Source: a virus
Virus record (IMG/VR): IMGVR_UViG_3300021961_008390
Coordinates: 1-30,398 of that record
Reading direction: 5' to 3' (one strand)
DNA: 30,398 bases
Shown: positions 1-30,398 of the stretch, one piece after another
How positions within the stretch are numbered: position 1 is the first letter of the stretch
Layout of the letters: each line of letters opens with the position of its first letter
Position numbers and translations under genes: made by a program
The notes under the pieces: generated by a model
Database searches by the model: none
Seen by the model: only the letters and a program-made list of their open reading frames with translations
Told to the model about the DNA's origin: nothing

Positions 1-1
1 A

Positions 2-1621
2 GAAGTAACTGTTCCGATGGAAGAGTTAGGAGTAGCTTTAGATCTTCCGTTACTAGAAAAGACTAAAGAAGATATTACAAACGATTTAGAATCGAATAAG
101 AGAATTGTAATCAACAGCATCTTAGCTATTCCAGAAGCAAAGGAATGGGTAGTCGATACAGCACTCTATACTTATCCACCTTCACATAAAGGTAACTGGG
201 CACAGAATTTAATCATGCTTCATTCTCTTCCATTGGAAAGAAGTGAGAAGACTGGGAAGTATTCTCTGACTAAAAAAGCTATCGAAGAGCTAGAAGAGAG
301 TAACGTAAAACAATTCTTGCTAACAGGAGAGTTATCTCTACTGGACGAAATGGAAGTTGTTAGAATCTCTATGCAAATGTGGAAGGAAGAGAACGAAGGA
401 GAGTATCTGAACATTCAGTCTAAAAAACACTTAGGTGAGATTGCATTCAAGTATATGGGAATTAAACCTCTTACTCAGACTAAAAAAGGACAAGATCAAT
501 TCGATATGGATATGTTAGAGGAGTTATCTAAAACATATGAGTGGGCAAATAATCTTAGAACATATAATAAGTTATTGAAGATTAAATCAACTTACATCGA
601 TAGATTCCTAGATGGTCAAGAGGATGGAAGATATTATTTCTATTATAAACAAAATGGTACGGTATCAGGACGATATGGTTCAGATGCTCAACAATTACCA
701 AAGCCTAAAGAAGAAGGAGAAGATACTCCACTACTTGTAAAATATACAAACGTAGTAAGAGAGTTCTTAATTGCAGGAGAAGGAAGAAAGCTAATCGATA
801 ATGACTATACTTCTCTAGAACCTCACTGCTTTGCTTCTGTAGCAGGTGATATTAATCTTCAAGAGATTTTTAACAACGGATGGGATTTCTATTCTACTGT
901 TGCTATTAGAACTGAGAAGCTAGATCAAGACAGAGTTAAATATCCAGATGGTGTTTCACCTGATACTAAATCTCCTATCTTCTTAAAGAAATTAGATCCA
1001 GTAAAAAGAAATCAAGCTAAGGCTTATTCATTAGGAATTGCCTACGGAATGGAAGCATATGCATTGGCAAAGACTCTAGACATATCTCAAAAAGAAGCAG
1101 ACACTTTAGTAGCAGGTTACCTAGATGGTTTTCCTCAATTAAAAGAGTGGAGAGTTAACTCTAGAGAGCAAGTAAAGAGACACGGCTTTATACAAAATAA
1201 AGTAGGACGTATTCGTCACTTACCGAAAGTAAAATTGATCTTTGAAAAGTTTGGAGATCAGGTATTGGATTGGAGATTTAGAAAGAGTCTTGAACAGCAG
1301 TACGGAAAAGATCCTGTAATGCAGATGTATAGAGATTATCGAAATGGATTGAATAACTGCTTGAACTATCAGCTACAGTCCTTAGCGGCGGCGGTTGTAA
1401 ATAGAGCAGCAATTCAAATTAATAGAAAAGCAAAAGAGTTAGGAATAGATGCTAGAGTACAAGCTCAGATTCATGACCAGTTGATCATAAATGTAAGAGA
1501 AGACCAAGCAGAAATGTTCATGCCTTACGTTCAAGAGTTGATGGAATTAACAACACAACTTCCAGGAGTAACTCTAAAAGCACCACCACAAATAGCAAAT
1601 AACTTTGCAGAAGGTCATTAG
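2..1621 (+). CDS. polA: Family A DNA polymerase, C-terminal polymerase domain (5' end outside window)
   Basis: Replicative or repair DNA polymerase of the Pol I type. The frame is open to the left edge (bases 2-16 encode EVTVP, just as Pol I proteins have before the 'ME..G' segment), so the Met at base 17 is probably internal and an N-terminal exonuclease domain may lie upstream. Counting from that Met: template-binding GTVSGRYGS at 214-222; motif A DNDYTSLE at 261-268 with catalytic Asp263 and Glu268; motif B R331-x3-K335-x7-YG (343-344); motif C HDQ at 486-488 with catalytic Asp487. Two oddities: the residue matching E. coli Phe762 is Leu339, and the usual HDE of motif C is HDQ. About 30 extra residues (408-440) sit between motifs B and C. 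The stop is followed by an AT-rich gap that probably holds the promoter of the chaperonin genes. Family assignment is certain; the exact role in replication is inferred. Confidence 0.95.
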   Translation, partial: EVTVPMEELGVALDLPLLEKTKEDITNDLESNKRIVINSILAIPEAKEWVVDTALYTYPPSHKGNWAQNLIMLHSLPLERSEKTGKYSLTKKAIEELEESNVKQFLLTGELSLLDEMEVVRISMQMWKEENEGEYLNIQSKKHLGEIAFKYMGIKPLTQTKKGQDQFDMDMLEELSKTYEWANNLRTYNKLLKIKSTYIDRFLDGQEDGRYYFYYKQNGTVSGRYGSDAQQLPKPKEEGEDTPLLVKYTNVVREFLIAGEGRKLIDNDYTSLEPHCFASVAGDINLQEIFNNGWDFYSTVAIRTEKLDQDRVKYPDGVSPDTKSPIFLKKLDPVKRNQAKAYSLGIAYGMEAYALAKTLDISQKEADTLVAGYLDGFPQLKEWRVNSREQVKRHGFIQNKVGRIRHLPKVKLIFEKFGDQVLDWRFRKSLEQQYGKDPVMQMYRDYRNGLNNCLNYQLQSLAAAVVNRAAIQINRKAKELGIDARVQAQIHDQLIINVREDQAEMFMPYVQELMELTTQLPGVTLKAPPQIANNFAEGH

Positions 1622-1637
1622 AAGTTGTTTCTTTAGA

Positions 1638-1684
1638 TATTTATTCATATATTATTAAAATAAGTTATTAACCAAATCAAGTTT
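1638..1684 (+). promoter_or_regulatory. Possible promoter upstream of groES
   Basis: This 63-base gap between the polymerase and groES is nearly all A/T. It contains TATTTAT (1638-1644) and CATATATTATT just downstream. TATTTAT recurs ahead of 4830, 8135 and 28800, and CATATATTATAG recurs ahead of 6908; all are starts of likely transcription units. No match to a known consensus is claimed; the call rests on recurrence and position only. Confidence 0.3.
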
Positions 1685-3627
<1,943 letters not shown>

Positions 3628-3649
3628 TATTAATTTAAAATAAACAAAA

Positions 3650-3817
3650 ATGAACAAGCAAGAATTATTCGAACAAATCGACGAATTGTATCAGAGTTTT
3701 GTAGCAAGCCATAACGGAACTACTAAAAAATCACAAGCACAAGCAAGAAAGTCTATCGGAGAGGTTAAAAAATTAATCACAGATTATAGAAAAGCTTCAA
3801 CAGCAGAGAGTAAATAG
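3650..3817 (+). CDS. Small histone-H1-like DNA-binding protein (putative)
   Basis: A 55-residue ORF starting at ATG 3650 and ending at TAG 3815-3817. The sequence is helical and Lys/Arg-rich in its second half, with 'SQAQARKSIGEVKKLITDYRK' spacing close to that of the Hc1/histone H1-like proteins common in Bacteroidota (typically 55-65 residues, with a pattern like 'AA..RARK....LK....FRK'). These proteins bind DNA without sequence specificity. It lies 22 bases behind groEL and ends just before the GC-rich island. I infer a nucleoid-type or packaging-related role. The resemblance is by pattern, not by alignment, so an unrelated small basic protein remains possible. Confidence 0.6.
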   Translation: MNKQELFEQIDELYQSFVASHNGTTKKSQAQARKSIGEVKKLITDYRKASTAESK

Positions 3818-3819
3818 GC

Positions 3820-3873
3820 AAGGACCGAGAGGGGAGGGGGCGTTAAAACCTCCTCACCGAAGGTGTCACGCGC
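3820..3873 (+). ncRNA. GC-rich structured element (hairpins, possible pseudoknot)
   Basis: A 54-base stretch with 34 G/C in otherwise AT-rich DNA. Bases 3831-3837 (GGGGAGG) pair with 3849-3855 (CCTCCTC) with one G-U pair, leaving an 11-base loop. Next to it CACC (3855-3858) and GGTG (3862-3865) close a GAA loop. GCGT (3840-3843) in the first loop can pair with ACGC (3868-3871), which would make a pseudoknot. No U-run follows directly, so it is not a standard terminator. It could be a leader regulating the gene at 3898, a 3' stability element for the groEL transcript, or a small RNA. Confidence 0.4.
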
Positions 3874-3897
3874 AAATTTTAACAAATAAACAAACAT

Positions 3898-4248
3898 ATG
3901 ACAATTTTAACATCAATTATTTTAGTGTTAGTTATAGTAGCAGGAACAGCAGGACTTGCATACTATATGCAAAGAGGAACAAAAACAATGTCGGAATTCA
4001 AAGCAGACTTTGACAACAACAAAGAAGCTCAAGAATTAGCAGACCTAGCCAAAGAATTGTACAATAAAGACCTACGTCCTGTTGTAGCAAAGAAAGCTCC
4101 TAAGAAAGAAAAGGTAGCAGAAGTAACACCAGAAACTACACCAGTAGAAGTTAAGGCAGTAGTAGAAGAAGTTAAGAAAGAAACTAAATCAGAGTTTCCA
4201 ATTGACAAGCCTAAGAAAAAAAGAAAATACTACCCTAAGAAAAAATAA
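3898..4248 (+). CDS. Single-pass membrane protein with charged Lys/Glu/Pro tail, unknown function
   Basis: I do not recognise this 116-residue protein. Residues about 3-24 form one strong hydrophobic segment (TILTSIILVLVIVAGTAGLA), which would be an N-terminal membrane anchor or an uncleaved signal. After a short acidic/helical stretch (about 33-58) the rest is low complexity: alternating Lys, Glu, Pro and Val, ending in a strongly basic KKKRKYYPKKK. Such a tail could bind nucleic acid or the inner membrane face. It follows the GC-rich structured element by 24 bases and precedes another small unknown gene by 12 bases, so the two are probably co-transcribed. Confidence 0.75.
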   Translation: MTILTSIILVLVIVAGTAGLAYYMQRGTKTMSEFKADFDNNKEAQELADLAKELYNKDLRPVVAKKAPKKEKVAEVTPETTPVEVKAVVEEVKKETKSEFPIDKPKKKRKYYPKKK

Positions 4249-4260
4249 TACATAAAGTAT

Positions 4261-4536
4261 ATGTCAGACTCAATAAAAAAATATCAAGAGTTACTTGAAG
4301 AAGGTAGAACGTTTACCACTACAACAAATCAGAAAAGTACTATGACCATCATAGAGATACTTCGTGCTTCGGATTGTGCCGGTAATATGAAAACACTTTT
4401 AGAGAGAGCGACAGACATATGCAAAAAAGGTCCAAATCTTTCCCCGGCCACTGTATTTCAAATTGCAGGTGAGGAGGTAAAAGTGGATGAGTTATGTAGT
4501 AAAGAAAAACAAGAACAATGGAACAACCAAGACTAA
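4261..4536 (+). CDS. Small hypothetical protein
   Basis: A 91-residue, soluble, mixed-charge protein that I do not recognise. It has four Cys (in 'SDCAGNM', 'ICKKG' and 'ELCSK') spaced too far apart for a clear zinc ribbon. Helix is likely through residues 28-55. The last 19 bases overlap the next gene (4518) in another frame, which suggests translational coupling with the zinc-ribbon protein. There are no transmembrane segments or signal peptide. Coding is supported by tight packing with its neighbours and codon use like theirs. Confidence 0.7.
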   Translation: MSDSIKKYQELLEEGRTFTTTTNQKSTMTIIEILRASDCAGNMKTLLERATDICKKGPNLSPATVFQIAGEEVKVDELCSKEKQEQWNNQD

Positions 4537-4751
4537 ATTTAACCATCGACCAAACCCTGCCGGTGGAATGCGAGAAGTGTGAATACACTTTCTTTGAAGA
4601 AGCTCTTCACATTAGAAAGGCATCGGGACTTTTAACAGGAACAGGACAAACAACCTACATGCCTATTCCGGTATTCGCGTGCAAGGCTTGCGGCCATGTA
4701 AACACAGAATTTCTTCCAAAGGAATTAAAAGGGTTGAATTCTGAGGAATAA
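4518..4751 (+). CDS. Zinc-ribbon protein of phage type
   Basis: A 77-residue protein with two Cys pairs, C18-x2-C21 and C55-x2-C58, that would hold one zinc ion in a zinc-ribbon fold. The segment 'IRKASGLLTGTGQ' and the run 'PIPVFACKACGHVNTEFLPKE' look like a conserved phage family I have seen in T4-like cyanophage genomes, where it has no proven function; this link is from memory and moderate in strength. The gene overlaps the preceding one by 19 bases and ends 21 bases ahead of a strong terminator, so it closes a transcription unit. A role in binding nucleic acid or as a small assembly factor is possible. Confidence 0.75.
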   Translation: MEQPRLNLTIDQTLPVECEKCEYTFFEEALHIRKASGLLTGTGQTTYMPIPVFACKACGHVNTEFLPKELKGLNSEE

Positions 4752-4772
4752 ATCAGACTCGACTTAAACTTC

Positions 4773-4797
4773 AAAGAGGCCTTGTGCCTCTTTTTTT
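4773..4797 (+). terminator. Intrinsic (Rho-independent) terminator
   Basis: A perfect 8-bp stem, AAAGAGGC (4773-4780) with GCCTCTTT (4786-4793), closes a 5-base loop CTTGT, and a run of seven T (4791-4797) overlaps its 3' side. It ends the small-gene unit and separates it from the lysis module. Confidence 0.9.
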
Positions 4798-4802
4798 ATG
4801 CC

Positions 4803-4829
4803 TATTTATTATAGATCAAAACAGTTACT
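4803..4829 (+). promoter_or_regulatory. Possible promoter of the lysis module
   Basis: The 32 bases between the terminator and the start codon at 4830 must hold the promoter if the lysis genes have their own. They contain TATTTATTATAGATC at 4803-4817, sharing TATTTAT with the regions ahead of 1685, 8135 and 28800. The call rests on position and recurrence only. Confidence 0.35.
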
Positions 4830-5138
4830 ATGAAAAATTTGTTATTACCAATTCGTTATGTACTAACTAACTTAAAAAATTATTTTATGGGATTTTTCAG
4901 TATCTTTAAAAAATCAAATGACTACAACGAAAAAGTTGTAATTGGATTCATGTCGTTCATGGTAATGGTAATTGCTATTATTGTAGACCTAGTAACAGGT
5001 TACATGGGTAAAGCTTTAGAATTAAACGAATACATCTTTGATGCATTCATGTACATCACATTAGGATCATTCCTTCCAGACGTATTAGAGAAATTCGCTG
5101 CAATGAAAAACGGAAACAAATCAAACAACGAAGAATAA
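4830..5138 (+). CDS. Small membrane protein, holin candidate
   Basis: A 102-residue protein with two probable transmembrane helices (about 37-57, VVIGFMSFMVMVIAIIVDLV, and 66-85), a basic N-terminus and a charged C-terminal tail (KNGNKSNNEE). Size, two-helix topology and placement ten bases ahead of the endolysin gene fit a class II holin, which opens the inner membrane at a set time. No specific family was recognised, and a second holin-like protein is encoded just after the endolysin, so this one could instead be an antiholin or another membrane protein of the lysis unit. Confidence 0.6.
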   Translation: MKNLLLPIRYVLTNLKNYFMGFFSIFKKSNDYNEKVVIGFMSFMVMVIAIIVDLVTGYMGKALELNEYIFDAFMYITLGSFLPDVLEKFAAMKNGNKSNNEE

Positions 5139-5148
5139 AAATTAGATT

Positions 5149-5760
5149 ATGAGTTTAAAAAGTTTACAAGAAAAGATCGGAGTAGCTGCAGATGGAGCAT
5201 TCGGTCCTGGAACTATGAAAAAAGCAATGGAGTTCTATAAATTAACTCCAGTAAGAGCTGCACATTTCTTTGCACAAACAGCTCACGAAACAGGAGGGTT
5301 TAAAGCCTTCTCTGAAAACTTAAACTATTCAGCTCAAGGTCTTCAAGGTATCTTTGGAAAATACTTTCCAGGTAACTTGGAAGAGTCTTACGCTAGAAAT
5401 CCTGAAAAAATCGCTAACAGAGTTTACGCATCAAGAATGGGTAACGGAGATGAGAAATCAGGAGACGGTTTTAAATTTAGAGGAAGAGGTGCTCTTCAAT
5501 TAACTGGAAAAGATAACTACGCAGCATTTGCTAAGTATTTAAACAAGCCAGAAATTATGACTAATCCTGACCTAGTAGCTACAACTTATTCATTTGAATC
5601 AGCGATGTTCTTCTTTGACAAAAACAAATTATGGGAAATTTGTGACAAAGGAATCAACGATGCAGCTATCTTAGCTCTTACGAAAAGAATTAACGGTGGT
5701 ACTCACGGGTTAGAAGACAGAAATCAAAAAACTAAAAAGTACTACGAATACGTTAAATAG
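5149..5760 (+). CDS. Endolysin, glycoside hydrolase family 19 (chitinase/lysozyme-like)
   Basis: Cell-wall hydrolase that cuts the glycan strand of peptidoglycan at lysis. It has 203 residues. The N-terminal 30 (LQEKIGVAADGAFGPGT) look like the end of a peptidoglycan-binding repeat. The GH19 core has the general acid Glu47 in 'AHETGGF' and the second catalytic Glu56 in 'FSENLNYSA', followed by 'FKFRGRGALQLTGKDNY' (108-124), typical of phage GH19 enzymes. No signal peptide is seen, so it should need a holin to reach the wall. It sits between two membrane-protein genes that are both holin candidates. Family and lysis role are well supported. Confidence 0.93.
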   Translation: MSLKSLQEKIGVAADGAFGPGTMKKAMEFYKLTPVRAAHFFAQTAHETGGFKAFSENLNYSAQGLQGIFGKYFPGNLEESYARNPEKIANRVYASRMGNGDEKSGDGFKFRGRGALQLTGKDNYAAFAKYLNKPEIMTNPDLVATTYSFESAMFFFDKNKLWEICDKGINDAAILALTKRINGGTHGLEDRNQKTKKYYEYVK

Positions 5761-5771
5761 TAAAATATAAG

Positions 5772-6197
5772 ATGAAAACTTCACTTTTAATTACATTATC
5801 ATTGACAACAGCATGCGCATTTATAGGTTCATACTTTATGAATCTTACCGCCGATAACATCGAACAATACCTTTCAGTAGCATTTGTAATATTTGCTGAT
5901 GGGTTCTTTGGTGTGTGGGCTGGAGTTAAGAGAGAAGGATTCAGAACATATAAAGCATTAAGTGTACTAAAAACATTTGTATTTTGGGTAGTAATGCTTT
6001 CAGCTATATTAACAATAGAAAAAGGATTCACTGGAACATCATGGTTAAGTGAGACAATTATGGCTCCATTCCTGGTATTCCAGTTAATCTCTATTCTAAA
6101 AAATGCCTCAATGGTAGGAGTAGTTAAAAACGAACTACTAACACAAATCCTAGATAAACTAGACAAACATAAAGGAGACAGAGATGTTACAGAATAA
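5772..6197 (+). CDS. Holin-family membrane protein (phage holin 4 / TcdE-like)
   Basis: A 141-residue protein with three or four hydrophobic segments (about 5-23, 34-50, 66-83, 88-106). The arrangement 'D-G-F-F-G-V-W-A-G-V-K' followed by 'VFQLISILKNASMVGV' and a charged C-terminal helix 'LTQILDKLDKHK' fits the phage_holin_4/TcdE pattern, in which the last helix is followed by a conserved 'SI.EN...G' and a cytoplasmic tail. It follows the endolysin by 11 bases and overlaps the next spanin-like gene by 14 bases. The family match is by pattern. It is the stronger of the two holin candidates; the gene at 4830 may then be an antiholin or a partner. Confidence 0.7.
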   Translation: MKTSLLITLSLTTACAFIGSYFMNLTADNIEQYLSVAFVIFADGFFGVWAGVKREGFRTYKALSVLKTFVFWVVMLSAILTIEKGFTGTSWLSETIMAPFLVFQLISILKNASMVGVVKNELLTQILDKLDKHKGDRDVTE

Positions 6198-6537
6198 ACA
6201 AAATATATTACTTATTATTGTAGTTGCATTATTAGGTTATAACATTTTTACTACTAACAGTATTAGAACTGATGTAAAAGGATATGAAAGAAGAATAGAT
6301 TCAGTCCAAACCAAAATAGATTCAGCACAAGTAATAAATAAACAGATCGATGTTAAGATCGATTCAGTAAAGGAGAATGTAGTTGCTATTACGAAAGAAA
6401 TTCACCATATTGATAATACTATAACAATTGTAAAAAAACAAACAGATGAAAAAATTAATACTGTTGATAAGTTTTCTAACGCTGAGCTTGAATTCTTTTT
6501 CACAAACAGATACAACCAAGGTAACACTACCAACTAA
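6184..6537 (+). CDS. Inner-membrane spanin-like protein (i-spanin candidate)
   Basis: A 117-residue protein with one N-terminal transmembrane helix (about 8-24, ILLIIVVALLGYNIF) and a long predicted coiled coil (about 30-100, rich in Ile, Val, Asp, Lys and Gln). This type II topology with a periplasmic coiled coil is that of i-spanins (Rz type), which link the inner and outer membranes in the last step of lysis of Gram-negative hosts. The next gene starts inside it in another frame with a 92-base overlap, as in many Rz/Rz1 pairs. No sequence family is recognised; the call is by topology and context. Confidence 0.65.
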   Translation: MLQNKQNILLIIVVALLGYNIFTTNSIRTDVKGYERRIDSVQTKIDSAQVINKQIDVKIDSVKENVVAITKEIHHIDNTITIVKKQTDEKINTVDKFSNAELEFFFTNRYNQGNTTN

Positions 6538-6844
6538 GGTAGTAAGATTAGCAGCAAAAGATTTAGTTCGCTATGACGGATGTAAGGAAGAATTAAAACT
6601 TACTCAAGACAAAGTAATTAAATTAGAACAAAGAGAAGTACAGAAAGATACTATCATAAGTCTTCTAACTGTTAAAGATAAGAATAATCAGTTCATCATT
6701 ACTCAGAAAGATGTTCAAATTGGAGAGTATAAAGGAATGACTGATGACTTAAAGAAAGAATTAAAGAGTCAAAAGAACAAAACATTCTGGTACAAGGTAC
6801 TAGCTTTTGTAAGCTTAACCACAGCAGTATTCTTTATAAAATAA
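6446..6844 (+). CDS. Exported coiled-coil protein with C-terminal membrane helix (spanin-like)
   Basis: A 132-residue protein with an N-terminal signal peptide (about 1-20, cleavage plausible after 'SFS'), a central helical/coiled region (about 40-110) and a C-terminal hydrophobic helix (about 114-131, WYKVLAFVSLTTAVFFIK). The segment 'LPTKVVRLAAKDLVRYDGCKEELK' resembles proteins often seen beside lysis genes in Flavobacteriia phages. The topology recalls a one-protein u-spanin (outer-membrane N-terminus, inner-membrane C-terminus), but the signal has no lipobox Cys. The reading frame overlaps 6184-6537 by 92 bases. It ends eight bases before a strong terminator. Confidence 0.7.
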   Translation: MKKLILLISFLTLSLNSFSQTDTTKVTLPTKVVRLAAKDLVRYDGCKEELKLTQDKVIKLEQREVQKDTIISLLTVKDKNNQFIITQKDVQIGEYKGMTDDLKKELKSQKNKTFWYKVLAFVSLTTAVFFIK

Positions 6845-6851
6845 TTAAAAT

Positions 6852-6877
6852 AAGGCTTGTTTTTACAGGCCTTTTTT
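6852..6877 (+). terminator. Intrinsic terminator ending the lysis module
   Basis: AAGGCTTGT (6852-6860) pairs with ACAGGCCTT (6865-6873), nine pairs including one G-U, around a TTTT loop, and is followed by a T-run to 6877. It separates the lysis module from the DUF3310/nuclease unit. Confidence 0.9.
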
Positions 6878-6907
6878 CATATATTATAGTTATATAAAAA
6901 TGTTATT
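6878..6907 (+). promoter_or_regulatory. Possible promoter upstream of the DUF3310 gene
   Basis: Directly behind the terminator lies CATATATTATAGTTATATAAA. CATATATTAT also occurs at 1647-1656 ahead of groES. A new transcription unit must start here if the terminator is efficient. No defined consensus is matched. Confidence 0.35.
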
Positions 6908-7177
6908 ATGAACGATAGAGAAGCAATTTTTACTATTGATGGACCAAGTCCAAAGAAAGAACTAGTGAATCACCCTCAACACTACGGAGGAAAAGATAAT
7001 CCCTACGAAGCTATAAAAGTTATTGAAGCCTGGAAGTTAGGTTTCTGTTTAGGAAATACTATCAAGTATATTTCAAGAGCTGGAAAGAAAGACGATACAA
7101 TCCAGGAGCTTGAAAAAGCCTTATGGTATTTAAAAAGAGAAATCAAAAACTTAAAAGATGGCAAAGAAAATTCTTAA
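6908..7177 (+). CDS. DUF3310 phage protein (T7 gp1.7-related domain)
   Basis: An 89-residue protein with the DUF3310 pattern: 'NHPQHYGG' at 21-28, 'YEAIKVIEAW', 'GNTIKYISRAGKKDDT' and 'ELEKALWYLKREI'. The domain is widespread in phages and also occurs in T7 gp1.7, a nucleotide kinase, so a role in phage nucleotide metabolism is plausible but not shown for this short version. The last 20 bases overlap the nuclease gene (7158) in another frame, which suggests coupled translation of the two. Confidence 0.85.
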   Translation: MNDREAIFTIDGPSPKKELVNHPQHYGGKDNPYEAIKVIEAWKLGFCLGNTIKYISRAGKKDDTIQELEKALWYLKREIKNLKDGKENS

Positions 7178-8099
7178 ACAAGTAAGCCTGATAAGAGATT
7201 TTTGTAGACCAGAAATAGACTACTCTATTCAGAAATCAATATCATATAGTCAGACTCTAGCATATAATACTTGCCCACATCAATGGGCATTGAAGTATGT
7301 TAAAGGATTGCAAGAGTATAAGCCATCAATACATACAGTATTCGGTACAGCAGTACACGAAGTGGTACAGGAATGGTTGACAGAACTCTATGACGGAACA
7401 GTAAAGAAGTCAAATGAAATGGACTTCAAACAAATGCTCCAAGAAAAACTATTCACAATCTATGCTCAAGAGAAAGAGAAGTACGGAAAACACTTTTCTA
7501 GTTCTGAGGAGTTATCTGAGTTTCATAATGATGGTGTTGAAATATTAGAGTACGTTCGTAAGAAACGCTCTGTTTACTTCGGTACCAAGTACTACAAGCT
7601 GGTTGGAGTAGAGATTCCTCTTATACATCAAATAACTGAGAATGTTTTCTTCAAAGGATATATTGATATTGTTTTATACGACGAGCAGGATGACAAGTAT
7701 ATCATTTTAGATATTAAAACATCAACCTCAGGATGGAATGATTATGCAAAGAAGGATGATAAAAAGCTAGCACAATTACTTCTATATAAAGAATTCCTAG
7801 CAAGACAGTTTAACATCGATGTTGATAAGGTAGATGTAAAATATTTTATTGTTAAGAGAAAAGTTCCTGCCAATCCAGAGTTTCCGGCAATGGGTAGAAG
7901 AGTTCAAGAGTTTGTTCCTCCTTCAGGAAAGATTAAAAGAGGACAAGCAACAACAGCTCTTACAAAATTTATTGATGATGCTTTTGATAAACAAGGACAG
8001 TACATCGATAAGGAGTATGAGAAGAAGCCTTCCAAGTCAAATTGTATGTTCTGTGAATATAAAGGAACAGAGCATTGCCATGCAGGTGTTTTAGTATAA
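7158..8099 (+). CDS. PD-(D/E)XK nuclease, Cas4/RecB-like with predicted Fe-S cluster
   Basis: DNA exonuclease of the RecB/Cas4 superfamily, 313 residues. Visible motifs: His67 in 'GTAVHEVVQ', Asp170 in 'FKGYIDIVL', the core 'ILDIKTS' with Asp185 and Lys187, and 'QLLLYKEF' (motif QxxxY, 206-213). One Cys near the N-terminus (Cys39 in 'YNTCPHQWA') and three at the C-terminus (Cys296, Cys299, Cys307 in 'CMFCEYKGTEHC') match the C...C-x2-C-x(5-8)-C layout that binds a 4Fe-4S cluster in Cas4 and AddB. No Cas1, Cas2 or repeat array is nearby, so a CRISPR role is not supported; recombination, end processing or degradation of host DNA is more likely. Confidence 0.9.
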   Translation: MAKKILKQVSLIRDFCRPEIDYSIQKSISYSQTLAYNTCPHQWALKYVKGLQEYKPSIHTVFGTAVHEVVQEWLTELYDGTVKKSNEMDFKQMLQEKLFTIYAQEKEKYGKHFSSSEELSEFHNDGVEILEYVRKKRSVYFGTKYYKLVGVEIPLIHQITENVFFKGYIDIVLYDEQDDKYIILDIKTSTSGWNDYAKKDDKKLAQLLLYKEFLARQFNIDVDKVDVKYFIVKRKVPANPEFPAMGRRVQEFVPPSGKIKRGQATTALTKFIDDAFDKQGQYIDKEYEKKPSKSNCMFCEYKGTEHCHAGVLV

Positions 8100-8104
8100 G
8101 GGTA

Positions 8105-8134
8105 TATTTATATATAAATATAATTATATAAACT
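8105..8134 (+). promoter_or_regulatory. AT-only possible promoter ahead of 8135
   Basis: The 35 bases ahead of ATG 8135 are nearly pure A/T. They hold TATTTAT (8105-8111) shared with three other unit starts, and TATAAATA (8113-8120), which equals the T4 late promoter octamer. In DNA this AT-rich the octamer could be chance. Confidence 0.35.
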
Positions 8135-8317
8135 ATGAACACTAAAAAATTAACATCGGTTAAGGTAGAGGAGGATCTTCTGCAAGAATTTAAAGAGCAA
8201 TGCGTAAGGCATAAATTTTCATTACAAAAGCTTGTAGACAGAGCAATTTTTCTCTATCTTACAGAAGAGAGTTTTAAACAAAAACTCCACACACAGACAA
8301 ATATTAAATTAAAATAG
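8135..8317 (+). CDS. Ribbon-helix-helix-like small DNA-binding protein (putative)
   Basis: A 60-residue protein. 'TSVKVEEDLLQEFKEQCVRHKFSLQKLVDRAIFLYLTE' fits a ribbon-helix-helix: a short strand (TSVKVE), helix A (EDLLQEFKEQCVRH), a turn with Ser, and helix B (LQKLVDRAIFLYL). Such proteins are dimeric repressors of the Arc/CopG type. It is the first gene after an AT-rich likely promoter and lies four bases ahead of the first glycosyltransferase of the island, so it could regulate the island or its own promoter. The fold is a pattern-based inference. Confidence 0.6.
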   Translation: MNTKKLTSVKVEEDLLQEFKEQCVRHKFSLQKLVDRAIFLYLTEESFKQKLHTQTNIKLK

Positions 8318-8321
8318 TTAC

Positions 8322-9764
8322 ATGAAAGAAAAATTTCGTTATGTTAAGAAAGAGGATCGTAAAAAGATTCTTTTGTTATGCGATGATATTAGGATGCATT
8401 CCGGTATCGCAACTATGGCTAGAGAAATTGTTGTAGGAACAGCACACCACTTCAATTGGTTAAATTTAGGAGCAGCAATCAATCACCCTGAAGCAGGAAA
8501 GGGATTTGATATCTCAGCAGAGGTAAATAAGTTTGCAGGTATTGATGACGCCTGGGTAAGGGTACTACCAAATAACGGCTATGGAGATGCAATGCAAATC
8601 AGATCTTTAATTGCTCAAGAAAAACCAGATGCAATTTTTATCTTCACTGATCCAAGATACTGGACTTGGTTATTTGAAATTGAAAGAGAGATTAGGAATG
8701 AAATTCCTTTAATGTACCTAAACATTTGGGATGACTATCCAGCACCTTTATACAATAAGCCTTACTACGAGTCATGTGACTTATTAATGGCAATCTCAAA
8801 ACAAACTAAAAATATTAATGAAATAGTTTTAGGAGAAGCTGCTGAGGGTAAAATACTCAAGTACGTACCTCACGGAATAAATCACGAACACTTCTTTCCT
8901 ATGACTTCGGTAGACCAACTAGAAGCATTAGGTCAATTTAAGAAAGAGTTATTTGGAGGAAAAGATATTGAATTCGTAGCATTCTTTAACTCTAGAAACA
9001 TTAGAAGAAAATCTCCAGGAGATGTAATTCTTTCTTATAGAATGTTCTGTGATTTAATCGGAGAAGAGAAAGCTAAAAAATGTGCTCTTGTAATGCATAC
9101 ACAAGCTGTAGATGAAAACGGTACAGATCTTTATGCAGTACGAGAAGCAATTTGTGATGATAGTTATGTAAATGTATTCTTCTCACAAGAGAGATTAGAT
9201 ACTCCTCAAATGAACTTACTTTATAATATAGCAGACGTTGGAATGCTTATCACTTCGAACGAAGGATGGGGATTATCTTTAACTGAGACTATGATGGCAG
9301 GTAAAATGATTATTGCCAACGTAACAGGAGGTATGCAAGATCAAATGAGATTTACAGATGAGAACGGTAAGTGGATTGACTTTACTCCTGACTTTCCTTC
9401 CAATCATAGAGGAACATATAAGGAGTGTGGAGAGTGGGCAGTCCCTGTATTCCCTTCAAACATTTCAATGGTAGGCTCAGTTCCAACTCCTTATATCTTC
9501 GATGATAGATGTAGACCAGAAGATGTAGCAAAAGCTTTAGAGCAGGTTTATAACATGGGTAAAGAGGAAAGAGACAGAAGAGGAGCCCTAGCTAGAGAAT
9601 GGGTAACATCTAACGAATCAGGAATGTCAGCAAGACAAATGTGCGAGAATGTAATGGATGCAATGGATGAAACATTCGAAAAGTTCAAACCAAGAGCAAG
9701 ATTTGAATTACATAAAATCACAGACAGACCTAAAAAATACATTACACATAAATTATTATATTAG
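8322..9764 (+). CDS. GT-B glycosyltransferase (GT4-like)
   Basis: First gene of the glycan island, 480 residues. It has an N-terminal Rossmann half ('KKILLLCDD', then 'HSGIATMA', the usual Gly-containing acceptor loop), the 'VPHGINHEHF' linker near 182-191, the 'NSRNIRRKSPGD' diphosphate-binding region at 223-234, and the retaining-GT signature EGWGLSLTE (Glu314-x7-Glu322) in the nucleotide-sugar half. The donor sugar cannot be read from the sequence. About 50 extra residues at the C-terminus (430-480) are rich in Lys, Arg and Thr. It is followed after two bases by another GT-B gene. Cytoplasmic; no membrane segments. Confidence 0.88.
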   Translation: MKEKFRYVKKEDRKKILLLCDDIRMHSGIATMAREIVVGTAHHFNWLNLGAAINHPEAGKGFDISAEVNKFAGIDDAWVRVLPNNGYGDAMQIRSLIAQEKPDAIFIFTDPRYWTWLFEIEREIRNEIPLMYLNIWDDYPAPLYNKPYYESCDLLMAISKQTKNINEIVLGEAAEGKILKYVPHGINHEHFFPMTSVDQLEALGQFKKELFGGKDIEFVAFFNSRNIRRKSPGDVILSYRMFCDLIGEEKAKKCALVMHTQAVDENGTDLYAVREAICDDSYVNVFFSQERLDTPQMNLLYNIADVGMLITSNEGWGLSLTETMMAGKMIIANVTGGMQDQMRFTDENGKWIDFTPDFPSNHRGTYKECGEWAVPVFPSNISMVGSVPTPYIFDDRCRPEDVAKALEQVYNMGKEERDRRGALAREWVTSNESGMSARQMCENVMDAMDETFEKFKPRARFELHKITDRPKKYITHKLLY

Positions 9765-9766
9765 TT

Positions 9767-11059
9767 ATGAGCAAACCAACAGTAGTAGTAAGTTGTCCAA
9801 TTGATACTTACTCAGGATATGGAGCAAGAGCAAGAGATTTTGTACAATCAATTATCGACTTAGATAAGTACGATGTAAAGATACTATCACAGAGATGGGG
9901 AGGAACTAGATTTGGATATTTAAAAGATCATAAAAATGAATCTTTATCTTCTAGAATCGTTCCACAATTAACACAGCAGCCAGATATCTGGATTCAGATT
10001 ACAGTACCGAATGAATTTCAAAAGGTAGGTAAGCATAATATTGGAGTAACAGCAGGGATTGAAACAACACTTTGCGATCCTTCTTGGATTCAAGGATGTA
10101 ACAATATGGACTTGGTATTAGTCTCTTCTGAGCATGCTAAAAAGGTATTTCAAGATTCTAAATTCAATATGCAGGATAGTAGAACAGGCCAAATTACCGG
10201 TACAGTAGAGCTTCAAACAAAGGTAGAAGTATTATTTGAAGGAGTCGATATTGAGAAATACGCTCCACTAGCACTTCCTACAGAGTTAAAATTCGACGAA
10301 ATAGATGAAACATTCTGTTTTCTAGCAGTGGGGCATTGGTTACCAGGAGCTTTAGGAGAGGATAGAAAGAATATGGGATATACTATTAAGTCCTTCTTAG
10401 AAACATTTAAAAATAAACCTAAAGGAAAAAGACCAGCCCTATTACTAAAAGTACAAGCAGGTTCAGGAACATCTATTATGGACAGAGAAGAGCTGTTAAA
10501 TAGAATAGATGCAATAAGAAAAACTGTTAAAGGAGATTTACCTAATGTATACTTACTTCACGGTGATATGACTGATGCAGAGATTAATGAACTATACAAT
10601 TACGGTAAAGTAAAAGCAATGGTTTCTTTAACAAAAGGAGAAGGATTTGGAAGACCTTTGCTAGAATTCAGTTTAGTAAACAAACCGATTATAGCATCAG
10701 CTTGGTCAGGACATGTTGATTTTCTTGATAAAGAATTTATAAAATACGTAGGAGGTAATCTAACAAACGTACATCCATCAGCAGCTGTTGATAAGATGAT
10801 CTTAACAGAAAGTCAATGGTTCTCTGCAGATCCAGTACAAGTAGGTCAAGCATTTAAAGATATTTACGACAATTACGATAAATGGAAACCTCTAGCAAAG
10901 AGACAAGGACATAGGAGCAGAACACAATTCTCATACGAAAAGATGAGAGAGACGTTAGATTCTTTTCTAACACAGTATGTACCTGAGTTCCCAAAACAAG
11001 TACAGTTGAAACTACCTCAATTAAAAAAAATAGAATTGCCAAAATTAAAAAAAGTATAG
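9767..11059 (+). CDS. GT-B glycosyltransferase (GT4-like)
   Basis: A 430-residue enzyme, likely adding one sugar from a nucleotide donor. N-terminal half starts 'TVVVSCPIDTYSGYGARARDF', a Gly-rich loop. The C-terminal half has 'AVGHW..GALGEDRKN' (187-202), the 'HGDMTDAEINELYN' step, and the signature EGFGRPLLE (Glu292-x7-Glu300). The C-terminal tail repeats a Leu-Pro-x-Leu-Lys-Lys pattern ('LPQLKKIELPKLKK', about 415-429) that is not part of the fold and may be a membrane- or partner-contacting helix. Expression is probably coupled to the previous gene (two-base gap). Confidence 0.88.
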   Translation: MSKPTVVVSCPIDTYSGYGARARDFVQSIIDLDKYDVKILSQRWGGTRFGYLKDHKNESLSSRIVPQLTQQPDIWIQITVPNEFQKVGKHNIGVTAGIETTLCDPSWIQGCNNMDLVLVSSEHAKKVFQDSKFNMQDSRTGQITGTVELQTKVEVLFEGVDIEKYAPLALPTELKFDEIDETFCFLAVGHWLPGALGEDRKNMGYTIKSFLETFKNKPKGKRPALLLKVQAGSGTSIMDREELLNRIDAIRKTVKGDLPNVYLLHGDMTDAEINELYNYGKVKAMVSLTKGEGFGRPLLEFSLVNKPIIASAWSGHVDFLDKEFIKYVGGNLTNVHPSAAVDKMILTESQWFSADPVQVGQAFKDIYDNYDKWKPLAKRQGHRSRTQFSYEKMRETLDSFLTQYVPEFPKQVQLKLPQLKKIELPKLKKV

Positions 11060-11062
11060 TAA

Positions 11063-11518
11063 ATGGAAACAATGGTAATATGTCCACATTGTGGAGGTAA
11101 TGCTTGCTATGAGCAGCAAATAAACGAAGAAGTAACTACACACTTCTGCTTTGGATGTGGATTTACATCCAGTACATTAATGCAAACAGACAGTAAACTT
11201 GTAAAAGATACATTAGAAAACTCCCCAGAATTATATAAAGACCTTCTATATACAGACGATTTAGGGAAAGTATGGCTTCCAGCTACAATCACTCTTCCAG
11301 GAAAAGGAATGGTATTCTTAGACGGTACATCAAAAGATAACTGGATGTGGTCTGCAGTAAAAGCTATTGAAATCACAGAAGAAGAGAAAGCAAACTTCCC
11401 CAAAGGACAAACACATAAAATGGATATGAAAAACGCTCAAATGTTTGGTCAAAGAGATTTTATGGATGCTTTAGAAGTGATAGGATTCTTTGACGTAGAA
11501 GTTGCAGAATCAGAATAA
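11063..11518 (+). CDS. Zinc-ribbon protein of unknown function within the glycan island
   Basis: A 151-residue protein whose N-terminus holds C7-x2-C10 and C29-x2-C32, a zinc ribbon. The rest (from 'DTLENSPELYKDLL' to the end) has no motif that I recognise; it is soluble and ends acidic. It starts three bases after the previous GT. It is not an obvious sugar enzyme, so it may have been carried along with the island, or may act as a partner or regulator. The start at 11063 is preferred because Met4 would leave only three residues before the first Cys pair, and both are in frame. Confidence 0.75.
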   Translation: METMVICPHCGGNACYEQQINEEVTTHFCFGCGFTSSTLMQTDSKLVKDTLENSPELYKDLLYTDDLGKVWLPATITLPGKGMVFLDGTSKDNWMWSAVKAIEITEEEKANFPKGQTHKMDMKNAQMFGQRDFMDALEVIGFFDVEVAESE

Positions 11519-11535
11519 ATTTCATATCTTTAAGT

Positions 11536-12156
11536 ATGAAAATAAGTTATGCAATAACAGTTTGTAATGAATTGGAGGAAGTGAAAAGACTAGTCAACTT
11601 CCTCCATTCCAACAAACGTGAAGAAGATGAGATAGTAGTACTAGCAGATAGTCCTAAGATGTCTCAAGAGTTACAAGATCAGCTATATAGATTCTCCTCT
11701 GCAAATTGGATCAAATTAATCGAAAGTAAATTTGAAGGACACTTTGCCGATTGGAAGAATAAATTCTTTAAAGTATGCTCAGGAGATTATATTTTTCAAA
11801 TAGATGCTGATGAAATTCCTCATATCAATTTAATTGAAAACTTACCTGGAATGTTAAGTACTAACGATGTCGATATGGTTAGAGTTCCTAGAGTTAACAC
11901 CGTAGAAGGATTAACAGAGGAGCATATTAAGAAGTGGGGATGGAATGTAAATGAAAAAGGATGGGTGAACTGGGCTGACTGGCAAATGAGAATTTATAAA
12001 AATGCTCCTCACATTAAATGGGTTAACAAAGTACATGAAGTATTAGAAGGATTTAAGATTCACGGTATGCTCCCAGTAGAAGAGGAATGGGCTCTATACC
12101 ATCCAAAGACAATCGACAGACAAGAAAGACAGAATAATTACTACAATACTTTATAA
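11536..12156 (+). CDS. GT2-family glycosyltransferase (GT-A fold)
   Basis: A 206-residue enzyme of the GT-A type. It has an N-terminal 'ISYAITVCNELEEVKRLVNFL', the metal-binding DxD as 'FQIDADEIP' (Asp90, Asp92), and a later 'RIYKNAPHIKWVNKVHEVLEG', a common feature of GT2 enzymes of the WaaE/KdtX-like group that act on lipopolysaccharide cores. The resemblance to that group is moderate. It is short, lacking the membrane helices of processive GT2 enzymes. It is followed seven bases later by the 3-dehydrase gene. Confidence 0.82.
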   Translation: MKISYAITVCNELEEVKRLVNFLHSNKREEDEIVVLADSPKMSQELQDQLYRFSSANWIKLIESKFEGHFADWKNKFFKVCSGDYIFQIDADEIPHINLIENLPGMLSTNDVDMVRVPRVNTVEGLTEEHIKKWGWNVNEKGWVNWADWQMRIYKNAPHIKWVNKVHEVLEGFKIHGMLPVEEEWALYHPKTIDRQERQNNYYNTL

Positions 12157-12163
12157 ATCAGTT

Positions 12164-13489
12164 ATGGATAATATTTTAAATTTAGTACAAAAGTATATTA
12201 CAAAGAAAGATAGCGAGAAGAAATGGGTAGCAGGAGAGGACTTAGTTCAATATGCTGGACCTTATTTCGATGGCCAGGAAGCTCAGGCAGTTGTTAAAAC
12301 TATGCTAGAAGGATGGCTGGTTCTAGGAAAAGAAGGAGCAATGTTCGAAAGAAAGTTTCCTAAGAAGCTAGGACATAAGACCGGAGTTATTGTCAATAGC
12401 GGTTCAAGTGCTAATTTACTAATGATGTTAGCTCTAACATCTAAGAGAGGAATGAATTTACCGAAAGGTACAAAAGTAATTACTCCAATAGCAGGATTTC
12501 CTGCAACACTAAGTCCTACTATTCAAGTAGGCTTTACTCCAATCTTTGTTGATATAGAATTAGAATCTTTGAACTTAGATTTAGATCAAGTAGAGCAAGC
12601 ATGTATTGATCATCCAGATGCTAAAGTAATTACCTTTGCTCACGTATTAGGTAATCCACCTAACATGGATCGATTGATGGAGATTATAGAAAAGTATAAT
12701 TTAATACTATTAGAAGACTGTTGTGATGCTTTAGGAACAACTTACGATGGTAAGATGTTAGGATCGTTTGGTAAAATGGCTTCATGCTCATTCTATCCAG
12801 CACATCACATTACAATGGGTGAAGGAGGATTTGTAGCATGTAGTGATCCGCAACTAGAAAAGATCTTAAGAAGCTTCAGAGATTGGGGTAGAGGATGTTA
12901 CTGTCAAGGTAAAGCAAATGCTTTAGAGTGTGGTTCATGTGGTATCAGATTTAGTAACTGGTTACCAAGTCTTCCTAATGAGATCTTTGATCACAAATAT
13001 ACTTACGAAGAGATCGGATACAATTTAAAACCTACAGAGTTACAAGCTGCAATGGGTAATGTTCAGTTAGGTAAGTTAGAAGAGATTGGAGTACTGAGAA
13101 GAAGAAATCATAAAGCAATTGTCGACATCTTTAAGAAGTATGAAGATAAATTTATACTACCAAAAGCTACAGCTAAAGCAGATCCAGATTGGTTTGCAGT
13201 TGCATTAACAGTAAAAGATGGAGCAGGGTTTACAAGATCTGAATTCTGTCAGTTCTTAGAAAAACATAAGATTCAAACAAGACCTTACTTTGCAGGTAAT
13301 ATTATGCTTCAGCCAGGATACTCTCATTTGATTGATCCAAAAGAAGTAATAGAGAAATTTCCAGTATCAAGAAAAGTAACAACAGATACTTTCTTCTTAG
13401 GATGTTCTCCAGTTATTACATTAGAGCAAATAGAGTACATAGGAACAATCGTAGATAAATTCTTTAGTCCAGAAACAATATGGGTATAG
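12164..13489 (+). CDS. RfbH-like sugar 3-dehydrase (E1-type, PLP and Fe-S)
   Basis: Enzyme of the DegT fold that removes the 3-hydroxyl of a nucleotide-linked 4-keto-6-deoxyhexose, the first step to 3,6-dideoxy sugars. 441 residues, the full E1/RfbH length. The usual PLP-binding Lys is replaced by His in 'SFYPAHHITMGEGG' (His214), the hallmark of these dehydrases. Cys187-x57-Cys245-x1-Cys247 then Cys256 (or Cys259) fits the 2Fe-2S site of E1, with spacing off by one at the last Cys. 'FDHKYTYEEIGYNLKPTELQAAMG' is also typical. No E3-type reductase is in the window, so electrons must come from elsewhere. Its last 10 bases overlap 13480. ColD, which acts on GDP-4-keto-6-deoxymannose, lacks the Cys cluster. 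Confidence 0.9.
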   Translation: MDNILNLVQKYITKKDSEKKWVAGEDLVQYAGPYFDGQEAQAVVKTMLEGWLVLGKEGAMFERKFPKKLGHKTGVIVNSGSSANLLMMLALTSKRGMNLPKGTKVITPIAGFPATLSPTIQVGFTPIFVDIELESLNLDLDQVEQACIDHPDAKVITFAHVLGNPPNMDRLMEIIEKYNLILLEDCCDALGTTYDGKMLGSFGKMASCSFYPAHHITMGEGGFVACSDPQLEKILRSFRDWGRGCYCQGKANALECGSCGIRFSNWLPSLPNEIFDHKYTYEEIGYNLKPTELQAAMGNVQLGKLEEIGVLRRRNHKAIVDIFKKYEDKFILPKATAKADPDWFAVALTVKDGAGFTRSEFCQFLEKHKIQTRPYFAGNIMLQPGYSHLIDPKEVIEKFPVSRKVTTDTFFLGCSPVITLEQIEYIGTIVDKFFSPETIWV

Positions 13490-14472
13490 CATTCTTAACA
13501 GAGATGGGATTTGAGGGGAAGATTCCTTCTAACCACTCTAACATGCGAACAGAGTTTGCTTGGATGCATGCATTGGATGCTGATCATAAACGTATATATA
13601 ATTACGGATCAGTGAGAGACTATGACCATGTTTTTATTATATTCCCTAAAGGGAGAGTATATTTAGATGCATGTGGAAGTAAGTTAGTGGATCAAATAAA
13701 TCCTATATCAATGTTACTCTCTTCAAATTTAATAGAAGAGTTAAAACAGTATAACAAAAAAGTATACATAGTACAAGAAGGGCCTCACTGGTTATGGAAC
13801 GATTATGAAATGGTAGACCAAGTACTGTTTTATAATATGCTTACATCCTCAGACGGTATCTTTGCACACAACGAACATGATGTAAAATACTATAAAGGAA
13901 TGTTTCCTAACGTACCTGTGCACGTTATACCTACTCTAATGATTGACTCTATAGTAGAAGATATTCAATCTATTAGAGAAGAAAAGGTTATCATAGGAGG
14001 AAACTTTGCTAGATGGTATGGAGGAATGGAAAGCTTTACAGTAGCACAGAGGTTTGATGTTCCAATATGGGGACAGACTTCTCATGCAATGAGAGATGGA
14101 GAGGATCAATTGGTAAATCATTTACCAAGAGTTATGTGGACAGATTGGATGAAACAGTTAAGTTCATTCAAATATGCTGTACATCTTATGCCAACCATAG
14201 CAGCTGGAACTTTTAGTTTAAATTGTGCATACTTTGGTATACCTTGTATAGGAAATGAGAAAGTAGACACACAGAGACTATGTCATCCAGATCTAGCAGT
14301 AGATGTAGAAGATGTAGAGAAAGCAGCAATGTTAGCTGAAAGATTAAAAAATGATGAAGAGTTCTACAAACAATGTAGTATTACAGCAAAAGATAATTAT
14401 AGAATATATTACAGCCAAGAGTTGTTTAAGCAAAAAATTCTTAGTATATTAAATAGAGATATGCCATTATGA
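13480..14472 (+). CDS. Probable GT-B glycosyltransferase
   Basis: A 330-residue protein. The first half (to about 155) contains 'YDHVFIIFPKGRVYLD' and 'KKVYIVQEGPHWLW'; the second has 'KVIIGGNFARWYGGMES', 'VPIWGQTSH' and 'AGTFSLNCAYFGIPCIGNEKVDTQRLCHPDLAVD', which looks like the sugar-nucleotide-binding half of a GT-B enzyme, where a Gly-x-Pro turn precedes 'IGNE'. It lacks the classical E-x7-E motif, so it belongs to another, less familiar family. It overlaps the preceding gene by 10 bases and the next by four (ATGA), typical of the coupled genes of this island. Confidence 0.65.
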   Translation: MGIAFLTEMGFEGKIPSNHSNMRTEFAWMHALDADHKRIYNYGSVRDYDHVFIIFPKGRVYLDACGSKLVDQINPISMLLSSNLIEELKQYNKKVYIVQEGPHWLWNDYEMVDQVLFYNMLTSSDGIFAHNEHDVKYYKGMFPNVPVHVIPTLMIDSIVEDIQSIREEKVIIGGNFARWYGGMESFTVAQRFDVPIWGQTSHAMRDGEDQLVNHLPRVMWTDWMKQLSSFKYAVHLMPTIAAGTFSLNCAYFGIPCIGNEKVDTQRLCHPDLAVDVEDVEKAAMLAERLKNDEEFYKQCSITAKDNYRIYYSQELFKQKILSILNRDMPL

Positions 14473-15104
14473 GAAAAATTGAATACAGTACAGACATATA
14501 CACCTTCCGAGAACAGTTGCAGAAAGTATTTCGTGTAGATGATTTAACTACGTTAAACGATAACGTTGAAGTTTTTACAAGAGAAGAAGACCAGAGTACT
14601 AGTTGGCATAAACTCTACTATACCTGGGCAAGAACTGAAGAATTTATACAACTATATAGTAACTTTATAGTAAATATAATTAAACCTCTATATAACGAAC
14701 AGGTAGTATTTCAGACAATACCTACATTTAGAGTAGCTTATCCAAACAATATTGCAGTAGGAGAGTACCATAAAGATAAACATTACCGTAACGGCGAATG
14801 GTCAGCTAAGGTGAAAGAGGATAATTTCTACCTACCTTTTACTAATGCATTTGATACTAATACTATTTGGGCTGAATCAGAAGAGGATAAAGGAGATTTT
14901 GCTCCTATGAATTGTAACTATGGGGAATGTATACAGTGGGACGGATGCAATTTAACACACGGAAATAAAATTAACAATACAGGTAAAGCGAGAGTGAGTA
15001 TTGATTTTCGAGTTATTCGACTATCTAACTACATACCTAGCGAACATAGCTCAATCAATACAAAAGCTAAATTCCAGATAGGTGAATACTACCGTGTTTT
15101 ATAG
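14469..15104 (+). CDS. 2-oxoglutarate/Fe(II) oxygenase-like protein (StrG-like)
   Basis: A 211-residue double-stranded beta-helix protein. Metal ligands are seen as H101-x-D103 in 'GEYHKDKHYRNG' and His164 in 'NLTHGNKINNTGKARVSIDFRVI', with Arg175 a candidate for binding 2-oxoglutarate. This pattern resembles the StrG family of streptomycin clusters, whose members also occur in phage and capsule gene clusters. It would hydroxylate or oxidise a sugar or lipid precursor. Starts by ATGA overlap with the GT at 13480. It is the only oxygenase seen in the island. Confidence 0.7.
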   Translation: MRKIEYSTDIYTFREQLQKVFRVDDLTTLNDNVEVFTREEDQSTSWHKLYYTWARTEEFIQLYSNFIVNIIKPLYNEQVVFQTIPTFRVAYPNNIAVGEYHKDKHYRNGEWSAKVKEDNFYLPFTNAFDTNTIWAESEEDKGDFAPMNCNYGECIQWDGCNLTHGNKINNTGKARVSIDFRVIRLSNYIPSEHSSINTKAKFQIGEYYRVL

Positions 15105-15110
15105 TACAGT

Positions 15111-15896
15111 ATGAATTATATAACAACTAACCATAGAGGAGGATTAGGTAATGCAATGTTTAAAATAGCAGCTGCAATATCTATGGCAAAGGATAATAAT
15201 TTAGAATACGTCTTTTCAAAAGAATTTATACGCCCAGGCATTGATCCAGATTATAGAGAATACAGTACAAATGTATTAAGAGATGTACAGTTTATAGACT
15301 GTTTACCTGATCAATATAAAATATGGACAGAACCATCTTTTGCGTACACACCTGTACCTTATCAAAAAGGAAGTAATTTACTTCTTGATGGGTACTACCA
15401 AAGTGCAAGGTATTTTGAAAACAATAAAGAGTTTATAGTAAATTTGTTTGGACCTACACAAGAAATTACTGACCATATTATTTCACAAATCCCAGACATA
15501 GATTCATACGTATCAATCCATGTTAGGAGGGGAGACTATTTAAAGTTTCCTAACCACCATCCACAACAATCTCCTGAATATTTTAAACAAGCGATAGAAC
15601 TACTTGGAGTAGAAAAGACATACTTAATATTCAGTGACGATGTAATAGGATGTGCAGAGCTTTTTGACTTCCTACCTAGTAAACTTTTTATTGATTCAGG
15701 AGCAGATTGGATGGATCTTTATATGATGAGTTTGTGTGAAAGTAATATCATATGTAATAGCACTTTCGGATGGTGGGGAGCTTACCTAAATAACAATCCT
15801 ACTAAAAAGGTAATTGCTCCTATAAAATGGTTTGGAACAGCTTACGCAGATATCGATACATCAGACATATGTCCATTGGATTGGATTAAACTTTAA
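15111..15896 (+). CDS. Alpha-1,2-fucosyltransferase-like (GT11)
   Basis: A 261-residue enzyme with the GT11 motifs in order: 'GGLGNAMF' at 10-17, 'LDGYYQSARYF' at 92-102, the donor-binding 'HVRRGDY' at 137-143, 'YLIFSDD' at 171-177 and 'CNSTFGWWGAYL' at 215-226. GT11 enzymes transfer L-fucose from GDP-fucose to galactose or similar acceptors through an alpha-1,2 bond. Here the donor could be made through the GDP-mannose 4,6-dehydratase at 22954. Seven bases follow the previous gene. Isoleucine is often coded by ATA in this gene, unlike the polymerase and chaperonin genes. Confidence 0.92.
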   Translation: MNYITTNHRGGLGNAMFKIAAAISMAKDNNLEYVFSKEFIRPGIDPDYREYSTNVLRDVQFIDCLPDQYKIWTEPSFAYTPVPYQKGSNLLLDGYYQSARYFENNKEFIVNLFGPTQEITDHIISQIPDIDSYVSIHVRRGDYLKFPNHHPQQSPEYFKQAIELLGVEKTYLIFSDDVIGCAELFDFLPSKLFIDSGADWMDLYMMSLCESNIICNSTFGWWGAYLNNNPTKKVIAPIKWFGTAYADIDTSDICPLDWIKL

Positions 15897-15906
15897 TATA
15901 TAACAA

Positions 15907-16323
15907 ATGGAAAAAATTTATTCAAAAGTAGAGCAAGGAAAACTACTACACATTATCAACAGGTTGGACGAAATTGAAAACAGAACAGAAGTAGTCCCAG
16001 AGGATAACTTTATACAGTGTGCAACACTGAGAATGGAAAAAGGAAAAACATTTCCACCACATAAGCACATAAAGAAAGACAGACATTATCCTGAACAAAT
16101 AGCGCAGGAGTCTTGGATAGTTATATCAGGAAGTGTTAAATGTATCTTTTACGATCTAGATGATACCGTTATTGCAACTCCAATACTTAAACCAGGTGAC
16201 GCGAGCTTTACACTGTACGGAGGACATACCTATGAAATCTTAGAAGATAACACAGTTGTATACGAATATAAGACAGGTCCTTATGAAGGGCAAAAATTAG
16301 ATAAAACTTTTATTAATGGATAA
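15907..16323 (+). CDS. Cupin-domain protein
   Basis: A 138-residue cupin. The metal site is His52 and His54 in 'FPPHKHIKK', Glu68 in 'AQESWIVISGSV' and His107 in 'LYGGHTYEI', with the second conserved Gly turn in 'LKPGDASF'. Small single-domain cupins in sugar clusters may be isomerases (FdtA-like), epimerases or simple metal-binding proteins; the 'QESWIVISGSV' segment resembles WbuC-like cupins of O-antigen loci. Its exact reaction is unknown. The next gene starts within its last eight bases. Confidence 0.75.
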   Translation: MEKIYSKVEQGKLLHIINRLDEIENRTEVVPEDNFIQCATLRMEKGKTFPPHKHIKKDRHYPEQIAQESWIVISGSVKCIFYDLDDTVIATPILKPGDASFTLYGGHTYEILEDNTVVYEYKTGPYEGQKLDKTFING

Positions 16324-17173
16324 ATTTTATAGAATATCACCAACACGCCACGGATGGGGATATGGATACGGTTTCTTTTCAAATTACAGAATTTGTTTAG
16401 AGCAGCTTATATTACATAAAGAAAGCGGTATGGATACAATCCCCTACATAGACTGGTCAGGTACGACATGGGTTGAGGGATTTAATCCTTTTGAGTCAAC
16501 TCATATTGTTAATGATTATAATCCATTCGATCAATGGTTTGATCAACAAATACCACAACCAGGAGATGAAATAATAGAATGTACAATTCCGTCTAACCCT
16601 GATATACTAGACCACAGTAAAGACTATTTTGATAGTCCAGATCAACTACACAGGCAACAATTAGTTGATAAACAATACCTTAAAATAAAGCAGCCAATAC
16701 TTGATAAAGTATCTGCAATATGGGATAAGGAATTTGCAGGACATACAGTTTTAGGGGTAATGGCTAGAGGGACTGAAAATTACTTTCACCACCCGATGTA
16801 CGGCATATTCACTGTAGACGATTATATTAAAGGGATTCAAAAAATCTTGCAAGATAATCCACAAATAACCAAAATATTTCTAGCCAGTGAAGATATGGAG
16901 TATATATCAGCAATGCACGCTGCATTTCCACAGTCGTACTTTATACCAGATGTATTTAGAACAACAGACGAAACAATGGAGTATATGAATGCTGTACATT
17001 GCTGGATGAATGTCTCAACCAAGCGAAACAATCACTGTAAATTGCTAGGGGAAGAAACTATAATACAGACAAAACTTCTCAGTAAATGTGACTACATATT
17101 TGGCAAACACGGAGGTGTAATAGCAGGGTCAGTGTTGTGGAATGAGAAATTAAAACGTATATTTAAGATATAA
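16316..17173 (+). CDS. Fucosyltransferase-like protein (NodZ/O-fucosyltransferase superfamily)
   Basis: A 285-residue protein. 'LGVMARGTENYFHHPMYG' (about 145-162) replaces the 'VHVRRGD' loop that binds GDP in GT11, GT23 and GT65 enzymes; 'KIFLASEDMEYISAMHAAF' corresponds to the following 'DD' strand, and 'LLSKCDYIFGKHGGVIAGSVLW' near the C-terminus to the nucleotide-binding end. It has the same order as the protein at 17717, so the two are distant paralogues. The N-terminal 'HGWGYGYGFFSNYR' is Gly-rich like the start of fucosyltransferases. The donor is inferred to be GDP-linked. Not as certain as the GT11 gene. Confidence 0.65.
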   Translation: MDKFYRISPTRHGWGYGYGFFSNYRICLEQLILHKESGMDTIPYIDWSGTTWVEGFNPFESTHIVNDYNPFDQWFDQQIPQPGDEIIECTIPSNPDILDHSKDYFDSPDQLHRQQLVDKQYLKIKQPILDKVSAIWDKEFAGHTVLGVMARGTENYFHHPMYGIFTVDDYIKGIQKILQDNPQITKIFLASEDMEYISAMHAAFPQSYFIPDVFRTTDETMEYMNAVHCWMNVSTKRNNHCKLLGEETIIQTKLLSKCDYIFGKHGGVIAGSVLWNEKLKRIFKI

Positions 17174-17196
17174 AATACTTTTATAATATTAGCAGT

Positions 17197-17727
17197 ATGG
17201 TAAACATAATAGGGGATGATGTACTGGTTGACGTAGATGTAATTAGTAAACAGGAATTAAAAATAAATGGATCTCATGTCTCAATTGACAAAGGAGTTTA
17301 TTGTTCAACAAACGTTACAGTAGGAGATTACGTTCACATAAGTCCATATGTTACAATTATAGGAGGAAAGAAGGGATCCTTTATAGCTAAAGGATTTAAT
17401 AATATAATGGCAGGAGCTAGAATCATTTGCGGATCAGATCGATTTGACGGAAGCGGATTATTCGGAGCAATGATACCTGAAGAATTAAAAGGCACTCAGA
17501 TTATTGAACCAGTTATTATGGAGGAGTTCTCTAACATAGGAACAAATGCAATTGTACTTCCTGGATCAATTCTAAGAAGAGGGGTACTACTGGCAGCTGG
17601 AAGTCTTTTAAAAGGAGATACAGAAGAGTGGGGAGTTTATAAAGGTAACCCTGCAGTGCTGGTAAAGAAAGTAGATCCAACTAATATATTAGAGAATGCA
17701 AAAAAATTAGGGTATAATGAAGTATGA
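17197..17727 (+). CDS. Hexapeptide-repeat acyltransferase (left-handed beta-helix)
   Basis: A 176-residue protein built of hexapeptide repeats ('VSIDKGVYCSTNVTVGDYVHISPYVTIIGG', 'FNNIMAGARIICG', 'VIMEEFSNIGTNAIVLPGSILRRGVLLAAGSLL') and ending in 'YKGNPAVLVKK', the typical C-terminal turn of sugar O- or N-acetyltransferases (Maa/NeuD/WbbJ types). It would add an acetyl group from acetyl-CoA to a sugar of the glycan or to an amino sugar precursor. The last 11 bases overlap the next gene. The catalytic His is not certain from sight; His47 in 'YVHIS' is a candidate. Confidence 0.85.
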   Translation: MVNIIGDDVLVDVDVISKQELKINGSHVSIDKGVYCSTNVTVGDYVHISPYVTIIGGKKGSFIAKGFNNIMAGARIICGSDRFDGSGLFGAMIPEELKGTQIIEPVIMEEFSNIGTNAIVLPGSILRRGVLLAAGSLLKGDTEEWGVYKGNPAVLVKKVDPTNILENAKKLGYNEV

Positions 17728-18544
17728 ATTAGAGTTTGTAAAAATAACAGATCAGCACGAGTATGCAGGTGTAGGCTTTGCAGGAAATATATTTATAGCA
17801 CTTAATGCACTAACTCATATATCCGCAAACGACAGGTTAGTTGTTAATATGGAAAAGCAAGATTGTGTATGTACTGAGCGAAACAGTAACTTACACAATA
17901 CAGAGAATTGCTGGGAGTATTATTTTGATCAAGAAAAGATAGAGGAAGGAGAGGCCTTTGGTAAAATGAATAGTCTTATATCTGCAAATCTAAAATACGA
18001 CTGTAATAGTTACTATGCAGATACGCAGGAATTTTCTGAACTTAGAAAGGCCTTTTATAACTCTTTTAGATTAAAACAGTACCTGGTTGATCTTATAAAT
18101 GACTACTACGATCAAAACATAAAAGATAAGGTAACATTAGGGGTGCAGATTAGGTTGACCGATATGAGGTATCATCACAAAGTATCCCCCGGTATAGCTT
18201 ATATAGATCGAATAAAAGCTATACTAGCAGAAAATACATTAATTGAACAAATATTTTTAGCTACCGACGATAACACAGTTATTGAGTTAGTAAGGCAGCA
18301 TATAAATCTTCCTGTTATTTGCTACGAAGATATGTACAGAGCTAACGCAGATAACCCACATTTACATCCATACGATAGGTATAGAGACAGTAGGCCATAT
18401 CATAAATACCAGTTAGGTGTGGAATGCATCCAAGAAATATTTACACTAGCAAAATGCAACTACTTACTAAAAGCAGATATTTCAGCACTGTCAATTGTTG
18501 CAAGTATATTATCTGAAAATATTAAAAAAGTATATAAGTTATGA
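17717..18544 (+). CDS. Second fucosyltransferase-like protein, paralogue of 16316
   Basis: A 275-residue protein with the same element order as the one at 16316: 'VTLGVQIRLTDMRYHHKV' (about 138-155) in place of the GDP-binding 'HVRRGD' loop, 'QIFLATDDNTVIELVRQHI', and a C-terminal 'CNYLLKADISALSIVASILSENIKKVYKL'. The Arg in 'QIRLTDMR' may be the donor-binding arginine. The N-terminus 'YAGVGFAGNIFIALNAL' is the Gly-rich opening of this superfamily. Acceptor and donor are unknown. It overlaps the next gene by ATGA, so the two are likely coupled. Confidence 0.65.
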   Translation: MKYELEFVKITDQHEYAGVGFAGNIFIALNALTHISANDRLVVNMEKQDCVCTERNSNLHNTENCWEYYFDQEKIEEGEAFGKMNSLISANLKYDCNSYYADTQEFSELRKAFYNSFRLKQYLVDLINDYYDQNIKDKVTLGVQIRLTDMRYHHKVSPGIAYIDRIKAILAENTLIEQIFLATDDNTVIELVRQHINLPVICYEDMYRANADNPHLHPYDRYRDSRPYHKYQLGVECIQEIFTLAKCNYLLKADISALSIVASILSENIKKVYKL

Positions 18545-19209
18545 TTTACATTATAGGAGATAGTCACGTATCAGTTTTTTCAGGCACAGATACGACCTAC
18601 GAAGGATTACGCCATATTCAACCAGAATTTGGAACATGCTATACCCTAAGCCAGGGACAGTTAAAACAGCATATTAACAGGTTTGAGCAAAGAATACCTC
18701 ATTTTTGTCCAATAAAGATAGGTTCAAACACAGCATATAACTCACTAAATAAACTCCCTAGAATCGAACAAGCTATTTTAGAGTACGGCGTTAAAGAAGG
18801 TGACTATGTTTTTTTAAGCTTTGGAGAAATAGATATACGTAACCATATAGGATTTCATACTAACGACATTGAACAGGGTATAATAGAATGTGTAGACCGT
18901 TATATGCAAACAATATTAAGCTTAAAAGGTAGGGACTTTAAGGTAGGGGTGTATGCTCCGCCTGCATCTTCTGTTGGAGGGACTACCGTAGATTATGGGG
19001 ATGTTATCTTAAGAAATAAAATGACACTTCAATTTAGTACACACCTAAAAAAATTATGTATAGAAAATAATATTATTTTTAAAGACATAGCACCATTATT
19101 AATACTCCCAGATGGAACTACTGATGAAAGTTTTATTATGGACGATATACACCTAGCACAGAAAGCTATGCCACTTTTACTACGAGAGTTTGCAGATATT
19201 ATTACGTAG
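18541..19209 (+). CDS. SGNH/GDSL-family hydrolase or acetyl-esterase
   Basis: A 222-residue protein with the SGNH catalytic signatures: block I 'IIGDSHV' with nucleophile Ser8, block III 'SFGEIDIRNH' (93-102), and block V 'DDIH' at 201-204 with Asp201 and His204. The family removes acetyl or other acyl groups from sugars, or transfers them. It lies one gene from the acyltransferase at 17197, so the pair may set the acetylation state of the glycan. No signal peptide is seen, so it acts in the cytoplasm. Starts by a 4-base overlap with the preceding gene. Confidence 0.85.
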   Translation: MIYIIGDSHVSVFSGTDTTYEGLRHIQPEFGTCYTLSQGQLKQHINRFEQRIPHFCPIKIGSNTAYNSLNKLPRIEQAILEYGVKEGDYVFLSFGEIDIRNHIGFHTNDIEQGIIECVDRYMQTILSLKGRDFKVGVYAPPASSVGGTTVDYGDVILRNKMTLQFSTHLKKLCIENNIIFKDIAPLLILPDGTTDESFIMDDIHLAQKAMPLLLREFADIIT

Positions 19210-19228
19210 TATCAAAATTACAATAAGT

Positions 19229-19858
19229 ATGAAATGTATATTAATACAAGCCAACGGTAACAATATCCGATTAGGTAAATATTTTAGTCAACCTAAGTAT
19301 GAATTATTTTATAAAGGTAAAAGGATAGTTGATACAATAATAGAAAATGCAACTAACTGTGCCGACAAGGTATTTGTTGCAGTTAGGGGAGGTGTTGAGA
19401 TTAAATTTGATAATTCAAAAGTAACACTAATACCGTGTAAACAAACAAACAATAGGTTAGATACATTAAAACAATGCTTCCCATACCTACAAGAATACTC
19501 CTCAGTAGTAATACACGACTGTGATACTATTATTGAATCCGATGTATTATATAAATTAGAGAGAGATAGTATAGCAATAACTAATTATAAATTAGATGGA
19601 TTAAAGTATGGTTTTGTTGGATTAGATCATAATTTTAACTATATTAATGGTAATGAGAAAGAGAAAGAAACAGGTCACATTACAGTAGGAGCGTATAGTG
19701 TGGTTGTAGATTCCTTTTGTAAGTATTTAGAAAAAGCAACAGAAGAGAGTTTACTAACGTACTATAACCAGGTTAAAAATGTTAATGTTGTTTATTCAAA
19801 AAATCATACAAATTTAGGAGATATTAATTCATATATTGATAATTTATGGTTGTTGTAG
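19229..19858 (+). CDS. Nucleotidyltransferase-like protein (GT-A fold)
   Basis: A 209-residue protein from ATG 19229; an upstream TTG at 19190 would overlap the previous gene and adds 13 unrelated residues, so I reject it. 'MKCILIQANGNNIRLGKYF' followed by 'QPKYELFYKGKRIVDTII' mirrors the start of sugar-1-phosphate nucleotidyltransferases ('G.G.R......PK.L....g.pi....'), and 'SVVIHDCDTII' the metal-binding Asp strand. 'TGHITVGAYSVVVDSF' fits the later substrate strand. It probably activates a sugar or alcohol phosphate with CTP or GTP. It overlaps the phosphatase-kinase gene by 13 bases, which suggests they share a pathway. Confidence 0.7.
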   Translation: MKCILIQANGNNIRLGKYFSQPKYELFYKGKRIVDTIIENATNCADKVFVAVRGGVEIKFDNSKVTLIPCKQTNNRLDTLKQCFPYLQEYSSVVIHDCDTIIESDVLYKLERDSIAITNYKLDGLKYGFVGLDHNFNYINGNEKEKETGHITVGAYSVVVDSFCKYLEKATEESLLTYYNQVKNVNVVYSKNHTNLGDINSYIDNLWLL

Positions 19859-20835
19859 TAGATTTTGACGGCACGTTAGCCCTAGGGGATACGGGAGATA
19901 TTAGTACTATGTACTTAAATCGAAAACTAGCTTCCTTAGTTAATAAAATGTACGATGATGGAAATACAATAAAAGTAGTAACTGCTAGGGGATCTAAGTC
20001 ATGTTCAACCATTAGTCAACGAGAAGAAAAGTATAAAGATATTGTAACTAATTGGCTACATACCAATGGAGTTAAGTTTCATGAACTCTCTTTTAGTAAG
20101 GAGTACGGAGATGCGTACATAGACGATAGGGCATATAATATAGACAACACTATCTTTTATGAAAAGCTAGATTCAAAATTTACAACTAATAAAGTTCGAC
20201 GAATAAATAATTGTGTCGTAAAAGTAACTGCGAATAGTAGTAACGAAGTAGCTTGGTATAACAAAGCTTTAGAAATTGAACTAGACACCCCAGGAGTTTT
20301 GAGTTATGATAAAAATACAATAGCAACTAGGTATGTAGAAGGAACTTATTGTAGTAATGTATCCCTAGTACTAGACACCTTGTCTAAATTTAAGAATACC
20401 CCACCAACAAATAAAGCTAATTTTAATACATATATTGAGAGGATTAAAAATCATTTAGAAAATAATATACTTATACAGAATAAAGATAAACTACTCACAC
20501 TGCTAGGTACGATTAACCCACCAAATACATTTAACCATGGGGACTTCTCAGTACATAATCAAATAGAGAGTAACGGTAAGTTATACCTAATAGATCCAAT
20601 ATACTCGGAAGATATATACCAATCTTACGTACTAGATGCTGCTAAACATCTATATAGCGTACTGTATTATACTTTAGATTCAGATTTTTTTAATACATGT
20701 TATGATCAGTATACGTATAAACTAGGTATTAAAAAAAATGAATTAGATATACTAATTGCGTGTGAAGCTGTCAGAGTATGTAACCGTAAAAAACAGTTAA
20801 CAGATATTACTAATAACTTAATAGATGCACTATGA
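19846..20835 (+). CDS. Fusion of a HAD phosphatase and an APH-type kinase
   Basis: A 329-residue two-domain protein. Residues 1-110 are a HAD phosphatase: 'VVDFDGTLA' with Asp6 and Asp8, 'VVTARGS' (motif II, Thr46), Lys85, and 'YIDDRA' (Asp93, Asp94). Residues about 118-329 resemble an aminoglycoside phosphotransferase/choline kinase fold: 'NNCVVKVTA' (ATP-binding Lys126), catalytic 'FNHGDFSVHNQ' (His231, Asp233, Asn238) and the metal-binding 'LIDP' (Asp250). With the nucleotidyltransferase-like gene just upstream this gives kinase, phosphatase and nucleotide-transfer activities side by side, as in heptose or phosphocholine activation routes. Substrate unknown. Ends with an ATGA overlap into 20832. 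Confidence 0.8.
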   Translation: MVVVVDFDGTLALGDTGDISTMYLNRKLASLVNKMYDDGNTIKVVTARGSKSCSTISQREEKYKDIVTNWLHTNGVKFHELSFSKEYGDAYIDDRAYNIDNTIFYEKLDSKFTTNKVRRINNCVVKVTANSSNEVAWYNKALEIELDTPGVLSYDKNTIATRYVEGTYCSNVSLVLDTLSKFKNTPPTNKANFNTYIERIKNHLENNILIQNKDKLLTLLGTINPPNTFNHGDFSVHNQIESNGKLYLIDPIYSEDIYQSYVLDAAKHLYSVLYYTLDSDFFNTCYDQYTYKLGIKKNELDILIACEAVRVCNRKKQLTDITNNLIDAL

Positions 20836-21506
20836 AGACAATGATAGTAATACCGTGTAGGAACACAGGTGAAAAACATATAGTAAACTGCATCAAGAGT
20901 ATTAGAGAATCAGGAAATGAAGACCTAATCTGCGTAGTTGATAGTAACTCTCCAGATAAGACATACTTTACCGAAATTCAACAATATGAAGTACTTATTG
21001 AAGATATTAATAATACACACCATATTGATGGAGCAATTTGGCACTGTTATGAAAAGTATGTCGATGTTGAATTTTTTTATATAATACACGATAGTATGGT
21101 TGTTAATAAAAAACTCACTCCAATAACTAAAAACGATCTTACAGTGTTTAGCTACTTCGAAGGACTACCCTTTGATTCAGATACACAATACGTCTACAGT
21201 ATGTCTAAAATAGCGGAGACAGGTTTAGATTTAACAAATGTAAAATTGAATACACTAGCAGGACTATTTGGGACTACACTATACTGTAAAAGAAAGATTT
21301 TAGATGATTTGAAGCAACTGGGATTAAATAAGATACTACCAACAAATAAATTAGAAGCTCAAGCTAGTGAAAGAATTTGGGGAATATTTTTGCATAAGTT
21401 AGGATTTGATATTAGATTAAATACATTAAGGGAGTTTATTAACCAGAATACTGAGTTTACAGATAAGACAGACTATATAACAAAGATCTTCGTAGGAAGA
21501 GGTTAA
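20832..21506 (+). CDS. GT-A-like glycosyltransferase
   Basis: A 224-residue protein starting 'MKTMIVIPCRNTGEKHIVNCIKSIRESGNEDLICVVDSNSPDKT', the layout of GT-A enzymes where 'VVDSNSPD' is the first nucleotide-binding strand. 'FYIIHDSMVV' (about 81-90) holds a possible metal-binding Asp in the position of the DxD. 'ASERIWGIFLHKLGF' resembles the catalytic 'ED/ER..w...' stretch. No membrane helices. It has very high A/T content and many ATA and TTA codons. Donor and acceptor unknown. Confidence 0.6.
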   Translation: MKTMIVIPCRNTGEKHIVNCIKSIRESGNEDLICVVDSNSPDKTYFTEIQQYEVLIEDINNTHHIDGAIWHCYEKYVDVEFFYIIHDSMVVNKKLTPITKNDLTVFSYFEGLPFDSDTQYVYSMSKIAETGLDLTNVKLNTLAGLFGTTLYCKRKILDDLKQLGLNKILPTNKLEAQASERIWGIFLHKLGFDIRLNTLREFINQNTEFTDKTDYITKIFVGRG

Positions 21507-21527
21507 TACTTATTAAAGCAAAATACT

Positions 21528-22334
21528 ATGAATAGAACAAAAATTAACATGATAGGCGGAGGATTCCAGCATAGTGTCTCTACCAATGATATGGATCCAA
21601 AGTTTATTGAATGGGTTAAAGATAGGTCAGCACAAATCTCAATACATATTGACGATGGTTTATTTATAGAAATAGATCCAATAACAAAGAACTTTGGCTG
21701 GTTATGTGAATCAAAAACAATAGCACCACAGTATTATAAATGGTGTAGAGAAAATATTACAGCATTAAAAGCTAACTTTATAAAAGTCTTTACACATGAT
21801 GCCGAATTAGCAGAGCTATCTGATATCTTTCAACTTACACAATGTAGTGCTAAATCTTATTTTGCTCATGGAGAGGTATATCCAAAAACTAAGCTAGTTT
21901 CAATGATAGCATCAAATAAAATAATGTGTGCAGAACATGTACTAAGGCAAGAGGTAGTTCAAAAGTTTTCAAAAGAATGTGATCATTTTGGTAGAGGATA
22001 TACGCCGTTAGAAAATAAAGAAGATGGATTAAAAGATTACTGCTTTTCAATTGTAATGGAAAATGCAACATATCCAAACATGTTTACAGAGAAAATAACT
22101 GATTGCTTTATGACAGGTACAATTCCAATTTATTACGGTATTGATAATATTGGAGATTATTTTGATACTGAGGGAATTATAATGTTACATGATAGTTTTG
22201 AAATTAAAGATCTTTCCTTTGAATTATACCAATCAAAAATAGAAGCGGTTAGAAAAAATTTACAACTAGCCATTGACCTGTTGACAGCAGAAGATTACAT
22301 ATACAAAAACTTTATACAGACTTATGAATTTTAA
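21528..22334 (+). CDS. GT10-type fucosyltransferase (alpha-1,3/4-like)
   Basis: A 268-residue protein whose C-terminal half carries the GT10 hallmark 'YCFSIVMENATYPNMFTEKITDCFMTGTIPIYYG' (171-204): the donor-binding 'F...MEN', the 'TEK' and the closing Gly-x-x-Pro turn. 'KLVSMIASNK' (122-131) matches the 'SNC/SNK' helix before it. GT10 enzymes transfer L-fucose from GDP-fucose through alpha-1,3 or 1,4 bonds. The last 11 bases overlap the compact aminotransferase gene. Three or four fucosyltransferase-like genes in one island suggest a heavily fucosylated product or relatives of GDP-fucose as donors. Confidence 0.85.
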   Translation: MNRTKINMIGGGFQHSVSTNDMDPKFIEWVKDRSAQISIHIDDGLFIEIDPITKNFGWLCESKTIAPQYYKWCRENITALKANFIKVFTHDAELAELSDIFQLTQCSAKSYFAHGEVYPKTKLVSMIASNKIMCAEHVLRQEVVQKFSKECDHFGRGYTPLENKEDGLKDYCFSIVMENATYPNMFTEKITDCFMTGTIPIYYGIDNIGDYFDTEGIIMLHDSFEIKDLSFELYQSKIEAVRKNLQLAIDLLTAEDYIYKNFIQTYEF

Positions 22335-22938
22335 CACAGTAACAGAATTTGAAAATCAGGTAGCACAGTTCTTCGGAGCACCCTACGCTGTAGCAGTAGA
22401 TGCTTGTACCCACGGGGTAGAGTTGTCACTACGGTACACTAATGCAAATAAAATAAGTGTACCAAAGAATACTTATTTGTCTATTCCATTTTTATTTCGT
22501 AAATTAAATATAGAATTAGAATGGAGAGAGGAAGATTGGAAGGATTATTATTATGTAACAGATACAGTAATAGACGCAGCAGTACTTTGGAAAAGAGGTA
22601 GTTATGTACCGGGTACGTTTATGAGCTTATCCTTTCAGTACCAAAAACATTTAAGTCTAGGAAGAGGAGGAATGATCTTAACAGACAATAAAGAAGCAGC
22701 TATTCAACTAAAGAAGATGTCTTATGATGGAAGGCTTCCAAATATTCCTTGGAGAGATCAGAACATTGATACAGTAGGGTACCATTATTATATGACACCT
22801 GAAACAGCTCAACTAGGATTAGATAAACTCCCAGCAGCAATAGAGACAACACCAAGACAGTGGACAGTAAATGACTGGCCAGATTTAACACAGATGACGG
22901 TCTTTTCACAACTAGACCCTTATTTACAAACAAGATAA
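22324..22938 (+). CDS. Compact DegT/DnrJ/EryC1/StrS aminotransferase
   Basis: A 204-residue member of the sugar aminotransferase family, about half the usual 370-400. It has the start 'FENQVAQFFGAPYAVAVDACTHGVELSL', then a shortened middle, and the PLP-binding Lys108 in 'SFQYQKHLSLGRGGMILTD', followed by 'MSYDGR' and 'GYHYYMTPETAQLGLDKL', the usual late active-site loop. So the active-site residues remain but the region between the substrate loop and Lys, and the whole C-terminal small domain, are reduced. It would place an amino group on a keto-sugar such as a 4-keto-6-deoxy product. No frameshift is visible; the end is a clean stop, so it is likely a natural short form. Confidence 0.82.
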   Translation: MNFNTVTEFENQVAQFFGAPYAVAVDACTHGVELSLRYTNANKISVPKNTYLSIPFLFRKLNIELEWREEDWKDYYYVTDTVIDAAVLWKRGSYVPGTFMSLSFQYQKHLSLGRGGMILTDNKEAAIQLKKMSYDGRLPNIPWRDQNIDTVGYHYYMTPETAQLGLDKLPAAIETTPRQWTVNDWPDLTQMTVFSQLDPYLQTR

Positions 22939-22953
22939 AAATATAATATAAAA

Positions 22954-23922
22954 ATGAAAAAAGCATTTATTACAGGAATTAATGGCCAAGACGGAAGTTA
23001 TTTAGCTGAGTATTTATTAGGATTAGGATACGAGGTTCACGGTATTGTACGAAGAAATTCAGTACCTGAACATCAACAAAGCCGTATCGATAGTGCAAGA
23101 ACTAATATGCACGTATATTACGGAGATTTACTAGATCAAGGTAGTATAGAACATTTATTAGACAAAATACAGCCAGACGAAATATACAACCTAGCTGCAC
23201 AGTCTCACGTTAGGATTAGTTACGACATTCCTCAATTTACAGCTCAGACAAATGCAGTAGGTGTCCTTAATATGTTAGAAGCTTATAGAAGGTCATGCCC
23301 AAATGCTAAATTCTATCAAGCATCATCTTCAGAGATGTTCGGTTCATCCGTAGATGCAGACGGATATCAAAGAGAAACCACACCAATGAATCCAGTATCG
23401 CCTTATGGATGTACAAAAGTATTTGGATATAATATTGTAAGAAATTATAGAAATGCCTATAAGTTACATACTTCAAATGGAATTTTATTTAACCATGAAT
23501 CACCTCGTAGAGGATCTAACTTTGTAACTAACAAGGTTGTTAAAGCAGCAGTATCAATCAAGCTAGGATTAGAAGATAAGTTAGAGTTAGGTAACATGGA
23601 TGCTTATAGAGATTGGGGCCACTCAAAAGACTATATTAAAGCAATGCACTTAATCCTTCAGCAAGATAAACCAGGAGACTGGGTAGTAGCTACAGGAGAG
23701 ACTAGATCAGTAAGAGATATGTGCGAGTATGTATTTAGTAAGTTAGGTCTAGACTATAACCAATATGTTGTACAGAATCAAAAGTTCTTACGTCCTGAAG
23801 AGCTTCCTTATCTCAAAGGAGATTCAACTAGAATAAGAGAGTTAGGATGGAAACCAGAATACACCTTTGAAAGTATGATGGATGAAATGATTGAACACTG
23901 GAGTACAGTATTAGGGAAATAA
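22954..23922 (+). CDS. gmd: GDP-mannose 4,6-dehydratase
   Basis: NADP-dependent extended SDR that makes GDP-4-keto-6-deoxymannose, the precursor of GDP-fucose, GDP-perosamine and GDP-colitose. 322 residues, near full length. Signatures: 'ITGINGQDGSYLAEYL' (Gly8, Gly11, Gly14), 'IVRRNS', 'NLAAQSHV', 'ASSSEMFG' (123-130, catalytic Ser/Glu), Tyr151-x3-Lys155 ('YGCTK'), 'LFNHESPRRG', and 'YRDWGHSKDY'. The close fit to Gmd makes the assignment firm. It is the key supply step for the GT10, GT11 and related enzymes nearby. Codon use is closer to the early genes than to 18-22 kb. Confidence 0.97.
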   Translation: MKKAFITGINGQDGSYLAEYLLGLGYEVHGIVRRNSVPEHQQSRIDSARTNMHVYYGDLLDQGSIEHLLDKIQPDEIYNLAAQSHVRISYDIPQFTAQTNAVGVLNMLEAYRRSCPNAKFYQASSSEMFGSSVDADGYQRETTPMNPVSPYGCTKVFGYNIVRNYRNAYKLHTSNGILFNHESPRRGSNFVTNKVVKAAVSIKLGLEDKLELGNMDAYRDWGHSKDYIKAMHLILQQDKPGDWVVATGETRSVRDMCEYVFSKLGLDYNQYVVQNQKFLRPEELPYLKGDSTRIRELGWKPEYTFESMMDEMIEHWSTVLGK

Positions 23923-23938
23923 CCTATAAATTAAACAA

Positions 23939-24700
23939 GTGCATAAATTTAAAATAGTCATACCGTCTTATAATAACGAGGATTGGATAGAATATAATTT
24001 AGCTAGCATACTAAACCAGACATATACCGACTATGAGGTACTTTATATAGATGATGCATCAAAGGATAATACCTTAATAAAAGTACAAAATATAGTCGGT
24101 AACCTGGACAATTGGACAATCATATCAAATCCTGTAAATAAAAGAAGAGGCTACAATATAGATCCACACAATAAACATATTCAGAATTTTATGAATAATG
24201 AAGAGGATGTGCTCGTATTTGTAGATGGTGACGATTGGCTATATGATGAAGAGGTTTTATCTAAGTTAAATAAGTTTTACATAGAACATACCCCATGGAT
24301 GACTTACGGAGGAATGGTATGCTATCCCAGCGGTATGCCAGGTAATCCTCAAAATACTCCCTACAGTGAACAAGTACACTTAGGTAAGTTATATCGTCAA
24401 GATTATTGGAGAGCATCACACCTACGTACCTTCAAGTGGGGATTGTATAAGCAAATTAAAAAAGAAGATCTACTCTATAGTAAGACAGGGGATTACTATT
24501 TTCATGCAGAAGATTTAGCAACATCTTTTCCTTGTCTAGAAATGTGTCCTCCTGAAAAAGTTGGCGTTTTAGATTTTTATTCATATATTTTTAATGAAAC
24601 ACTATCTAACCGTAGTAGGGGTATAGAAAGAGAAAAAGAAGCCGGAGAAGAATTAGAGTATGAAATTAGAAATAAACCAAAATATAGTGAATTAATGTGA
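23939..24700 (+). CDS. GT2-family glycosyltransferase
   Basis: A 253-residue GT-A enzyme with 'KIVIPSYNNEDWIEYNLASILNQTY', the nucleotide-binding 'YIDDASKDNT' (36-45) and the metal-binding 'VDGDDWLYDE' (95-104). 'RTFKWGLYKQI' and 'HAEDLATSF' follow, the second holding the catalytic acid in the usual 'ED' position. Start is GTG at 23939, the first residue before 'HKFKIVIP'; no ATG is available at this place. It ends in ATGTGA, where the next gene begins with GTG by a 4-base overlap. Donor and acceptor are unknown. Confidence 0.88.
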   Translation: MHKFKIVIPSYNNEDWIEYNLASILNQTYTDYEVLYIDDASKDNTLIKVQNIVGNLDNWTIISNPVNKRRGYNIDPHNKHIQNFMNNEEDVLVFVDGDDWLYDEEVLSKLNKFYIEHTPWMTYGGMVCYPSGMPGNPQNTPYSEQVHLGKLYRQDYWRASHLRTFKWGLYKQIKKEDLLYSKTGDYYFHAEDLATSFPCLEMCPPEKVGVLDFYSYIFNETLSNRSRGIEREKEAGEELEYEIRNKPKYSELM

Positions 24701-25650
24701 AAGTAGTCTACGTAACAGGTTGTTTAGGGTTCATAGGATCTTATGTAACAAGAGCATGTCTTAGTAAAGGATGGTATGTAAAGGGAGTTGATAAGGGAAC
24801 ATATGCAGCTAATAAAACTCTACTAAAAGAATTTAAAGAGTACAGTACTTTTTCATTTGTTGATTGTGATATAAATGATTTAAAGTTTCTATACGATTGT
24901 GATTATATAATTAATACAGCAGCCGAAACTCACGTAGGTAATTCAATTGCTAATTCAGATGAGTTTGTATCTTCAAATGTAAACGGAGTACACAACTTAC
25001 TAGAGTTAATTAAGAATCACAGGGGAGAGCATTCAGCAAAACCTGTACTACTCCACTTTAGTACAGATGAAGTGTATGGTGACATTGCCGAAGGAGAGCA
25101 TATCGAAACAGATTTACTTAAACCTTCCAATCCATACTCAGCTACAAAAGCAGCAGCTGATATGTTAGTAACAGCATGGGGCAGAACATATAACCTTCCA
25201 TATGTAATAGTTAGGCCAACTAACAACTACGGAGCAGGTCAGTACACGGAGAAGCTAATTCCTAAGGCATTGAAGTACCTAAAACTGGGTAAAAAGATTC
25301 CACTGCACAATAACGGCACTCCAATTAGAACTTGGCTACATGCTCAGGATACAGCCAATGCTGTTGTAAAGATAATCGAATCAGGAGTACAGAATGAGAT
25401 ATTTAATATCTGTGGAGGATTTGAGCAAAGTAATTTGGAAACCATCAAAAAAGTTCTTACATTGTACAATAAGGATCAGGTTTATATATTAGAAGACTTT
25501 GTAGATTTCTCATATGATAGACAAGGGCAGGATGTTCGATATGCTTTGAATGATGATAAATTAAGGGCATTAGGATGGAAGCCCCAAATAAACTTTGATA
25601 CTGAATTAAAGTATATTGTAGAATACTATAGAGAGAAGTTTATATGGTAG
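24697..25650 (+). CDS. RmlB-like NDP-sugar 4,6-dehydratase
   Basis: A 317-residue extended SDR. NAD-binding 'VTGCLGFIGSYV', 'INTAAETHVGNSI', 'HFSTDEVYGDI' (120-130; Asp124 and Glu125 are the dehydratase acid/base pair), 'NPYSATKAAAD' with Tyr147-x3-Lys151, and 'RPTNNYGAGQYTEKLIP'. These match dTDP-glucose 4,6-dehydratase (RmlB) closely, so a 4-keto-6-deoxy nucleotide sugar is the probable product. The nucleotide cannot be told: dTDP, UDP or CDP are all possible, and a CDP product would be the classical substrate of the RfbH-like enzyme at 12164. Starts with GTG overlapping the preceding stop by four bases. Confidence 0.9.
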   Translation: MKVVYVTGCLGFIGSYVTRACLSKGWYVKGVDKGTYAANKTLLKEFKEYSTFSFVDCDINDLKFLYDCDYIINTAAETHVGNSIANSDEFVSSNVNGVHNLLELIKNHRGEHSAKPVLLHFSTDEVYGDIAEGEHIETDLLKPSNPYSATKAAADMLVTAWGRTYNLPYVIVRPTNNYGAGQYTEKLIPKALKYLKLGKKIPLHNNGTPIRTWLHAQDTANAVVKIIESGVQNEIFNICGGFEQSNLETIKKVLTLYNKDQVYILEDFVDFSYDRQGQDVRYALNDDKLRALGWKPQINFDTELKYIVEYYREKFIW

Positions 25651-26261
25651 AATTAAAAAAGAGAATAGCTGAAATAGCCTATATACATAAGCTAGGACAT
25701 TTAGGAAGCTACTTATCGAGTGTAGGTATTGTTGATGAGATCTTTTCTAAAATGAATAAAGACGATATCTTTATACTATCCTCAGGTCATGCATCCTTAG
25801 CAATGTACGTATGCCTGGAGAAGTATCATGGAATAAATGCTGAGGAGTTGTTTATCAAACATGGAGGACATCCTCATAGGGATGAAGAGAATAAGATATA
25901 CTGCTCAACAGGAAGTCTAGGATTAGGATTGACAATTGCTCTAGGAAGAGCAGTAGCTAATCCAAAGAGAAAGGTTTGGGTATTGATAAGCGATGGTGAA
26001 GCAGCTGAAGGGAGTATTTGGGAGGCTCTTAAGACTATTGTAGAAGAAAAGATTGATAACATAGAAGTATTTGTTAACATAAACGGATTATGTGCATATA
26101 AAGAAGTTGATCAAGATTACATCTCATCTAGGTTAAAAGCATTCCTACCTACAATTAATCTAAGATATACTACGGTAGAGCAATACCCTTTCTTAAAAGG
26201 ACTAAATGCACACTACCATGTAATGAATGAAGACAATTATAAACAGGTTTTAGAATCTTAA
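25644..26261 (+). CDS. Transketolase-like subunit, thiamine diphosphate-binding domain
   Basis: A 205-residue protein matching the N-terminal third of transketolase: 'HLGSYLSSVGIVDEI' (His19), 'FILSSGHASLAMY' (His49), 'KHGGHPHRDEE', 'STGSLGLGLTIALGRAVA' and the ThDP/metal motif 'SDGEAAEGSIWEALKTIVEEKIDNIEVFVNINGL' (Asp117). The pyrimidine-binding half is on the next gene one base later. Such split transketolases are known in bacteria and archaea; in sugar clusters they may transfer a two-carbon unit to make branched sugars or supply precursors. Overlaps the RmlB-like gene by seven bases. Substrate unknown. Confidence 0.88.
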   Translation: MVELKKRIAEIAYIHKLGHLGSYLSSVGIVDEIFSKMNKDDIFILSSGHASLAMYVCLEKYHGINAEELFIKHGGHPHRDEENKIYCSTGSLGLGLTIALGRAVANPKRKVWVLISDGEAAEGSIWEALKTIVEEKIDNIEVFVNINGLCAYKEVDQDYISSRLKAFLPTINLRYTTVEQYPFLKGLNAHYHVMNEDNYKQVLES

Positions 26262-26262
26262 T

Positions 26263-26739
26263 ATGAGAAGAACGTTTGCAAGCTTGTTACACCAAGCAAT
26301 GGAACATAATCAAGACATACACTTAGTAACAGGTGATTTAGGATATGGACTCTGGGACGATGTAAGAGATACTTACCCCGATCGCTTTCATAATGTAGGT
26401 TCTTCCGAAATGGTTATGATGGGAATGGCTATTGGATTGGCAATGGAAGGAAAGATTCCTTTTGTATACTCTATTACTCCTTTTGCAATCTATAGGCCTT
26501 TTGAAATGATTAGGAATTATTTAGATTATGAAAAAATTCCTGTAAACATTATTGGAGGAGGTAGAGATAAGGATTATGGATATTTAGGATTCTCTCACTG
26601 GTCTCATGACGATAAAAGAATTATGGGAGTATTTGATAATATCAAAACATATCATCCAGAAACAGATGAAGAGTTAACAGACTTCTTTAAGTATACATTA
26701 CAGAAGAGATCTCCAATCTATATTAATTTAAAGCGATGA
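26263..26739 (+). CDS. Transketolase-like subunit, pyrimidine-binding domain
   Basis: A 158-residue partner of the preceding gene: 'HLVTGDLGYG', 'FHNVGSSEMVMMGMAIGLAMEGKIPFVYSITPFAIYRPFEMIRN' with the catalytic Glu49 that activates thiamine diphosphate, and 'IIGGGRDKDYGYLGFSHWSHDDKRIM'. It ends with 'SPIYINLKR' at the end of the Pyr domain; the C-terminal transketolase domain (about 130 residues) is missing. Two-gene split enzymes usually keep it on the second subunit, so this is a minimal form. The next gene begins within the ATGA overlap. Confidence 0.88.
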   Translation: MRRTFASLLHQAMEHNQDIHLVTGDLGYGLWDDVRDTYPDRFHNVGSSEMVMMGMAIGLAMEGKIPFVYSITPFAIYRPFEMIRNYLDYEKIPVNIIGGGRDKDYGYLGFSHWSHDDKRIMGVFDNIKTYHPETDEELTDFFKYTLQKRSPIYINLKR

Positions 26740-27515
26740 AAATACTAATTACAGGCGGTAACGGATATCTAGCAAAGAGCATTACAAAGAGCTTATGGAG
26801 TAAGTATCATATAATAGCTCCAGGTAGAGATGAGTTAGATTTAACCGATAGTAAGTCTGTTGATCGTTTCTTTAAAGATAAATACTTTGATGTAGTTATA
26901 CATACAGCCATAAAAGGTGCAGCTAGTCCTAGAGATCCAGACGAGACTATTTCATTTTGGAATTTAGTTATGTTTTATAATTTAATGTCAAAGAGAGATC
27001 ATTTTAATAAACTAATCAATATAGGTTCAGGAGCTGAAAGATATTTGATAGAAACTCCTTACGGACATAGTAAAAGTATTATTAATAAGTTAGTTCATAA
27101 GCATGATAACTTTTATACTTTAAGAATATATGGAGTGTTTAGTGAGGATGAATTAGAGACAAGATTCATAAAAGCTAGTATCAATAATGTATTGCAAGGT
27201 AATCCAATAAAGATACATCAGGATAAGTTAATGGACTTTATGTATATGCCTGACTTGATTGCTATAATCGAACACTACATTGTAGGTAAAGATCTTCTGA
27301 AAGAAGTAGACTGTATATATGATGATACTGTTTCGTTAAGTAATATAGCTCAGCAAATAAATAATCTATCAATAAATAAAGTACCAATCAATATAGAAGA
27401 TCCTCTTCCAGGACAGAACTATATAGGAACTTACAACAATCTTCCAATAGCTTACTTAGGATTGGAACAAGGAATTAAAAACGTCTATAATAAATTAGTA
27501 AATGCAGCCAATTAG
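26736..27515 (+). CDS. Extended SDR, GDP-fucose synthase/RmlD-like reductase-epimerase
   Basis: A 259-residue NAD(P)-dependent protein starting 'KILITGGNGYLAKSI' (GGxGYLA), with 'LDLTDSKSVDRFF....FDVVIHTA' as in RmlD and Fcl, 'INIGSGAE' in place of the Ser strand, and 'TPYGHSKSI' holding Tyr-x3-Lys. It ends 'GLEQGIKNVY'. It is short for an epimerase, with a reduced C-terminal half. Placed after Gmd and a 4,6-dehydratase, it is the best local candidate to reduce or epimerise a 4-keto-6-deoxy sugar, possibly to GDP-L-fucose. The function is inferred from context. Its last 14 bases overlap the next gene. Confidence 0.8.
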   Translation: MKILITGGNGYLAKSITKSLWSKYHIIAPGRDELDLTDSKSVDRFFKDKYFDVVIHTAIKGAASPRDPDETISFWNLVMFYNLMSKRDHFNKLINIGSGAERYLIETPYGHSKSIINKLVHKHDNFYTLRIYGVFSEDELETRFIKASINNVLQGNPIKIHQDKLMDFMYMPDLIAIIEHYIVGKDLLKEVDCIYDDTVSLSNIAQQINNLSINKVPINIEDPLPGQNYIGTYNNLPIAYLGLEQGIKNVYNKLVNAAN

Positions 27516-28770
27516 TTTTTGTATCAATACAGCTAGAAACGAATTAGAGTATATTAAGTTATTGTTTAAATCACTTAAAGATAATCTGAAGTCAGATGAA
27601 CATGAAATTATTGTGTTTATAGACTCTGACAATGAAGGTACTTTTGAATGGTTACTTGAGCAGAAATTACAATTTAAAAATCTTAGAGTACTTAAAAACA
27701 TTCTACCGGTATGTTATGGCTATGCTAGAAATATAAATGAGATGTTTAAATTTGCTTCTCATGATATAGTTTCTTATTTACAATCAGATATGGTTATAAG
27801 TAAAGACTACGATGAGTATGTACTGAAGCATGTTAAGCCTAATATGGTGCTATCTAGTACTAGAATTGAACCACCACTACATGGACCAGGGCCTGAAAAG
27901 CATACAATGAACTTTGGATTAGCTCCTTCTGAATTTAAGTATGAGGAGTTCTTGCAGTACTGTAAAGAGAATCGCCAAGAGAATTTAACAGAATATTTCT
28001 TTGCTCCATTTACAATGTATAAAGATGTTTGGAATAGTATAGGAGGTCATGATACATTGTTTAGAAGATCAAGAGAAGACTCTGATATATTAAATAGACT
28101 AATACTTTCAGGAGTAGAGATCGTACAAACATGGGAAGCTTTGGTGTATCATTTCACCTGTACTTCAAGTAGAGGAAAAGGATGGTTTGATAAGTCAAAT
28201 AAAGAAGCACAACTAAGAGCAAGAATGCAAGAACAAGCAGACGAAGTTGAAATGACTAGGATGTTTAGAAAGTGGGGAGGATTTAGTCACGGTAAGCCTT
28301 TTGACTATCACTACGATATTGTAGCTAATATAGAATTTGACTCAGCAAATCTTATGCTACTACCAATAGTAGAAACATTTTTTAATAAAGTAGGAGTAAC
28401 AAATAAAGATGCATACGACTATTTAGTAAATGCAGATGAGCATAAGTATGCGAATGAATTACTTAATTTTAGTCAAGAGGACTGGGACAGTTATTCGTAC
28501 CTATATAACACACAAAACTTAGAAGACAGGTTTATGTTAGGAGAGGTGGAGGGAGATATAATTCTGACTTTTAAACTGAGTCAAATCAATCAAGAAAATT
28601 ATAATGAAGTATTACAGAACCTACAACATATTGTTCATAATGCTGAAGAAGGAGATTGGGAGGTCGGAGGACTAATACTATCAATAAAGAATAAAACAAA
28701 CAATATTAAAGATAAGATTAAAATAACTAACCCAGAAATAAAACCAAAACACTTATACGAAGTGTATTAG
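27502..28770 (+). CDS. GT2-family glycosyltransferase with unknown C-terminal region
   Basis: Last gene of the glycan island, 422 residues. GT-A domain: 'ISFCINTARNELEYIKLLFKSL', 'IIVFIDSDNEGT' (37-47), 'CYGYARNINEMF', metal-binding 'YLQSDMVISKD' (92-102), and 'RSREDSDILNRLILSG' near 190-205 with the catalytic-type 'ED'. Residues from about 265 onward do not look like part of a GT2 fold: helical, acidic, without motif. That extra region may bind the acceptor or a partner protein. Followed by an AT-rich gap with a TATTTAT element. Confidence 0.82.
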   Translation: MQPISFCINTARNELEYIKLLFKSLKDNLKSDEHEIIVFIDSDNEGTFEWLLEQKLQFKNLRVLKNILPVCYGYARNINEMFKFASHDIVSYLQSDMVISKDYDEYVLKHVKPNMVLSSTRIEPPLHGPGPEKHTMNFGLAPSEFKYEEFLQYCKENRQENLTEYFFAPFTMYKDVWNSIGGHDTLFRRSREDSDILNRLILSGVEIVQTWEALVYHFTCTSSRGKGWFDKSNKEAQLRARMQEQADEVEMTRMFRKWGGFSHGKPFDYHYDIVANIEFDSANLMLLPIVETFFNKVGVTNKDAYDYLVNADEHKYANELLNFSQEDWDSYSYLYNTQNLEDRFMLGEVEGDIILTFKLSQINQENYNEVLQNLQHIVHNAEEGDWEVGGLILSIKNKTNNIKDKIKITNPEIKPKHLYEVY

Positions 28771-28779
28771 AAACTAAAC

Positions 28780-28799
28780 TATTTATATAAAAAGCAAAT
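28780..28799 (+). promoter_or_regulatory. Possible promoter ahead of 28800
   Basis: The 29-base gap behind the glycan island contains TATTTATATAAA (28780-28791), sharing TATTTAT with other likely unit starts. No terminator hairpin is visible between the island and this gene, so read-through is also possible. Confidence 0.3.
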
Positions 28800-29144
28800 A
28801 TGAATCTAGTAAACGAAATAAAACAAATACTTTCAGAAGTAACTAAAGTAAACTTCAAAGGACATAAATTTGTACTTAAGATCGATGTCAATGAAGATCC
28901 AAACAAAAAAGGAGTAAAGGTACAGTTCCTGCCTACCACATTCACAGGCATGTCTAAGAAAGAACAAGACGACATCGCTATGGAACTAGCTCAAAAGTTG
29001 AATCAAGGACTATCACCCCTAGGGTTAGCTGTTGAGAGAGATAGAGAATTAAAGGATAAGACAATTATAGGATTCTTTATCTACATAGAATATCTTAATA
29101 AAATTATAATTAATGCTTTAAATCAAGCAGCAAAAGGACAATAA
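28800..29144 (+). CDS. Small hypothetical phage protein
   Basis: A 114-residue soluble protein I do not recognise. It is a compact mix of a helical start ('NLVNEIKQILSEVT'), a beta section ('FKGHKFVLKIDVNEDP....VKVQFLPTTF'), a helix ('SKKEQDDIAMELAQKLNQGL') and a hydrophobic C-terminal part ('KTIIGFFIYIEYLNKIIINALNQ') that is not long enough to be a sure membrane helix. It follows the glycan island but has no sugar-enzyme features. The next gene starts seven bases later. Confidence 0.7.
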   Translation: MNLVNEIKQILSEVTKVNFKGHKFVLKIDVNEDPNKKGVKVQFLPTTFTGMSKKEQDDIAMELAQKLNQGLSPLGLAVERDRELKDKTIIGFFIYIEYLNKIIINALNQAAKGQ

Positions 29145-29150
29145 TATATT

Positions 29151-29363
29151 ATGGCAAAGTTTTGTTTTTATTCAAAAAGTAACCCTACACAAGAACCTGT
29201 AGGAGTAGTAGATGCAGTAAGTAGAGAAGAGGCAGTTAAATTCTTCTCACTAACTAAAATGTTACCAGTAAACGATTTTCTAACAATTTTTGAAGTAAAA
29301 GGCTACACACATGGTGCACAAGAAGGAATTGCGGAAAACACTAAACAGCTACTTAAAGGCTAG
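29151..29363 (+). CDS. Small hypothetical protein
   Basis: A 70-residue protein with no recognised family. It begins 'MAKFCFYSKSNP', then 'VDAVSREEAVKFFSLTKMLPVNDFLTIFEV', a helix and strand pattern that resembles small phage proteins with a 'SREEAV..F' helix. No membrane segment or Cys pairs. It is followed by a short gap to the gene at 29386. Support is by position in a tightly packed row and by neighbour-like composition. Confidence 0.6.
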   Translation: MAKFCFYSKSNPTQEPVGVVDAVSREEAVKFFSLTKMLPVNDFLTIFEVKGYTHGAQEGIAENTKQLLKG

Positions 29364-29385
29364 TATTAGTATAAAGGAAAAGGAT

Positions 29386-29721
29386 ATGGCTAGAGAGGTA
29401 ATGGAAAAAAAGCTCTTCATAGAAAACATCATCCTTTTAAGAGAGATAGAGGACAGGAGAGACTTTATGGAAGAAGAGATCGGAGTAGATATGTCTATCT
29501 ACGAAGAGAAGTTCTTACAAGTAATAGAAAACCTATTTAAAATACACTTCAGCAAAGAACAATTTGCATTAATACAATACTATTTGTATCAAGTACCTAC
29601 CATAGATAATTGGGACGGTAAGATAGATCTCTCAGATGGAAAGGATATGATCACAGTAGACTTTGAAACACCTGAGCAGGTATGGAATGTAATAACAAGT
29701 ATAAAAGAAGTTAAGAAATAG
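29386..29721 (+). CDS. Small acidic hypothetical protein
   Basis: A 111-residue protein from ATG 29386. A longer reading from ATG 29311 would overlap the preceding gene by 53 bases and adds a basic stretch without relation to the rest, so the inner start, which leaves a 22-base gap, is preferred. The protein is helical and acidic ('LLREIEDRRDFMEEEIGVD'), with 'FKIHFSKEQFALIQYYLYQ' and 'TVDFETPEQVWNVITSIKE' near the end. No known domain. A role as a small regulatory or structural accessory is possible but not shown. Confidence 0.65.
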   Translation: MAREVMEKKLFIENIILLREIEDRRDFMEEEIGVDMSIYEEKFLQVIENLFKIHFSKEQFALIQYYLYQVPTIDNWDGKIDLSDGKDMITVDFETPEQVWNVITSIKEVKK

Positions 29722-29778
29722 TTGCTAGAACGAATACTTATTCTTATATTTAGGTATAATTAATAAACAAAAACGGTT
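29722..29778 (+). promoter_or_regulatory. AT-rich gap with short palindrome, possible promoter
   Basis: The gap holds the palindrome GAATA-CT-TATTC (29731-29742), then TATATTTAGGTATAATTAAT and the leader AAACGGTTATG of the gene at 29779. The palindrome could be an operator half-site pair or part of a weak hairpin. No T-run follows, so a terminator is unlikely. Confidence 0.3.
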
Positions 29779-30186
29779 ATGAATTTAGAAATGATTCCTT
29801 GTACAAGATGTGGCAATGATATGCCAAAGCTCCGATTAGACAATTACGGATACGATTTCTGTGTTAATTGCTCAGATGTAAAGCCTAAGGTAGGACGTAT
29901 TAGAGTAGTAGGAGAAGGAGACTATACAGTCACTGAGCTTGATATCTTAGATCAAGATACTGCTAGAAGATTACAAGAGCTAGAAAATACTTCAAGAGGA
30001 GTAAGAAATGTTCCATTAGAGATTCTAAACTACGATGAAGATGAGATAACAGATGATGCTAAAGCATTAGATGCTGTTATTGAAAAGACTCTAGATGATG
30101 AATTGGAAGTCGAAGAAGTAGAAGAAGACTTAGAAGATCTAGAGGACGTTGAAGATGTAGATCTAGAAGACGAAGATGAAGACTAA
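29779..30186 (+). CDS. DksA/TraR-like zinc-finger protein with acidic C-terminus
   Basis: A 135-residue protein. Residues 8-31 have C8-x2-C11 and C28-x2-C31, with 'CGNDMPKLRL' between, close to the DksA/TraR zinc-finger pattern ('CG..I...RL......C..C'). Classical DksA proteins bind RNA polymerase through a coiled coil ahead of this finger; that coiled coil is missing here. The last 35 residues are almost all Glu and Asp with a few Val and Leu. Such tails can mimic nucleic acid. It may bind host or phage RNA polymerase, or a basic protein. The next gene starts at the base after its stop. Confidence 0.75.
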   Translation: MNLEMIPCTRCGNDMPKLRLDNYGYDFCVNCSDVKPKVGRIRVVGEGDYTVTELDILDQDTARRLQELENTSRGVRNVPLEILNYDEDEITDDAKALDAVIEKTLDDELEVEEVEEDLEDLEDVEDVDLEDEDED

Positions 30187-30398
30187 ATGCCAAAAGCTAA
30201 ATTCATATCTAAAGATGATTGCCTCAGAGCAATGGACAACACTAAAAGTAATAGAGGAGCAGCTCGATTTCTTCGTTGCAGCTTTGTCCATTATAAGAAG
30301 TATGCCAGAACTTATGTAAACGATGAAGGAATATCTCTATGGGAGGTTCATAAGAATCCAGCCGGAATAGGTATTCCTAAATATCTTCCTAACAAAGG
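30187..30398 (+). CDS. Partial gene, N-terminal helix-turn-helix-like region (3' end outside window)
   Basis: A frame open from ATG 30187 to the window end, 70 complete codons, starting MPKAKFISKDDCLRAMDNT. 'NRGAARFLRCSFVHYKKYARTY' looks like a helix-turn-helix (A-A-R-F-L...S....Y-K-K-Y-A), and 'SLWEVHKNPAGIGIPKYL' follows. I have seen similar segments at the start of phage HNH/homing-type or DNA-binding proteins, but only by memory. Whether a nuclease domain follows cannot be told. It begins at the base after the TAA of the preceding gene, so the two are in one unit. Confidence 0.65.
   Translation, partial: MPKAKFISKDDCLRAMDNTKSNRGAARFLRCSFVHYKKYARTYVNDEGISLWEVHKNPAGIGIPKYLPNK

Follow-up and report, generated by a model that had tools for sequence, protein, structure and literature searches.

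A GC-rich segment at 3820-3873 of the window (the whole stretch of viral DNA analysed, 30,398 nucleotides) lies in a structured element that, judging from comparisons with other phages, appears to belong to an undescribed family shared by Immutovirus-type phages and several phage groups further removed from them. The hairpin in its second half is, by the covariation of its stem across copies, a helix maintained by compensatory changes. We tentatively read the element, at slightly less than an even chance, as a cis-acting structured signal in phage mRNA that sits at gene borders and most likely sets transcript ends. What is new is the family, which falls under the general heading of phage structured cis RNA; a new mechanism is not demonstrated.

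The element and its locus

With 34 G/C among its 54 bases, the segment exceeds every other 54-mer of the window (mean 18.3, s.d. 3.5), which bears out the GC-rich island described in the first-pass annotation. The surrounding gap was likewise correctly described as non-coding: its 80 nt (3818-3897) separate two same-strand ORFs (3650-3817 and 3898-4248). The features of the locus are as follows.

3650-3817, plus strand: upstream gene, 55 aa, histone H1-like Hc1 (profile match of 22.3 bits, just under the Pfam cut-off of 23.5)
3818-3886, plus strand: whole element, from the G-rich tract through the pyrimidine tract and the second hairpin to the conserved tail and the AT-rich end, kept in relatives according to the conservation profile
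3822-3832, plus strand: GGACCGAGAGG, possible small 5'-side hairpin CC-GAGA-GG, read from the sequences
3829-3843, plus strand: G-rich tract ending in GGCGT; GGCG in 76 of 87 copies; three reduced copies retain the tract as well
3849-3855, plus strand: pyrimidine tract CCTCCTC, 3' strand of the first hairpin as drawn; pyrimidine-rich in nearly all copies
3855-3865, plus strand: second hairpin CACC-GAA-GGTG, with strong covariation and a fixed C(GAA)G loop
3866-3873, plus strand: conserved tail T-CACGCGC, kept with few exceptions in the copies reached via flanking genes
3874-3886, plus strand: AT-rich end AAATTTTAACAAA, partly conserved as RWWTTY-NAC-N-AA
3898-4248, plus strand: downstream gene, 116 aa with a hydrophobic N-terminus, a small membrane-protein gene whose immuto relative is annotated as FliL-like
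4773-4793, plus strand: terminator-like hairpin with a T-run, three genes downstream, from terminator prediction

In the first hairpin as drawn, GGGGAGG at 3831-3837 (or AGGGGG at 3835-3840) faces CCTCCT(C) at 3849-3855, and the last base of CCTCCTC is shared with the second hairpin. The drawn pseudoknot joins GCGT at 3840-3843 to ACGC at 3868-3871. The possible 5' hairpin, as read from the sequences, is confined to the Immutovirus-like group and missing from the other groups. The exact segment folds with an energy of -18.8 kcal/mol (z -1.16) and 3818-3880 with -20.9 (z -1.91), and the minimum-energy fold differs from the model of two adjacent hairpins; by folding thermodynamics alone, the segment would not stand out. 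An 18-nt core with up to three mismatches occurs once in the window, against no occurrence in 100 shuffles. A chance GC island was ruled out by conservation together with covariation: because the second hairpin covaries, the element is not an accident of composition.

The window phage is related to Flavobacterium phage immuto_2-6A (Immutovirus), with approximately 70% identity over the region of the locus, where the genes of immuto run GroES, GroEL, a small hypothetical protein, the gap, and the small protein annotated as FliL-like. At 1685-3817, the window encodes the phage's own GroES and GroEL followed by the Hc1-like protein, and the order groEL, Hc1 or another 55-aa gene, and element recurs in L058, L117, L236 and L241. 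The GC-rich hairpin and following U-run of an intrinsic terminator were not found at 3820-3880, where no terminator was predicted; directly 3' of the segment stands just AAATTTT (3874-3880). The earlier view that this copy is not a terminator thus agrees with our analysis. The hairpin at 4773-4793 is the probable operon end, and since it lies three genes downstream, the element of the window is probably inside the operon. No tRNA or tmRNA was found.

Conservation of the element in relatives

Relatives were gathered in two ways, via the downstream protein and via the Hc1-like protein, so that neither sample was chosen by the motif. Most relatives reached via the downstream protein have a nearly identical element, in contrast to a variable stop codon, spacer and subsequent leader. 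Those reached via the Hc1-like protein show similar conservation and, in addition, include phages without the element. Where it is present 3' of Hc1, a terminator comes after it in some phages and is missing in others. In L213, a plain terminator ends Hc1 where the element would be, and in others of the element-less relatives Hc1 runs directly into the next gene. The relatives lacking the element at the home locus had no convincing copy elsewhere. Behind an Hc1 match ending at 4165 in L209, the place of the element is taken by another stretch in which a hairpin can be drawn (TCACATCGAAAAATACGGTGTGA).

The second hairpin and the conserved tail

The strongest structural evidence came from the second hairpin. 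Across 43 sequences, its pairing was intact in 95.3% of cells (70.9% after shuffling), and 39 cells were doubly changed, compared with 12.9 in the shuffles. Most of these sequences were selected by sequence alone. Of four divergent sequences included manually, two are shifted by one base and thus count against the helix. The covariation score was 0.574 versus 0.146, and slid registers paired in just 21-32%. A separate alignment for the covariation of this hairpin gives weaker evidence, since its sample was partly chosen by pairing. The stems around the loop include CACC/GGTG, CGAC/GTCG, CAAC/GTTG, CGCC/GGCG, CTCC/GGAG, CCCC/GGGG, GCAC/GTGC, AACC/GGTT and others, and the C(GAA)G loop is almost invariant, one copy having a GCA loop. 

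The hairpin is followed by a highly conserved tail, NCACGCGC-RWWTT, which over 57 clustered copies extends into a partly conserved RWWTTY-NAC-N-AA. The CGCG of this tail belonged to the search pattern in the pattern-chosen samples, and the copies derived from flanking genes confirm the tail, with exceptions that include L207, L211 and L212. In one phage with two copies, the stems differ and the tail is identical. In the minimum-energy fold of one relative, the 3' arm of the second hairpin pairs with the tail instead; by eye, this alternative hairpin looked inconsistent across the stem types, and it was rejected. In L019, L038, L057, L073, L086 and L091, an upstream GGTG could pair with the CACC of the second hairpin, so that two mutually exclusive folds can be drawn.

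The first hairpin, the pseudoknot and a third hairpin

Of the two adjoining hairpins proposed in the first-pass annotation, both can be drawn, but the check for covariation over related phages supported the second hairpin and neither the first hairpin nor the pseudoknot. The first hairpin is drawable in most copies and forms poorly in the lineage of L047, L054 and L079. Its own strands paired no better than strands swapped between copies in three permutation test sets, none of which was significant, and the power of the test is low because one strand is G-rich and the other C/T-rich.

The letters of the GCGT/ACGC pseudoknot are present, with the tail ACGCGC nearly constant, but the pairing showed no covariation among the 87 copies, and the 11 copies without GGCG still have the tail. 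On the other hand, three reduced copies without the second hairpin (immuto near 64,780 and two relatives) retain GGCGC...ACGCGC. That these copies keep both strands, rather than any covariation, suggests a GCG/CGC pairing between the G-rich tract and the tail. The reduced second copy of immuto (MW353175.1, about 64770-64830, equal to L278:1271-1330; GGGGGCGCTAATCTGAACTCGTCACGCGC) precedes a gene of the FGGSYFG family described below. Similarly, L309 has the G-tract, the pyrimidine tract and the tail, and no second hairpin.

One group plausibly has a third hairpin, located behind the tail, with the stems CATTT/AAATG, CGGAT/ATCCG, CATAT/ATATG and CGAAT/ATTCG. Overall, it was found in 48 of 123 copies versus 19% in shuffles, many of the stems consisting of A and T only; the copy in the window has none.

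Extent of the family

We scanned IMG/VR with the 18-nt core pattern, again allowing up to three mismatches, and obtained matches in at least 119 viral stretches; a looser pattern gave further variants among the viral matches listed. From the matches listed, we assembled a collection of 87 non-redundant copies from IMG/VR phages, any two of which differ in 4 or more of 65 bases. The element is also present in immuto, an isolated Flavobacterium phage. A covariance model of the second hairpin and the tail identified one to three copies in 38 of 40 phage contigs, and all strong matches within one contig shared one strand.

A longer pattern, searched against 84,980 bacterial and archaeal species genomes, gave three matches. 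Two of them were dismissed as chance, being GC-rich sequences without the G-tract; the third, a credible copy, is on the 61-kb contig L233, which belongs to the bin of an uncultured bacterium. In Rfam 15, the window had no match at gathering scores, 3780-3910 had no credible match at E-values up to 10, and 20 relatives had none at E-values up to 1. This, together with the covariation of the second hairpin, upholds the earlier suggestion of a new RNA element. We found no earlier description in the openly licensed literature, and a report elsewhere is possible.

Placement of the copies

The copies lie mostly at gene borders and on the coding strand, and some of them precede start codons. A same-strand ORF stop is found 20-50 nt before the second hairpin in 46 of the 87 copies, compared with 6.7% at random places, and 10-19 nt before it in ten more. 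An intrinsic terminator follows the element in 17 of 87 copies (1.2% at random); in some phages, belonging to one group, these terminators mostly begin 9-11 nt after CACGCGC, a preference beyond the reach of the single sequence seen in the first-pass annotation. A terminator in front of the element was found in two cases (L246 and G008), and about 26 of the 87 copies fall within ORFs of 45 aa or more on the same strand.

Some sites recur: those behind the Hc1-like gene (in several groups, the gene next to groEL on its 3' side) and those before and behind a gene family with an FGGSYFG motif. Members of this family (approximately 170-200 aa, MSKLDFYPMMTPRE...GAFGGCYFG..., e.g. L118:8167-8715 and relatives L291-L310) often have the element on one or both flanks, and they had no match in Pfam (0.05) or PHROGs (0.01). 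Family scans showed no common function among the genes neighbouring the copies. Certain small ORFs (LKGWGFD...SPPKVPRAFSTNVSND...EEWCHYGGLPSPKAYM) hold the element in frame (L118:8678-8881, and L062, L101, L105, L139 and L239), and the third hairpin, with a stem that varies, may lie within the coding sequence of such GWGF-type ORFs. The sequence TCTTTGACATATTGG, which we take to resemble one from Bacteroidota rRNA leaders, occurs 53-71 nt behind the second hairpin in L082 (minus strand, about 1996), L152:10302 and L244:105. With only these three close contexts, an rrn-like boxA was rejected as a partner of the element.

Proposed function and alternatives

An invariant loop and tail, combined with a stem that changes freely and with a location at gene borders, are what one would expect of a cis-acting mRNA signal bound by a factor. 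We propose that the transcript may fold at the element, and that a putative host or phage factor may bind the fixed loop and tail. The bound factor would then fix a transcript boundary by processing, protecting or ending the upstream message, and the expression of the upstream genes would thereby be separated from that of the next gene. In the window phage, the groES-groEL-Hc1 message would be divided from the small genes behind it.

Our preference for this boundary role rests on two observations: behind Hc1, the element is kept irrespective of a following terminator, and in L213 a plain terminator replaces it. Several observations fit less well: copies within ORFs are difficult to reconcile with a signal for cleavage or a 3' end, the two phages named above have a terminator ahead of the element, and at the site before the FGGSYFG gene the neighbour that stays constant is the downstream gene rather than the upstream one. 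Moreover, any element filling an intergenic gap would to some extent be found beside a stop codon.

The first alternative is a nascent RNA resembling put of phage HK022, which would fold on leaving the polymerase, bind it and alter pausing or termination downstream. The put RNA has approximately 70 nt and two stem-loops, occurs twice per genome, and requires no dedicated protein; its binding site on RNA polymerase is the beta' zinc-binding domain, and it suppresses termination (PMC9378689). We regard this as unlikely for our element. Nevertheless, it keeps about half the weight given to the boundary role, since action on nascent RNA better explains both the spacing preference ahead of terminators and the presence of copies within ORFs; the one to three copies per contig are also close to the two put sites per genome (PMC9378689). 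However, put sits just downstream of early promoters, whereas the copies found here are at many internal gene borders or inside ORFs, some directly before a terminator and some behind one. In addition, the equivalent of the second put stem, the first hairpin here, has no support from covariation.

Alternatively, the element could act at the DNA level, as a coding-strand site such as an N4 hairpin-type promoter or a protein-binding site, with the RNA structure irrelevant. The C(GAA)G loop is of the C(GNA)G type, as is the GCA loop of the single deviating copy, which would be consistent with such a site, and a stem may covary in single-stranded DNA as well. We consider this improbable, given that the placement relative to stop codons and the spacing to same-strand terminators indicate a transcript and that a promoter with a terminator 10 nt further on would yield only a very short RNA.

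There is a slim chance that the 3' end of the message gives rise to a small trans-acting RNA or decoy, with the tail as its pairing region. The tail is conserved and apparently single-stranded, and one group has terminators at a preferred distance, but many copies, including that of the window, have no terminator or end behind them, and the two copies in one phage combine different stems with the same tail. A short mobile or selfish insertion without a function for the phage would account for several copies per genome in varied contexts, some within ORFs; it is very improbable, because distant phages share the sites behind Hc1 and before the FGGSYFG gene, selection for pairing constrains the stem, and neither target duplications nor clean empty sites were seen. 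Finally, translational recoding at the Hc1 stop (readthrough, frameshift or bypass) has next to no likelihood: the window does have a 23-codon open stretch through the element after its TAG stop, but stop identity varies (TAA/TAG), stops occur ahead of the next gene, and the spacer to the element varies from 0 to about 10 nt, so that the frame behind the Hc1 stop is not conserved, which also ruled out a coding or readthrough peptide.

In the most far-reaching reading, the copies might constitute a new, phage-restricted class of RNA, approximately 55 nt long and embeddable in coding sequence as well as between genes. The host polymerase or a phage factor would recognise it in the nascent transcript, and it would set gene-by-gene borders of expression; we consider this doubtful. 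Structured RNAs common to many phages are seldom catalogued, and this one appears nearly absent from the scanned bacterial genomes. Given that an unannotated copy is present in an isolated phage-host pair (immuto_2-6A and Flavobacterium sp. LMO8), its function is directly testable. The element may show how large Flavobacterium phages split polycistronic messages such as groES-groEL-Hc1.

Comparison with known systems

RNase III signals of the T7 type are long double-stranded hairpins that are cut by RNase III and occur several times per genome. Like our element, they are structured RNAs between phage genes, present in several copies on a polycistronic message. However, the stems here, of about 4 and 6-9 pairs, are too short for a classical RNase III substrate, no double-stranded stem of about 20 pairs was found, and it is the loop and the tail that are conserved. 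C(GNA)G loops form very stable DNA mini-hairpins and are present in the promoter hairpins of phage N4. The promoter hairpins of the N4 virion polymerase share with the element a short hairpin, a C(GNA)G loop and a changeable stem, but they are DNA signals at promoters, whereas the context of stop codons and terminators argues for RNA in our case. The curated motifs of Rfam 15, both those associated with phages and those of bacteria, are likewise conserved structured RNAs with covariation, and none of them gave a credible match to the element. Lastly, although HK022 put has two proven stems and here the second hairpin alone is proven, putL and putR resemble our element in being phage RNAs of approximately 55-75 nt that are drawn as two neighbouring stem-loops and occur in few copies on the gene strand (PMC9378689).

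Follow-up and report, generated by a model that had tools for sequence, protein, structure and literature searches.

A fused HAD phosphatase-kinase and an overlapping nucleotidyltransferase as a probable sugar-activation route in a viral glycan cluster

Two overlapping genes of a bacterial virus probably encode a complete route from a sugar phosphate through the free sugar and the sugar-1-phosphate to an NDP-sugar, without a phosphomutase, and the product would be used by one of the operon's glycosyltransferases, the adjoining GT2 enzyme being the probable one. In the window, by which we mean the whole virus record of 30,398 bases, a glycan-synthesis cluster (∼8322-28770) comes after a family A DNA polymerase gene and a GroES/GroEL pair, and the two overlapping genes lie inside this cluster. 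An earlier sequence-only reading had placed at 19229-20835 a nucleotidyltransferase-like gene, overlapped over 13 bases by the gene of a 329-residue protein, and these coordinates are right. The features are as follows.

19229-19858, plus strand: nucleotidyltransferase (NT) gene, ATG start at 19229, MobA/RmlA fold, 209 aa, predicted maker of the NDP-sugar.
19846-20835, plus strand: HAD-APH fusion gene, 329 aa, HAD phosphatase joined to a complete APH/choline-kinase-fold kinase.
19846-20199, plus strand: HAD phosphatase domain, fusion residues 1-118.
20200-20835, plus strand: APH/choline-kinase-fold kinase domain, fusion residues 119-329, stop codon included.
19846-19858, plus strand: 13-base overlap of the NT and fusion genes, the same in loci L001, L002, L003 and L005.
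20832-21506, plus strand: GT2 glycosyltransferase gene (Glycos_transf_2, 2.8e-5), overlapping the fusion gene by 4 bases.

A longer NT with a TTG start at 19190 is possible, yet the relatives begin at the same ATG. The GT2 gene is kept beside the fusion in L001, L002, L003 and L005 (69-86% identity) and is absent after it in L004, L006 and L019. NT, fusion and GT2 are probably translated as a coupled unit, and GT2 is a candidate for the enzyme that uses the NDP-sugar.

The N-terminal half of the fusion has the features that define the HAD superfamily, namely the DxD nucleophile motif (DxDGT, with D6 and D8), the motif II Thr/Ser (T46), the motif III Lys (K85) and the DD of motif IV (D93/D94). 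In an alignment of 49 homologues D6, D8, T10, R48, K85, Y91, D93 and D94 are invariant and T46 is at least 90% conserved, which bears out the earlier assignment of a HAD phosphatase from DxDGT and Asp93/Asp94. As a single sequence this half matches HAD_PNKP (3e-4, the best Pfam match), EcbF-BcbF (2e-4) and phrog_1238 (4e-20), as well as the PHROGs polynucleotide kinase families (4e-7); it scores 21.1 bits with the model of the EcbF-BcbF capsule phosphatase (TIGR01689) and so stays below the curated cut-off of 162 bits. The family profile finds the solved structures 1xpj (3e-31) and 9iqw (5e-22). HAD phosphatases of this same family carry the label "phosphoheptose isomerase" in phrog_1238 and in phage records that include L178:5709-6095 (RB69 p051), L011 and L199; the name seems to have been propagated in error.

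Scanned as a single sequence, the C-terminal half matched only RIO1 (0.016) and Bud32 (0.003), too weakly to settle what it is. In the alignment of the 49 homologues H231, G232, D233, N238, D250, D264, K267 and S271 are invariant and K126 and E134 are at least 90% conserved. The hallmarks of the APH/choline-kinase superfamily are thus all present: the Lys/Glu pair (K126, E134), HGDxxxxN (231-238), a second metal-binding Asp (D250) and a bilobal kinase fold. The last is seen in the AlphaFold model of the fusion (pLDDT 92, pTM 0.83), with which Foldseek retrieves 3dxq, of the choline/ethanolamine kinase family, as the first match, then the fructosamine-3-kinase-like 3jr1 and APH(3')-IIIa (1j7i), at probability 1.00. 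The APH-like domain proposed earlier from HGDxxxxN and Asp250 therefore stands. Two findings had been named in advance as speaking against it, a C-terminal half lacking a kinase fold and the loss of ATP-binding residues across homologues; structure prediction and Foldseek return a kinase fold, and the residues are invariant or kept in at least 90% (n = 49). A stand-alone homologue of the kinase is gp12 of S-CBWM1 (1e-13). At E up to 1 the choline kinase family PF01633 does not match the window protein; its match to one relative (L009) is weak. A motif that reads IDP in window-type kinases reads IDxRG in the single-chain relatives described below, and on this basis substrates may differ within the family. 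A role as an antibiotic-resistance phosphotransferase was set aside, since genes for HAD and nucleotidyltransferase accompany this domain in every case.

For the NT the only Pfam match, NTP_transf_3 (9.5e-4), is under the cut-off. Its AlphaFold model (pLDDT 86) leads Foldseek to 4evw, GlmU, PntC-AEPT and HddC (5xhw), and G10, R14, K23, D99, E143 and K144 are invariant in the family. The family profile, which is dominated by rows of single-chain relatives, is best against sugar-1-phosphate enzymes (4evw, HddC, ST0452, GlmU, mannose-1-phosphate guanylyltransferase) and weaker on IspD and inositol-phosphate enzymes. Among close relatives dN is ∼0.07-0.25 while dS runs from ∼0.8 to saturation for HAD, APH and NT alike, so each of the three is under purifying selection.

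A search for the same domain fusion had been proposed, and it found relatives both fused and split. With the HAD-APH protein as the first query, a tri-fusion (NT-HAD-APH in one chain) as the next, and arrangements read with profiles built in the analysis, several layouts were seen. An NT gene followed by HAD-APH occurs in the window, L001-L005 and L019. Tri-fusions of ∼600-660 residues contribute 36 distinct sequences to the tree, two of them bacterial (L064, Marinimicrobia; L065, Prochlorococcus). In L009, L010, L020-L024 and L136-L138 HAD-APH is followed by a HIGH-type (RfaE/TagD-type) nucleotidyltransferase, whose fold is unrelated to that of NT. A HAD gene next to an NT-APH fusion is found in L039-L046, L072 and others, and sets of separate genes, in orders including NT, APH, HAD and APH, HAD, NT, are found in L143-L159, RB69 and S-CBWM1. 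The best match of the fusion model in the viral structure library, a 635-aa protein of the giant virus Indivirus ILV1 named as a nucleotidyl transferase domain protein (BFVD A0A1V0SE67), is probably another tri-fusion.

A nucleotidyltransferase immediately adjoins HAD-APH in all 14 two-domain loci in which the relevant flank is visible (six of the MobA/RmlA fold, eight of the HIGH fold; L006, which starts 33 bases from a contig end, was left out). This linkage is not built in, because most HAD-APH loci came from queries without a nucleotidyltransferase; for the tri-fusions, found with alignment A3, it is partly built in by the query. Genome contigs gave no match to the window protein and 33 loci to the tri-fusion alignment, two of these being the bacterial tri-fusions. 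A search across 274 genomes of the class, centred on a gammaproteobacterial MAG, yielded no tri-fusion and mainly matched nucleotidyltransferases. A family of ∼250-aa proteins with a weak DUF7796 match (as L098:7884-8639) is the immediate neighbour in 13 of the 36 tri-fusion loci, and may supply the enzyme that transfers the activated sugar.

That phosphatase, kinase and nucleotidyltransferase would form one activation route feeding a glycan, the core idea of the sequence-only reading, is well supported by the shuffling of the domains and by the exchange of the nucleotidyltransferase for one of unrelated fold. The HAD half would remove the terminal phosphate from a sugar phosphate of host or phage metabolism, the APH-fold half of the same chain would phosphorylate the freed sugar at the anomeric position, and the neighbouring NT would couple the sugar-1-phosphate to a nucleotide. 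One of the operon's glycosyltransferases, the overlapping GT2 being the probable one, would then use the NDP-sugar to decorate the glycan. The fusion would not run a futile cycle, because its kinase and phosphatase act at different positions; as a pair they would stand in for a phosphomutase. An order with the phosphatase first is somewhat favoured over a heptose-like one with the kinase first. Cj1435, whose substrate is a serinol-phosphate amide (PMC13276843), shows that HADs near TIGR01689 can also act after transfer, and here too the HAD step may come later than activation. In the literature searched we found assays of no enzyme of this set.

Known systems offer several comparisons. GDP- and ADP-heptose activation (HddA or HldE, GmhB, HddC) employs a kinase at C1, a phosphatase at C7 and a nucleotidyltransferase, and the NT fold is close to HddC (5xhw). 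The kinases there are, however, of GHMP or PfkB type, and the GDP-heptose pathway as such was set aside since the kinase half has the APH/choline-kinase fold and not that of GHMP kinases. In phosphocholine activation LicA, a kinase of the APH superfamily, is paired with the MobA-like nucleotidyltransferase LicC. We know of no HAD in that route, whereas one is present in the window, where the kinase moreover has no specific choline-kinase family match. Choline as proposed earlier was set aside, given the lack of a PF01633 match and nucleotidyltransferases that lean to sugars.

In Pseudomonas, a HAD phosphatase, an anomeric kinase and a nucleotidyltransferase (MupP, AmgK and MurU) convert MurNAc-6-phosphate to UDP-MurNAc in series (PMC5371407). 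The same three types of protein, which there lead from sugar phosphate to NDP-sugar, are encoded in the window, with predicted activities. In contrast to the window, the Pseudomonas enzymes serve bacterial MurNAc recycling and their HAD is of another subfamily (HAD_2), while the MurU model NF045761 does not match the window NT at E up to 1.

The other comparison is with phages that modify their DNA. The DNA of RB69 carries arabinose, and p052 and p053 together with p055 were proposed to make UDP-arabinose (PMC6024577); p051 presumably takes part (PMC8056088). As late as 2026 the route and donor source of RB69-type arabinose were still called uncharacterised (PMC13390438). The genes are adjacent and comprise an arabinose-5-phosphate isomerase (p055), an NT (p053), an APH kinase (p052) and a HAD (p051). 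The proposal fits the route suggested here with p051 as its phosphatase, the UDP-arabinose step of RB69 being itself putative. The family profile matches p051 at 2e-24 and the window-type profile at 3e-8. For p052 the wide family profile gives 7e-33 and Foldseek 4e-6, and the window-type kinase profile alone gives no match; nor does the window-type NT profile find p053. The link to the RB69 kinase and NT hence runs through tri-fusion intermediates. What RB69 and its Mosigvirus kin share with the window is a HAD, an APH-fold kinase and an NTP-transferase encoded together in a phage. RB69, however, has the three as separate annotated genes, adds the isomerase and targets cytosine in DNA, whereas the window has HAD and APH in one chain, surrounded by glycan genes. 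With p055 as the query no SIS protein was found in the window or in the loci; the host, or another region of the phage genome, would have to supply the sugar phosphate. Yersinia phage TG1 has NT and APH in one ORF. Thanatos, a phage with pentose-modified cytosine, encodes TH1_060, a homologue of RB69 ORF053_052 with a glycosyltransferase-like N-terminus and a phosphotransferase C-terminus (PMC12838424); we liken it to the fusion by description only, and it differs in its DNA-modification setting and in that no HAD fusion is described. The best precedents are MupP-AmgK-MurU and the suspected UDP-arabinose module of RB69, not the GHMP heptose route. It had been suggested that the pair could be a new path because the kinase of heptose activation is GHMP-type; the kinase here is indeed APH-type, but these two precedents exist beyond the GHMP heptose route.

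The group activated is most likely a sugar. The main alternative is an alcohol: the kinase would act on choline, ethanolamine, glycerol or another polyol, the NT would make a CDP-alcohol, and the HAD would remove a phosphate, either before the alcohol reaches the glycan or afterwards. The first Foldseek match, 3dxq, the presence of the LicA choline kinase (4r77) among the profile matches and the action of the Cj1435 phosphatase on a phosphorylated amino-alcohol amide in a capsule (PMC13276843) are consistent with it. The HIGH-type partners also match glycerol-3-phosphate cytidylyltransferase, yet the RfaE heptose-1-phosphate adenylyltransferase domain scores higher in all five tested, both matches being under their cut-offs. 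Against an alcohol also stand the missing choline-kinase family match and the fact that no serinol-route-like ligase was recognised in the cluster of the window. In addition, both nucleotidyltransferase types lean to sugar-1-phosphate enzymes, it is hard to see what a HAD would do in a choline route of LicA/LicC type, and relatives adjoin sugar-phosphate enzymes. Stand-alone HADs of the family lie next to apparent GmhA-type isomerases, HldE-like genes and class II aldolases (judged by eye from sequence beginnings only), and others are near annotated aldolase and sugar-kinase-like genes. We therefore consider the alcohol unlikely, and a sugar more probable than the choline-like or polyol group of the sequence-only reading. 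One candidate sugar would be a pentose such as arabinose, which is possible though rather doubtful. In S-SKS1 (L199:3574-7112) an NT fused to a DHBP synthase (RibB) domain is followed by an APH kinase, a HAD and a transaldolase, with similar sets in L143-L155. DHBP synthase consumes ribulose-5-phosphate. This suggests ribulose-5-phosphate or a C4 phosphate as a possible starting point for the activated sugar.

The destination of the sugar has to be weighed too, since the NDP-sugar could go to the bases of the phage's own DNA, as suspected for RB69, its place in a glycan cluster being incidental. The tree puts the window in a clade of seven rows (support 100/99) inside a 13-row clade with L009, L010, L020, L022, L023 and L174, which adjoin TAGT, C5-methylase or ThyA genes. 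Genes of the TET, TAGT, C5-methylase (DNMT) or ThyA families accompany these six, L019, L136 and the unfused S-CBWM1 set, and base-modification genes are present at all HAD-APH loci outside the group of the window except L138, whose contig is cut off at its start. Even L019, the deepest branch of the window clade, has ParB, TAGT-like and TET genes. In contrast, the window and relatives G280-G285 (∼300 kb of records in all, fragments) contain no match to TET, ThyA, TAGT or C5-methylase and do contain glycosyltransferases, the cluster around the fusion is full of glycan genes, and GT2 is kept next to the fusion in four relatives. Delivery to DNA is thus improbable for the window, and a glycan destination is favoured, as far as fragmentary records allow. 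The simplest reading of the tree would be a switch of use from DNA to glycan within the clade, the direction of which is putative. The glycan destination proposed earlier fits the window itself, but beyond its group the nearest relatives are found at DNA-modification loci. At one of the loci concerned, gp8 of S-CBWM1 (L008:2651-4087) bears the annotation putative SNF2 DNA repair protein, yet it resembles the TET/JBP proteins found at related loci (match at 1.7e-33).

Lastly, the HAD half could be a separate activity, in PNKP-like nucleic-acid end repair or in removal of phosphate from the finished glycan, with kinase and NT alone making up the route; the HAD_PNKP and PHROGs polynucleotide kinase matches and the work of Cj1435 on a growing glycan (PMC13276843) lend this some colour, but HAD is fused or adjacent to APH and NT in every arrangement, bacteria included (L064, L065, L072), a pattern that comes partly from the construction of the search, and its stand-alone relatives are near sugar-phosphate genes (by eye), so that we hold it to be very unlikely and set DNA-end repair aside.

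Under the preferred reading, activation of a sugar for a glycan, a broader picture can be drawn, to which we give slightly less than an even chance: a virus-centred kit, whose parts are freely fused, split and swapped for unrelated folds, would make an unusual NDP-sugar for DNA in some phages and for a glycan in others, the window included. If so, a single activation kit would tie phage DNA hypermodification to phage-encoded glycan decoration, and its sugar would be one that the usual phosphomutase routes do not make. One would predict that viruses apply this chemistry to DNA and glycans alike. The fusion and its relatives suggest a concrete pathway for the RB69-type arabinose donor, of which single-chain versions exist. 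HAD-APH or NT-HAD-APH could serve as a genetic tag for phages with unusual base or surface sugars, and the kit would account for many proteins labelled phosphoheptose isomerase, polynucleotide kinase or aminoglycoside phosphotransferase.

Some observations on gene surroundings may be added. In an Acidimicrobiia locus (L072:1-9831) the HAD gene overlaps the NT-APH fusion, and the opposite strand carries phosphonate-biosynthesis-like genes and a LicD-like gene (by eye). The glycan cluster of the window contains a split transketolase (25644-26739), with the TPP-binding and pyrimidine-binding parts in two adjacent genes, an arrangement conserved in L001. It also encodes a short DegT-family protein (22324-22938, 204 aa) that covers only part of the aminotransferase family; short forms of 199-240 aa are present in L001, L002 and L005 too.

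Follow-up and report, generated by a model that had tools for sequence, protein, structure and literature searches.

A minimal two-chain transketolase in a Flavobacterium-type phage as a probable ketone-accepting carboligase for branched-sugar synthesis

A Flavobacterium-type phage known from a 30,398-base virus record, the whole of which was analysed and is called here the window, encodes a two-chain, transketolase-type enzyme which quite probably works as a carboligase with a ketone acceptor, in a branched-sugar pathway encoded by the phage. As the initial annotation had stated, the pair is set between an NDP-sugar 4,6-dehydratase and an SDR, its neighbours being a dTDP-glucose 4,6-dehydratase-like protein (24697-25650) and an SDR (26736-27515). 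With somewhat less assurance, though still on balance, we favor the broader view that aquatic phages possess a combinatorial sugar-branching system, in which a conserved dehydratase-reductase frame takes a carboligase from any of three ThDP superfamilies together with matching donor-making enzymes, so that close relatives make sugars that differ in their carbon branches; in this scheme the minimal transketolase (TK) pair would be the hydroxyacetyl version. The features of the window are as follows:

12164..28770, + strand: variable sugar island between conserved phage genes, from comparison with isolate MW353175
12164..13489, + strand: RfbH/E1-type sugar 3-dehydrase (NF011936; AHHITMGEGG and CYC...C motifs), which adjoins DEH/SDR in many sister loci
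24697..25650, + strand: DEH, RmlB-type NDP-glucose 4,6-dehydratase, expected maker of the 4-keto acceptor (TIGR01181, 304 bits; STDEVYG motif)
25644..26261, + strand: TK-N, ThDP PP-domain subunit of 205 amino acids (Pfam Transketolase_N; 6yak the best PDB match in sequence and fold; invariant residues)
26263..26739, + strand: TK-P, pyrimidine-binding-domain subunit of 158 amino acids without a C-terminal domain (Pfam Transket_pyr; 6yaj the best PDB match in sequence and fold; invariant residues)
26736..27515, + strand: SDR, RmlD/epimerase-type reductase, expected reducer of the branched product (Pfam Epimerase, RmlD_sub_bind; Tyr-x3-Lys motif)
27502..28770, + strand: glycosyltransferase family 2 (GT2), candidate for transferring the finished sugar (Pfam Glycos_transf_2; its start overlaps the SDR stop)

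The genes DEH, TK-N, TK-P, SDR and GT2 follow each other tightly, with an overlap of 7 bases, a gap of 1 base and overlaps of 4 and 14 bases. The TIGR01181 score of DEH lies below the cut-off of 365 bits for dTDP-glucose dehydratase, and its STDEVYG motif was present in 99 of 100 members of the DEH family; the Tyr-x3-Lys motif was found in 78 of 100 SDR family members, the other 22 giving no match to this simple pattern. The window RfbH reached 461 bits with NF011936 (cut-off 423) and has a histidine in place of the PLP lysine as well as Fe-S type cysteines. It is likely to provide the 3-deoxygenation step of the same sugar route, its role here being less sure since it lies about 11 kb upstream of the TK pair.

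Two adjoining genes had been proposed to hold the ThDP-binding and pyrimidine-binding domains of a minimal split transketolase, and this is borne out by both ORFs and by concordant Pfam, PDB and fold comparisons. TK-N matched Transketolase_N (E 1e-7) and TK-P matched Transket_pyr (E 3e-14), both above the Pfam cut-offs. PDB sequence comparison gave 6yak and 6yaj, the two chains of the Carboxydothermus hydrogenoformans split transketolase (ChTK), as their nearest solved structures, and the AlphaFold models, which are monomer predictions (pLDDT 92.8 for TK-N and 91.6 for TK-P), retrieved the same entries as best fold matches (TM 0.86 and 0.90, respectively, normalised by query). The reported absence of the third transketolase domain was likewise confirmed: Transketolase_C (PF02780) was found nowhere in the 30,398-base record, whereas the same search was positive in 14 of 14 control genomes. 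The pair thus shares with ChTK the separate, adjoining PP and Pyr chains, the fold and the donor-site residues (PMC7661550); it differs in that ChTK-C carries a TKC domain and the chains of ChTK have 309 and 341 amino acids, whereas TK-P stops after the Pyr domain, the chains have 205 and 158 amino acids, and the genes stand in a sugar operon. Neither chain belongs to the families of the YerE-like single-chain enzymes (TPP_enzyme_N/M/C), which are those matched by the single-chain slot-mates described below, and TK-N matches Transketolase_N rather than the E1_dh family of alpha-KADH2 PP subunits. TK-N and TK-P would form a minimal two-chain ThDP enzyme of the transketolase superfamily, expected to be an alpha2beta2 assembly.

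TK-P relatives were encoded on 180 viral contigs in one scan, so the pair is not a chance arrangement, and over 100 viral contigs, as well as some bacteria, retain it; the viral contigs were found through peptide patterns, up to 80 per scan, and these counts therefore describe samples rather than frequencies. The sets include overlapping loci and loci of near-identical phages, and counts were made on distinct dehydratase sequences; genes were called with a simple filter on ORFs, and BLAST to seed proteins supplied the family labels. Among 65 non-redundant viral loci, TK-N and TK-P occurred together in all 65, with an SDR within 9 kb in 64, a DEH in 61 and an RfbH-like protein in 54. The order dehydratase, TK pair, reductase was kept in nearly all cases, and TK-P and SDR overlap by 4 bases in most sister loci. 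Conserved pairing with sugar dehydratases in other clusters, which had been suggested as a check, was thus observed, DEH or SDR flanking the pair in nearly all 65 loci; a setting with 4,6-dehydratase, 3-dehydrase and reductase is also that of YerE-like enzymes. Phage isolates gave just distant matches to the TK pair, below 60% identity. Bacterial members, from Patescibacteria, Omnitrophota and Elusimicrobia (TK-P identity 44-55%), have the same two-domain architecture, which makes the minimal split transketolase a wider family that is not confined to phages. Their clusters contain a methyltransferase, a GT2 and, in many, an SDR of dehydratase type that is different from DEH; neither DEH nor RfbH of the kind seen in the phage module is present. 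Three loci binned in Maricaulis and Thaumarchaeota MAGs (L094, L095 and L096) show the viral order TK-N, TK-P, SDR, RfbH, DEH; probably these are contigs of phages that ended up in the MAG bins.

The viral RfbH-like neighbours have a histidine at the PLP-lysine position in every case, as in the 3,6-dideoxy route used by YerE (PMC12247030), and most carry Fe-S type cysteines. About 15 are of a SHVITAGG type without these cysteines, so the 3-dehydrase may exist in at least two forms. Such DegT-family proteins adjoin DEH in L037 (5286-6437), L007, L040, L067 and other loci, and could possibly be a second kind of sugar 3-dehydrase.

Loci were also fetched through the window dehydratase alone and counted where the SDR was in view (n=53). 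A ThDP enzyme occupied the slot between the two genes in 53 of 53 (31 single-chain, 14 TK, 7 E1 and 1 with both), and none was empty. By Pfam and NCBIfam, the alternatives to the TK pair are an E1_dh/Transket_pyr pair (208 and 178 amino acids) or three-domain ThDP enzymes of 575-608 amino acids. When three of the single-chain enzymes were compared with PDB, the nearest entry was 8rph, with 382-504 bits, followed by an acetolactate synthase with 255-266 bits. 8rph is JanthE, a YerE-like enzyme which joins 2-oxo acids to ketones (PMC12188165), and members of both the JanthE/YerE-like and the E1-alpha/beta groups have been shown to couple donors to ketones (PMC12247030, PMC12188165). Among RfbH-selected loci longer than 12 kb, a ThDP gene was present in 47 of 52 with DEH vs. 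0 of 16 without it (Fisher p 1e-11); in all five DEH loci of this sample that had no ThDP gene, DEH was at most about 4 kb from the locus end. One candidate for a locus lacking the ThDP enzyme, L277, was rejected, its contig stopping at AroB, where sister loci run on into the carboligase. The two-carbon transfer to a keto-sugar put forward in the initial annotation is thus well supported, at the level of sequence comparison, by slot exchange with ketone-coupling enzyme groups and by the conserved DEH and SDR flanks.

Likely donor-making enzymes were found in the slot of 30 of 38 single-chain loci vs. 0 of 62 TK or E1 loci (p 2e-18), a restriction which would be expected if TK and E1 enzymes use common host donors. 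The types are 4-hydroxy-2-oxovalerate aldolase with acetaldehyde dehydrogenase, PanB, HpcH and NeuB, and the MhpE and MhpF relatives pass the NCBIfam equivalog cut-offs. The donors that ErwE prefers include 4-hydroxy-2-oxopentanoate (PMC12247030), which is the expected product of an MhpE-type aldolase. In L147 (10696-12548) and similar loci, MhpF and MhpE lie beside a JanthE-like enzyme, resembling an erwiniose-like donor supply. PanB-like ketopantoate hydroxymethyltransferases lie beside single-chain carboligases in L140, L168, L177 and L181, and possibly make a hydroxylated 2-oxo acid donor there.

Pairwise comparisons located the exchange. The window and L137 are 87% identical as far as the end of DEH, where the match breaks, and match again from the SDR start at 76%; with L135, whose slot-mate matches E1_dh, it is 89% identical through DEH and, after the break, the match resumes at the SDR at 77%. 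Carboligase swaps are repeated, some of them recent, and between near relatives the exchanged piece coincides precisely with gene boundaries. In a quick tree built from 100 dehydratases, with many weak branches, the cassette type needs 30 changes, and TK needs at least 10 from the well-supported branches alone; by tree distance, the nearest dehydratases to that of the window include carriers of TK, E1 and single-chain enzymes. The SDR tree required 27 changes, tracking the cassette only slightly better than the DEH tree, so there is no particular support for the SDR acting directly on the branched product.

Three kinds of known system bear on this arrangement. YerE, ErwE and JanthE, of yersiniose and erwiniose synthesis, have the same presumed job, a ThDP-dependent C-C bond on a 4-keto deoxy sugar, near a 4,6-dehydratase and a 3-dehydrase, and JanthE homologues fill the same slot in sister phages; these enzymes, however, are single three-domain chains of the decarboxylase superfamily with 2-oxo acid donors, a different family from the TK pair. 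KbDH-alpha/beta and the other alpha-KADH2 pairs (kibdelomycin, aldgamycin, avilamycin) are also two-chain ThDP enzymes that add a C2 branch to a keto sugar (PMC12247030), and a minimal, alpha-KADH2-like E1 pair is a slot-mate of the TK pair, but they belong to the E1_dh family, use an acetyl donor and come from antibiotic clusters. For the split-gene transketolases of miharamycin and amipurimycin the same role has been proposed and never demonstrated; they are from Streptomyces natural-product clusters and are likened here by description, not by sequence.

In the proposed route, DEH would convert an NDP-glucose to the 4-keto-6-deoxy sugar, from which the RfbH-type 3-dehydrase could optionally remove the C3 hydroxyl. 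With hydroxypyruvate or a ketose phosphate of the host as donor, the TK pair would then attach a two-carbon ketol (hydroxyacetyl) unit at the C4 ketone. The SDR would reduce the ketone of the new side chain, and the glycosyltransferase would use the product, which is likely an NDP-4-C-(hydroxyacetyl)-6-deoxy or 3,6-dideoxy sugar, subsequently reduced. We infer the reaction with its donor, acceptor, nucleotide and stereochemistry, the use of the sugar, and the order of the steps, the last by analogy with the yersiniose route. There the reductase acts later in the pathway. YerE itself acts on CDP-3,6-dideoxy-4-keto-glucose (PMC12247030).

The key residues named in the initial annotation, H19, H49 and D117 of TK-N and E49 of TK-P, are present, and were invariant in 87 TK-N and 86 TK-P sequences (13 of each bacterial), as were H76, G90, E122 and N147 of TK-N and D25 and H112 of TK-P. 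The TK-N invariants are the equivalents of E. coli TK His26, His66, His100, Gly114, Asp155, Glu160 and Asn185, and those of TK-P of Asp381, Glu411 and His473; the correspondence was read by eye from motifs for His26, Asp155, Glu160, Asn185 and Asp381 and taken from alignments for the remaining residues. The ChTK-type donor-site residues H66, H100, G114 and H473 (E. coli numbering) thus find their counterparts in H49, H76 and G90 of TK-N and H112 of TK-P. The usual GDG motif is SDG in every viral member, and JanthE has CDG at this motif (PMC12247030). Close to the end of TK-N (window 25644-26261) there is an invariant His-Tyr, H190 and Y191, which may stand in for the late PP-loop histidine of full-length transketolase.

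These residues bear on the choice of donor. Transketolase and DXPS are told apart at E. coli TK His100, which is Phe in DXPS (PMC7661550), and the histidine at this position in all sequences makes a ketol donor likelier than pyruvate; judged from these residues, the donor of the TK pair is probably a ketol. An acetyl donor (pyruvate), as in YerE and KbDH, would give a 4-C-acetyl instead of a hydroxyacetyl sugar. The E1 and JanthE-like slot occupants, which come from groups using pyruvate or 2-oxo acids (PMC12247030), speak for it, but pyruvate is not accepted by the studied split transketolase (PMC7661550) and acetyl transfer would already be provided for by the E1 pairs found in sister phages, so that with the invariant histidine we regard this donor as unlikely.

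Still less probable is that the two genes serve central carbon metabolism as auxiliary metabolic genes, moving two-carbon units between sugar phosphates, with the sugar genes nearby by chance. Its closest solved relative is indeed an active split transketolase, and surveys file viral transketolase under central-carbon, Calvin-cycle or C1 metabolism (PMC12615777, PMC8319345). However, the DEH-TK-SDR order is kept in most loci and unrelated carboligases fill the same slot, and on gene context and slot exchange a pentose-phosphate role was rejected. In addition, the curated equivalog tktlase_bact (TIGR00232) gave 28 bits vs. a cut-off of 682, and the viral members have an invariant Gly29 where, in an alignment made by eye, E. 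coli TK has Ser385. That the pair makes or modifies another sugar intermediate, e.g., by elongating an open-chain sugar phosphate which is then activated, the slot being a gene-order habit, is very improbable: the bacterial relatives with methyltransferase, GT2 and another SDR but no DEH or RfbH would fit it, whereas two points argue against it: carboligases that accept ketones replace the pair one for one at the same place between the same two genes, and the TK cassette slot is without nucleotidyltransferase or kinase.

If the ketone-accepting reading is correct, the minimal TK pair would be the first transketolase-type enzyme shown to act on a ketone, an activity never demonstrated so far (PMC12247030), and it offers a testable case for the question of whether transketolases pass ketol units to ketones; split transketolases of two domains might, in addition, find use as catalysts in making chiral tertiary alcohols. 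Among the papers searched, none joined phages, branched-chain sugars and thiamine. Our results suggest that at least some viral transketolase and acetolactate-synthase-like genes that are filed under carbon metabolism serve sugar diversification, and the cassette swaps between close phage relatives suggest selection for new sugars.

By DNA polymerase (98% identity), the closest isolate is Flavobacterium phage vB_FspM_immuto_2-6A (MW353175). It matches window positions 1-12164 at about 70-87% (85-87% over most) and 28764-30398 at 90%, and window 12164-28770 is replaced in MW353175.1 by a different, shorter sugar island (52.4-60.0 kb), in which no such carboligase cassette was found. This isolate, an Immutovirus infecting Flavobacterium sp. 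LMO8, is a phage of the same kind whose island differs, and it provides a laboratory backbone. Replacement of the whole sugar island between related phages, with flanks at about 85-90%, marks a hypervariable glycan locus. Also within the island, at 19190-20835, a small nucleotidyltransferase-like protein without a Pfam match adjoins a HAD plus kinase-like protein, and these genes could possibly activate another sugar or alcohol.
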